Shown: one piece after another, positions 1 through 64,000 of the stretch
Layout of the letters: every line of letters starts with the position of its first letter
How positions within the stretch are numbered: the stretch's first letter is position 1
NCBI RefSeq assembly: GCF_039555335.1
Contig: NC_092630.1
Location: 85,690,148 to 85,754,147, forward strand
From: Amphiura filiformis
Lineage: Eukaryota; Echinodermata; Ophiuroidea; Amphilepidida; Amphiuridae
Direction: 5' to 3'
DNA: 64,000 nt
Program-made: the position numbers and the translations under genes
The notes under the pieces: model-generated
The model's input: only the letters and a program-made list of their open reading frames with translations
What the model was told of the DNA's origin: nothing
The model's database searches: none

Positions 1-1083
1 TGCGGCAAGTCACTTGCCCAAATTAGGCATAGGCGCTAGGCCAAATCACCGGAGTGTATGACCACCCTGGTGTTGCCACTATTGTGGTAGCCAAGCTGCC
101 CCTAGCTCAATCTGAGCTCCTGAGTAGGGCGTATTTGCTTTGGTTGGCAGTGCTTACCCTGTGGTTTCCCTTTCAGGGTTCGTGGGTGGACTAATTGTCC
201 ACCAAGCAATCTGATTAATTTGCGTCGTGCACGGCCTTTATATACTTTCCTGAACGCGTTCATGGAACCTTTTGGCGGCTGCGTTCAAAGCGTAAGCTCC
301 GTTACTATGGATATCGCGCAGTCACTCCGCGTCAAGCGCTCACTTCCGAAAAGATTTGAACATGACGAAATCAACAATTTAATAACTAGAACAATTGCTA
401 AAGTGTTTTTAAATCAGGAATCAAACTGATGACCCCCTTTTGACTATGTAAAACATAAAATACTCAAAATATCTTAAAATTCTACATCCTTAAACAATTA
501 CATCTTAAATAATCCAAAGTTTGATCAACAAAAGTCGTTTTTAAGGAAATTTACAATTTTTAGGAAAAACTTGCTTACGTTCCCAGACGATTGCTGGCCG
601 GGGAATTTCAAAATGACAAAGCTAAAATTCTTTGAAACAACACATGAAAAGCCTGAATTTTGTCCTGAATATTTACTCATGGACGGTATGTAATACCTTA
701 TTTTGTTCCTGACAAAATTATTTACACAATATTATAAGATCTATGTACAACTTCTAGCAGAATAGTGAAATTTTGAAGCCAAATTCGCACGTACGACATG
801 ACAAATTTTCTCTGCCGTATTTTTAACCCACGGCGACAACAGACGATCGGCAGGTAAACAAATCCAAATATTTACAAAAATATACCTTGTGCAGAGCCAT
901 GCAATCATTTTAAATGCATAATAACAATCAAAAACTACCACGAACACGTGAGCATCGTGACTTTTCTCTAAATATGAATTTGACAAGAGCTAAATTCGGC
1001 CATTGACAACACACGGAGCTACACGGGAGGTAAGCTTAAAAACAGGCCAAAAATCTGAAATCGCATTTTGGCTCTCCGTTTCA
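1..1083 (-). repeat. 3' LTR (partial) of the LTR retrotransposon at 1-6130
   Basis: This block is repeated almost identically at 5044-6130, differing only by small indels in A or T runs and rare substitutions. It ends in TTTCA at 1083, the same point where the other copy ends at 6130. Gag is on the minus strand, so this is the 3' LTR. The window cuts it: the partner LTR runs to 4459, so about 585 bp of this copy lie before position 1. The 69-codon open frame at 220-429, repeated at 5263-5472, starts at TTG and is probably incidental. Confidence 0.9.
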
Positions 1084-1105
1084 CTACCCCCTCTTCGAGA
1101 CTATT
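1084..1105 (-). other. Polypurine tract of the LTR element
   Basis: On the minus strand a purine-rich stretch containing GAAGAGGGGG lies directly before the first base of the 3' LTR. This is where plus-strand priming occurs in LTR retroelements, and it supports the LTR boundary at 1083/1084. Confidence 0.7.
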
Positions 1106-3161
1106 TCGTCCCGAAATGTAACATGTATAATTATTTAACTTAATTACGGTACAAATAATAAAAAAAATCAGAGCATTTTCTTTACAAAACTTTAGCAGTA
1201 ACATAGGTAAATTCACTCAACCATTGTTTGGTGACAGGCTGACAATAACATTGTCGTGACCTCGTGACCTCGAAAAGTTTTCCAAAATGTGATTGGCTAT
1301 TCGGCAGATTTACAACTATACATTATAAAAGCAACTCTATTTCACATGTAAATTATATTATTATGTTTACAAGTTTTATACAAATCTTTCCCAGTATCTC
1401 TAGCATATTATCATTTAAACATCTGGTTTTTATGCATACTCTTCTTCACCAATAAAATATTAATTTACAAGAACCATTTAATTCACCTTGGTGCACATTT
1501 CCATCAATTTCATTTTCAAATGAACAATACCAGTTTTAATCTTGACTTTCGAGCTAATGAACAGAAGTCTATCTCTGCATCAAGTTACACAAAACATCAG
1601 TTTAACATTTTACATTTTTGCCATCAATTAATGATCAATTTTTAAGTTCAGATATTATAAAAGTTCTATATTCCTCAGCGTCCTTTCTTCTGATGGACCT
1701 TGTCTTCAGTTCGATATCTTCAACATCTGAGAATCTACATTATCATACCTCTTTCGCAACTCTCATGAGAAACTGCCAGATTGGTTCACCGTCGATCATG
1801 AGAGGAAATGTTGACTGCGCCGCCCTTACATCAATTATGCAAGGTGTAAAGAAACCATACATCATCCAATAAAACATTTGACCTGGTAAAGAATAACCAT
1901 TGACTAGTCAAATATCACTTTTGCCATTCATTCTTGCACCTGAGTTATATTAAGTCCATGTAGACTTTCTCAGTTGGCAATCCACCCAAGAGCGAAACTT
2001 GATTCTCTGTTACCGATGCGCCTACATAGCCTGACATTGCTCTGAAAACATCATGACTGCAATCAGTGAGTCACCGTCGCACCAACCAGAGTTCCAAAAT
2101 CATAAGATCTGCATAACCGGCCCGTGGTGATGCCTCAACAGTATCAGTAGAAAACAGATGATGAGATCTAGTTGATTTTCATTCGTTAATCTTCTTAAGA
2201 GCACATGCCGTATACGACGAAACTTAGCTATCTTCAGTAGATAGCACGTACAGATCTAATGGCTATTCAATGAAGCAACCATTATTGTAGGCTTAAAGTC
2301 GATGTCTGTTATTTAACTGTAGCTATCTCCGTCTCCAATTTGTTTTTCTTCGTAATCTGCAATATCTGACATTCAATTCAGAATTAGGCATGAAATCTCA
2401 TGTAAAACAACATGAGTGCCCAACAGTCAACACTGTCCATTTTTTCATGGTGATGTCTCCATGCATATCCATCATTCCAAATGATTGTAAGAATAGTTGT
2501 GTCGAAATAAAGTGAGGTGTCTTTCACTTTATCTAAATTAAGAAATCCAGAATATTGCTCTTTTTAAAAGAACAAGAATTTCCCAGAGACAAAACTCGAT
2601 CAAAAGATTGTCATGTCAATACCGCTGCAGTCAGTAAAGTCATATCAAACTTTTAATCACGTTTTGGCTGAAATAAAATTTCATTCATGAAGTTCTTTTT
2701 ATTGGAGGCTGTTCCTCTCAGAGTCGAGTTATTATAATTACATAATAACAATAATGAAAACAATTTTTATATACAGGGTCTACATGTAGAGTAGACAATC
2801 CGCTATAAAACACGTTTATATGATGATGATGTCGGCAAGGCCTATACCTGACTTCATCTTCATAAAACAGTAATTTCATATTTTAGCGGCAAGGAGTTGT
2901 GAGCAGGCAGTGCAAGACGTCGGTGAGCCCTTTACCGGCCTTTATACACCACAAGGATCAATGACTATACGGCGAGGGCTTTTCCGCATATCATTATCCC
3001 ATAATCACGATAGCTTTCGTCTCCTTGAATCGTCCTCGTAAAGCTATTTACAAATTATATTTACAATCAGACATTATCACTCTCCTTATGTCATGATCCT
3101 GCATGATCTTTGCATTTTGAGCCATGATAACAGGCCATTCTTCCTGCAGACTATCCTTCTG
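1106..3161. other. Internal region of the LTR element without recognisable coding
   Basis: About 2 kb between the gag-like frames and the polypurine tract, where pol would be expected. All frames are broken and no reverse transcriptase, RNase H or integrase motif was found. It is either a deleted or replaced pol region or the body of a non-autonomous derivative. Confidence 0.6.
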
Positions 3162-3533
3162 CTATGGCAAGTCTCCTGCTGGTGCTAATGAGTTGGTGCA
3201 CATGCCAGATCGCTTGCCTATACCATCATGACCGTCATCAAGTAGCATAGCTGACCTCTTCCAAAGACTCATCTGAGATGACAACTTTCTCAGAGTGTCG
3301 GCGGCGTATTGACCAGATGAATTCCATTCACCTACGCCTATACGGTCAACTAATACCGTCTGATTATCACTCGGGGTACCTGCTAGTTGGCAGTCTTCCC
3401 CATTTATCAAGGGAGTGTCCTGACCACCAGTTAACTGTCTCCTTATAGCTAACCGTCTCCTGGCTCTTCTTCTAGATGATGGAGACTTTCGTGTCTTTCT
3501 CCCGTTCTTCTTGAAACTGCTTGAGCATGCCAT
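3162..3533 (-). pseudogene. Gag C-terminal-like frame with a second basic KSPS...RARRRLA block
   Basis: This 123-codon frame follows gag in another reading frame. Its N-terminal part carries a lysine/arginine-rich block containing KSPSSRRRARRRLA. The end of the upstream gag frame has a closely similar block, KSPSSQMRARRRLA, about 150 bp away. The simplest reading is that gag once continued here and was broken by a frameshift after an internal duplication of the basic segment. The basic block could bind nucleic acid, as gag C-terminal regions often do; there is no CCHC knuckle. The remainder has no recognisable domain. Confidence 0.5.
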
Positions 3534-3586
3534 TTGGCAGGGTGGATCATCACAGTCTTTCCCAATTACGGGAGCATGCGGCCTGA

Positions 3587-4399
3587 TTAACTTTTCCTGG
3601 ATTTTAAGAAAGCTAACCTTCTCCTGGCTCGCATTTGTGATGAGGGAGACTTCCGGTTCTTTCTCGATGATCTCCCAGTCTTCTTTTTCACATCTACAAA
3701 TTGCCCTTCAGCAATTCCATCTGCATTAGTAGCATCATCTTGATGCTTCCTGTACTTTTCAGCTTTGTAAAAAGCCTCTGTTTCCACTGCAAACTTGATT
3801 GCATCATCAAAAGTAGCAGGTTTTGCACGCAGGATGTTCAATCGCAACTCGCTCTCTCTGATAGCACTTATGAAGTATCTCTTTGCTATCTCCTGTGAGA
3901 AAGGACTCGGTATTGTTGGTAAAGCTAGCTTGACTAGCCTTCGGATGTTATGAGCTAGGTCAGGCAATGACTCTTTTGGTTGCCTTACTCTGTTATTGAG
4001 TTTCACCCAGAATAGCTCTTCCTGATTTTCTGTTCCAAATCTCAGGTTCAAACAGGCCACAAGTGAGTGGTAATCATGCCGTTCAGTCGGATCCAAATAT
4101 CCCAGTACACTCTGAGCAACACCTCTCAGACTAGTTGCTAAACAAATGGCTTTGGTATAATCATTCCATTTATTCCATTCAGCAACAATTTCGAATTGTA
4201 TCAAATAGTCTGACCAGGAAGTGGTCCCATCGTAAGTTTGAGGCTTTATTTTCACTCCAGACTGAGTGTCATTGCTAGAATGTTTAGGCCTACTTCTCGC
4301 TGACTCATCACTTTCATGAACATTAAATTCATCACCAGCTAATATTTCTGAGCTGGTATCGGTTGGAGAAGTATCAACACTATCTTCAGTCGCTGCCAT
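3587..4399 (-). CDS. LTR retrotransposon Gag-like protein
   Basis: A 270-codon frame starting 60 nt inside the primer-binding site. The N-terminus is acidic and Ser/Thr-rich (residues 1-50). Around residues 52-75 there is a stretch with KPQTYDGTTSWSDYLIQFE, followed by an alpha-helical region with WNDYTKAICLATSLRGVAQ. This is the pattern of the retrotransposon gag (capsid-like) fold of Gypsy-type elements, where YDG...W..Y...FE and A..L..LRG..A are recurring positions. The C-terminus is strongly basic. It would form the particle that packages element RNA. No CCHC zinc knuckle is visible. The frame is intact until a stop just after the basic block, where sequence resembling a continuation is found in another frame. 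Confidence 0.85.
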   Translation of the reverse strand: MAATEDSVDTSPTDTSSEILAGDEFNVHESDESARSRPKHSSNDTQSGVKIKPQTYDGTTSWSDYLIQFEIVAEWNKWNDYTKAICLATSLRGVAQSVLGYLDPTERHDYHSLVACLNLRFGTENQEELFWVKLNNRVRQPKESLPDLAHNIRRLVKLALPTIPSPFSQEIAKRYFISAIRESELRLNILRAKPATFDDAIKFAVETEAFYKAEKYRKHQDDATNADGIAEGQFVDVKKKTGRSSRKNRKSPSSQMRARRRLAFLKSRKS

Positions 4400-4443
4400 A
4401 ATAAATCGTGAGCCAAAATCTGTTAAAATTTTGAATTATCCTA

Positions 4444-4458
4444 CCGCCAGACACCAGT
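4444..4458 (-). other. Primer-binding site of the LTR element
   Basis: On the minus strand the LTR ends ...GTTACA and is followed by ACTGGTGTCTGGCGG. A TGGTG start is complementary to a tRNA ending in CACCA. The tRNA species cannot be named from this alone. Confidence 0.6.
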
Positions 4459-6130
4459 TGTAACGGGACCGAGCTTGCCCCTAATACTTTTGTAAACGAC
4501 TGATGGAGAAGACTAGCCTTCTAAACATACAAGTGGTAGCGTAGTATCAAAGACTAGAATTCTCCCCAAGACATGTTGAATCAGTGATGCATGAAAGGAG
4601 AAGTAACAGGTAAAAATGAGACTTGACAATTCTGTTTTATATTTGCTTCTTTTGTTATATCTTGTATTGTTATTTTGCTTTCATATTTGTCTTATCACAT
4701 CACAATTCATAAATACAAGTAAACACTGGTAAATACACAATCTCTGTTGATGATCATGACGATATTTCCTTATTCCTCTCTTTTAAATCCAAATAAATTA
4801 CCAATAAATGCTGCCGAAAAGTATATACTAGGCCCTATACGGTATCTGCTTGAATAATCAAGAAGCATAAAAATACAATTTAATCAACAGAATCTCTCAT
4901 CACATGACATAGTCATAGGCTAGGCCAAGGCCTAGTAGGCCTACTACAGAGTATCCATGCCTGTACACCAAATATGAGCTTGTCATGCAACAATGAATGC
5001 ACATGAATACAGTGCATAATTTTCCATTGGACTTGTGCGTGTGTGCGGCAAGTCACTTGCCCAAATTAGGCATAGGCGCTAGGCCAAATCACCGGAGTGT
5101 ATGACCACCCTGGTGTTGCCACTATTGTGGTAGCCAAGCTGCCCCTAGCTCAATCTGAGCTCCTGAGTAGGGCGTATTTGCTTTGGTTGGCAGTGCTTAC
5201 CCTGTGGTTTCCCTTTCAGGGTTCGTGGGTGGACTAATTGTCCACCAAGCAATCTGATTAATTTGCGTCGTGCACGGCCTTTATATACTTTCCTGAACGC
5301 GTTCATGGAACCTTTTGGCGGCTGCGTTCAAAGCGTAAGCTCCGTTACTATGGATATCGCGCAGTCACTCCGCGTCAAGCGCTCACTTCCGAAAAGATTT
5401 GAACATGACGAAATCAACAATTTAATAACTAGAACAATTGCTAAAGTGTTTTTAAATCAGGAATCAAACTGATGACCCCCTTTTTGACTATGTAAAACAT
5501 AAAAATACTCAAAAATATCTTAAAATTCTACATCCTTAAACAATTACATCTTAAATAATCCAAAGTTTGATCAACAAAAGTCGTTTTTAAGGAAATTTAC
5601 AATTTTTAGGAAAAACTTGCTTACGTTCCCAGACGATTGCTGGCCGGGGAATTTCAAAATGACAAAGCTAAAATTCTTTGAAACAACACATGAAAAGCCT
5701 GAATTTTGTCCTGAATATTTACTCATGGACGGTATGTAATACCTTATTTTGTTCCTGACAAAATTATTTACACAATATTATAAGATCTATGTACAACTTC
5801 TAGCAGAATAGTGAAATTTTGAAGCCAAATTCGCACGTACGACATGACAAATTTTCTCTGCCGTATTTTTAACCCACGGCGACAACAGACGATCGGCAGG
5901 TAAACAAATCCAAATATTTACAAAAATATACCTTGTGCAGAGCCATGCAATCATTTTTAAATGCATAATAACAATCAAAAACTACCACGAACACGTGAGC
6001 ATCGTGACTTTTCTCTAAATATGAATTTGACAAGAGCTAAATTCGGCCATTGACAACACACGGAGCTACACGGGAGGTAAGCTTAAAAACAGGCCAAAAA
6101 TCTGAAATCGCATTTTGGCTCTCCGTTTCA
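4459..6130 (-). repeat. 5' LTR of the LTR retrotransposon
   Basis: The 5044-6130 part matches 1-1083. The extension to 4459 is inferred from the primer-binding site and the terminal TG (plus strand TGTAAC at 4459). The LTR is 1672 bp, with TG/CA ends. Transcription of the element would start in this LTR and run towards lower coordinates; no promoter element is singled out. Confidence 0.8.
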
Positions 6131-6228
6131 ATAATAACTTGTTCAAATTAGCGCAATTATCAACCCCATTTTGAAATTAGCGCAATTATGAAGTCAACAT
6201 TGCAATTATGAAACTTTCACAAAATGCA

Positions 6229-6840
6229 AGTGATAATTGCGCTATTCCGCTATTTTCATCAAAATTGCGCAATTTTGCGCTAAATTGCGCAATTTTCAGA
6301 TTTTCACTTTACCTCTTCATTGAAGTGATAATTGCGCTATTCCGCTATTTTCAACAAAATTGCGCAATTTTGCGCTAAATTGCGCAATTTTCAAATTTCC
6401 AGATTTTCACTTTACCTCTTCATTCAAGTGATAATTGCGCTATTCCGCTATTTTCAAAAATTGCGCAATTTTGCGCTAAATTGCGCAATTTTCAAATTTC
6501 CAGATTTTCACTTTACCTCTTCATTCAAGTGATAATTGCGCTATTCCGCTATTTTCAAAAAATTGCGCAATTTTGCCCTAAATTGCGCAATTTTCAAATT
6601 TTCACTTTACCTCCTCATTCAAGTGATAATTGCGCTATTCCGCTATTTCCACAAAATGGCGCCTCTTTATTGAAGTGATAATTGCGCTATTCCGCTATTT
6701 TCAAAAAAATTGCGCAATTTTGCGCTAAATGACACAATTTTCAGATTTTCACTTTACCTCCTCATTCAAGTGATAATTGCGCTATTCCGCTATTTCCACA
6801 AAATGGCGCAATTTAGCCCTACATTTTGCAATTTCCAGAT
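6229..6840. repeat. Left arm of large inverted repeat: ~7 tandem units of ~50-100 bp
   Basis: Units begin near 6229, 6324, 6425, 6526, 6620, 6674 and 6768, each with GATAATTGCGCTATTCCGC and most with a palindromic TTGCGCAATTTTGCGC motif. The same vocabulary occurs on the opposite strand at 7715-8420, so the two arms can fold on each other. Open frames here are by-products of the repeats. Confidence 0.85.
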
Positions 6841-6849
6841 TCTAATTTC

Positions 6850-7710
6850 CTTAATAACATACACCCAGCAGCCCAAACGTTTCGGGAACATGCTCCAAGT
6901 GGGACCAGAACGGAAGGGCCCTGCAGAGCAAGAAAAATAAACTGTGAACTGCTAATTTTTTTTTCATAACATACACGCAGCAGCCCAAACGTTTCGAGAA
7001 CATGCTCCAAGTGGGACCAGAACGGAAGAACCCCGCAGGGCAAGAAAGAAACTGTGAATTTCTAATTTTTTAATAACATGCACGCAGCAGCCCAAACGTT
7101 TCGAGAACATGCTCCAAGTGGGACCACAACGGAAGAGCCCCGCAGGGCAAGTAAGGAAGTGTGAACTGTTAGGTCTGATGTGTTAGGTCTTTCTTAAGAA
7201 ATTGATGTTTATGCAGTTTAAGTGCGCACTGTTATTGAGAAATTTTGAGAATTTAACTTTACCTCTTCATTCTACTGTTCAACGTTTACGCATACACGCA
7301 GCAGCCCAAACGTTTCGAGAACATACTCCCAGTGGGACCAGAACGGAAGAGCCCCGCAGGGTAAGAAAGAAACTGAACTGCTCATTTCTTTAATAACATA
7401 CACGCAGCAGCGGAAACGTTTCGAGAACGTGCTCCAAGTGGGACCAAAACGGAAGAGCCCCGCAGGGCAAGTAAGAAAGTGTGAACTCTTAGGTCTGACG
7501 TGTTAGGTCTGATGGTTACGCATTTCCTTCACATCTGGGGATTTACGGCCAAAATGTGTTTCTATTTGCTCCAAGTGGGACCAGAACGGAAGGGCCCCGC
7601 AGAGCAAGAAATAAACTGTGAACTGCTAATTTTTTCATAACATACACGCAGCAGCCCAAACGTTTCGAGAACATGCTCCAAGTGGGACCAGAACGTGTTA
7701 GGTCAGACAG
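6850..7710. repeat. Central tandem repeat, ~105-110 bp unit
   Basis: Imperfect units near 6856, 6967, 7074, 7291, 7396, a partial near 7565, and 7638. Each contains CAGCAGCCCAAACGTTTCG and CTCCAAGTGGGACCAGAACG followed by a purine-rich tail. It sits between the two inverted arms and appears unrelated to them. Confidence 0.85.
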
Positions 7711-7714
7711 ATAC

Positions 7715-8420
7715 GCATTTTCGACTTTTGAAAATAGCGGAATAGCGCTATTATCACTTGAGTGGTGCGGTAATGTGAAAAATTCAAAATTGTGCAATTT
7801 TGTCTAAAGGCCATTTTTGAAAATAGCAAAATAGCGCTATTATCACTTGCGTGGTGGGTAAAGTGAAAATTGCATAATTGCGCAATTTTGTCTAAAGGCC
7901 ATTTTTGAAAATAGCGAAATAGCGCTATTATCACTTGAGTGGTGGGGTAAAGTGAAAATTGCAAAATTGCGCAATTTTGTCTAAAGGCCATTTTTGAAAA
8001 TAGCGAAATAGCGCTATTATCACTTGAGTGGTGGGGTAAAGTGAAAATTGCAAAATTTCGCAATTTTGTCTAAAGGCCATTTTTGAAAATAGCGAAATAG
8101 CGCTATTATCACTTGAGTGGTGGGGTAAAGTGAAAATTGCAAAATTGCGCAATTTTGTCTAAAGGCCATTTTTGAAAATAGCGAAATAGCGCTATTATCA
8201 CTTGAGTGGTGGGGTAAAGTGAAAATTGAATAATTGCGCAATTTTGTCTAAGAGCCATTTTCACCAAACTGATTTTCTTCTAAGTCTAAAAAATACACTG
8301 ATAATAGCGAAATTAGCACTTTTTGATAATAGCAGTGCTATTATCGCAATTATGTGTAGAAACGAATGACAAAATAGCGCAATTGCGTCTAGTATAAAAA
8401 AGAGCGCTAATATCGCTATT
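7715..8420. repeat. Right arm of inverted repeat: ~6 units of 89 bp
   Basis: Very regular 89-bp units near 7725, 7814, 7903, 7992, 8081 and 8170, each with AATAGCGAAATAGCGCTATT and a conserved GTGGTGGGGTAAAGTG. They are in inverted orientation to the units at 6229-6840 and are more homogeneous, so this arm was amplified more recently. Degenerate remnants run to 8420. Confidence 0.88.
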
Positions 8421-8490
8421 ATCAGTTATAGCGCCTTTCTCCGAAATGGCAGTGAGCAACTGACGGCAAGAAGAAACTTCACGCGACGTC

Positions 8491-9115
8491 TTAATTTGCA
8501 CATAGACCTTTGACAGACAAAGTAATTGGTAAAGTACATCTGCCAGCCAATTCCGACTCAACCAGAACCAGAACCAGATATCTCTGTGTTTCATCATCAT
8601 CATCAGTCGAGGTGCTGTACATACTGTAAGTAGGCCTACAGTGTACGTGGCCGTCCCGGATTCCTCTTCCCATGTGGTGGAATAAAGGGCATATATGACC
8701 GAAATATTTGAGTTGATGAATCTTGACTCTGGCAACCAGTGGAGTGGTGTTGGTCAGGTTGTAGATGGTTTCATTTGGAATCCGATCCACACGCTTGATG
8801 TTTAACATGACTCTGTAGCAAGATGTTGCAAAGGCTTCTTGTTTTCCATGTCCTTGGTGATTACCCATGACTCGCACCCGTACAGAAGGACAGTGACACA
8901 AGTTGTTTCAAACAGCTTGATTTTTGTTTCGATTGGCGGGGATGCTCCAAAGGCGTCCTAGTTTCCAGAAAGCGGCACAGGCGAGTGCTTTTCTTCTTTT
9001 TAGGTCTCCAACACTAGAGCCCATCTTGGAACCCAAGTACTTGGCGTCTGTGACATTGTTGATGGTACTACCATAGACTTCAAGTGCTGGCTGGGCGTTA
9101 CAGTTTGCAGTCATA
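8491..9115 (-). pseudogene. LINE reverse transcriptase C-terminal fragment (LINE-B copy 1)
   Basis: Read on the minus strand, the translation (with at least one frameshift) contains NNVTDAKYLGSKMGSSVGDL, ALACAAFWKLGRLW, TSCYRVMLNIKRVDRIPNET and VARVKIHQLKYFGHI. This is the thumb/C-terminal part of a non-LTR retrotransposon reverse transcriptase. The same protein segment recurs on the plus strand at 43501-43926. A short ATG-type tail (8590-8602) lies at the 3' end, as in the second copy. It is 5'-truncated and decayed. Confidence 0.85.
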
Positions 9116-9116
9116 T

Positions 9117-9208
9117 ATTCTGTCATATTCATATTCATATTCATATTCATATTCATATTCATATTCATATTCATATTCATATTCATATTCATATTCATAT
9201 TCATATAT
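9117..9208. repeat. Hexanucleotide microsatellite (ATTCAT)n
   Basis: About 15 nearly perfect copies of a 6-bp unit. It yields artificial Met-Asn or Tyr-Ser repeat frames on the two strands. It abuts the 5' truncation point of the LINE fragment. Confidence 0.97.
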
Positions 9209-9249
9209 TCTCTGTGTTTTAAAGAAGTGCAACAACAGAACAACACCAA

Positions 9250-9688
9250 GCAAGGACAGATCCCAATTTCATAATGTTAAATGAATCTTCTTATGAATAT
9301 GTTGATTTGAATAATCCTATCACTGATTTTAGAATACCATGAATTATTATTATCATCATTTTATCAAGGACATCGTTATTCCTCGGCTCATCAACATGAT
9401 CAAGCATAATTTCCGAGAAGCACGTATATACCGTTGTATCATTGAAACATTAAGGATATGAATGGTTCTAGTTCCGGGTTCTAGTTTTCAACGTAGTACT
9501 TTGCCGAGGATGTCATAGGGCATCAGGAAAGTTCTTCCCATAAAGTTTGAGTACTTCATCCATGCAAACTCGTGAAAGGAGATATTGACTGATTTTGGTT
9601 GATTATAAGTTAGTTTTCTACTATTAGCATAACTACAGCTCATAGCTGCACTCGATAGCCAATAAAATAATACAGATACAATGCAATA
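9250..9688. other. No gene seen
   Basis: AT-rich sequence without coding frames or recognised repeats. Confidence 0.5.
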
Positions 9689-10137
9689 TTAGGCAAAAAA
9701 AAACAAGTTTGTTTCCTGTTGCGCGCATTTCGTTTTTGAGGGCTTATTTTGCGAATTATAATTTTTTTTTTTTAAACAAAAAACCGGAAAATCACAAAAA
9801 AATAATATAAAACACTATTGGAGAAAACATTTACACATTACACAAACGCGTGCAGTGAAAAACTACTGGAGAAAACATCACCCATTTTTTTAGATACCTT
9901 TTTTAATTTGCAGATTGAAAGGGTATCATAAAATTGTTCTTGAATATGAAGAAATATGATTTTTTGTGGGTGTCGTAGAAACCCACTGTAAATTCCCATT
10001 CCAATTCGCATGAAAAATGTTTTTTTGATCATTTCAAGGCATGGATTTAAAAAAAATAAAAATAAAAAATCGCTTTTGTATTTTTAGACCTGCTGCAGGA
10101 AACAAACATGTTTTTGTTTTTTTTTTTTTAGGCCTAA
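9689..10137. mobile_element. MITE-like foldback element, family M1
   Basis: The left end reads TTAGGC, an A run, then AAGTTTGTTTCCTG. The right end, on the opposite strand, reads TTAGGC, an A run, then ATGTTTGTTTCCTG. The interior is made of A and T runs. A relative with the same terminal design lies at 62949-63232. There is no coding capacity. Confidence 0.65.
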
Positions 10138-11700
10138 TGGCTGAAAATTTAGCATTTAAAATTGCTCTGATTTTTTGGTCCAATTTTTAGAGAAGGTAGT
10201 CACAAGATGTAGCCTATAGGCCTTGGTCATTTACTTAGGTCTAATACAGAAGGTTAAATATATAAAAGTCTTTCATATCGGCGCTATTAATTGCATCAAT
10301 ATTTATTTTTAATTACATTTTAAAATGAAATTTAAGAACTTATTTGACCTATGATGATCTTGTAAAAGTTTGGCTTTTCAACACGTTTCATGAAAATCCA
10401 ACTATTTTAATTGTTTGACCTCAGATGACCCTTTGATGACTTTGTAAATGTTTAAATGAAACACAAAGAGCGGCAACCATGATCAATAAAGGTTAGCCAG
10501 TATTCGAAATATCATAGTGTCCCTGCAAAACTTGTTCATCTAGCCTAGGCTAATCATTATAGGCCTATAAGCAACAAATTCGGACATTTCTATGCTGACC
10601 GGTGATCACTGATCACGCTGCAAATTATTAATGCCCATTGTAAGACAAACAAGACCATCCGAGACAGAGAAACTGTGAGAGAAGATCAATCATCAAATTG
10701 ATAAACATACCTGCTAGCTGCTCCGAGGCTGCTCGTGTGTTTACTCCGAAACTAACGCTTTCATAGAAATCTTCATCAAAAAGGAGGTAATCCAAATGTT
10801 CTAACGTATCTGCTTCCAGACCAACATGAAACGGTATGATCCTATTCCATTCACACACTGACACACACTTACATAAATGATCCGATAGATGCAATCCAGT
10901 GCATACAAAGTTGACTGTTTACATCATCCACCAGTCAGTTTCAAAATGCGATTAAATTGGATAATTATAAAGCAGTTGAGTCAGGAATAATAGACAAAGG
11001 GATAGGCATCCTAGTATGCTGCCCTCTTTCGAAATATGTATCCTAGGTCTCACAATAGGCGGATTAGCGGCCATTTTGTCTTCGACATGATTTTATTCAC
11101 ATGTCCTTATATTTTAGTACACAAATATACAAGTTAACAGGTTTACAATTTTAAAATTATATTTTGAGTATACAATATATTCTGTAGTAAATAGATCAAA
11201 TGACAATGATTGTTTAGGTATTATATGCTTGATAGAATTAAACTGTTTGAACAGCTAGTATTCTCCTCCGCCGTCAGTGTGATTCCAGTCACTCCACGTA
11301 CCGTGTTGCGAAGGTGGAGGAGTCTAAAGCTGTATTGACGAACACGCATGCGTTAAAAAATATGTAGTCTAAGTCGAACAATAGCGTGACGTAGCTTCCG
11401 GCATTGTTCCTATGCACTTTCACCCTCCTGGTTGAGTGCGCTAGCTCACAACGATTTTGTAGATGAATGCGCAAGAAAATGACGTTAAGGCGAGTGGGAG
11501 GACTGGTGACGGGAGATATATTTTTCCAGTTTTAGCTGTTTCATCAACAACAAAAAAACTTCTTAATACTTATACATTGAGCTTATAAGAAGTGAGTAAA
11601 GGAAGCCAACAATTGCGTTTGTATTTCCATATAGATCTTGCAGTTGTTCAGTTAAGGCCAATATAATACGTCAATTAACGGATAGATTTAGGTTTTTTAC
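10138..11700. other. Intergenic sequence; one weak exon candidate
   Basis: No clear gene or repeat apart from the candidate exon at 10713-10866. Confidence 0.45.
10713..10866 (-). CDS. Possible isolated coding exon (unidentified)
   Basis: On the minus strand an open stretch of about 50 codons containing LEHLDYLLFDEDFYESVSF ends ...EQLAG directly at a good donor (CAG|GTATGT), with a possible acceptor (TGTCAG) near its start. The acidic, aromatic composition looks protein-like and not repeat-derived. I do not recognise the family. No flanking exon could be joined to it, so it may be one exon of a gene extending beyond the window or a chance frame. Confidence 0.25.
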
Positions 11701-11739
11701 CCCTCACGAGAAAAACCATTCATATGGGGCGGCAATTAT

Positions 11740-12015
11740 GGACCTCCTTTACAGAACCCATGCCATTCTCGTTAGTAATAACTGCCGGGGAGGTTTGCTG
11801 TCCATTTTAAGCTGAAATAACAGTTCTATGGGAGGACATAAAGTCATAATAAAAAAAAAAACAAATTTGGCCGATTCCATTTAGGTGCAAGTTGGGACAT
11901 GTGTAAATATTACAAATATGCAAAAAATAAGGTTTGAAAAAAATGAACCAATTTCATAATTATAAGATGGTGCATTATGGCTTTGAAAGGTTTAATTTTG
12001 GACACAGGAAACCAA
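11740..12015 (+). repeat. Dispersed repeat R1, copy 1
   Basis: Contains CAGTTCTATGGGAGGACATA, a run of A, then GGTGCAAGTTGGGACATGTG and TGGTGCATTATGGCTTTGA. The same order of blocks is found at 22060-23010 and, inverted, at 37855-38115. It is non-coding. Confidence 0.75.
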
Positions 12016-12019
12016 ATGA

Positions 12020-12600
12020 TTTGTGACAACTTGCACCCGCAGATAACCTTTCAATTTTGATTACTTTGTGGCATATTTTTGCGCTCTCTGCGCAATAATC
12101 TTGGCAAAAGGCGCCTGCTCATGCACCCATGATGATGAAAGTAATAGTGTGCGTAGACACGGAAATCATTACATTGACATTTTAATCTATTGTTAACATT
12201 TGAATGAGTAAATGCATCTCAAGAACTGTCCTACATCCTCAAATGGTTTTATGACTCGATTTATTATTTTAACATTCAATTTTGAGCATGAGCAATAATT
12301 GTTGATTAAATATACACCTTACCTTCATTATTAAGATTCAAGTGAAAATATGTATAGAAAAGGATAAAAAAAGAACCATAGGATTCATGGTCTGTCTGTT
12401 GAAGAAAGGGGAATCTTTTTTTGGTGCCAAAATTTACAATGCAAATTTGCTGAATAAGAGAATTTGAAAATTGCTGCAATATTTTATGGCATTTTGATGA
12501 TAAAATTCCAGAAAAAGGGGTCAATCGGGTAGGAAGAATATGTTATTAGGCCTACTAACATAAATGTTGATGATGTAGTAATGGTTGAGCAAAGTTTTAG
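12020..12600. other. No gene seen
   Basis: AT-rich intergenic sequence. The 72-codon frame at 12306-12524 has no supporting features. Confidence 0.5.
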
Positions 12601-12609
12601 ATTAGCATC

Positions 12610-13700
12610 TTTATCTTTATCAATAAATATATTGACCATGATAGCTATTATATTTTATTGATGACATTGGTGATATTGATATTGATAAAGTAGCTATATT
12701 ACTAGTGATAAAAATATTAATAACGAAGTAGCTGTACTGTATCTACTGTAGATATTGGTGTTGAGGAAGTGGCGATCTACTGCTGATATTGTTGTTGATA
12801 AAGTAGTGATCTACTACTGCTGATATTGATATTTATGAAGTAGCTCTCTACTGCTAATATTGGTATTGATGAAGTAGCTAATCTACTGCTGATATAGGTA
12901 TTGATGAAGTAGCTATCTACTGCTGATATAGGTATTGATGAAGTAGCCATCTACTGCTGATATTGATATTTGTGAAGTAGCCCTCTACTGCTAATATTGG
13001 TATTGATGAAATAACAACTACTGAGCATGCTGAGTGTATTGATTAAGCATGAAGGAATAATCTACGTACTGCAGATATTGGTATAGATGAAGTTGCTAAT
13101 CTACTGTTGATATTGGTGTTGACGAAGTTGCCATCTACTGCTGATATTGGTGTTGATAAAGTAGTGATCTACTGCTGATATTGATATTTATGAAGTAGCT
13201 CTCTACTGCTAATATTGGTACCGTATTGATGAAGTAGCTAATCTATACTGCTGATATAGGTATTGATGAAGTAGTTATCTATACTGCGGATATTGGTATT
13301 GATGCAGTAGCTATCTACTGCTGATATAGGTATTGATGAAGTAGCTATCTACTACTGATATTGGTATTGATGAAGTAGCTATCTAACTGCTGATATTGGT
13401 ATTGATGAAGTAGCTATTCTACTGCTGATATAGGTATTGATGAAGTAGATGTCTACTGCTGATATAGGTATTGATGAAGTAGCTCTCTACGGCTAATATT
13501 GGTATTGACGAAGTAGCTATCTACTGCTGATATTGGTATCGATGAAGTACCGGTAGCTATCTACTGCTGATATTGGTATTGATGAAGTAGCTAATATACT
13601 GCTGATATTGATGAAGTAGCATTCTACTGCTGATATTGGTATTGATGAAGTAGCCATCTACTTCAATATTGATATTGATGAAGAAGCTATGTACTAATGA
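12610..13700. repeat. ~34-bp minisatellite array, block 1
   Basis: Around 30 imperfect units built on GATATTGGTATTGATGAAG followed by TAGCTATCTACTGCT. Each unit holds a short palindrome, AGTAG-CTAT-CTACT. Unit length varies (30-40 bp) and all frames contain stops. The same family forms blocks at 18010-18478, 18713-20395 and 23315-23880. Confidence 0.95.
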
Positions 13701-14135
13701 TAAAATTGTCTTTATTTGTGGGGGGGGGGCTACTTTGGTAACCAGTCATGGGAAAAGGAGATTAGTGTTTTTGATGAAAAATGATGTAAGTAAAACGTTG
13801 ACATGGTTGAGCAAAGTTTTAGATTAGAATATTTATCTGGGATCTGTATGATACTTATTTGCTATTGCTACTCTTTATAGTAGAAATTCGTCATCATGGG
13901 ACGTATGCTGCAGATAAAGTAGCTCATTTTGATCACTGGCACATCCCTGTTTTGAATGTTCTCAAACTGGTAACATCTCCCTAAAATATATACATTTATA
14001 GCGCATTTTCGGATGATAGAATCCTAATAGATAATTCAAGTTGTAAACATGGTATAAAAGTCATTTGTCAAATGTGCTACCGGCAATGTTGAGGTTTGGT
14101 ATGAAAGTACATCTGCCATGCATGCATGTGGCCCG
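13701..14135. other. 3' flank of the SDR gene with a duplicated gene end
   Basis: A poly-G tract lies at 13721-13730. The block GCTACCGGCAATGTTGAGG at 14076-14094 repeats the last codons and stop region of the SDR gene (14135-14153) about 59 bp further on, so the end of the coding sequence has been locally duplicated. Confidence 0.6.
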
Positions 14136-14359
14136 CTACCGGCAATGTTGAGGCTTGGGTAGTGGAAATAGTTTATCTTTGACCAAATCACTAATAAATG
14201 CTGGTAAAATATTCAAAGGTCGTACAACAAATCTCACAATGCCTCCAATTGGATATCGTTTCCATGGATACCAAGCAAACAACGCATGCTCAATAGCATC
14301 GGTAACTAGATAAAGTCTTGGGTCGGATGCCTTAGCTGCTAGTCCTGAACGCTCCTTCA
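14136..14359 (-). CDS. SDR gene exon 4
   Basis: Codes the C-terminal residues 252-325 and ends in TAG. It includes ASDPRLYLVTDAIEHALFA, typical of the C-terminal helix region of retinol/steroid SDRs. Acceptor TGTTACAG. Confidence 0.93.
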
Positions 14360-17300
14360 CTGTAACAAATGCAATAAAACAAAAGAAATATATACAGTAA
14401 TGTCAAATTAGAAAATACATGCATTTGAAGAGAAAAAATCATCAGGAAAACAATTGAAACTTCTCGCGATTAAAGTAAAACTGATATCATTGCTGTTTTT
14501 CTTATGTTAATATTGTTATTTTAATTGTATATATATATTGTCGTTGTTTTGTGCTGTTGCTTGACTTAATAATTATTGTTATTATTTACAGGGTGAATAG
14601 ACACAAAAATATTAAACTTTCTCAATTAATATCTGCTGAGCCATCTTTCAAACTCATGCTGACGGTTTGCTTTATCAACTTATGGAACAAGAAAGTGTAG
14701 GTCTACTAAAGGAGCTCTAAGACGCTACCAAACATGGGTCCCTATTCACCCCTGTCCCTATTCACTCAGTTTTACGGTAGGCCTGCTCACTTTGATCAAT
14801 ACACTGTCTGCCGTATTCGACTCTCTGTCTCTGCGACATTCTGTTCCATACCATCTCTAGCTTTTCAGCAACCGTGTTTTCATTATTCATTTGAGTACGA
14901 AAATATCCTGGTTGTATGATATGAACAGAGATCGAATAGCTACGCATTTGTAGTCTACAGGATATGGAAATGAAAAGGAAAAAACAATCGTGTTAAAAGG
15001 GCATTATGAAATCAAACATCATGCTAAATCTTATAAGAAAATGTCGAGAGATGCCTGCTTCATTCTTAGTGAGTAAAAGTAATCTTAAGCATAATGTCAT
15101 CAATAGGCCTATTAGCAAGAGCAAATAAATCATCAAAAGTTAATAAAAGGGTATATGGTGTGGAATGAAGTCCAACCCTCTCCTTACATTAAACAACCTT
15201 CTAATAAGCTTCATTGCAGCGTAGATTCTTCCTATCAACAAACATGCGTATTAGATCTTGATAATTTCAACTACTATTATCATGAATTATACCTATTTTA
15301 TTCTTCAGTACATTGGGGTGGGGTTAGTAAACTAACCTTAAGCAATCTGAGAAGGCTTCCAGGCCACACTTAGCCATTTCGTATCCGCCAGAAGACAACG
15401 GCATCATGGCAATTCCACTGGACACATTGACAATACGACCTCTAGCTCTTTTCACCAATGGCAAGAACACATTGGTGACTTCAACAGGGCCTAGAAGGTT
15501 GACTTCTAATATTGAGCGGAAATCTTCCCTTGTCCACCAATCATAATAACCAGGGTTAACGGGAACACCGGCGTTGTTAACTAAACCCCATAAACCTTCT
15601 GAAAGACAGAGAAGGAACTAGACTTAGCTGTGGTCTAAGACCACGAACACAGCCGTGTTTTGACGCCTTAATGACCTTTGACCTCAAAATATATAAAACG
15701 CCCATAGACATTGGCTAATGTCAATGTATGGGTGCAAGTAGCACCACTTTGCTATGTTATTTGTGGCAGAAAGGGGCATTTTGAAGGTTTTTCGTCTCAG
15801 ACCGGAAATGACCCCTTAATGACCTTTGACCCCAAATGAAAAAATACCACATGTACAATAGGTAAACACAATTCACGTGTGAATATACCATCACCCTCCA
15901 ATGTTTTTCTTAGCAAATAACAAATTTTGAAGGTTTTTCGTTTTATACCGGAAGTGACCCCTTAATGACCTTTGATTCCAAATTTGTGAGGACCCCATAG
16001 ACACTGGGTAATTACAATGCATGTGTGCAAGTGGCGTCACTGTCATACGTAATTTGTGGAAGAAGAAGCATTTTAAAGGAATTTCGTTTTATACCGGAAG
16101 TAGCCCCTTAATGACCTTTGACCCTAAATGAAAAAATACCACAAATGCACAGAGTAACTACAATTTATTTGTGAACATACCGTTACTGTCCTATGTTTTT
16201 CTTAGCAAATAAATTTTTTGAAGGTTTTTCGTTTTATACCGGAAGTGACCCCTTAATGACCTTTGACCCCAAATCTGTGAGGACCCCATAGACACTGGCT
16301 AATAACAATGCATGTGTGCAAGTGGTGTCACTCTCCTACGTAATCTGTGAGAGAAGAAGCATTTTGAGTTGAAATCACGTTTTTGACCCCTATGACCCCT
16401 GTTTGACCTTTGACCCCACGAGTTTCATGTGACATGTAGGGGCATGGTCAATGATGGTTGTGACCAAGTTAGGTCAAAATCGGTGCAAGCATGTAAGTGC
16501 TAGAGCAAATGTAGTGGTCGGCAGAAAGAAGAAAGAACCTGTAAGAAAAAGACACAGCCGTGACTAACGTCACGGCTGTGTAACAAGCAAGATTACATTA
16601 GCAAGCAATGTGCTATATCATTACGTGTAATACTGTACTAAGAAAGGAAGTCGATTCAAGTTCCAGTTCGATATTCAGTCTCTATGTGAAAGAGTGAAAA
16701 ACAGCTAAAAAAGAGTGGGTTTTCCACTCCTCCTTGGAGCCGTATGAGTGACCACTCTTTTTAGAATGAAATTCGCTCTCCAAAAAGAGTGAATTCACCA
16801 TTAAGAAAAGAGTGAATAAAATCACACTTTTCTTTCTCACTCTTTTGGGAGAGTGAAATTCACTTTAAAAGGAGTGGTCACTCGTGCGGCTCCAAGCAGG
16901 AGTGGAAACCCTACTCTTTTGAGTTGTCACTACATGGCTCCAAAGAGGAGTGGACGAACCACTCCTTTGAATTTAATAGCTCTGCAATAAAGAAAATATA
17001 TACCTCAGTGGCAGTTTAAGTTGGATTAAGACGTTTCCTTTCTCTTGACCCAGAGGCAGACATTAAAAGTGTTCACTTGATTGTTGGGAATGGCCTTCTT
17101 TTACTTGATCTTTAGTCTTTAGTTCACCGTTTACACAAACAAACAAACAAACATTAACTTACTAACCTGCCTTGTCTGTAAGCAATTCATTTACAATATC
17201 AAACGCAGCCTTGATACTTTCACTTTTCGATACATCCATCGGGATGGTCAGAAGACGACCAGACGATGCATTCTTTAAGGTTTGTGCCCCTTCTGCCGTA

Positions 17301-17479
17301 AGGCAAGTAGCAATCACGTGGCATCCTTTCAAATCAAGACATTTAGCTAGTACGTTACCAAATCCTGTGTCACAACCAGTAATCAAAATATATCGACCCC
17401 TTGCTTTAGATTTAATTTTGTTTAATAAAAAGAAAAATAATGCCAAAACAACGATAGAACTGAATAAAAGGAGCCACAT
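14136..17479 (-). CDS. Short-chain dehydrogenase/reductase, retinol dehydrogenase / HSD17B6-like (SDR9C type)
   Basis: Four exons: 17479-17167, 15598-15337, 14954-14776 and 14359-14136, all with GT-AG borders. They sum to 978 nt (325 aa), close to the usual 315-320 aa of this family. Residues 2-20 form a hydrophobic N-terminal segment, expected to hold the enzyme in the endoplasmic reticulum membrane. TGCDTGFG at 34-41 is the dinucleotide-binding TGxxxGxG motif, NNAG at 112-115 is structural, and the catalytic tetrad is N138, S164 (NVSSG), Y177 and K181 (YEMAK). Family members oxidise retinols or 3-alpha/17-beta hydroxysteroids with NAD(P); the substrate here cannot be told. The only other host genes in view are unrelated. 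Intron 1 holds two non-coding repeats. All catalytic residues are present. Confidence 0.96.
14776..14954 (-). CDS. SDR gene exon 3
   Basis: Codes residues 192-251, including IIQPGYFRT, the PG motif that follows the active site in this family. Acceptor CCTGTAG; donor GTAAAA at 14775. Read past the donor, the frame meets a stop within five codons. Confidence 0.92.
15337..15598 (-). CDS. SDR gene exon 2 (catalytic)
   Basis: Codes residues 105-191: NNAG, N138, S164, Y177 and K181. Acceptor CTTTCAG and donor AAG|GTTAGT. Confidence 0.95.
15630..16590. repeat. Foldback/tandem repeat with hairpin ends in SDR intron 1
   Basis: The block CCCTTAATGACCTTTGACC recurs near 15811, 15959, 16107 and 16250, a period of about 148 bp, together with GGTTTTTCGTTTTATACCGG. 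One end has GTGGTCTAAGACCAC followed by ACACAGCCGTG. The other ends in a 13-bp perfect hairpin, ACACAGCCGTGAC/GTCACGGCTGTGT, with a 4-nt loop (16552-16581). Probably a non-autonomous transposable element; class not determined. Confidence 0.75.
16709..16920. mobile_element. Palindromic MITE in SDR intron 1
   Basis: Nearly the whole element is an imperfect inverted repeat centred near 16815. Both ends read AAAAGAGT...TTTCCACTCCT followed by TTGGAGCCG and GAGTGACCACTC. A third partial copy of the end motif lies at 16930-16970. Confidence 0.7.
17167..17479 (-). CDS. SDR gene exon 1
   Basis: Codes residues 1-104 plus one base: membrane anchor and TGCDTGFG cofactor motif. ATG at 17479-17477; donor GTTAGTAAG at 17166. 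Confidence 0.95.
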
Positions 17480-18009
17480 TGTGTAGCTGACTTTATATCA
17501 TGGGTTCGTTGTAAACCTACGCCAAAACCGGATATGAATATGACCCATGTATCACGTTGTGATTGCCGTGAACTTTGAACTGTTTGGCTTATTGACCGTA
17601 AATTATATTGTGACTGTAAACAAAACTCAGTTATTATCGATGTGATTACAACTTCATTATTAGAATCATTCCTATAAAAAAATCCATCTGCAGCAAACCT
17701 ATTGTTTTGTATTCAAACGTATCCATGGAAGTTGCTTTGAAATATTAATACAGACCGCAAAAGAACAATTAAGTTATCGTCACCCCTGTATATCCTAAAC
17801 AAAGACAGGTGTGTCATAATTAGAAGCTGAATTTATAGTAGTTCGGAATCAAGACCTTATTCGTTGAAATCGGTCAAGAAATGAAGACACGATGATCCAA
17901 AATACCAAGGAAGATGCGAATTCAAAAGTTACAGTTTGCTCAATTGGATGCTCTATTGATTTACACAAAGCGTTCTTGAACTTGAGAACTATCACCATGT
18001 TTTCCATTT
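17480..18009. other. 5' flank of the SDR gene
   Basis: About 530 bp between the start codon and the next minisatellite block. It should hold the promoter, but no specific element can be assigned. Confidence 0.4.
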
Positions 18010-18478
18010 AATAGAACATAGCTATCTACTGCATAGTGATATCAATATTGCATTAATAACAAAGTAACTATATCTATAATACTACTGATTAATGCATTGA
18101 CCAAGATCATGAGATAGCTATTTATTGATGACATTGGTGATATTGATATTGGTATTGATAAGGTAGCTATTATACTGGTGATAAAAATATTTATAACGAA
18201 GTAGCTATATCTACTGTTGATATTGGTGTTGACGAAGTAGTGATCTACTGCTGATATTGATATTTATGAAGTAGTTCTCTACTGCTAATATTGGTATTGA
18301 TGAAGTAGTCATCTACTGCTGATATTGGTATTGATGAAGTAGCTATCTACTGCTGATATTGGCATTGATGAAGTAGTCATCTACTGCTGATATTGGAATT
18401 GATGAAGTAGTCATCTACTGCTGATATTGGTATTGATGAAGAAGCTATCTACTATTGATATTGATGAAGTAGCTAATA
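18010..18478. repeat. ~34-bp minisatellite array, block 2a
   Basis: Same unit as the array at 12610-13700. It is interrupted at 18478 by an unrelated insert. Confidence 0.93.
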
Positions 18479-18712
18479 TAGAGGGTATACAATACGACTC
18501 TCATGACAGAGTCATCCCCATGTAAATAAAAGTCTGTCCTCCATAAGGTCCCACAGGGCAATTCGCATGATAGTAAAACAAAATAGGCGATAGGTATGAA
18601 TGGTTGTGGAATCGATCTAGAGACGTCATCTTAAGCTCTCTTAGAACTGTCGTCCGGCATGGCTGCCATTTCAATTGTTATACCGTTCCGATTGATTTAC
18701 TACATACACTCT
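18478..18712. mobile_element. Small insert within the minisatellite
   Basis: About 235 bp unlike the satellite. It begins TATAGAGGGTATACAATAC and ends, on the other strand, TATAGAGTGTATGTAG, weak inverted ends flanked by TA. Possibly a TA-targeting MITE. Confidence 0.5.
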
Positions 18713-20395
18713 ATACTGCTGATACTGGTATTGATGAAGTAACTATCTACTGCTGATACAGTTATTGATGAAGTAGTTATCTACTACTGATATTGGTATT
18801 GATGAAGTAGCTAATCTATTGCTGATATTGGTGTTGATGAAGTAGCTAATCTACTGCTGATATTGGTATTGATAAAGTAGCTATCTACTGTTGATATTGG
18901 AATTGATGAAATAGTCGCCTACTGTTGATATTGGTGTTGATTAAGTAGATATCTACTGTTGATATTGGTATTGATGAAGCAGCTATCTATTGCTGATATT
19001 GGTATTGATGAAGTAGCTATCTACTGCTGATACTGGTATTGATGAAGTAGCTAATCTACTGCTGATATTAGTATTGACGAGGTAGCTATCTACTGCTGAT
19101 ATTGGTATTGATGAAGTAGTCATCTACTACTGATATTGGTATTCATGAAGTAGCTATCTACTGCTGATATTGGTATTGACGAAGCAGCTATCTACTGCTG
19201 ATATTGGTTTTGATGAAGTAGCTAATCTACTGCTGATATTGGTATTGATGAAGTAGCTATCTACTGCTGATATTGTTATTGATGAAGTAGCTATGTACTA
19301 CTGATATTGGTATTGATGAAGTAGCTAATATACTGCTGATATTGGTATTGATGAAGTAGCTATGTACTGCTGATATTGGTATTGATGAAGTAGCTATCTA
19401 ATGCTGATATTGGTATTGATGTAATAGCTAATCTACTGCTGATATTGGTATTGATGAAGTAGCTATCTACTGCTGATATTGGTAGTATTGATGAATGAAG
19501 TAGCTGTCTACTACTGATATTGGTATTGATGAAGTAGCTAATCTACTGCTGATGGGTATTGATGAAGTAGGTATCTACTGCTGATATTGGTATTGATGAA
19601 GTAGGCATCTACTGCTGATATTTGTATTGATGAAATAGGTAATCTACTGCTGATATTGGTATTGATGAAGTAGCTATCTACTGCTGATATTGGTATTGAT
19701 GAAGTAGCCATCTACTGCTGATATTGGTATTGATGAAGTAGCTAATCTACTGCTGATGGGTATTGATGAAGCAGCTCTACTGCTGGTATTGGTATTGATG
19801 AAGTAGGTGTCTACTGCTGATATTGATATTGATGAAGTAGATAATCTACTGCTGATATTGGTATTGATGAAATAGCTATCTACTGCTGATATTGGTATTG
19901 ATTAAGTAGCTAATCTATTGCTGATATTGGTATTGATGAAGAGGTATCTACTGCTGATATTGGTATTGATGAAGTAGCTATCTACTGCTGATAATGGTTT
20001 TGATAAAGTACCTAATCTACTGCTGATATTGGTATTGATGAAGTAGCTAATATACTGCTGATTTTGGTATTGATGAAGTAGCTATCTACTGCTGATATTG
20101 GGTATTGATGATGTAGCTATCTACTGCTGATATTGGTATTGATGAAGTAGCTATCTACTGCTGATTGGTGTTGATGAAAAAGCTATCTACTGGCACTATT
20201 GATATTGGTATTGATGGCGTAGCTATACCCACGGCTGATATCGGTAGGCTAATGATGGGGTAGCTACCTATTGGGGTAGCTACCTACTGATATTGGTGTT
20301 GATATAGTAGCTGTCTACTGCTGATATCGGTGTTGATGAAGTATCAATCTACTGATGATATTGGTGTTGATGAAGTAGCTATTTACTGCTGATAT
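18713..20395. repeat. ~34-bp minisatellite array, block 2b
   Basis: The longest block, about 48 units with frequent small deletions. The last units degenerate towards 20395. Confidence 0.95.
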
Positions 20396-21064
20396 AAAGT
20401 TTCGCGGGAAAAGCAGTGGACCGTAGCATCTGTGATTTAGCCATCAGACATGATGGCGAAAGCTAAGAAATGTGTGTAAATTCTATATTGGATTTGACTA
20501 ACATAATCATTCCTATACAATCTCTTTTGCTACATTGGTAACCTAGCTATTATAGATAATGTTAAGCGCGGGGTATTTACTATTTAAAATAGATTTTTAT
20601 ACCGGTGCAGTCGCTCATATAATGGATGCTATGATTCTTATTAAATTCGATGATGAAGTTATTTAGGCATGAAACTAATTACCAATCTTATTCTTGATAA
20701 TTATTATCGGAATTAATACTAACACGTTACATAATTGCCTCATGTCCACTGGAAATTATTGTAGGTGCGACGAATGTGTTTTCACGGGCGAATGTGAATT
20801 ACGTTGCATAAAAGCATGAACATTTATTTAACTTTTTCGAGTTCACACACCTTTTGTGCTTTGACATCTCAGTTAAGATTTCGATATTACTGCAAAGATT
20901 TGATAATTAGCTTAAAATGTTTTTGTGACACGTAAACTATCGCGGATAACGGTACAATTTGACAGCAAGGGTTCTTAAGAAGATTAATTCGCCACTTTTG
21001 CATTAGCCTCTGCAGTGAATTGAGGCATCCTTGAAATATAAATTCATCATCCATTTTTGCATGA
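20396..21064. other. No gene seen
   Basis: Intergenic sequence without recognised coding or repeat. Confidence 0.5.
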
Positions 21065-21624
21065 GAGCAGCTCAGTGGCATAGCTGGAATTTTTGCCGGG
21101 GGTAGTAGCCTGTATGCCCCCCCCCAAATGGTGAAGGTGTGGATGTGACGCTCCCCCACCCTAATCGACAAAAAATGTGCACTTTTCAGAGTAAAAATAT
21201 TAAGTAAAAAGAAATACTAACAAAGGGACCATTTTTCATGTTAACTGTATGTAGCTTACAAAGGTTCATTTTTAGATGGATATACTCCACTTTTTGTATG
21301 AGTTTTGTAGGAAATATGTCCACATTTGGCAGCAAAATGTCTCATCCTTCCCTTGGTGATGCCTACCATGCCTACGGGCATCTTTGTTAAGATTTTAACC
21401 TCGATACTCCGTCTTATTTGGATGTTCTATTAATATTTTAAAAAAGAAGTTAAAATTTTGCCTTACTAAATAATTGTTCATGGCGAAAATGAGAATTTCC
21501 TCACCCTCTTGCATTTTTCTCTCCTTTTCTCTTGCACTTGGAGGGGGTGGCTGGGCCAAAATCCAATAATTTTGCTAGGAAAAATTTCCCCTTGTCCCCC
21601 GGCAGCTACGCCACTGGAGCAGCA
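21065..21624. mobile_element. hAT-type MITE with 8-bp target duplication
   Basis: The element is 21073-21616 (544 bp). Its left end reads CAGTGGCATAGCTGG and its right end, on the other strand, CAGTGGCGTAGCTGC. It is flanked by GAGCAGCT (21065-21072) and GAGCAGCA (21617-21624), an 8-bp duplication with one change. Eight-bp duplications and CAGNG termini are typical of hAT transposons. No transposase is encoded. Confidence 0.85.
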
Positions 21625-22059
21625 ATATCCGATGCTCCTACATCTTCCATCAACCAATGCCTTGCATTTTGTAAATTGCAAAACATGATTGTTGGGATCA
21701 TGGTTGGAGCCAAAGAGTCCTACTAATATAATGATTGGTGACTATTAACACTAATTCATAGATCATAATTAAGCTGTCAGTTAGAATAACGATTGAAACA
21801 ATTTATGATCCGATGAATTTACAATATATTTTTGTGTCTGGAAGCTAGTACAAGGAACTTATACGATGTCCTCAATGCCATACAAGTTTATGTGGTGAAC
21901 TACCTGGAAGCCATGTTAAAATTAGGTCATAACAATAACCCCTCTGACAATAATCTGAGCATGCCTCATTTTTGCCGACAAAGGTTTTCCTTGTCTAGAC
22001 GTCTACTCTACACATTATAACAATTAGGGCGTTAAAGGAATAATGTATGATTTCCTTCA

Positions 22060-23010
22060 AATTTTAAATTTGTTTTTCTATACTCAAAATGCTGAAATAA
22101 TACTATAGTAATAATTGTCGGGAAGAGTTTCTGTTCATTTTGAGCTTAAATAACAAGGGAAAGTGAAAGAACACCCAACTGGCTATAATTTTGGCTGTTT
22201 AACACGCAGTTCTATAGGACAAAAGTCATAATTCATGAATTATGACTTTATGTCGACCCAGCAAACACAAAACGATTTAAAAACATTTTAAATAAGTTAT
22301 ATTTTGGGTTTTGGTTTAGGTAAAAACGTTTTAATAACATTAAAATGTCGGGTTATATAAAGGTCATGATAACGTTTTAAAACGTTTTGTATGAAAACAC
22401 AACAATATTTTTTAATGTTTTCATAAAATGTTATTGTAAACTTTTTTTGCAAACATTTTTGCTAAATATTGTGTCAATACTTAAATAACATTATGTTAAA
22501 ATATTTGAACCCAGCAAACACAGAAATGTTCTTAAAATGTTTTTTCAAAACCTTTTAATAACATTTAAATGTCGGGTTATTGAAAGGTCATGAAAACGTT
22601 TTTAAAACGTTATTGAAAATATTTTGGGCAAACATTTTTCGCAAAATATTTTTTTGGAATGTTATTAAAACGTTTTTATACCCTTTATACAACCCGACAT
22701 TTAAACATTTTCTGTAAAACATTTTTGTTTGCTGAGCAGTAGATTATCAAAAAATGTTTTTTAAGGTTTATGAAAACGTTAATACTCTTAATATACCCTT
22801 TATATAACCCGACATTTAAACGTTTTCTGACAACCTTTTATATATAACCTTTTGCGAATGATGTCGAAAACATTTGTGTTTGCTGGGGAGCTTTGCTCTG
22901 TTGACCTACAAATACAACAAATTTGGCTGATTCAATTTTGGTGCAAGTTGGGACATGTGTAAACATTAGAAATATATTCATATTATAAGATCGTACATTA
23001 TGGCTTTAAT
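22060..23010 (+). repeat. Dispersed repeat R1, copy 2, split by a palindromic MITE
   Basis: The outer parts (22060-22256 and 22888-23010) match R1 at 37855-38115 (inverted), including CTTTGCTCTGTTGACCTACA and GGTGCAAGTTGGGACATGTG. The 22257-22887 segment is absent from the intact copy and is a later insertion. Confidence 0.8.
22257..22887. mobile_element. Palindromic MITE with CCCAGCAAACAC ends
   Basis: It starts CCCAGCAAACACAAAA and ends TTGTGTTTGCTGGG. An internal CCCAGCAAACACAGAAA occurs at 22510. The interior repeats ACGTTTTAATAACATT and GTCGGGTTATA blocks in both orientations, so it can fold on itself. Confidence 0.8.
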
Positions 23011-23314
23011 CACAAAAACGGTACAGGAATTTAAACCACGAATTTGCCACTTCACTAGCTATTTATATACCTCGGATACTGGTATTGAAATTTAGTGACA
23101 ATCTAATACTGATTTTGTATAACACATTACACTATAATAGTAATGACTTGGAAGTTTTAAAGATACGTCTGGAGTTGTTGTTTACAAGTCAATACTGCAT
23201 GAGGTTAGCAGGAGAAATAAAATTCCACAAAGTGGGACCTATGACAAGCGTAATGCTCAATATAAAATCAATTGGAAACCAATGTTTTCAATAGAAATGC
23301 CAAAATAATATCAG
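23011..23314. other. No gene seen
   Basis: Short unique stretch between repeat R1 and the minisatellite. Confidence 0.45.
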
Positions 23315-23880
23315 AAAATAGAGTCCACTGCTGATATTGGTGTTGATGAAGTAGCATTATAGAGAAGTTCTATACTGCTGATATTGGTGTTACTTTTAAG
23401 TAGCTTCCTACTGCTGATTTGGTTGAAGTAGCTATCTACTTCTGATATTGGTATTGATGAAGTAGTTATCTACTGCTGATATTGGTATTGATGGAAGTAG
23501 CTATCTACTGCTGATATTGGTTTGATGAAGTAGTTATCTACTGCTGAAATTGGAATTGATGAAGTAGCTATCTACTGCTGATATTGGTATTGATGAAGTA
23601 GTTATCTACTGCTGAAATTGGTATTGATGAAGTAGCTATCTACTGCTGAAATTGGTATTGATAAAATAACTATCTACTACAGATATGGATGAAGTATATA
23701 TTTACCGTTGAATATGGTGCTTATAAAGTAGCTACCTACTGCTGATTGAAATTGGTATTGATGAAGTAGCTACCCCTGCTGATATTGGTAGGCTATTGCT
23801 GGAGTAGCTACCTACTGCTGATACTGATGTTGATAAAGTAGCGATCTACTGCTGTTATTCTGATATTGGCGTTAACAAAG
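23315..23880. repeat. ~34-bp minisatellite array, block 3
   Basis: About 16 diverged units of the same family, including variants with GAAATTGGTATTGATGAAG. Confidence 0.93.
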
Positions 23881-26800
23881 TCGTTCTGCTTATAATATAT
23901 TAAGAACAAGTTTTTTTTATATATTTTTTTGTTGAGAACAATCTTAAAAGTCTAAAAACCAATAATTATACAGTACAATGAAACATGAAACGTCTGGACT
24001 TGACGTTTACAATAACAAGTCAGAACTGCATGTGTTTGACAAGAAAGATTAAATCCACAAAGTGGTAGCCTTTACCGACTCATGGAGGATGGAAGCCTAT
24101 GAATCTGAGCAGTGTGCGATTGTAGCGAAAATAGTTTGAATTACGACCTTAAAATCAAGACAGAAAGGCCAGAATAAAATACGTTACTGATGCTTTAATA
24201 ATTAATGTACCAGTAATGCGTGTTCTCATCAGTAACACCACCTACACCAGTAATGCATGCTCTCATCAGTAACCACAATTACTACCTACAGTGTCCAGAG
24301 GGTAAATGTGACTAGAATATAATATCAGGTTCGTTGACCTGAAACAGATTCAATTATTTTGCAAGGTGACACTGAGTAAATGGTCTTTTTGGTATAATGT
24401 TATTACTTCTCCTGAAGACAAAATATTACTAATTTAGAATATAACAGCTTATGAAAAGTGTACACCTTGTAATATGGCATGTCATGTAACTCGGCAGATA
24501 CAATCTTATTGAAATAATATACACCCAGCTTGTTTGGGTATTAGCATGCAGATATCTTACGAACTTAAGGCCTGAAATAATTTGGTGTAATAAATTACGA
24601 GTTTCTATGACCTCTATGATAGATTACTATGTATACTTCCAGTTATGCATCTCACTAATAAATTCACTAACTCAATGTTAGAGCCAATGTCACCTTAATA
24701 CCTGTTGACTAATAAATGTCCAGATGCCACATATTCAATTTATTGCCTCCTTCGACTTGACACCTTTGACGTCCAATATTACACCTGTATGTAATACCTT
24801 CTAATCCCAACGTCTACAGGGACATGGTTGCGGTAGAGATGCACACTGGTGTGGTGGATGAATGCCGCAAGGTGTTTGATGCTAGCACTTGTGCTTTGGT
24901 CATGATTCATTGTGTGTCCAAGACAATGAAGGTGTTATGAATACTAATTAGGCCCCGAATAGGGCTAATGATAGTTGATGTTTCAGAAAGTCACTGTGCA
25001 GAAATTGTTCTCTATTTGGCCATTTTATTGAAAACTTAGCACATGTAAGTCTTTTTTTTTCTAATTTTGTCGTCCACCCGCATCACCTTATTTATATTGC
25101 GTCAGAAAGTCACCGCGCAGAAATTGTTCTCTACTTGGCCATTTTATTGAAAACCTAAAAAAAAATAATGAGCGTGCGAAAAATAATGAAAAACTAAAGA
25201 ATCGTCTCATCACTGAGCAAAACATTTGTGACAGGAAACTCAAAATCAACTTTCATTAGCCCAATGACCATTGGAAAGTGTGCTTGAGGTAATACATCAA
25301 TCAGTGATCCAAATGTTCAGAATACTGTCTATTATAAACAAAACAATAATACCTGAACCCATTATTTTAACTATAGTGCTTGTTGATATTACTTTATTGT
25401 ATTTTTCATTTGTAACACATATTTCTTTTCAATATCATATAGAAAACAAAACATACAGGCAACTATAACAATTATCTTTAATCTGTCAACATCCACAACT
25501 ATCCACAACTCAAGAGTCATATCAAAGTAGGCCATTATGAAACTTGCCATTTCTAACCCAGTTTCTAACTTGCTCAGTACCTTTTTTTGATGTAAAAATC
25601 TAAATCCCTGGCATACTTTGTTGCAAAGTTATAAACTTTTCATGTGTTAATTTTCGTATGTTTTGATGGTTTTGTACTCCTTATTTTTGACTAAATTTTA
25701 CTATTCACAAATGTGACACAATCTGGTCCATATGGTGACCAAAGGCGGCAAATTTGAAATTGTGATACATGTAATGGCAAAAATATGTAGTGAAAAACAA
25801 ATATAATACATAAGAAATTACACATCACAAAACTTCAAAACTTTAGAACCAAGTATGCTAGACCTTTGGTCTTTTCAGTACATGATGATAGCCTAATGTT
25901 TGTATAAGGTAATAATTATAGTGACTCAATTGTCAAAAATACCTCCTTTGGCCCCCATGGAGAAGATCATGACACAAATATGCAAATAACATTACACACA
26001 ACTATACAGCTCATGAGGCCACAATACCCTATCACCCTACTAAGTTTGAAGTTGATTGGTTATTGTGTTGAAGCTGCAGAGTGGATTCATGAGTTTCCAT
26101 TTGTCCAACTGATCAACCACCTGGACAGCCTAAAGTTTGTTCGGCTTATAATTAGCAAAAATTACTTTTTTGTTACTGTATGCATCAAAGTAATTCACAT
26201 AAGTACCCATCAGTCAACTACCGTAAGTAATGCGCCCAACTGTGCATGCCATTCTATATCAATACACGATGTTAAAAGTTTCATTTTTTCACCAACTATA
26301 AGCTGAGCAAACTATACCGACCAACATAAGCCCCATACAACACAATGTTGTGGGGGCCAAAAATTATCAAATTTCTGACATTCAGTGCATGTGTGTTACT
26401 GTTTTAGGATGTTGCCCCCATATCATGTATCAAAGCACTAAAGTACTTGCTTAATGCCTGCTGAATTGGTTAAGCCCTGCCCCATTCAGTGCTGTTTGAT
26501 TTGACAAAATCATTGCTTATTTTTAAGAACAAAATTGATACCAATATCAAAAGAGCCCTTGGCAAAGGGTATCATATCTTCAAAGTATATCATTATGCAT
26601 TTGGCAGACAGCCAAATCTGGATCTGTCTTTTCGATAAATTCATGTTACTTAGGCATAAATTATTTTGAATTAGAAAATAAGGAATCAAGTGCTTTAGCT
26701 CTAGATGGCAGCATATCAATTTTAACCGGTGTTCAGCATGATATGTACTAGTGAAAGATGGCGGAGTGCAGTAGCCAACAGTACAGCACAGTACGGTTGA

Positions 26801-27002
26801 CAATTATCACTGTTAAATTCTGCCCTTTTGAGATGTAGTTCAGCTTATTTCTAATCTGTTTGGCAATATCAAAATCTAAAGAATTTTCATTTTGTCCTGA
26901 TTTGTAGGAATAAGTTACATTCGTATTATTTCATATGATTTTCAAGTTAAGTGAATATTATTATGTGTAATTTGCATTGTATTGCCTTATAGTAACACAC
27001 TG
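23881..27002. other. Intergenic/3' flank of znf277; local duplication only
   Basis: No coding exon recognised. TCAGAAAGTCAC followed by GCAGAAATTGTTCTCTA occurs twice, at 24983-25038 and 25102-25157, a 119-bp offset duplication. The 108-codon frame at 25980-26306 has no recognisable domain. Confidence 0.5.
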
Positions 27003-27180
27003 TTATGTGTTCTGTAAGTCCTGTAGCACTGCTTCATCAGTAAGTAATATACTGTCCTTGGCATCAGGTGCATCTTCAGCTATAATTGGTGTAGAGCTTT
27101 CATCTCCTATCTTGTCATCATCATCATCTTCATCTAGCGCACAAAGAAGATTGTCATTCTCATAGGTAGGAAAGAAATAC
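27003..27180 (-). CDS. znf277: znf277 exon 9 (last)
   Basis: Codes residues 380-438 and ends TAA at 27005-27003. Starts with the conserved FFPTYEND block, then an acidic run of Asp. Acceptor TATGCAG. Confidence 0.95.
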
Positions 27181-30100
27181 CTGCATAGATCAAATAGAAA
27201 CAATTTGGCTTCAGATACAAGTATAAACTATTACATAGTACTATTTCAAAGAAATTCCAGAAAATTACTGACATTTTAAATGACTAATCCATGTTTCATA
27301 CACTCTTAGATAGTGAGAACCAATCAGAGCAAATGTTAGAAAAATGTGCACCATGCATGGGGGGGGGGGGTGCAATAAACCATCAACATCTCACCAGTAT
27401 GTGTGTGTATCATTCTGTACAATTTCACTCCTAACAAGAGATATTTATTAACCTATACATATGATCAGCTACAACAGGGAACAATGCACTCTGGTGGTGA
27501 GAATAGAAAAGTCTTCCACATACAAAATGTCTAAAATGTCAGATATTTTCTGCAGGACATAATTTGTTACTTTCAATACACTTATATCAGTCCCTTGGCA
27601 ATTAATTTTGATACCCCAAAACATTTTCACCTGACTGAAGTTTGTATAATCACATCATAAATGGTTAATTAACCTGCCTCAATACAAACATGATTTTATG
27701 CAATATATACTTACGATCAACATTTATTGCTGTGCAAACTGCACAGCTTATATGTGATGCGTTCAAGCAAAATCAGTCGGAACTCGGAAATATTAAATTT
27801 TCAGTTTCTTACAGGATAGTAAAAATTAGTAAACAACATTTACAAAGTGATTAAAGAGTTTAACTTCAACACTACACTATGATGCTCTAAATAAGGTCCA
27901 AAATTCTATCTTTCATGCAAAGACCCCACATTGACTGTGAGAGTCCCAGCCTTACCGCTGTATAGATTTAATTCACTCATAAGGAAGCCACAGATTTCTA
28001 TTACATATTCAAATAAAAATTGAGTGTCATGACAATTAACCAGGCCCCCCCCCTTTACTTTTCTTTACAGCTGCATTCAATATGTTTTCATGCAAGCAGT
28101 ACTTACTGGGGTTGATCCCATTCTGTTTTGTTTGGAAGTTGTTTGATGTGTTTTGTTGTTGTCATATGGTCTAATAGACTATGGATGTCATCACATTGCT
28201 GATCACAGCTTATGCAGCTTGTCTGGTGGATTCTTCTTCTGATATAGTTTACTAACTTCACTTGATGGTAGAAATTGAGACCTGTCAAGGAATACATAGA
28301 AAATACACACATAAAACATAACCCAAAGATGATTGCAGTAAAGACAAACAGACTTACGAAGGACATACAGACAACACAGTGTTGGGTAATGCTATTCTCT
28401 GGTGCATAGCTTACAAATGGCTTAACCTTGTACGTGGTTTTCTCTGTTTTCCTAGAATTAAGAGCATATATTTCTTTGCTTTTTTGTTTGTTTAACCAGT
28501 CGGTCAGGGTTAGGTTTGTAGTTGCTTCCTTGTATTATGTTTCTACTGCTTTAGCTTTCTACATCTCAAATTCATTAATTTTGGGGAACAGTCTATAATT
28601 TCAAGTTGCTTTTGTTTGCTATATTGTAGATCAATCAGGCTCACAGATCTGTGAGGTGGATAATAGTCTGTATGCCTTCCTTGAGGTAGTAATTTATATA
28701 TTGGTTTTTATTGTATTTCTAAAAGTAAGTATATAAAAGTACAAATTGATATGGTTTACACACCGAGTGCCACAACACTGTGTTTCATGCCCTGCAATCG
28801 TCAGGTGACTAAGCACAAATTTAAAACTACTTCTTTTTAACACGGCTTGCTGGCCTGTTGCCATGCCTACATTTACTTATTAACTCACTTCTTCTATTTA
28901 ACAGATCCTTTCCTTTGATACGTTTTTCACACAAAATTGTAAACTTCTCCTCCAAACACAAATTGCAAATCCCTGACTTTCTCTTGAAGGTATTTGATTT
29001 CTTAACAATTTCCCAATTGATTGCATAATCTACCTCATTCTCTTTCAATTTCCATACATACTTAGACAATTCAGTTTCTTTTCTGTATTTATCTGATCTG
29101 AATGACTTTGAGTGGTTGTTATACCTTTCTTTAAAAGTATTACCTGTAAGGCCTATATACTCTTTTGTTACATTTTGAGATTTCACAGTAGCCTTGTAAA
29201 CAACTGATTTACTCAAGCATTTCCCTTTTAAGGGGCAACTGTCCTTTTTCCTGCAGTTACACATTTTCTTAGGTGTTTTGCTTTCATTGCTTTTTGCTAA
29301 TGCGCGCATTATGGGATGTTATAACGCTGCGCATGTTTGGCATGCAACAGTAGCTGACCTTCATGCTATTACTGTTGAAGATTTTGTTCAACTTTGTACC
29401 TTTGGGGAAATGCTTTTTGATCAGCTTTATAAAAGCTCCCCCACATTGGTTTTCACATTCATACTATATGGTGGATTGAACCATATCACTTTTCTCTTTC
29501 TGTTTCTTTTGTTATTATTGCTTCTTTGTGTTGTTTACCTTTTGCTGAACTTGATTGCTTCTGTATATCCGCAAGATTTCAGAGCGTTGTTGTATTTGTC
29601 AGCTGCTGCATTGAATATCTCCTCATTTGAAGACAAGTTGGAAACTCTTTTTCCAATAAAAGTATGTATTTTCAGAATGAATATGATGCAAGGAAAACAA
29701 CTGGCATAACAAAATAATTCAAAAATGAAGAGTTTTTGAGGAAATCACTAAATTTGATTTTACTTTACTGCCTCAAGGAAGGCATGCAGACTATAATCTT
29801 AGGTAATTTTGATTTCCTATTCCCTTTTGTAACCTAGAGACAAACAAATGAGTGAAAATAATGGTAATAATTTGACCTATATACAAAACATTGAATGCTT
29901 AAGCTTCTACCAAGTCTGTGAAATTTGTACTTATATTCCATGCAAACTAAGTAATTTCTAAACATTTACCAAATATTGAAATTAAACTTTTATTCCCAGC
30001 AAGGACAATGTAAAGGATTAATTATTCAGCGCTAATGCAAAATTTATTTATTTCACATTTTTAAATCTTGTGAAATAAGTGTTATGCTATATTTCTTTAG

Positions 30101-33100
30101 AATAGAAATTAGGTTACATTTTCCTCATAATCTCCTTGTTACTAACCTTCCTTCATCTGATCTAGATCAAAGTTGTGCTGCTTTGTCATATGAGTTTTCA
30201 GTTTGTTCACAGTTGGAGATGACATAGAACAGAATAAGCACACAGCACTGGCACCTGTCTCATCCTCCTCCCAGTCCTGCCATTCACTGTAACACAAAAC
30301 ACACAGAACAGAATAAGCACACATCACTGGCACCTGACGTCTCATCCTCCTCCCAGACCTGCCATTCACTGTAACACAAAACACATAGAACAGAATAAGC
30401 ACACATCACTGGCACCTGTCTCATCCTCCTCCCAGTCCTGCCATTCACTGTACCAGAAAACACACAGAACAGAATAAGCACACATCACTGGCACCTGTCT
30501 CATCCTCCTCCCAGTCCTGCCATTCACTGTAACACAAAACACATAGAACAGGCAAGCACACATCACTGGCACCTGTCTCATCCTCCTCCCAGTCCTGCCA
30601 TTCACTGTAACACAAAACACATAGAACAGAATAAGCACACAGCACTGGCACCTGTCTCATCCTCCTCCCAGTCCTGCCATTCACTGTAACACAAAACACA
30701 CAGAACAGAATAAGCACACAGCACAGGCACCTGATGTCTAATCCTCCTCCCAGTCCTGCCATTCACTGTAACACAAAACACATAGAACAGAATAAGCACA
30801 CAGCACTGGCACCTGTCTCATCCTCCTCCCAGTCCTGCCATTCACTGTAACACAAAACACATAGAACAGAATAAGCACACATCACTGGCACCTGTCGCAT
30901 CCTCCTCCCAGTCCTGCCATTCACTGTAATACAAAACACACAGAACAGAATAAGCACACATCACAGGCACCTGATGTCGCATCCTCCTCCCAGTCCTGCC
31001 ATTCACTGTAATACAAAACACACAGAACAGAATAAGCACACATCACTGGCTACTGACTTCTCATCCTCCACCCAGTCCTGCCATTCACTGTAACACAAAA
31101 CACACAGAACAGAATAAGCACACAGCACAGCACCTGACATCTCATCCTCCTCCCAGTCCTGCCATTCACTGTAACACAAAACACACAGAACAGAATAAGC
31201 ACACAGCACTGGCTACTGACGTCTCATCCTCCTCCCAGTCCTGCCATTCACTGTAACACAAAACACACAGAACAGAATAAGCACACAGCACAGGCTACCC
31301 TGACGTCTCATCCTCCTCCCAGTCCTGCCATTCACTGTAACACAAAACACACAGAACAGAATAAGCACACAGCACTGAATACTGACGTCTCACCCTCCTC
31401 CCTGTCCTGCCATTCACTGTAACACAAAACACACAGAACAGAATAAGCACACAGCACTGGCACCTGCATCTCCTCCTCCCAGTCCTGCCATTCACTGTAA
31501 CAGAAAACACACAGAACAGAATAAGCACACAGCACTGAATACTGACGTCTCACCCTCCTCCCTGTCCTGCCATTCACTGTAACAGAAAACACACAGAACA
31601 GAATAAGCACACAGCACTGGCACCTGATGTCTCATCCTCCTCCCAGTCCTGCCATTCACTGTAACACAAAACACACAGAACAGAATAAGCACACAGCACA
31701 GGCACCTGATGTCTCATCCTCCTCCCAGTCCTGCCATTCACTGTAACACAAAACACACAGAACAGAATAAGCACACATCACTGGCTACTGACGTCTCATC
31801 CTCCTCCCAGTCCTGCCATTCACTGTAACACAAAAACACAGAACAGAATAAGCACACAGCACAGGCACCTGATGTCGCATCCTCCTCCCAGTCCTGCCAT
31901 TCACTGTAACACAAAACACACAGAACAGAATAAGCACACAGCACAGCACCTGACATCTCATCCTCCTCCCAGTCCTGCCATTCACTGTACCAGAAAACAC
32001 ACAGAACAGAATAAGCACACAGCACAGGCACCTGATGTCTCATCCTCCTCCCAGTCCTGCCATTCACAGTAACACAAAACACACAGAATAGATTAAGCAC
32101 ACAGGTTAGGATCACTACACCTTATAAATCATTTAGCATCATTTAGAGGTGTAGCTTTATACAGGCACAGTATCCTAATCAGCCACCAAATGAATAACCA
32201 TCACAGCCAGGATCAGCTCTCCGTGTTTCGTACTGGTAGACCACGAGAAAACTAGCAGTAAGTTCCTTGTCCAGAGGAAATTCAAACTAGCTTTGAAAGG
32301 ACTGAAATTCCAACAATGCGGGGACTCAAACTTGTACCATCTCGCACCTTACCAATTGTGCTAACAGGACTGTTATGTATAAATACAGTGTATAGTGTAT
32401 CTATTCTCTAGTAGATAGTAACACCATGTTGTATTTCACAGTGGCAGATTCGAATTGCGCATGCTAACCTAATCTCATGGGGTGTATACACACTCATAAA
32501 AGGGTGATTTGCTCATAAACTGGCAATGCAACAGTGTGAACTCACTGATTCGAATCTTCCATTGCAAAATCCAACATGACGTTACTCTCAACTTCAGACA
32601 AGACGCACTAATATGAGAGTATACAAGGATCTTACTCATTCTCTTCATCAGAGTTATTCCTAGAGTCTTTCTCCCTTTCAGATTGTGCCACCTGCCAGTT
32701 CCTGCCCAGTTCTAGATAATTGATGACATAAAATCTATCATACAGTCTGTTCTTTGGGTTCAGGCGCTTGTGGGATTTCTTACGCATGTGTTCTTTTAAC
32801 GTTGGTCTATCTTTGAATGTTCTCTCACAAAATAAGCATTTTAAACTGAAAAGAGAAGAAAAAACAAAAATGGGCATGGTTACTGTTACACAACAACAAT
32901 TAGCAACATTGTATTGTCATTCAATTATGATGATTGAAATTTCAATTGGAAACTTGTCACAATAGACCAATAATATTTAGATAATTCACAGGGAATCAAT
33001 CTATGCAAATTTCAGTTTGCATAGCAAGTTTATTATAGTTTATTTTGATTAATTTCTCATGACTACAATTTTTCGTATGTCTAAGTATGCTAAATTCAGC

Positions 33101-36100
33101 AGAATCAGGAAGGCCTATTATTATTATAACATGAAGCTTTTAGCTATACCACACATTTTCTATACTACAAAGTAATACTGTGCAAGATATTTTGATACTG
33201 AATGCCGCAAACATTTGCGTTGGTGTACGAAACTCATAGCGCATTACGCGGAATACATAATCGTGTGGAGAGACCAAAGCAGGCGTAATTGATTAAGTTA
33301 AGCAGTTTGTTGTTTTGTACCGCCAGCAACCATGATGAAAATGATTACGCTAACAACTGGTTTCCAAATGGCACCAACATGTTTATTTTGATACTTTGGC
33401 ACTCAAAAAGCATAGAAAAACTTCATATTATATAATAATAATATTAGATGGCTTTTTTTGCGTGAAACTTGAATCTACCGCACTCAAAGTCATAAAAATA
33501 CCAAACCTGACCTTTGTACTCGTTTGGTATTTTCATGGCTTGTGCGGTATTTTCTCGTATAACACTCAAAGCCGTCAAATATTCTCTTTATTAAGTTGAT
33601 ACATAACCAAGTATACACAAATAACCATTTTGATTAATAACTAGTTTTAATAACAAGTTTTACAAAAAATAATAATGTCTGATTTCCAGAAGCCTTGTCA
33701 TACTAAAAAAATATTTCTTTTTTCCAAAACAGGATAAAAAATTTCAGGCACCTTTTTACAGACAAGGGAGGGTTTCAAGAAACCAAAATAATTTTATTTC
33801 CACCTTGGAATAGGCTGCATAGATATATGACAAATTCTAAATAAAATCAGGATCAAACAGTGACAATCTTGATTTGCATTCTTTCTTGTCTGTTCTCATG
33901 GTGTCGACAAATTGTCTGTCATTGTCATGTGACTTTAGTATTCAATAGTGTAAGTGTTAACTGAATGAAATGATACTGATCCTGAATTTTTTGGGTAGTG
34001 TACTTCATACATTTCAAAATCAAGTGACCTGTTATTGCCAACAATTGCCTATGAATGCGAGTATCACATGTGACATGACTTACCTATTTAGCACTTCTTC
34101 AATAATGTCCAGAAACTCTTTTGTAAACACTGAAAAGTGTAAAACAAGATATCTGCAATGAGACATTATGCTCAGGATTTATGCATCAGTAACTTTCTTG
34201 ATTTTTAACATACCAAACAAGGTCAGAACACTGTTTTAACATATCTGCACTCTTAACAATTTAAACAGAACAAATCTGGTTTACCATTGTTACTGCCTGT
34301 GTTCTACATTTTGGGTGTGGAGGTGGGGTGGGTTGACCAATGTTGGAAAACCTGAAAGCCTGGGTAAGAAATTTCACAGTGTACACATTTTATAGTAATC
34401 TTATCTTTATCCTTTTTACAAAACATGACAACGCTTGGTAAAAAGCCAGAAGGACAAAGGTGCATAATGATAACGAAGCACTAGTACTTGAGACCCCCAC
34501 TTGAAACCTTCTTGCATAAAACAACTGCAATGAATCTCTCAGTGCCAGCTCTTGGCAAAATCAGTAGGAAACCAGTCTTGATCTTCTTCCACTATCATCC
34601 AGAAGGGAACTCAGTGATCTTGGCTTTTTTCATAGATGCAAGTTGGGGCAATTTGATTTAGATGTAGATAAGTTTGTTGTTTTTAAAAGTAAAAACCAAC
34701 AGAACCATCCCACCACTAGGCTCTCTGCAGATCCTCTTATGTTATCTTTTCAGAGGTGTAAGACTGAATCCCATAAACAATCATACTTCAACTGCATTGT
34801 TCCCTTGTGGAACCAGCTGCCTCTGGAAACCAGATTATCCAATTCCATTTCTTCTTTCAAATATCAAGCTCTGGATTTTTTGAAGTCTCAATTTTATTCC
34901 AAATTTGTTCCTTCTGATACCTGCACTTGGTTTTCTACTTGCTGATGCCCTAATTGTAGGCCCATTTAAGGTCTTGCCCCTGGCATTCCATTCTTTTTTC
35001 CAAATTATTTAGGTCTTTCCTAGGTGGGATGGTTCTAAAGGTGAATTTACACCTGTTTATCCCAGCCTATTCGCTGGTCTTTTAACATGTTTTTTTTTTA
35101 AAAAGCTTTTATATTTTTCAAAATTTGGATGTACAATAATTTTATATGTACCAGTGATGAAGTCTAATAAATAAATAAATAAATAAACCATATTTTGTGT
35201 GTAAAAAACCACCATTCTGAGTGACAAGCCCTGCATATGAGACTGAAACCAATTGTCTCATTAAATAATATAATATACAAGACACAGCCAGTTTCATATT
35301 ACATGTAGCTGTGCTACATCACATCCAGCATGGCTATAATCTTTTGCAGAGTCCTTTTTAAGTGTTATAGTCTTCGCCTGAACATGTGTTACATCAAGTG
35401 TGTGCATAGGACCTTGTGCAATACATGATGGATGGTTGGTATGCTTAATTTGTAAAAGGAATGAGGCAAAACATTATATAACCAGCACTTTGTACAGTAT
35501 ACCCTACATACAAAGGTACAAGAAGCTACTCACCTAGATCATCTGGTTTGCCAATACTAAAGTGATGATCAAATGCCATGTGATCTATCAATGCAGCTCT
35601 ATTGCCTTCAAAATAATGGCTACAAAATAGACACGACCGGGAAAAACTTGTGTCAATCCTTTCCTTTTGTTGAGCTTCTAGAATTACTTGTAAACGTTTA
35701 CGTTGAAGATATTCTCTGATTTGCTTGTCTTCTTCCAGTGCATCAGAAAGCAAGAAATATTTCCTCTTTTGCCCTGTAACTGGGGTGAAATAAAAAAAAT
35801 AATGTCCATACAATTAGTACAGGTGCATCAATATGACAGTGATTTATGGTGCTCTAACTTAACACAATCTCAGTGGGCAATGTGACATGGCCTTAGTGGG
35901 ACATGGACCAAGTGGGACATGGCCCTAGTGGGACATGGAACAATTGTGACATGGCCCTAGTGGGATTGGACAAAGTGGTATTGGACCAAATGGGATTAGA
36001 CCAAGTGGGAACTGGACCAACTGGGAATGGACCAAGTGGCATTGGACCAAATGGGATTGGAATAAGTGGGATTGGACCAAGTGGGAGTAAACCATTATAC

Positions 36101-39100
36101 CTGTAATTTTTTTGCATGGTAGAACTGCTAGCCATCAATTTTTAAATAGCTACACATTCATCAGTATCGCTATTTTCATGCAAAATGATTACATAAAATA
36201 TATAGTGACTTAATACCAGAAGTTTGAATCACAACCTACATTGGGCTATTCCAGATGAAACCCTATGGAAGACATGACCTTAATCTCCCACACAAGGAGT
36301 GTGAATTACAAATGGGGTTACATGAATGGGTGACTCCATTTGAAATCTACATCCCAAGAGTGGGAGATTAAGGTCATGTCTTCCATTGGGGATGTACATG
36401 TATATGGGTTTCAACTGGATAACCTGTTGTATCAAATTTATAGGCTTGGTAATTCACCAGGCCATCAAAGAATGTATATAGTTAATGATACAGAAATACT
36501 TGAATTGCAACATGTATACTATGCATTGATGACAGTTTGCTGCACATCATGCTTGAGTCACATTTTGTAATGTGAAACAAGATGCTTCAAATGCTAGCTA
36601 AGGTCAATGCTGGACCAAGATAAGCTGCTGGTCTTGTAAAGATGGAACACAAGATAAGAAGTCTTTTGTTACATACCACTATCCTCTTTACGTATTGTTG
36701 AACAGAATTCCTTCAGTGGCTCTTGGGCAAAGCGCTTCTTCCAATACTCAATGTACCTGAATAGAAAAAAAGATATCAAACACATATAAATGTTAATAAT
36801 CAATAAAAAGTAGGTGGTTCTATTTCTTCCTTACATGGAGGCCTATCACCAAAAGAAATTAATTCCAAATTCTGAGTAAATAGCTCCAATGGATATGTGC
36901 ATTGCAATAGCCCATAGAATGGTACAGGTATACGGTATACCACCACAGGGTGATTATAAAGCTTTCATACATACATGATATGTAACGGCGCGCGTGATTG
37001 GTCGAGAGCCGGGCATAAACAGCGTTTATGCCCGGTGGCCCGGATGTGCGATCACGGGGTAGGGAAAACGAAGGAAATTTACGGTTTTTAATGATGTTAC
37101 TTGTCATTTTTTGTTATTATTTTGATGAAATAAGAATCACAAAATGTTCTGGTATGTGGTATGTATGAACGGGTTAATTCATATATTTTCATGACTAAAC
37201 GGTTGTTTATGCCCTCGGGCATAAACAACCGTTTAGTCATGAAAATATATGAATGAACCCCTAAATCATTATTTTGTAGGAAACTTAGCTCAGGCCAACT
37301 TTGATGGTGATCAAAATAATTGTATGAGCTTTCTTCAGGTGTCAAAATCTCACTTTTGATGGGACTGCCATTCAGGACATCTACCTTAACCTGACAATAA
37401 TTTAAGCATATGAACGACTGTACACTACAAACAGGTGGAATTCAAATTGGTAGGTTCTTTTTTGTTTTGTTTTAAACATGCAAGTTTGAATCCCCAATTA
37501 ACTCACTTTCATGTTCATCTGAACAATATGCAAACAAAACAAACAGACAAAAAAATCGAATTCAAGCAAACAAATGCACTTACTCTCTAAAATTGCAAAT
37601 GAGATTTACATCAGCAATTATCAGTTTATGTTCAATCTGGATATGTTTTAATATTTCTTCCTTTCCCTGTGACAGATCTAAATTGAGTGAGCATAACATG
37701 CAACCAACACAGTCAGAATCTTCATTGGGGATTTGCTGATTGGCTTTCTCTTCTGGAAATGCTAGAACTTCCAAAATGCTGTCATGTTTGGTTGTGCCAT
37801 GTGCCTGAGGAGCTGTGATGGAAAACATTAAAATTCATAATGATATTAGTAACAATTAAAGCCATAATGTACGATCTTATAATATGAAATTGGTTAATTT
37901 TTTTCAAACCTGATTTTTTTGCATTTGTGTAATGTTTACACATGTCACAACTTGCACCTAAATGGAATCGGCCAAATTTGTTGTCTTTGTAGGTCAACAG
38001 AGCAAAGTTCGACATATTATCATAATTTAAAAATTATGATAATATGTCCTCCCATAGAACTGCATGGTAAATGACCAAAATAACCAGTGGGGTTTCTTTC
38101 ACTTGTTGGGAAACTTGGCATATACATGTGTACTTGTATAAGCATTTACAAAAACTCAATGTGACATTAAATTTACCACATTCCCACATTTCATCTACCA
38201 AATTTTTGCATGAATGCTACCAATTTGGTTTAAGGTTAATTTTAGTAAGAGCGGGCCTTTCATAATTCTTAATTATAATTATACATGTAGTTTGCACACA
38301 ATTTTTTTTATCAACATTGGTTAAAACTTTTTGACCCCCCCATAATGCCCAATCCCGCTACCAAAGTACATGTATTTATGAACACTCCCTTAGGGGCTGT
38401 GCAATAATTATGGGGCCCCCCCCCCCCCCCGGAGGTAAACTTTCAAACACCTCGCCAATAATCGCTTGCCCCCTCCTCTCGGCCCACCAAAAATCGCTTG
38501 CTCCCCCCCCCCTCTCGGACCGCCAAAAATTTTTTCCCCCCCCCCCTTGCACATGCCAAATTTTTGGGATCCCAATTTGCAACTCTTATTATGGTCTATA
38601 TGTTGTGAGCGCAGCGAGCAGGAAAATTTGCATATTTAAGCGTTTCGGTACGGTTTTCCTAAGCCTTTTTTAGAGAGTTTAATTTTAAAAGGCACCCCAA
38701 GAATATGTGCCAAAATCACTTGCCCCCCCCTTTCGACTTGCCAAAAATTTCTTGCCCCCCCAATTTTACCTCCCCCAGCCTAAAGGGCTCATAATTATTG
38801 CACAGCCCCTTAAAATCCCAGGTGTCTCAAGCGACATAAATATTTCCATAAATAAGCTTTATCAGCTAGCAGCTTATAATTTATCATAGCCAATTCAGTC
38901 CCAAAGAAATACAGATTAATGTCAGCAATTGAATTTTGCATAAGGACTGAGTCCCGGACTGATTACGCAGTCTAGCAATATGGGGATGGCAATCACTCAG
39001 ACTGTGACTACATGGATCGAATCCATGGGTTCCTACAGTCACCCATGGAAAACAGGGTACTGAAAACCAGTACACAATGTTCATATGGGCCATGAGTTAG

Positions 39101-41517
39101 TTTGTTTACATTGCAGTAATTCCTTCAGAATAGTCAATACAGATTCCAAACAGATAAAACTTACCTCACATCAGTTTTAGTTGCCCTTAATAACTCCAAA
39201 TTGACATGACATTGATTTCTATTTGCTCAATTTCATACCAAAATCAAGGAAAACATGGTTTTGTTATTGCAAAATAACATGGAAATCATGCAGGGTTATA
39301 TCTGGTCACTCCACTAGGCCACTTGAAGTAATCAATATTGGCACTTATTGGCGTGACTCTGCCCATAGTAGTAGTAGTAGTAGTATGGAGTTCCCGCCTC
39401 TTCTTTCAGGCGCACCGCTTAAACAGCGTGAATATGAATAAAACAACAAACTATTATTTTATATATAAAGTCAAATAACAGTCAAAATAGATACAATACT
39501 GAAGACTGGAGCACAAGACCAGCATGAAGTTTAGCGGAGCTCAACAGTTTATACAATACAGCAAAAAAAATAATAGGCAATGATTCGGATGAACTTATGA
39601 AGTGGAGCTAAGTTCACAGCTCGGTACACCCGCACAAATCCGAGTTACGTAATACACCATCACAGTCCACACATGAAGAACACTTGAAACAGAAAAATTA
39701 TTATGTACAGTCAATGATGATAGCAATGGCAAAAAGTAGACTAGAGAAGTTCCTTTCCACAGGCCGTGCGATGAATACGCCAATGCTGGGCCTGGCATTC
39801 CCTGCTACAATACATAGCCACACCGCACCTGGTGCATTTCTTTAACTTTCCAGGCACGTCCGATTCAAATGCTAAACAGTCCAGATTAAAACAATGGGGT
39901 TCAATCTGGGGTTCAATCGGTGTAATTAGCAAATCATTGGTTAAAGTCAAGTTTTCCAACTGGTCTTTGGCGTTTCCCCAAAGTTTAGTTGGTTTGTTAT
40001 CAACATGGGATGATGCCCGGGGTGTGTTAACTTTCCGTGGCACTTTTTCCTTTCCAGACTGAGGGGGTGGGGAAGGACCTTTCGAGACTTTTTCCTCCCG
40101 TTGTTTGGCCCTCCAAATCACAAGCCTCGCCTTGTCACGCTTCCTTGTTGATGGAGATTTCTTCTTTTTCCTTTTCTTTACCGGGCAATGGCCAGTACCA
40201 AGGCTATTTCCGACAACATTATCCACGGCAGGCGACGGATCACTTGAAGTGGTGTACTCGGCTGTGGCGTTGTTGTGGTTTTAGCCGCTCAATGCTAATG
40301 GCGGGATTTGAATTTTGTCCACACAACATCTAAGAATATTTTCCCGTTGGTTTGTTTAATTGTCCATACAGGCTGGTCCAATTGTTCAAGGTGTAATGTC
40401 TCCAACACGGTGGCTAGCTGCTTGCCAAGTCCAAGGAATATTGGTGAAGAAGAATCCATATTATCCCTGGTTTGGTTAGCAGAAATACAAGACCGTGTGC
40501 TCACGCCGCCATTTTCTCACCAGTTGTAAGGCTGATGTGTTGTAAACTTGATTGCGTAACATTAAGATTTCCAATTGATGTCCTTTGTAATTGTATTTGA
40601 GTTTTCAATTATGGGAGTACTTCTGTCATTGATGTAAACATTGACAAAAAATGTCAACAAAACATGCTACTGCACAACTCTATGCCTGTGTGTGTGTGTC
40701 TGAGGGCCGATCTGAGGGCTGATGACACACATTCGATGGGTGTAGACTGTGACATGGTGATGTGACATAGTCACGATTATCGCACTTTCAGTTTGCCACG
40801 CGTTTGAACGGGAATTGGATTGCGTACTTTTTCGATGTCTAGTGAGCAAATTTTTCAATATTTTGAGAAAATGATGTCAAATTTTCTATTCTGTATTGTT
40901 TGGTAATAATGTCTTTTGCCAATAGTATGTTTAAAGTTGTAATTTTGTGTTTTTGATCGCAAAGATCGGATATTTTCGTTCGATTCAATTCTGAACCCTT
41001 ACGCAAGGGTGCCGATTTCGCAGAACTTTGACGATAATTTTGCCTTTTGGACACTAAAATGCTTTCGATCCTTAATTTTGTTTCAACCGAGTCTTAAATT
41101 AGCAAGCACAATAAGGTTGGTACCACTTTTATATACATTGATGAAATTTTAAAGATTTTTTTTTTTTTTCTAACCGGCGCAAATCGTTAAGTGTGTATTT
41201 CCCATTGACATCCAAAATGGCGTAAGCCAGTCCTCAATATACATAGGTACGGCGTATATAGGACTGGCAAGCGAGTCTAATGTGACATGACTCTCACTAA
41301 CCTTTGTAAGACTAGCCAGGCTTAAGCCAGTTTTACAAACGAAAGCGATTGACACTTATGTGTCCATAAAAATTCAATGCTTATCTTAATCAAACTCATT
41401 TGATACATAATTACATGTTTTTTCGGTTCATTAAATAAAGAACGCTACACATGAACCGTAAATCATTGATTCCCCATTTGTTTTGAAGTCAAAATATTAC
41501 TCACAGGAGGCTGCCAT
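27003..41517 (-). CDS. znf277: Zinc finger protein 277 orthologue
   Basis: Nine GT-AG exons sum to 1317 nt, 438 aa (human about 450): 41517-41505, 37812-37584, 36756-36677, 35779-35534, 34129-34084, 32845-32636, 30286-30147, 28281-28107 and 27180-27003. Five C2H2 fingers: C42/C45/H61/H66, C157/C160/H174/H179, C208/C211/H224/H230, C291/C294/H307/H312 and C344/C347/H360/H366. ZNF277 hallmarks are YIEYWKKRF (82-90), NPKN.YDRFYVINYLELG (finger 3 to 4), GLNFY.QVKLVNYIRR (322-337) and FFPTYEND (382-389). The tail is acidic. The start begins MAAS, as in human. In mammals ZNF277 is a nuclear/nucleolar protein linked to BMI1 and to uS5 (RPS2); the role here is inferred from orthology. Oddity: a tandem array of exon 7 acceptors in intron 6. 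Confidence 0.97.
27181..28106 (-). other. znf277 intron 8
   Basis: 926 bp with a poly-G tract at 27361-27370 (plus strand). No other feature seen. Confidence 0.85.
28107..28281 (-). CDS. znf277: znf277 exon 8
   Basis: Codes residues 322-379: the conserved NFY.QVKLVNYIRR segment and finger 5. Donor CA|GTAAGT; acceptor CTTGACAG. Confidence 0.96.
28765..28815 (-). ncRNA. Candidate degenerate hammerhead ribozyme 3' of the PLE endonuclease
   Basis: On the minus strand CTGACGA (28804-28798) is followed by a TGC-AGG-GCA stem-loop, then GAAAC (28786-28782) and a CACA-GTGT-TGTG stem-loop. This is the order of a hammerhead catalytic core. PLEs are known to carry hammerheads in their terminal repeats. 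The cleavage-side bases do not match the GUH consensus and stem I is weak, so it may be inactive. Confidence 0.35.
28827..29309 (-). pseudogene. Penelope-like element GIY-YIG endonuclease domain
   Basis: A 160-codon open frame. Near the start is a cysteine motif, CNCRKKDSCPLKGKC, then the nuclease core: VVYKATV and EYIGLTG (the GIY and YIG equivalents), FKERYNNH with the catalytic arginine, and CNLCLEEKF with the catalytic glutamate. It ends with LLNRRSELISKCRHGNRPAS, the usual PLE C-terminus. This domain would nick the target for priming. It lies in an intron on the same strand as znf277 and is not part of that gene. This stretch is open, but the upstream part of the element is frameshifted, so the copy is dead. 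Confidence 0.93.
29310..29700 (-). pseudogene. PLE RT-endonuclease linker remnant
   Basis: The minus-strand translation, over broken frames, contains SSNEEIFNAAADKYNNAL, KVIWFNPPYSMNVKTNVG and MKVSYCCMPNM-like segments. WFNPP and SY.CMPN are characteristic of the stretch between reverse transcriptase and GIY-YIG in PLEs. The long plus-strand frame at 29278-29709 is its shadow. Confidence 0.8.
30147..30286 (-). CDS. znf277: znf277 exon 7 (true copy)
   Basis: Codes residues 275-321, EWQDWEEDE followed by finger 4 (C291, C294, H307, H312). Acceptor GTGTTACAG; donor GAAG|GTTAGT. It is the last and only complete member of an 81-bp-period array: its first ~60 nt and its acceptor are repeated upstream about 22 times. 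Confidence 0.96.
30287..32105 (-). repeat. Tandem array of partial exon 7 plus acceptor in znf277 intron 6
   Basis: About 22 units of mostly 79-84 bp. On the minus strand each reads acceptor (GTGTTACAG), TGAATGGCAGGACTGGGAGG, AGGATGAGAC with or without ATC or GTC, AGGTGCCAGTGCTGTGTGC, TTATTCTGTTCT, GTGTGTTTT and then the next acceptor. The pyrimidine-rich stretch before each acceptor comes from the preceding unit's own exon sequence. Units keep the CLFC half of finger 4 but lack the histidine half. The 79- and 82-nt unit lengths are 1 modulo 3, so read-through from one unit meets TGA at the next acceptor. Confidence 0.95.
32165..32385 (-). mobile_element. tRNA-derived SINE in znf277 intron 6
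   Basis: On the minus strand a box A-like TTAGCACAATTGGTAAGG (about 32364-32347) is followed by a box B-like AGTTTGAGTCCC (about 32332-32321). A body with TTCCTCTGGACAAGGAACTT and CCAGTACGAAACACGGAGAG runs towards 32165. Spacing and order fit an RNA polymerase III promoter of a tRNA-derived SINE. A tail was not clearly located. Confidence 0.65.
32386..32635 (-). other. Rest of znf277 intron 6
   Basis: No feature recognised. Confidence 0.5.
32636..32845 (-). CDS. znf277: znf277 exon 6
   Basis: Codes residues 205-274: finger 3 (KCLFCERTF...H..KKSH) and the highly conserved NPKN.LYDRFYVINYLELG. Acceptor TTTTCAG; donor GA|GTAAGA. Confidence 0.97.
32846..34083 (-). other. znf277 intron 5
   Basis: 1238 bp, AT-rich, nothing recognised. 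Confidence 0.8.
34084..34129 (-). CDS. znf277: znf277 exon 5 (46-nt small exon)
   Basis: Codes residues 190-204, VFTKEFLDIIEEVLN, matching the short linker before finger 3 in ZNF277. Acceptor ACTTTTCAG; donor AG|GTAAGT. Phases fit both neighbours. Confidence 0.92.
34545..35190 (+). pseudogene. CR1/Jockey-type LINE 3' end with (TAAA)n tail
   Basis: The translation contains LPLSSRRELSDLGFFHRCKL and then FNCIVPLWNQLP and SSFKYQALDFL, the final segment of CR1-like reverse transcriptase ORFs. It ends in an AATAAATAAATAAATAAA microsatellite (35166-35188), the usual tail of such elements. Inserted in znf277 intron 4 in antisense orientation; 5'-truncated. The 34643-34945 part is open. Confidence 0.85.
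35534..35779 (-). CDS. znf277: znf277 exon 4
   Basis: Codes residues 108-189: FLLSDAL.ED..IREYLQ..RLQ and finger 2 (SCLFC...DHMAFDH). Acceptor CACCCCAG; donor CTAG|GTGAGT. Confidence 0.97.
35871..36096. repeat. ~15-bp minisatellite in znf277 intron 3
   Basis: Variants of GTGGGATTGGACCAA / GTGGGACATGGCCCTA repeated about 15 times. Open frames on both strands, one of them Pro-rich, are repeat artefacts. Confidence 0.9.
36243..36425. mobile_element. Short palindromic MITE in znf277 intron 3
   Basis: ATGGAAGACATGACCTTAAT followed by CTCCCAC on the left pairs with its reverse complement at about 36360-36387. Outer GATGAAACCC and GGGTTTCAAC also pair. No coding. Confidence 0.75.
36677..36756 (-). 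CDS. znf277: znf277 exon 3
   Basis: Codes residues 81-107, including YIEYWKKRFAQEPLKEFCS, a conserved ZNF277 segment after finger 1. Acceptor TATTCAG; donor GTG|GTATGT. Confidence 0.96.
36988..37260. repeat. Two nested hairpins in znf277 intron 2
   Basis: Arms 37171-37214 and 37217-37260 are 44 bp each with one mismatch and a 2-nt centre, the core being GGTTGTTTATGCCC-TC-GGGCATAAACAACC. A smaller palindrome, CCGGGCATAAAC-AGC-GTTTATGCCCGG, lies at about 37012-37036. Both use the same GGGCATAAAC word, so they are probably the ends or halves of one foldback element. Confidence 0.85.
37584..37812 (-). CDS. znf277: znf277 exon 2
   Basis: Codes residues 5-80: SILEVLAFPEE, then finger 1 (C42, C45, H61, H66) and KLIIADVNLI. 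Acceptor CATCACAG; donor AGA GA|GTAAGT. Confidence 0.95.
37855..38115 (-). repeat. Dispersed repeat R1, copy 3 (uninterrupted)
   Basis: Reverse-complement match to the copies at 11740 and 22060. It keeps the segment where the copy at 22060 carries the palindromic MITE, so it serves as the empty-site reference. Confidence 0.8.
38393..38809. mobile_element. MITE with GGGGCTGTGCAATAATTATG ends
   Basis: The left end GGGGCTGTGCAATAATTATG matches the reverse complement of the right end (CATAATTATTGCACAGCCCC, apart from one base). TTA lies outside both ends. The interior is rich in C runs. In znf277 intron 1. Confidence 0.85.
38950..39035 (+). mobile_element. tRNA-like sequence, probable SINE head
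   Basis: A box A-like TAGCAATATGGGGATGGC (38973-38990) and a box B GGATCGAATCC (39015-39025) occur in tRNA-like spacing, and the T-arm CATGG-ATCGAAT-CCATG folds perfectly. The acceptor arms do not pair, so it is not a functional tRNA. Confidence 0.4.
39036..39740. other. znf277 intron 1 segment / 3' flank of the MYND frame
   Basis: Contains an (AGT)n microsatellite at 39366-39384. No other feature seen. Confidence 0.5.
39741..40226 (-). pseudogene. Retroelement gag-like protein with C-terminal MYND zinc finger
   Basis: A 161-codon frame (open upstream to about 40280). Its N-terminal third has the basic block KKRKKKKSPSTRKRDKARL, the same KSPS...R.R motif as the LTR element gag at 3587-4399. 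The C-terminus is a complete MYND finger: C..C in LKKCTRCGVAMYCSREC, then QAQHWRIHRTAC (eight Cys/His ligands including the upstream CFNLDC). MYND fingers usually bind proline-rich peptides. It is separated by stops and a frame change from the gag-like frame at 40295-40504, and both follow an LTR-type primer site. It lies in znf277 intron 1 on the same strand. Confidence 0.7.
40295..40504 (-). pseudogene. N-terminal gag-like frame preceding the MYND frame
   Basis: A 69-codon frame; the second Met (MDSSSPIFLGLGKQL) is the more likely start. VWTIKQTNGKIFLDVVW resembles N-terminal segments placed before KSPS-type basic blocks in gag-like proteins; this is an impression, not a database result. 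It ends in a stop about 70 bp before the MYND frame. Confidence 0.5.
40508..40524 (-). other. Primer-binding-like site next to an LTR-type end
   Basis: On the minus strand ...CTTACA is followed by ACTGGTGAGAAAATGGC, the same arrangement as at 4458 in the LTR element. The putative LTR would run rightward from 40525 (TGTAAG), but no second copy is in the window. Confidence 0.45.
40525..41504. other. znf277 intron 1, near-promoter part
   Basis: Possibly a solo LTR at its left end; otherwise nothing recognised apart from a short GT repeat near 40690. Confidence 0.4.
41505..41517 (-). CDS. znf277: znf277 exon 1 (13 coding nt)
   Basis: ATGGCAGCCTCCT then a strong donor GTGAGTAA. It gives MAAS plus one base, exactly the phase needed by exon 2, and MAAS is also how human ZNF277 starts. 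Confidence 0.85.
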
Positions 41518-41971
41518 TTTGTTTTCTGCACATCCTTAGTCAAAAACTTGTAACTTAGGGCTAATTTTAATTTAAAATAAATTAATAATTTTTGGCCCAT
41601 AATATCAAAAAATTACAATTTAAGTAATCAAATTATTATTTTTTAAGTGTAATAAGTTGAATTAATTCATTAGGAAATATACTACTGAAAAAAATGCTTT
41701 ATATCCAACTAAGGATATCCTGTCATCCATGTCAATCAAAGGTCAAACTTATTGGCTGGTTTTCAAGTTAAAATTTCTGATGTGAAAAATATCCGTACGA
41801 ATGAAACTCCGTGAACATATTTATTTGTGTACGGAAAAGGGAACACGGAACTGATCATCAGTGCAGTGCATGTGAACTTGGGTCGTGGATATTAGTGTTG
41901 ATTCATTTCTGTCAAGTTTACTTCCGTCTAGCATTGAATAGGCAAGACAAATGGCGAAACCCTAATTAAAG
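41518..41971. promoter_or_regulatory. Presumed bidirectional promoter of znf277 and DOCK
   Basis: 454 bp separate the two start codons. AAAATGGC (minus strand, at the znf277 ATG) and AAATGGCG (41949-41956) resemble YY1 sites, which often overlap start regions. No TATA box is obvious. Bidirectional use is inferred from gene arrangement. Confidence 0.55.
41951..41965 (+). other. Four-codon upstream ORF in the DOCK leader
   Basis: ATG GCG AAA CCC TAA ends 6 nt before the proposed DOCK start codon. If in the transcript it could reduce initiation at the main start. Confidence 0.4.
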
Positions 41972-42008
41972 ATGTGGACTCAAACTACAGATATAAAGCA
42001 AGGAGTCG
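41972..42008 (+). CDS. dock4: First coding exon of a DOCK3/DOCK4-like guanine nucleotide exchange factor
   Basis: ATG followed by WTQTTDIKQGV and one base, then the donor GTAAGC. DOCK3/DOCK4 begin MW.PTE..KYGVV, so MWT.T...K.GV(V) matches at the family's invariant positions. An exon break after this short N-terminus, ahead of the SH3 domain, would agree with the family's gene structure as I remember it. The head-to-head position with znf277 matches human 7q31, where DOCK4 and ZNF277 are divergent neighbours. DOCK3/4 activate Rac/Rap through the DHR2 domain with ELMO partners. No SH3 exon was found in the rest of the window. The call rests on 12 residues plus synteny. Confidence 0.6.
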
Positions 42009-42830
42009 GTAAGCTTACATTCATTTTTTACTCTTCGCATCCCCGGCATGGTGGAAATATCGTGAAGCTGTTGCCGTGAAAACTACCCCTCCCACCTATA
42101 CTTTTTAGTAGCAGCATGCCATGGACATGGTTATTGTTTGTAAACAGGAAGTCCTATTATTTATTACATGAATATCACTTGTCAAATCAGTAGTATGTGG
42201 TGCATTATACAGAATACAGTCTGACAGTGCAGTGCAGAATATGTATGTCAGTGTCATGACTGTCGTCAGTATATAGGTAACCTAGTCCTAGGCAAACCTT
42301 AGTTAACACATTTACTAGTCAGCGAATTCGCCGAGACCGGGGCCCCAACACAATGCATATTTACATAGAAATTTGAATTTTTTTCGAGAATAGGTGGGTG
42401 AAGGAAACCTACATAAATATGTTTTCTATACTTCACTTGACCCAAATATATGATTTTTTATGGTGATAATCAAGTCGCACATGGAATTTTAGAGGGATTT
42501 TGATAGCAGTTCCATTAAAAAAGCTGCCATCGCCATGAGACTAAGATCTAGAAACACCCCGAAATGCCGTTTTGGGGAATTTTGCTAGCTGAATCTTTTG
42601 ATGAAAGTCAATCTTTGACAAGATGTAACTTTGCTACGGAAAGTGCTATGAAAAAAAAGGTTTTCAGTTTTGGCTTAGTTTACTCAAGGGCTTTAATTTG
42701 ATATATAAAACGATGCAATTTGATGGCAAATTTGAATTCACCTAGGATACCTACAGTATATCATTCATGCATTCATGCATGATTCACTATATTTGTACAT
42801 AAAAATGAGCTAAATGAACACGACTGTAAT
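42009..42830 (+). other. Start of the presumed DOCK intron 1
   Basis: No repeat or exon recognised. Confidence 0.4.
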
Positions 42831-43500
42831 ATCTGAACTTAACTTTGACTTTGAAGATATACTTCACACCGCTTCCCAAGAAGCCAAGAGCGAAGGGATG
42901 TGAGGGCGCGGGTGGTTGTTTACTTGCAGCGTTGTTGTGTCTTTCTTAGTGGCTTGTTACTTGGTCTTTGAAGGTTTCTGTTGTAGTTAAGTTGACTAGT
43001 TGTTCTGGTAAAGTTTCCACTCGCTGATGGTCTTGGGAATGAATGACTCCTTGTAGCAACTCTTGGTGGCTTGTGGTCTGATGAATGCCTTAGTGTTATT
43101 TCTGCGAGTGTGGCGGGCTACTGGAGTGACAAATGTTTGTATGGCAACCTGACCGGTGATTATTTTCTGCATCGGTGTAAGGCGATTTGCCTGGCGACGT
43201 AGTTGTAGCATGTCCCATTGTAGGTTGACCAACTTTTTTGACACAATACTATATCTTTTGTAGTCCCTACAACATACAAGCAAACCTTGCTGCCTTACGC
43301 TGTACTGACTCCAACTTTCAAGTATGAGTTCTTTTATTGCTGGGTCCCAAACAGTACTACAGTACTACAAGGTGTGGGCGCACTAATGATTTATAAGCAG
43401 TGGCATTATTAATTAAGCTCTGTCGTGCACGGGTGTAAGATCCTGCGGATCACACCCAGAACTTTGTTGGCTTTTGAGATGGTGTGGTTTATTTGAGTAA

Positions 43501-43926
43501 TTTGGGTAATCACCAAGGACATGGAAAACAAAATCAATGCCTTTGCAACATCTGCTACAGAGTCATGTTAAACATCAAGCGTGTGGATCGGATTCCAAAT
43601 GAAACCATCTACAATCTGACCAACACCACGTACCACTCCACTGGTTGCCAGAGTCAAGATTCATCAACTCAAATTTCTCGGCCATATACTGCGTCTTGAA
43701 GACGACGAGCCTGTGAAAGAATATGCCCTTATATTCCACCACATGGGAAGAGGAAACCGGGAGGACCGCGCACACTGTACTTACAGTATGTCCAGCACCT
43801 CCAGGGAGATACTGAAGGGATGTTGCAGCCAAACAAAATTGTTTCGCTTGCCCAAGATCGCAATAGTTGGAGAAAGCTTGTAGTCACCTGCTCCGCAGCC
43901 GACTGATGATGATGATGATGATGATG
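43501..43926 (+). mobile_element. LINE-B copy 2, 5'-truncated, inserted in LINE-A
   Basis: Carries the same RT end as 8491-9115 (CYRVMLNIKRVDRIPNETIY), then GKRKPGRPRTLYLQ and WRKLVVTCSAAD, and a (TGA)n tail at 43904-43926. It is flanked on both sides by TGGTTTATTTGAGTA (about 43486-43500 and 43927-43941), a 15-bp target-site duplication typical of LINE insertion. Confidence 0.9.
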
Positions 43927-44075
43927 ATGGTTTATTTGAGTACCGGACTACCGGTATCCCATTTCAGTCTTTATTTATGTGAATTCCTAAGTACGAGTGT
44001 GAGTCTGTTTCTTGGAGTATGGACTGGCCTAATTTGTATTTTTTATGAGTGGATTTTTTCCTGGAGTGGGTAAGC

Positions 44076-44434
44076 TTAAGGGGGTACTAAACCCCTGCCC
44101 AATTTTGTGTCTATTTTTGCATTTTTCTCAATAATTATAGTGCATTGGTGACAAGTAAGATGTATATTATAGGGACAAGGACTACAACTACTGCACTGGA
44201 AATTTTATTTCAGCACAGACAACAGTTGTGAAGTTACAGTCAAAAATGAGGGAAAACCAATATTTGTTCAATAAACCAATTTAACTACTTGCCTTGAGTT
44301 GCTGAATTTTCAGTGCAGTAGTTGTAGTCCTTGCCCCTATAATACATATCTTACTTTCCACCAATGTGCTATAATTTTTGAGAAAAATGCAAAAATAGGC
44401 ACAAAATTGGCCAGGGGTGTAGTGCCCCCCTTAA
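44076..44434. mobile_element. TTAA-flanked MITE, copy 1
   Basis: The element 44080-44430 starts GGGGGTACTAAACCCCTG, and its right end on the other strand reads GGGGGGCACTACACCCCTG. TTAA lies on both sides; TTAA duplication is the mark of piggyBac-type transposition. Copy 2 is at 46824-47170. It splits LINE-A between FNADALH and the following LTHSRKK segment. Confidence 0.88.
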
Positions 44435-45039
44435 GTGTAAAGCATCAGCGTTGAACCTCATCTGCCATGTGTTCTGCCAGATGTTAAGATTATCAAGGTC
44501 TGACTGTAAGCGCATGACATCAGAGTTGTTGTGGATGGGACGATACATTTATAACACAGTCGTCGGCAAATAAACGAACCTCAGACATGATGTTTTCGGG
44601 AGGTCGTTTATACTAAAAACAGAAGGGGGCCGAGGACGGTGCCTTGGGGGATGCCCGATCTTATCTGCATCCACTGCGAATGCTCGCCATCCACGACAAC
44701 TCTCTATCTGTCTGCGCTTAATCAGAAAATTTGAGACCCAAGTATGCGTTCTACAGTCTGTGATGCTTATGAAGCAGTCTCTTGTGAGGTACCATGTCAA
44801 ACGCCTTGCTAAAGTCCATGATGATTGAGGGCTTTAGCAAGGTCGTTGACCGTGAGTATTAACTGGGACTCACAAGAGTGATGTTGACGAAATCCATGCT
44901 GTCTACAGCCCTCGAATTAACCCACGGCACCGACGGCATATTGCCGTGGGTGCCCAACCCCACTGCCGCAATGCCCTCAAAATATGTCCTTTACCGACGG
45001 CAGTCACTTGCCGTGCCCTCTAAAGAAGTTGCCGTCGGT

Positions 45040-45660
45040 GCCCTGCACCTCAAAGGACTTTGCCAACCACTCCATTGTGAACTCCTTTGTGATGAGTTCT
45101 AAGGTCCTTGCCGACTTTTATTTACATTGATTTCCCCTTCTATGACCTTTTGAAGGGATACCTATATGAGCGTGTTTATAGTGAGCCAGATTATGCGGTA
45201 TTTAGCTGAACTGCCACGCAGTCTATATTTGTTTATGTTTTACTAACCATTGCAAATCTAGACTACGCGGTAGTTTAGCTAAATAACGGAAAGATTGTCC
45301 CACTATAAACACGCTCTATGCTAAACTCAAAGCTGACCTCAGAAGACAGTTTTGCCGACAACCCCTTTGTGCACTCCTTTGTGATGAGTCTTGCCGACTT
45401 GTATTTACATTTATTTCCCCTTCTATGTGACCTTTTGAAGGGACACCTATGCTAAACTCAAAGCTGATCTCAGAAGACAGTTTTGCCGACAACCCTTTGT
45501 GCACTCCTTTGTGATGAGTCTTGCCGACTTCTATTTACATTTATTTCCCCTTCTATGACCTTTTGAAGGGACACCTATGCTAAAGCTCAAGGTCACTTTT
45601 GCCGACTTTCTAACTGTTTACATTTATTATTTTCCCTTCCATGACCTTTTTGAATGGACA
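45040..45660. repeat. ~125-bp tandem repeat inside the hAT-like element
   Basis: Blocks CTTTGTGCACTCCTTTGTGA, TTGCCGACTT.TATTTACAT and CTTTTGAAGGGACACCTATG recur from about 45040 to 45660; one unit is interrupted by a small MITE. Confidence 0.85.
45165..45315. mobile_element. Small TA-type MITE within the tandem repeat
   Basis: GAGCGTGTTTATAGTG at the left pairs with CACTATAAACACGCTC at the right. Neighbouring repeat units lack it, which defines the empty site as CCTATGCTAAAC and suggests a TA duplication. Confidence 0.8.
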
Positions 45661-46560
45661 CTATGCCTAATTAAGATAATTTATTATTTGATTTCTGGAC
45701 ATTTTCGAATTAATTCTTATATCTGTTGGATTCATATATACCCTCACTTAGACATGATTATAAATTCCATGGTGTTAAATTGGTTTTTTTGCCCAAAATC
45801 ATTGTCTGGTGGAGTAAAACAACTTCAAATCTATTGTGTTATATCATTGAATTAAAAACATATTTTTAGTGCATTCAGTCATAGTCACTAAATATTTCAA
45901 TGAGCTAATTTGCATATTTTACCAAATAAGGAAACCTGTTTTGTAGTATAGGCCTACGTTCATATCAAAATATTTGCGAACATGATTAAACTCATCAGTA
46001 GAGTAGACTATAATGACTTTATGCTTAATGCTTGTGGTGATAGCTGATGATGTCCAGGGGACGCTGATGTAGCATTTACACATGTATATTATAATAAGCT
46101 AATTTGCATATTTATATTTTGCAATTTTTTAAGGAAAATACCTTAACCTTTGGTGTTAGAAAGGACAGAATAATTCTGGTATACCCTGCACACAAGTATA
46201 AACCTAATCCAAATCGATATAGCTACAGACTGAAATAAAAGGGAATTGCCCAATTCTTTCCGCATTGTATACTTGCGAACTTCAATATTTGAAGACCAAT
46301 GTTCGATAAGCACTAAAATCATCTATCATGATTGCTAACGTGAGTTTTCTTTACTTTTGAGAAATTGCCTTGGTGCCCTTCTCAAATTTTAAACAGTTGC
46401 CGTGATGCCCTTTTGAAATATTACAAATTGCCGCGCTGCCTCGCCGTTTCAATGGAAATCCAAGGCAATTGTCAACTTGCCCTAAAAAAGTTGCCGTGCC
46501 CTTCAGATCCTTAATTGGAGGGCTGGCTGTCTATCAGTAAGGATATGGTGTAGGGCCTAT

Positions 46561-46819
46561 GTTGAAATGCTGCATGATTTTACTGTGGATATATATATAT
46601 TATATCATGTGCATATTTTGAGGCTACATGAGTTCTTGGGTATTCAAGTGTTGTGTCAATGCATACTTGTGCATAAGCCAAATCGACTTTAAAATTTGCA
46701 ATGCATTGAACAGGTTTTTTTTTTCAGTTTTGGGACATTTTCTTTGCACTCTGACCTATCGGGAAAATGGGTTTTTGCATGTATAAAATGTTATAAGGTT
46801 TGACTACAATAAAAATTGT
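46561..46819. other. No gene seen
   Basis: AT-rich intronic sequence. Confidence 0.4.
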
Positions 46820-47174
46820 TTAAGGGGGTACTACACCCCTGGCCAATTTTGTGTCTATTTTTGCAATTTTCTCAAAAATGATAGCGCATAGATGACAAGT
46901 AAGATATGTATATTATAGGGGCAAGGACTACAACTACTGCACTGAAAATTCAGCAACTCAGGCAAGTAGTTATTGATTTATTGATCAAATAATGGTTTTC
47001 CCTCATTTTTGACTGTAACTCCACAATTGTTGTCTGTGTTGAAATAAAATTTCCAGTGCAGTAGTTGTAGTCCTTGCCCCTATAATATTCATATCTTACT
47101 TGTCACAATGCGCTATAATTTTGAGAAAAATGCAAAAATAGGCACAAAATTGGGCAGGGTGTAGTACCCCTTAA
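46820..47174. mobile_element. TTAA-flanked MITE, copy 2
   Basis: The element 46824-47170 has GGGGGTACTACACCCCTG and GGGGTACTACACCC-type inverted ends, TTAA on both sides, and shared interior with copy 1 (AAGGACTACAACTACTGCAC and its inverse). The middle segment is flipped relative to copy 1. Confidence 0.9.
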
Positions 47175-47210
47175 AAAAAACATGATTTTCATAAAGTAAT
47201 TATAAATAAG

Positions 47211-47395
47211 AGACTCAGTACACCGGTCGATCTTACCGTTTCCGATGTTGATTAAGATACTTCTTGCATCGATCCCGAAATGCGAAAAAAACCAATAGTC
47301 ATTTTGTCCCACATAAATGAATAAATAACAAAAACCCCCCGATCCCCCGAGTGGACTCACCCAATCGGTGACGTCACACACGATAATCATCCTTA
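47211..47395. repeat. Left inverted terminal repeat of the DIRS element
   Basis: Starts AGACTCAGTACACCGG; matches 54312-54511 on the other strand with small indels (for example six versus four C before GATCCCCC). Confidence 0.92.
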
Positions 47396-48550
47396 TCCTC
47401 CTTGGTTTCTAGATGAGATAGACGTGTGGATTTTTCTTTACCAACGCAAAGTATCATTACGAACCAAAGGACGAGATATACAGTTTGTTTGTTACACCTG
47501 AGGTAAAAACCAACCAGTATAGTACGCTAGGGAGATAGTTTTGACGACATTTTTCGCTAGAAAAGTGACAAAAAACGATCCAAAAACTTAGCTTGTATGA
47601 GTGTTTCCGTTCAGATATCACGGAACACACGTTTCAAAATAATAGCCCTTAGGACGCCATTTTATTTTTGTTCTCACGTAAAACAACTATAGCAGACTAG
47701 TAAGTTACAATAGATGTTTGTACAGTACTGTGTATACATGTATGGTGAGTGATTATCGCTATGTTTATGGTGTGCTCTATCGTTATATCTTTCAGTACGC
47801 GTCTGATGACGAGTTACTGCTAAGAGTTCGGTGGGTTTCCGAAGGGACCAGCCTGACAAATCTATACCAAAAGGTTTTCAGTTTTTCATCCCTTTGTACA
47901 TATATTTTTATATCATACCACTACATCAGCGTCAGCCACTGTGCGTGTGGGTCTGTTTATTGGGCTTGAGCTTGTGTTCGGGGGGGTAGTGCTGTACGCT
48001 CCCCGATTACTACAATGTCCAGGCCTTGTCAATCATGCCCTTCCCTTGTGGCAGAGTGGGACCCGCATCCACTCTGCTACACCCACAGGGATTGCTCTAA
48101 ATCAAATAAGTGTGCTTCCTTTTGCATAGGCTTATCGGACATCCACTTGAGGATTTAGAAAGTAGCGCTTCGCTTGGGTCTTCGACACAGACAGAAAACG
48201 AAGACTAAGAAACAGAAGCCTACAGGTAAGATTGATATGGTAGGTACTAGCGCCGGCCGGCAAGGGCCACGCTAAGGTAACCTCTGGGGCTCCGGTCCCG
48301 GCAAGCAGGCGGACCCTCCGGGACTGCTAGCGAGCCCGAAGGCCTAGCAGCCAGCGAAAGCACTGACTTAACGTCTAAGCTAGTAGCAGGCAGCAGGGCG
48401 GTACTTGCCCTAACAGGCGAGTACCAGTCTACCAGTGAGATCTCTAGCGAGTTTCTTGCAGGTGGACACCCGTCTATTGCTGGCGAACGAGCGGGTCTAG
48501 CACCCGCGGAAGTAGCCGGCGACGGACAGTATGCCAAGGGTACCCCGGGC

Positions 48551-50957
48551 TTGCCTGGGTTGAATCCTAGCATACAGCGTGCGAACGGACCTCCGGGCTT
48601 GCCTCGGCCGGTCTGTAGCACGCAGCGTGCCAGTGGACCCCCGGGCTTGCCTGGGTTGATCCACGGCACGCAGCACGCCTTTCGTTCCCCGCAAGGGTCG
48701 AATGAAAACGTGCATGGGTTTAGCAGAGACGATACCGGGGCTAACGCTTGGTGTAGTCTTAGCAGAACCAACTGGGGTTGTCACACGGCAGCGTTCCATG
48801 GCGGGACCGCCAAGTGATGCCCTGGGCCTTGGAATGGCTGCCGGCTGTCCTCCGGGACTGGCTAGCGGCTATACCGGGGGTGGGCTCGCAGTCTCTCACG
48901 GGACAGCGACCCAAGTGCAAACGGTGGCAGCTACCGAGACGAGCTACGGCTCGACTTCAGTGGTAGCCACTATGCACGCGCCCATAGCTGCCGTGAGTGG
49001 TCCGCCACACACAGCGACCTTGGGTGAGGCTCAAGAGGTTAGGGTAGGTAGTTTGAACAGCCTGGCTGATCAACAACCCACTTATGTCCTCGAGAGCCAG
49101 CAGAGCGTGGGTGATCCATTACAGTCAATGGGTCGATTACCTCTTATGATCGATCACTATCTATTCAGCGGAGCATGGCTCCATTGATTGATACTGCCTA
49201 TTCAGGTAGCGAGGTGACTGATCGAGGGTATACACGCTCAGCTACCCGTGATACTAGGCAAGCTCCTTTTAGCCAAGGGACAGCCAGTATAGCGGGGTAC
49301 CCATACACGCGGCTTGATCCTCTAGCGGGGAACGCTGTGAGGCATGGGTACAGCGGTACGCGGTCGGGAGGCCTACCGGGCACCTACGCTACAACCACGC
49401 AGGTACCGCAGTACTGCGTCCTGGTTACCACAGTCTCTGTGGCAACAGGGGAGGCGGTACTGGTACTACCGCTCCATGGGGTTTCCCTGGTGGCGGATCC
49501 TTTCAGGGTCAGCTACCGACAGGGTATGCCCGTGGTATCCGCCGCAGGGTGGTTTCTTCCACGGTCTCAGCACCGTGGCAAGTGCCGCCCTAGCGATGGG
49601 CAAGCAGTACCACCAGCGGTTACCCAGGCTGGGCGGCGAGTGGCTAACCCTGATACAGCTCAGGGTAGGCCGCACGCTGCTATGGCTAGGGCGACAGCAG
49701 CGAGAGCGTGCGGATCCCGGGGTGCTATGGCTAGCATCTCGGGGTCTAGCGGGCGTACTCCCTCTTCTGCTGGTGTTCAGTTGGCTAGCCACACGGTGGC
49801 GACACCTCCCTGTCCACCTTCAGATGCCCGTCGTCAGATCTCTTCCTCATCAGAGAGTGAGTCAGAGTCTGAAGGCGAGGGAAAGGAGTCGGAAGATGAA
49901 ACCAGTAGCGACTCACAGTCTGATGAGGCTGTGCAGGTAGCTTCAGGTATCCTTCCCCGCTGCCCGTGAGGAACTCGCTAGCAATGGTCTGCCTGCGGAC
50001 ACCGCTGAGGTGATGAGCCGTGTGGCCCAAGGTTTGGGCCTGGCTTTCTCTCAGGAGGAGTCCGTTCAGGAGGACCAGGGCATCCTTTCAGTAGGATGCC
50101 CAGCTAGCGCGTCCACACAAGGGTCGCCCGCACTTGCATTCCCGGCGGACCTCAAGGGTAGGTTTCAGTGGGCTGTCAGGCTCGCTGGAGCTTGACGCCC
50201 GGCGTGCACGCTTCCACTGCGTGTTTCGCAGGAGGACTACTGAAACCTACCTCAGGGTCCCTGACATGGATCCAGACGCGTTGCCGCGCCTGCCGCTAGC
50301 GGCCAAGGCGCGCGGTCGTTCTCCCCCAGTGGGAGGAGGAGCTAAAGCTCATCGATAAGCGAGCACGCTCGCTTATCAGAGTCTCTAGCGTCGCTACCAC
50401 GCTTGCCGAGCACCTCGGTAGGAAGGTAGCGAACGACCACGGGCAACGTCGAACTCTTCCTTGAGGTTAATCTGTTAGCGGTGCTAACAGCTAACCTCAA
50501 CGAGAGTTCTATGGGCCTAGCCCGTAGGATGTCAGCTCGCCGCCGGGAGAATGCCGGTCTGTCCCTCCAGTCAACTTACGGCTCCGACTTTGCTGAAGCA
50601 ATGAAGAAGTCAGACTCGGTGGGACAGGGGCTACTCTTTGGACAGGCCTTTTGCGCTCCGGTAGAGGACCGGGCAAAGAAGGCCACCAATGAGAGCACTC
50701 TGAAGAAGTCAGAGGCTGCCCTGACCAAGGGGAAGGGCAGTAAGGCGAAGAAGAAGCACAAGAAGAAGAAGTCTTCTAAGCGTTCTTCAGCGCCAGCTCC
50801 GGCTTCAGCAGGACGCGCACCACAGACTACACCCGAGCCCGAGGCTACTCCAGCACCTCCCAAGAAAACTGGGAAGCGCAAGAGGAGTGCTGGACCGCAT
50901 GGCAAGCCCCCTAAGAAGAGCCGCTCTTCGAAGGGTGGCAAACCAGATCGGTCCTGA
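48551..50957 (+). pseudogene. DIRS gag-like ORF (frameshifted)
   Basis: Open segments in shifting frames: 48702-49187, 49175-49969, 50010-50195, 50134-50358 and 50481-50957. Features in order: a Gly/Ala/Thr-rich N-terminal part, an acidic serine stretch (SSSESESESEGEGKESEDE, about 49840-49910), VPDMDPDALPRLPL (about 50260), a helical part with LARRMSARRRENAGLSL, and a very Lys-rich tail (50740-50950) that may bind nucleic acid. No CCHC knuckle. Function is inferred from position ahead of RT and from its charge pattern. Confidence 0.7.
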
Positions 50958-51099
50958 GGGCACGGGCGGTCGACAGTCCATGCCGGCAGGTTTGGACTTC
51001 CACAGGGATTCCCCTGTGGGCGGCCGCTGTGCATTACACGCCCAGAGATGGCATGCCATCTCACCGGGCGCCTGGGTATTGTCAGTGGTCAGTGGGGTT

Positions 51100-51775
51100 A
51101 CAGGCTGGAATTTACCAGCCACCCTCATGCGCCTGCACGATTCAGAGGTCCACGGTAGTGCCGCCAGACGCCCCCAGCGTCGGGCACTACTGTCAGAGGT
51201 CACTCAGCTTCTCACGGCAAGCGATTGTCCCGGTCTACCCCCCTTTCACCAAGGGGTTTTGGAGCACGTTTTTCTGGCTCCAAAGAAGACCGGCGACTGG
51301 AGGCCATTCTGAACCTCAAGCCGTTGAACGAGTTCCCCAGGCCCCAGAGGTTCAGAATGGAGACTCTCGCTGCGGTGCTAGCCTGCCCCATCAAGGGTAT
51401 GTGGGCGGCATCGCTAGATCTCTCGGACGCATATCTGCATGTTCCGATCGCACCTCAAGATCAGAGGTTTCTACGCTTCAAGGTACAGGGTCAAACTTAC
51501 CAGTTTCGATGCCTGCCATTCGGCTTGTCCACCTCCCCCAGAGTGTTTACACTCCTGGTCAGGGCGGTGGCAGCGTACCTGAAGCGCAGGGGAGTCAACA
51601 TGTGTTGCTACCTGGACGATTGGTTCATTTACGGACGCACCCGCTGGAGACACAGTGTCTCGTGGAGTTAGTAGTCCGTGCGGTGCGGGACCTGGGATTT
51701 CTGATCAACGTCCAAGAAATCCAATTTGGTCCCGACGCGAGACACCACTATTCTTAGGGGCCCAGATCAACCTCA
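51100..51775 (+). pseudogene. DIRS reverse transcriptase domain (frameshifted)
   Basis: Main open part 51225-51671: LNLKPLNEFPR, then SLDLSDAYLHVPIAPQDQRF (motif A aspartates), LPFGLSTSPRVFT (motif B), CCYLDDWFI (motif C, YLDD at about 51609-51620). The upstream part (VFLAPKKTGDWRPF) is in another frame up to about 51310, and the downstream part (LVVRAVRDLGFLIN) in another after about 51643. The wording LPFGLSTSPRVF and YLDDW is characteristic of DIRS/Ngaro RTs. It would copy element RNA into DNA without an integrase. Confidence 0.92.
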
Positions 51776-52640
51776 AGGAGGGATCGCGGCGCCCTCACCC
51801 GAGAGGGTGACGAACATGGCGAGTGTGCCCGACTCTTGGCCGAGTCAGAGGGGGCACCCGCTGTGGCATGGATGAAGGTTTTGGGCCTTATGGCCAGTAT
51901 GGTAGACCTCGTACCGTACTGCCGCTTTCACATGAGGCCTATACAACTACACCTTCTAGCCTTTTACAGGCCCAGTCGTCACCCAATATCCCTCGCGTTC
52001 CGATGTCGGAGATCGCGCGAGAGGAACTCTGGTGGTGGACCCATCAGCCCAATTTGACTCAAGGTGTCAGGTTTCCTGCACCAGCGGTGCGTCACGTAGT
52101 GACGACCGACGCGTCAAAGCTGGGCTGGGGGCCACATCCACGGGACTCAGTCTCGGGCCTATGGTCGGCCACGGAGACGGAGTTCCATATCAACCTTCTC
52201 GAACTTTGGGCAGTGGAGAGAACTCTCCAGCATTTCGAGAAGGTGATCGTGGGATCTCATATCGTTGTCCAAACAGACAACACAACCGTGGTGGCCTACC
52301 TCAACAGACAAGGGGCACCAGGTCACCACGGTTATGCCTGCACGCACTTCGCCTGATAGGGTGGTGCAAGGCCAGGCAGATTACGTTGAGAGCGATGCAC
52401 ATAGCGGGAGTCACCAACATCCTCGCGGACGATCTGTCACGAGGAAAGGTGTCGGGACCTACAGAATGGTCCCTTGCTCCGCAGGTCGCCCAGACGATCT
52501 TCGAGGTGATGTACCACCCCTCGATAGATTTGTTCGCATCTCATCGAAATCATCAGCTGCCGGTATTGCTCAAGGGTCGCAGACCCACAGGCATTCGCCG
52601 TGGGCGCTCTGTCCGTGAGACTGGGGAGGAATGACTGCTT
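51776..52640 (+). pseudogene. DIRS RNase H domain and linker
   Basis: In the open frame 51823-52356, TTDASKLGWG (D at about 52108), HINLLELWAVE (E at about 52201) and VVQTDNTTVVAYLNRQG (D at about 52276) form the RNase H D-E-D set. Downstream, in another frame, HIAGVTNILADDLSRG gives the final acidic motif, followed by HPSIDLFASHRNHQLP, a conserved DIRS segment. At least two frame breaks. Confidence 0.9.
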
Positions 52641-53866
52641 ACGCTTTCCCCGATCTCACTGCTCGCAAGGGTAGTGACCAAGATCGGGAGGAGGATTGCA
52701 ACGTCATTCTGATAGCACCGTTCTGGCGAAACACCTGTGGTTTCGACCGATGGTGGATCTACTAGCGGCACAGCCGCGAGTACTCCCCGAGTTACCAAAT
52801 CTACTCCGGATGCCCGGAGGAGAGGTACCAAGTCTACCACTAGAGCACCTGCAGTTAGCTGCATGGCCCTTATCAGGAACGTCGCGGCGGAGGGAGGCTT
52901 TTCATCAGAAGCTGCTTCTCTCATCGCCGGGGTAGACGCGAGTCTACCCTCCGCACGTATAGTCAGCGTTTGGCTCCCTACTACGCATGGTGCGATGAGA
53001 GAATACATCTCCCACTAGAGCCCCTGTGCCTCTAGTGGCAGATTTTCTGACAGAAAAGTTCAGGTCAGGACTTCAGCAGGCAACGATAGCCAACTACAAG
53101 TCAGCCATTCTCTCGATTCATCGGGATTTGAAGACGGGTCGACTATCAATTCAGATGGGTCCCTAAGTCTTCTTCTCGACGGTATGTTCAACGAGCGCCC
53201 GCCGAAAGGAAGGTGGTCCCTCCATGGGACCTCAACACAGTCTTGGAGTATATTAAGGGTCCCCTTTGAGCCCCTGTCAAAAGCGACCCTTAAATACGCC
53301 ACTCTTAAGGCGGCCTTTCTTCTGGCGTTGGCTTCGGACGGGCGCTGCTCGGAGTTGCACGCAGTCTCAAGTCAGCCTCCGTGTTTACTAACAACGGAGC
53401 GACGCTGTTTCTTCGCCCGGATTTCCTTGCAAAAATGAGCGAAGTACATTCCGACACTCGCCCTCTTCCTACCCAGTATTGGGCAGGGTTCGTCAATAGC
53501 CGAAGACAGGTTGTGGTGCCCGGTGAGGGCGCTACAGCACTACCTTGGCCGAACACAAACCTTAAGAGGGCTCATGACCGCTTATTTATCACCCACGCAG
53601 AACCGCACGGTCCAGCCGCTAAACAGACTCTGGCACGGTGGCTGGTCCAGGTGTTGGTGGTCTCGGGGGCGGCAAAAGACGCTCGCCCCAAGGCCCACTC
53701 AACAAGATCTATCTCATCTTCGTGGGCCTACCATAGGGGGGTCCCCATTGATGAGATTTGTCAGGCTGTGTCCTGGAAGAACCCGTCGTCCTTTTCCACG
53801 GTTTACTACAAAAACGTAAACCAACGACCAGGCGATAAGTTCACCAGGGCTGTTCTGGGGAGATAA
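52641..53866 (+). pseudogene. DIRS tyrosine recombinase (frameshifted)
   Basis: Replaces the integrase. The SAM-like N-terminal part (LVADFLTEKFRSGL.QATIANY, about 53030-53110) is followed by ALASDGRCSELHAV with the first catalytic Arg (about 53340), then in the 53381-53866 frame AHSTRSISSSWAY with H..R (53696-53707) and VYYKNV with the nucleophilic Tyr (about 53804-53809). The R-H-R-Y set of tyrosine recombinases is thus present, but frames shift around 52740, 53020, 53170 and 53430. Confidence 0.92.
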
Positions 53867-54119
53867 CATGGTGGTTGGGTATCAGGTGTTTTATGGACAA
53901 TCAGAATTCCAACATGGTAAGAACCAGTGTTTCTATTCTTAACCACTGCACTTTCAGTTCAGGGTTTTTGTCTGTTCACGTAGTCTTTCTGTTTCCGGCC
54001 GTGAGGGGGGGGAAATAGTTTGACCTCGCGATTACCATGCTACCCACTCTCCCGATCCTTATCAGATGCTGGCCAATCTTGTACCTCCATCCGTCGGTTA
54101 CTTGCTAGATCGATCTTTC

Positions 54120-54250
54120 AGATGTTGATGCAAGAAGTATCTTAATCAACATCGGAAGCGGTAAGATCGACCGGTGTACTGAGTCTAGTCCCAAACAAAA
54201 ATGTTTGGTAGACTCATAACCGGTGCGATCTTACCTTTCCGATGTTGATT
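54120..54250. repeat. DIRS internal complementary region
   Basis: Reads as the complement of the left end (…GATCGACCGGTGTACTGAGTC) fused directly to that of the right end (TAGTCCCAAACAAAAATG…). This restores both element ends and marks the junction of a circular intermediate. Confidence 0.92.
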
Positions 54251-54311
54251 ATCCCGACCCCGACCGCCCCTACAAGTTTGGCCGGTAGGGGCTGCCCAAG
54301 TCGGATAAGGG

Positions 54312-54511
54312 ATGATTATCGTGTGTGGCGTCACCGAATGGGTGAGTCCACTCGGGGGATCGGGGTTTTGTTATTTATTCATTTATGTGGGACAAAATGA
54401 CTATTGGTTTTTTTTCGCATCTCGGGATCGATGCAAGAAGTATCTTAATCAACATCGGAAAGGTAAGATCGCACCGGTTATGAGTCTACCAAACATTTTT
54501 GTTTGGGACTA
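54312..54511. repeat. Right inverted terminal repeat of the DIRS element
   Basis: Inverted match to 47211-47395; its outermost 40 bases differ from the left end, which the internal complementary region reproduces faithfully. Confidence 0.92.
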
Positions 54512-56990
54512 ATATTGTTAATCATAACAAGTCAAGTCAAGTCAGCATTACCGTAATATTACTATTAAAATGAATGCATAATTACACTACAGTAATTTGT
54601 GAAAACTTTGGAAGTTGAATGCAAAATACTCTAACATTATTTATAATGTTATTATTGTGCTGACAAAATAGTTTGCAATTAACATTTGGGAACATTATTA
54701 AAATATTGGTGTTAATGGTGTATAGTGTTTTTCTCAATTTCATAAAACTTTTTGAAAATGTGGGGTTGTATGTGTTACATTTTGGGAAGAGTGGTTGTTG
54801 AAGTCCCAAAGTGTTATATACATGTACATACGTATATTACATGTAGTCAGCAGGACTTAGATTTTTGACGAGAATCACAGAAATGATTCTCATAAGATTT
54901 GGTTGCAACTTCTCTCATTGTATCATACATTGTACAGTAAGTGCAGTGACTATGATGGATTTTGATTCTTGCAAACCAAGATGAAATCTAGGCACTGGAC
55001 AGGGGAGGGAGGAGGCTTATTTGGTTACCCAAAAAGCTACTGGCCCAGTTGGATACCTGGCCTGATGTCTGAAACTTACTGGCGCAGTCCAGTGGCTAAA
55101 TCGAGCCCCGATTGTATTCTGATTGATCCCTGTTGTTTTAGCAAGTTTAACACTATCAATAATATTTGGTTATCAAACTTGACCTACTTCTGTGCCTATA
55201 TTTTACTTGTTTCCCCACATCAAGTTGAACCCTGTTTTTATCTTTTCAACAACAAACCATTAAATATATATCAGTGGATGAGTAAACAAGAAAAATTTAT
55301 TCTTTTTGGATTATTTTTTGTTTTCAGAATACCATTTCTGTGATCTTAAAATTGCAAGTTCAAAATAAATCATGTTCTGGTGGCCACCAACCAACCTTAA
55401 TAATGTTAACTTCTAGGCTTTAGCATGGGGCCATTCAGAATAGTGAAGTGTATAAATTTGCCTTTTTAATACTTTCACATGTCCAAGGGCAACTATAACA
55501 GATCTTCAAATTAAGTTCAGATCAGAGATCTGTGATTACATATTTGTCACTCATATAATTACATCTCAATGTCGGATATTATCCACATGTGAGCCATTTA
55601 ATGAAAATTTAAATCCGGTGAAGATATAAAGAGGCCCTCATAAAGCCTGTTTGTGTTACCTGGCTTGGATGAGATTAAGGGTAGACGAAGTGTTGTTGGT
55701 CGAAGCAACCAGAAAAATCAATTTTCATTCTCTAGATCAATAAATTATTGACAAATAACACATTGATGTTTTGCAAAAGTTCATTCTACAAATCATATAC
55801 TTTGAAAACTTGCTTATTTTATTGTTGTTAATGAGTTATGAACATTTAACAAAAGTGTTGTTGTTTCAGCCCTCTTTACAACATAACTCAAGAACCACAG
55901 GACCTATAAAAGCATTTATGTGATATTTGAATTCTTCTACACGTTCGCAAGGAAATGAGCAATGCAATTTTTGCCGAAGCTCACTACCATTCGCAAGATG
56001 TTGTGAACTACCAAATCGCAACACTTTAAAATAGTGTATTACCTTAATGCATTTCAGTTATTGGGTGTGTTGTGATCTCCATTGTCTCTTATTCAGATTG
56101 GATTTGTAAATCAGGTTATCAGTCTGCAATCACAAAGCTTCACCAACAAAGCGTGATTTGTGACAAAAAGCACAATTTAGATTGATTTTTTTAATTTTTT
56201 TTACAAAAGTTAATAATGAAATTTAATAATTTTAAAAAAGTTTAAAATTACTTGTTAACCTTGGAACTGAAGAAACACTGCTACCTAAAAAAAATCTTTT
56301 TCAAAGCTGGTGCAAAAAACAGACCATTTTAATTACATTTGCTTCTATTGAACAGTTACCAATGCATGCTAATTTAATGTGTCCCTGGCTATTCAAAAGA
56401 AGCAAAAGTATAAAATGTACAACAACTTTATCCAGCTTCAACAAACTGACTTAAATTTTTTGTTAGTACATTAATATTTCTCCAGTTCCAAACTTTATAA
56501 TAAGTGATTTTTTTTTCAGTTTTTGTAAAAAGAAAAAACAAAAAAGAAAAACGCAAATACACCCAAAAAAATGCAGTTGCAGCCGCAAATACCTCGATCA
56601 CATTTTTCTCCGGTGCTTACCCATGTGTCACAAATCTTCCAGTACATCCTGCAACTGCATCACTCTGAACCAATTAATCTGTTTCTACTGAACAAGTTAA
56701 CCTGTGTCACTCCAAGCCGGCAACCCTTCTGCAGTAGAAATGCACAGTTTTATTAGACCTTTTATTTCTAGTGTTTGTTGTTTGAGAAACTTAATGAATA
56801 CAAGCAATAGTGTGTAATAAAAGCCCAGATTATTGATTGGTGTTGTCTTACAGTGTAATAATGTGTAATAAGAGTCTTAAAATCAATCAACACACAGGAT
56901 GATGAAAAACTCATTTTCTCACTTGAATTTAAAGAAAAATTTCATGGTGAACAATACTATAAAAAAAGTATTTAATTTCGCTTCTAAGCC
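54512..56990. other. Intronic sequence, no exon recognised
   Basis: AT-rich; the 124-codon frame at 54969-55343 lacks any recognisable domain and good splice borders. Confidence 0.45.
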
Positions 56991-57628
56991 TTAAGGGATC
57001 TGGAATGAGCGTTTTGAGCGTTTCGACAGTATTTTTTGTGGGACATGAGAGCACATCAGACATATCGAATTGCATTCTGAATACAAAGAATGTTGTCTTT
57101 CTGATATCAGAAAAATTTTCATTTTTTGAAATTCACGATATAATACAAATTTTTTGACAAATTATAAAAATTTGATCTTTTTCACATTTTTGATATATAA
57201 CAATCCTCGAAGTAAACTTTATAAATCTAATGATATATTCTTAAAGTATGTAGCTGGGAGGAAAAGCCAACGATCAATTGAAAATTTTGACCTTTCATTT
57301 TGAAGATATGGATTTTTTTCCCAAAAAGACCTATTTTTTGTTGGTGTTTTGGGGAAAAAAATCCATATTTTCAATACGAAAGGTCAAAATTTTCAATTGA
57401 TCGTCGGCTTTTCATCCCACCTATATACACTTTAAGTATAAATCATCAGATTTAGCAAGTTTACTTCGAGTACTGTTTTCAAAAATATCAATTTGCCATA
57501 AAATGTGTATTACATTGCGAATTTCAAAAAATGAAAATTATTTGATATCAGAATGCAATTCGATATGTCTGATGTGCTCTAATGTCCCACAATAAATACT
57601 GTCCAAACGTTCATACCCCTTCCCTTAA
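56991..57628. mobile_element. TTAA-flanked foldback MITE, second family
   Basis: TTAA at 56991-56994 and 57625-57628. GAGCACATCAGACATATCGA and ATTGCATTCTGA near the left end are inverted near the right end (57545-57580), as are TTTGACCTTTCATTTTGAAG-type blocks in the centre, so nearly the whole element folds. Confidence 0.85.
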
Positions 57629-57828
57629 TTCGCTAAATTATACCAACAAATTTGACAGGTTTACATTGAATTGTAAACATGAATTGCTGGATTAGTGAAA
57701 TTAAATACCCACAAAAATGGTGGTCATTGGCATTTAGCAAAATTAAGTACTTAGCAAAATTAGATAGCTTTACAGTACCTCAGAAATATCTTAGTTTAAC
57801 CTCATTTATCCAACTACATGTATATGTC

Positions 57829-57950
57829 AATATACAGGGTGCCACAAATGTCATAAAGGGTGGAAAAGTAAAATTTTGGTTCAATATGTAAGTCAATATA
57901 CAGGGTGCCACAAATGTCATCCAGGGTGGAATTAAGTGAAACTTTGGTTC
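57829..57950. repeat. Two-copy tandem duplication
   Basis: ATACAGGGTGCCACAAATGT followed by CAT..AGGGTGGAA and TTTTGGTTCAA-type sequence occurs twice at a 65-bp spacing (57832 and 57897). Confidence 0.8.
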
Positions 57951-60900
57951 AAAAAGTACATAATGTTGTTTCTGTCTTATTTGTGCCCACATCACAAAAA
58001 GTAGCCTACCTCCTCTATTATAAGATAATAACATTGTGAGTAATGATCGCATAATTGTGATGTGTTTCTAAAGCATGTTTTCACTGGTACTGTTGTAAGC
58101 AATAAATGATAACCTTTCAACATTGTGAGAAAATGACACATTGTCATGGCCCTGTCACTTTCGTGCGGCGCTGCAGCAAGCGGAATGACGTATCAGCCAA
58201 TGACAAGCCTTGGTTGTGTCTGTTTGTCGCAATGTGTGTGTGTCACGCCGCTCTGTGGCAAGCATCATTGTGGAATCACCTGTCATCATTGTGGAATAAT
58301 TAATACCTTTAATCCTGTTTTGCCAAATTATGAAAGATAGTTAAATCTTAATTCTTTAGTTAATTCTAACTGGCAAATAAAAGTTGAATTGGAATTTTAT
58401 TTTTTTGCTATTGTTGATGGAAAATGGGCCCAAAACATGCAATTTAACATCATAATTGGGGTCACAAAATTCATCATAAGCATTCAAAATTTAGGTTATC
58501 ACATATGTATGAGTTTGCTCATAAATTTAATATTTTTAAATGTTAATTTTGATAAAATTATCAAAAATATTAGAATTATGTGTTTTCCAAAAAATACAAT
58601 GCATAAAATCTGAAATTAGTCTTAGTACAAGTCTTTGGGCTTGAATTTTTTTTAAAGTAAACTTTATGTCAATATCATAAGAACATATGTTTTCGCTGAA
58701 AATTACTAAGCAAAATTTTCAAAGTAAATCAAACATGGTCACAGCATAATGAAAAACACCATAAACAGGCAGGATTTTGGCCCTTATTTCCAAAGATTTG
58801 CCAGATACTAGTATTAAGATTTGTCTTTTATTGCTAGTTAGAACTACCTAACGGATTATGATTGAGCAATGTTTCATTTGTCAAAACAGTAATACATTCA
58901 GGATCTGTGATGCATGTGATATAATCATGACAATCGGAAAACAGGCACTTACAGGAAGTGTATCTACAAAATTGAATGTTTATTTTCATTGCATTGTATT
59001 CAATGTGTGGCTTATCTGTTTGTTTGGATAAATATTCAATACTATTTATGACATTGTTATCATTTGGTGTGTTTGATTATGACCATGACATGTCAACATT
59101 CTATTGTCATTTTTTCAATAATTCAAAACTAGTTATTCCTCATTCCCCAAATAAGATATCAATCAAATGTTCACTGCATGTAGTTACCCAAATTATATCA
59201 GCTAAGTTAGTGTTGTGGACAAAATCAAGTAGCATATCGACATTGTTTTGCAGCCTGAAATTTTCTACAGCAATTACATGTTCACAAATTCAAGCTACGA
59301 TAAGGCTAAAAAACAAGTTTGTTTGTCATAGGTGGCCTATTATTTATTTAGTATTGCTTGTAAATGTAAACAAAATGTAAGAGAAAAAATCTTGCCAAAA
59401 ACTGTGCCTAAAGTTCAGTGGTTTCTTGCATTTCAAGATTTCTCAAATAAAAACACAAAATGCTGTAAAATTGCTCCAAACGAAATGTGTGCAGCGAATG
59501 GGAATTAAATTTTGGTTTTTTTAGCCTAAGCAGCATTTTTTTAATTTTGCAACCTTTGTCATTGAAAATCAAACCAAGCATAATGATGAAATTAGTTCCG
59601 ATGAAAAGTGACTTCATACAATTTTGGTTAAATTGTGAACTACATGTATTAGTAATTATTATTAATATTATGCCATACTTTGTAACCCCATCTGCTCCAA
59701 TGAGTGCAATATTAATGGCTTCACTCATGCCTATGATTGTATCAAAATAAATCATATATTGTGCATTTTCACTTCAGTACAAGCTTTATCATACAACCTG
59801 ACACAATAATTTAATGCTTAATTTTGTTTCATGAATCAACCCCTAAGTTCAGTAATTTGTTTGGTTGCTACACTCTCGTCTTCCTGTTACTAGTAACAAG
59901 TCTGGTGCCTGTAGGGTTGTAAGGGATTATTTCCGAGTTGGTTACTATCTGTTATTATGGCACAACCCCAAACCCATAGGCAAATGAAATATACTTGGTT
60001 AACATTGCACCCAGTAGATGAGATGGTACTTGCTGTGTATGCTTGCTAATTGCACTCTCTATTTATACCGTGTTACAGTGTTTTGACTAATCTGTGACAC
60101 TCTATGTTACTATTAAATAGTACAAGTGTTCAACTGCTTATATTTTAGGAATATGTTTGTGTTTTTTTAAACATTTTTGGTGACATTGTCTTCATTTTGC
60201 TTTGGGATCCATTTTATTTTCCTGATTGGTTTATTCATTTGTAATAGCAGCAGCTAGGCTGAGCAAATAAGCAGTACATATCTACCCAATCAGCCTTGGC
60301 TTTGTTTTCACTGACCTTTTATTGTATGTTTTAAAAATATCCAAATTTATTTCCATCAACCTTTATCATATTGGTTGGCTATTCTTAACAGTTCATTCAC
60401 ATTGAATCTTGGCGGCAATACTTATTGACATTTGAAGCAACACATTGGAAAGATAATGAAATTTTATAGAAAAAACATTAGAGAGATTAATAATTTGACT
60501 CTCAGAAAAAATAAAAATAAAATATTTATTTGTAAATTGATTTAAAAATGCATTAATTCATTTATGCAAAAATTCATTTTATTTATTTATGCATGCATAT
60601 TTATGCATAAAAACATCGTTATTAAAATTGATATATTTATTCAATTGTGCATTTACACATATTTTGTCTATATTTGAAATGTAAGAAGTACATACAAGAT
60701 GTGCATTGTGATCATACACTTGTATTTAAATAAATACTAACTTTCGTTTGAGCAGGGATTATACATGTTGGGGTGGGAGCTGTTTAGCAGAGATGTGCCT
60801 AGATTGTTTCTAGTCCATTTGGCTTCCTTGAGACGGCATTAACGTCCACATATGTCATACACACAAGATAAAACTTGGTGTATGGTGCAGTCCCAGGTGT

Positions 60901-61050
60901 CACATGAGGACGCTCTTCTCTTGAGAAAGCCAAATGGCCTATATAGTCAGTCATGACAGACCATTTATCCCCTTTCAGTACAGATGCTTCATCTCCCCTC
61001 TATATCTGAGTTGTCCTAGATCACTGGTGCATCAGGGATGTCATGTACAT
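57951..61050. other. Intronic sequence, no exon recognised
   Basis: AT-rich; frames such as 58976-59380 and 59408-59755 have no recognisable features. Confidence 0.45.
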
Positions 61051-61054
61051 GTAT

Positions 61055-61440
61055 GAAGTCCGACTCAGACTCCACATCCCAGCGCGATGCGATGCTTTAA
61101 ACATTGCAGCATTGCGCGATGAAATTAAAGTGTACATTTCAATTTCATCGCACGATGCTGTGATGTTTTAATTTTAAAAGCATGTGGGGTCTGCATCTCC
61201 TTTTATGGTCATTCTGCCTACCTTGATTTTCCAGCAGCCAATCACAACCTTGCACGGCTGCGATATCGCAGCGCGATGTGATAAAGTTGAACAAAATCCA
61301 AAGCCATCGTGGACCGAAATTTCCACCTCGCAATGAGAATTTTCACAGCCGTGCTCGTAAAAACCTGGCTCAGATTTCAGTGTTTTAGAGCATCAGAGCA
61401 TCACATCGCGCTACGATGTGGAGTCCGAATCAGACTTGAT
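61055..61440. mobile_element. Foldback MITE with GATGTGGAGTCxGA ends
   Basis: The left TCCGACTCAGACTCCACATC and the right GATGTGGAGTCCGAATCAGA are inverted; inner GCGCGATGCGATGCT and AGCATCACATCGCGC also pair. About 385 bp, no coding. Confidence 0.8.
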
Positions 61441-62948
61441 GTACATGTAGGATGACCTGTGTATGAGGTCACTGGGCTTCTAGGTCAGTCTCTTTACACT
61501 TGCTAATGAATTCACCTGTTAACACAATTATCACAATAAATGGGGGTTAATGCACAAATTATAGCTCCCCTAACTCATTAACTTAATTAATAGGGGGATC
61601 TGTTGAATATATACTCTGATGTAGAGTGGCAATGACAGCAGTATGAATCATTGTCTACAAGGGATCATCTTAGATTCTACTGAGGTGATGCAAAGGGATC
61701 ATCTTAGATTCTATGTCTTGGGGTGATGTTCAGTCAAGTATCTAGAGCATGTATCAGAAAAGTACATTTTCAAATGATAGCTGAATCATGAATATGAAGT
61801 GCGTAGTTAACTCCAAGCTGTGGATATTTGACTAATTGAATGAAGCATAAAAATAACCAGCCCAAGTAATTCTATTTATTTATTTTATTTTTATGAATGT
61901 TGTGGTTGTTGGTTTAGGGTTTAATCTGCTTGCATATATTTCAATCCCATAGATATAATTAATTGAAATTAGATTTCCTACCTGTCATAAGTATCTATAG
62001 TGCATCATAGTAATTGTTTGTCAGGTTGATCCTAGAGAAGATTTCTTAAACTTCCCACAATGCATTTCAATTTACTGTACTGATTTGCTATCTAGTGCAA
62101 CATGGGTAGATAGTAACAAAAAGTATCCCCAATGAACAGAACACATCCAGATCTTGCTAAATGTGTTTATTTCTTGACTATCAACCCATGTTTAGCCAGT
62201 CTATTCTCAACATGATAACAAATGAAACCTATACAACATAATAGAGTGTCATTTGATGAGATGTGGCATCATGCTGCCGAGGATTCTGGGAAGGGTAAGA
62301 TATATAGAACTGTGGATTTATCCACAAAGCATGTTAAATTCAAATAATGTATGAGTTGTTGATAATTAAATTCTACTAATAAAGATGTGCTGAAAGGTTT
62401 TTAATAATTTCTACTACTTGCTGCCTGAATCAAAATTTGATTGAACATGATCAGCATGATTTTTGGGGGGGGGGGGAATACTGTCACCCTGTATTTAGGG
62501 CAACATGTTAACCAGCCTTTATTTTGTTTGATAAAATTAATGTCCATTAGTCGAAATTAGTAACATTAATTAATAAGCTTTTTGCAGAGCTTACTCCACA
62601 TCATAATTTAGTGAGTTTGTAATTTTGCCATCTTCCTAAAGAATGAAGTGTCAGGTTTGATAGCAATTTGTAATTGGAATAAAAACTGGCTTACATGTGC
62701 TGAAGTGCCAAATGGAGACTGCCATGTTTGTGATGAAATTTTAGCATAGCTTAACACAAACTCTTTAGGATACTAAGTTGAAATGCTAAGAAACCTAGAT
62801 TATTAATTTTTAAATCTTCACAGTATTCAACTTCAATTAGTCTACTAAAAGTCAGTAAGAGAAATTAGCTACTTGTATTTGAATGGGCCTTCAACTTCGT
62901 CTATACTGCTGTTTGACCAATTTTTTTGCCAAATTTTACATTTCAAAA
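61441..62948. other. Intronic sequence, no exon recognised
   Basis: Includes a short duplication of GGATCATCTTAGATTCTA (61664 and 61696) and a poly-G tract at 62465-62474. Confidence 0.45.
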
Positions 62949-63232
62949 ATGCCTAAGGCCAAAAAAAAAAAAGTTTGTCTCAAAGCTTATGCGTAGCGTT
63001 TGTAAAATCCCACGATTTGACAAAAAACAAATGTGGAAATTTTTTTATTTAAAAAAAATAATTTTTTTATAGTATTTACAAGAAAAAAACGGAAAAAAAA
63101 AAAATATTTTAAAAATACCATGAAAAAAAGTCAGGAATAAAAAAAAACCAAAAAAAAAATCACATTTCGCATTTGTTTTTAAATTTCTTGTGAGCTTTGA
63201 GACAAACCTTCTTTTTTTTTTTTTTAGCCTAA
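62949..63232. mobile_element. MITE-like foldback element, family M1, copy 2
   Basis: Left GCCTAAGGCC, A run, GTTTGTCTCAAAGC; right GCTTTGAGACAAACC, T run, TAGCCTAAT. Interior of A/T runs as in the element at 9689-10137. Confidence 0.7.
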
Positions 63233-64000
63233 TGACAATTTTAATTACTTATTATCATTCACTTTATAAACAATTTCAGTGGCATGCGCAAAGGGGGGGG
63301 GGGCATGGCCCCCCCACTTTTGTTGGTCATTCGGGGGACGGTGCAAAAACATCAAAATTTGCCCCCTCAAAATAGGATTCCTTGGCCTTTTAAAATGCTA
63401 AAACCCCAGAGCTTCCGGGGTCGCCGCCCCATGGACCCCAACAGGGGCCCTAAGGCGGGCCCCTGTACCCCACCGTGAGGGGCTTGCGGCTATGCCCGCA
63501 CCTTATACTCCTAATCAGACTCCATTTGGGGTAACTGAATAATCTGGCCCGCCACTTTCAATGTGCTGTGCACGGCTGCACGTCACTGAACAATTTGAAT
63601 TTTTTACATCTTCGCTGGGATCACTGAAAAGGCCTTTAAGATGGGTTGTTTTTTAAAAATTATGGGGCATTTGAAGTGGTATTTTAATTTATAAATTTGA
63701 AATAAATATCATTATTTCTTTACTAATGTCAATTAAGTGAATGAAAAACATTTGCTTTTGCTCTGAGATCTGAGAGTTCATTGTACATGGTACAAACTTG
63801 ATAATCTATATACACATTGCACATTGTGCCAACATGGTAAAAGTATCCCAACTTGGGCGAGTAAAATCGGGTATAGCGTTTGAAACTGAATTAGGAAAGA
63901 AACCAAGTTAAGTTTTTCTTTTAGCGAAATATTATTATTACTGATTTTACTGCATATCATATCACATTTATGCCACGACCCCTGCTGTTATTTTTTTCTG
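63233..64000. other. Unique sequence and a repeat fragment
   Basis: 63281-63480 contains CAGTGGCATGCGCAAAGGGG and C/G-rich sequence recalling the hAT-like MITE end at 21073; otherwise nothing recognised. Confidence 0.4.

Follow-up and report, generated by a model that had tools for sequence, protein, structure and literature searches.

A mirage-type minisatellite with 22 copies of an exon start ahead of the genuine exon 7 of a znf277-like gene

The original description of the Adh mirage is reportedly that of Canestro 2002, and a title by Turri 1995 is said to be the one cited for the minisatellite of IFI6 (6-16). Mirage minisatellites are described in lancelets for the globin genes BflGb6 and BflGb9, for Adh3 and for TnC (PMC3087553) as well as for PGBD5 (PMC3902484). 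The repeat unit consists of the 3' end of an intron and the 5' part of an exon, the units share 81-100% identity, and the copy number differs between haplotypes (PMC3087553, PMC3902484). Copy numbers of 6 and 3 are given for BflGb6, and of 2 or 7 and 3 or 6 for PGBD5 (PMC3087553, PMC3902484). In the available parts of both papers the authors infer that regular splicing is undisturbed, and RT-PCR results are read in this sense (PMC3087553, PMC3902484). The cDNA of BflGb6 is listed there as partial (PMC3087553), and the mirages of Adh and TnC are stated to generate no aberrant mRNAs (PMC3902484). The mirage hosts in the literature examined, as far as its available text goes, are cephalochordates only.

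Repeats carrying splice sites are also known from human genes, here summarized from the accessible sections of the respective papers. Intron 7 of F7 contains 37-bp repeats that carry the donor, and under normal conditions splicing uses solely the most upstream of these (PMC6627357). In the VNTR of ABCA7 intron 18 a splice donor stands at the start of every 25-bp unit. A longer VNTR goes along with lower expression, an effect of VNTR length on decay was not seen, and one splice form keeps one VNTR unit, which leads to a premature stop (PMC5954066). For IFI6 (6-16) the repeat units of the minisatellite are reported to be alternative splice sites (PMC4526556). No other acceptor-side array was recognized among the literature matches listed, which were available as titles and beginnings of abstracts and included few subscription papers; the cases found were donor-side only.

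The window of 64,000 nucleotides of DNA analyzed here carries a znf277-like gene on its minus strand. Seven stretches homologous to human ZNF277 were found by tblastn, using a provisional human sequence as the query (Table 1). Exons 6 and 7 and intron 6 are provisionally numbered as in an earlier note on this DNA, here referred to as the original prediction. The Pfam family zf-C2H2_2 was recognized on three ORFs holding znf277 exons, in one case below the cut-off of Pfam. Exon 6 is contained in the tblastn stretch 32910-32446, and its ORF matches zf-C2H2_2 with an E value of 3.2e-08. For exon 7 the identity to the provisional human query was 51% (E 2.9e-09). The junction of both exons (32636/30286) is in frame, and conserved exons are located on both sides of the array. 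The exons examined have ordinary flanking donors and acceptors, and a TAA stop codon was found by eye at 27005-27003. The gene model is without its start-codon exon; judged from the sequence, the gene looks intact from the exon at 37.8 kb to the stop.

Two minus-strand features were seen in introns of this gene. A tRNA-derived SINE-like stretch is located in intron 6 (32240-32372), in which we assume the look of a box A and a box B. ARAGORN, run with the bacterial-code setting, called no tRNA in the window including this stretch, and no Rfam family reached its gathering score in the window. The intron after exon 7 contains an ORF of 163 aa (28827-29318) with a cysteine-rich start. It matched no Pfam family and no relative in viral_contigs, and presumably resembles the end of a GIY-YIG retroelement.

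Table 1. Positions of the znf277-like gene, the repeat array and its splice sites within the window
Feature	Position	Strand	Remarks
znf277 gene, as far as found	27003..37801	-	tblastn, Pfam, sequence
znf277 homologous stretches	37801-37586, 36758-36690, 35771-35535, 32910-32446, 30285-30151, 28282-28112, 27194-27072	-	tblastn
znf277 exon 6	32636..32845	-	finger KCLFC..., ends ...GAATGA; donor GTAAG from 32635
Genuine exon 7 (140 nt)	30147..30286	-	acceptor at 30286, donor GTTAGT from 30146; encodes EWQDWEEDETGASAVCLFC...
Mirage array	30222..32104	-	partial unit 32104-32067 at 5' edge, 22 exon 7-start copies, runs into exon 7
5'-most acceptor position, dead	32067..32068	-	TG instead of AG; reads TTACTG before exon-like start 32066
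21 live decoy acceptors ACAG/TGAATGG	30368..31986	-	exon-like starts found by unit listing
First exon-like bases of decoys, first half	31984, 31903, 31822, 31740, 31658, 31576, 31494, 31416, 31334, 31250, 31168	-	
First exon-like bases of decoys, second half	31087, 31005, 30923, 30844, 30765, 30683, 30604, 30526, 30447, 30368	-	
Unit 7 candidate donor AGGAGG/GTGAGA	31546..31576	-	first G 31553, score 8.36
Unit 9 candidate donor AGGAGG/GTGAGA (same)	31386..31416	-	first G 31393, score 8.36

The array was detected by TRF with a period of 82, 23.3 copies and 92% matches. The exon 7 start sequence TGAATGGCAGG occurs 23 times; the last occurrence (30286) is the real exon 7 and 22 copies lie ahead of it. 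Each unit of 78-84 nt is composed of the start of exon 7 and the last nucleotides of the intron. By eye, the 79-nt type holds 65 nt of the exon 7 start, leaving 14 nt of the intron end. Eleven units measure 82 nt, five 79 nt, three 81 nt, two 78 nt and one 84 nt. The AG is kept in 21 of the 22 copies, here named live decoys. The unit thus spans an intron-exon boundary, the real boundary marks the array's edge while the remaining copies are intronic, and the close likeness of the units bears signs of concerted turnover. This is the composition that characterizes mirage minisatellites.

These data bear out the predicted unit of ~81 bp, made of intron end, AG and exon 7 start, as well as the statement that only the last acceptor gives the full finger, since copy 23 alone continues into the full exon. 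About 22 decoy acceptors had been proposed; the number holds for the copies, whereas the 5'-most of them (32066) is no acceptor. An array was rightly placed at 30147..32105, but its TRF span is 30222-32104 and the bases 30147-30286 are the real exon 7.

Homology at the left edge of the array starts at 32104. An older, decayed unit was considered there and rejected, as beyond the 38 nt of the partial unit (32104-32067) the similarity to three unit types did not exceed that of shuffles (p 0.175, 0.146 and 0.067). Upstream of the dead copy start (32066) the candidate branch points CCTAAC and CTTAAT are found at a distance of 40 and 27 nt, respectively. The lost AG sits in the 5'-most copy beside CCTAAC, to which we gave no weight; the loss in one of 22 copies is neither for nor against selection. 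The string GGCAGGACTGGGAGG may resemble the Jeffreys minisatellite core.

Splice sites were scored with matrices of approximate human-site frequencies, which are not trained on this organism. The real exon 7 acceptor scored 7.03. Fourteen of the 21 live decoys scored equally, two reached 7.18, three 8.74-8.75 and two 5.96, so that by this approximate matrix 19 of 21 were at least as strong as the real site. The latter is unremarkable beside the other znf277 acceptors, of which four were scored (7.33, 7.59, 12.05 for exon 6, and for a further exon 7.46 or 6.23, depending on which of two alternative sites is taken; the sites near 36.7 and 37.8 kb were left out). The pyrimidine fraction of its tract is lower than that of exon 6 (0.67 vs 0.95). 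In agreement with the original prediction, the decoys derive from the exon edge of the gene itself and are transcribed before the real exon; in local sequence they are equal or close to the real acceptor. As they score much like the real site, local sequence does not mark out the real acceptor; position and downstream context must do so. RNA folding of 30300-30700 as a means of hiding decoys was weak (z -2.0, 4 of 100 shuffles as good), and owing to the likeness of the units it does not distinguish decoys from the real site.

Over a scanned length of 60 nt the heptamer TGCTTAT was the sole candidate branch point of the yUnAy type, located 27-28 nt before the exon start. It precedes the real acceptor and 20 of the 21 live decoys; decoy 20 has no candidate within 60 nt. 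In units 16 and 18 (79 nt) the match to the opening 62 nt of exon 7 is perfect. Because the exon part of the unit is a copy of exon 7, the TGCTTAT candidate and the upper tract before nearly all acceptors, including the real one, are copied zinc-finger codons. That the T-rich, exon-derived end of one unit is the tract of the next acceptor had been recognized before, and this relation extends to the candidate branch point. The term self-feeding, which had been used for the expansion, is apt as a description, but nothing here shows the tract to drive the expansion. The candidate donors in units 7 and 9 score higher than the donors of exon 6 (4.08) and exon 7 (7.84) and lower than the znf277 donor at 35533 (10.77).

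When read through, all 21 live decoys meet a stop located 140-1594 nt ahead of the exon 7 end. The resulting exons would measure 222-1838 nt, compared to the 140 nt of the real exon 7. An acceptor-made TGA is the stop for 19 decoys, at the next acceptor in 14 and one or two units further on in five, and an internal TAG for two (in units 10 and 17). The original prediction had put a TGA in frame at the next acceptor by means of units of 79 or 82 nt, i.e. of 1 modulo 3. This length rule applies to 16 of the 22 units, whereas six are 0 modulo 3 and none is 2 modulo 3; the next-acceptor TGA was right for the 14 decoys, and the other seven stop nevertheless. As a rule, a transcript is subject to nonsense-mediated decay when its stop precedes the next junction by more than ~55 nt. 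Under this rule the stops of all 21 decoys lie far enough from the exon 7 end for decay. Cassettes from a decoy acceptor to an internal donor (score at least 5, a single cassette each) were also joined to the real exon 7, and 49 of 49 carried a stop before the exon 7 end. Mixed intron/exon repeats can be reasoned to give stops often by default, so the universal stops are weak evidence and no sign of design.

Compared with the 62 nt that open exon 7, the 22 units had identities of 0.846 to 1.0. Identical pairs are u02/u12 and u16/u18, near twins (0.988) are u07/u09 and u04/u11. Such non-adjacent twins are as expected from repeated exchange. A gradient of identity toward exon 7 across the units was not significant (rho 0.37, p 0.089). 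Variable alignment columns were concentrated mid-unit (16 of 25), compared to 3 of 22 in the exon start and 8 of 37 in branch point, tract and AG, and this clustering was significant (p 0.0012; densest 25 columns vs shuffled columns). It could be due to constraint on the splice signals, which would speak for a function of the decoys. Alternatively, a mutation bias via mid-unit CpG-like changes (GACGTC/GACATC/GATGTC) may be the cause.

Further repeats are present in the window. One 34-bp unit (such as TACTGCTGATATTGGTATTGATGAAGTAGCTATC) is common to three separate arrays (12741-13702, 18144-20395 and 23373-23859), which therefore form a minisatellite family dispersed over the region; a 23-base piece of the unit had no exact match in viral_contigs. 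A 146/291-bp array (15661-16365) is located in an intron of an SDR gene (adh_short) and ends ~62 nt before the exon, so that the acceptor is approached and not copied. A solved relative of the SDR-like protein is named DHRS9. Identical ORFs of 101 aa on the plus strand at 124-429 and 5167-5472 point to a repeated element by their presence in two places. A perfect (TCATAT)14 microsatellite is found at 9123-9206. The plus-strand region 48281-53866 is a probable mobile element with an RVT_1 reverse transcriptase (E 2.5e-16, ORF 51159-51671) among other long ORFs, and may be DIRS-like. Two repeat patterns and two mobile-element proteins had no relative in viral_contigs, nor had one pattern in genome_contigs. 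Scans with short patterns gave four and five stretches that matched the pattern and then failed tblastn.

Based on these results we consider it probable that the locus is a mirage minisatellite at the intron 6/exon 7 boundary, grown by slippage or unequal exchange, with the last acceptor in use and the array mostly silent. The anatomy is observed directly, and from it we infer the route of growth. The array would have started from the intron end and the first ~65 nt of exon 7. Nearly all units contain an AG, a T/G-rich tract and the branch-point-like TGCTTAT, the latter two largely from the CLFC zinc-finger codons, so that the real acceptor now relies in part on sequence copied from exon 7. 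The spliceosome most likely picks the acceptor adjoining the exon 7 donor by exon definition, i.e. the real acceptor would be chosen because it is nearest to this donor. Use of a decoy would result in an early stop and decay, and would be a leak at most; with its products removed, the array would stay mostly silent and cost at most some transcript. The published lancelet cases have the same anatomy, and their RT-PCR, read as regular splicing, argues for silence by analogy, as does the F7 precedent. On the other side, the decoys are of roughly the same local quality as the real site and transcribed first, and the role of exon definition is a proposal. The clustered mid-unit variation and the strong donor candidates of units 7 and 9 might also speak against silence, and the lancelet precedent draws on a partial BflGb6 cDNA.

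A poison-splicing model, in which exon 6 is sometimes joined to a decoy, the acceptor-made TGA leads to decay and the array length sets the znf277 mRNA level, appears unlikely. The stop met by every live decoy 140 nt or more ahead of the end of exon 7, the acceptor scores of 19 of 21 decoys and the lower expression with longer ABCA7 VNTRs (PMC5954066) would fit it. However, such stops are expected by default on read-through of intron-like repeats, the available texts report or infer lancelet mirages to be without splicing disturbance, the F7 repeats are silent in normal splicing, and the ABCA7 authors saw no influence of length on decay (PMC5954066). A rheostat, with early decoys capturing exon 6 co-transcriptionally in competition with the last acceptor, and rapid gain and loss of copies, perhaps somatic too, tuning the mRNA, has a similarly low probability. 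A regulatory reading may hold, but nothing other than the anatomy supports it; precedent leans against it, and ABCA7 might leave some room for it. That the array is inflated or mis-joined in the assembly, the true allele having few copies, is quite unlikely. One lancelet mirage was apparently assembled aberrantly in the draft genome (PMC3087553), and the PGBD5 array lengths differ between two sequence versions (PMC3902484). Here, in contrast, the units differ from each other, and exact repeats within the array reach 121 nt at most, which is less than the length of two units. The copies are therefore not a stuttered block and show none of the duplicated multi-unit stretches expected after a crude assembly duplication, although the exact copy number is provisional. 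We regard it as very unlikely that the array provides a new intron or exon, in which a unit acceptor and the internal donor of units 7 and 9 (GGAGG/GTGAGA) delimit a cassette exon. The scores of these donors and the model proposed for intron gain in lancelet globin (PMC3087553) are in its favor, yet none of the 49 cassettes is free of stops.

The probable mirage minisatellite is known in kind and unusual in extent, as it would be the largest mirage array among the cases with an available copy number. Like the lancelet mirages, as described in the accessible texts, it consists of tandem units across an intron-exon boundary, many of them with a usable AG/GT. It differs in having 22 copies before the real exon instead of the 2-7 of BflGb6 and PGBD5, and in being known from DNA alone. 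With F7 it shares repeats that copy a splice site beside its exon, and downstream copies in F7 are stated to be able to act as cryptic sites. In F7, however, the donor is copied and the copy in use is known, whereas the znf277 unit repeats the acceptor, with the donor of exon 7 (GTTAGT at 30146) lying outside the array. ABCA7 is likewise a donor-side case, and in the available parts of its report the unit is not described as exon-derived. IFI6 differs by its donor side and by extra sites that are said to be really used (PMC4526556). With branch point, tract, AG and exon start nearly constant, the sites of the znf277 array differ only in where they lie and in how far away the downstream donor is. 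Its 22 near-identical acceptors of working type (21 decoys and the real one) would therefore allow a clean test of the choice that the spliceosome makes among equal sites. Silent decoys would strongly support exon definition, and active ones would indicate an expression switch controlled by copy number. The array is also relevant to the role of mirages in supplying new introns. Should the host be other than a lancelet, mirages would occur more widely than known so far and would be no peculiarity of cephalochordates.
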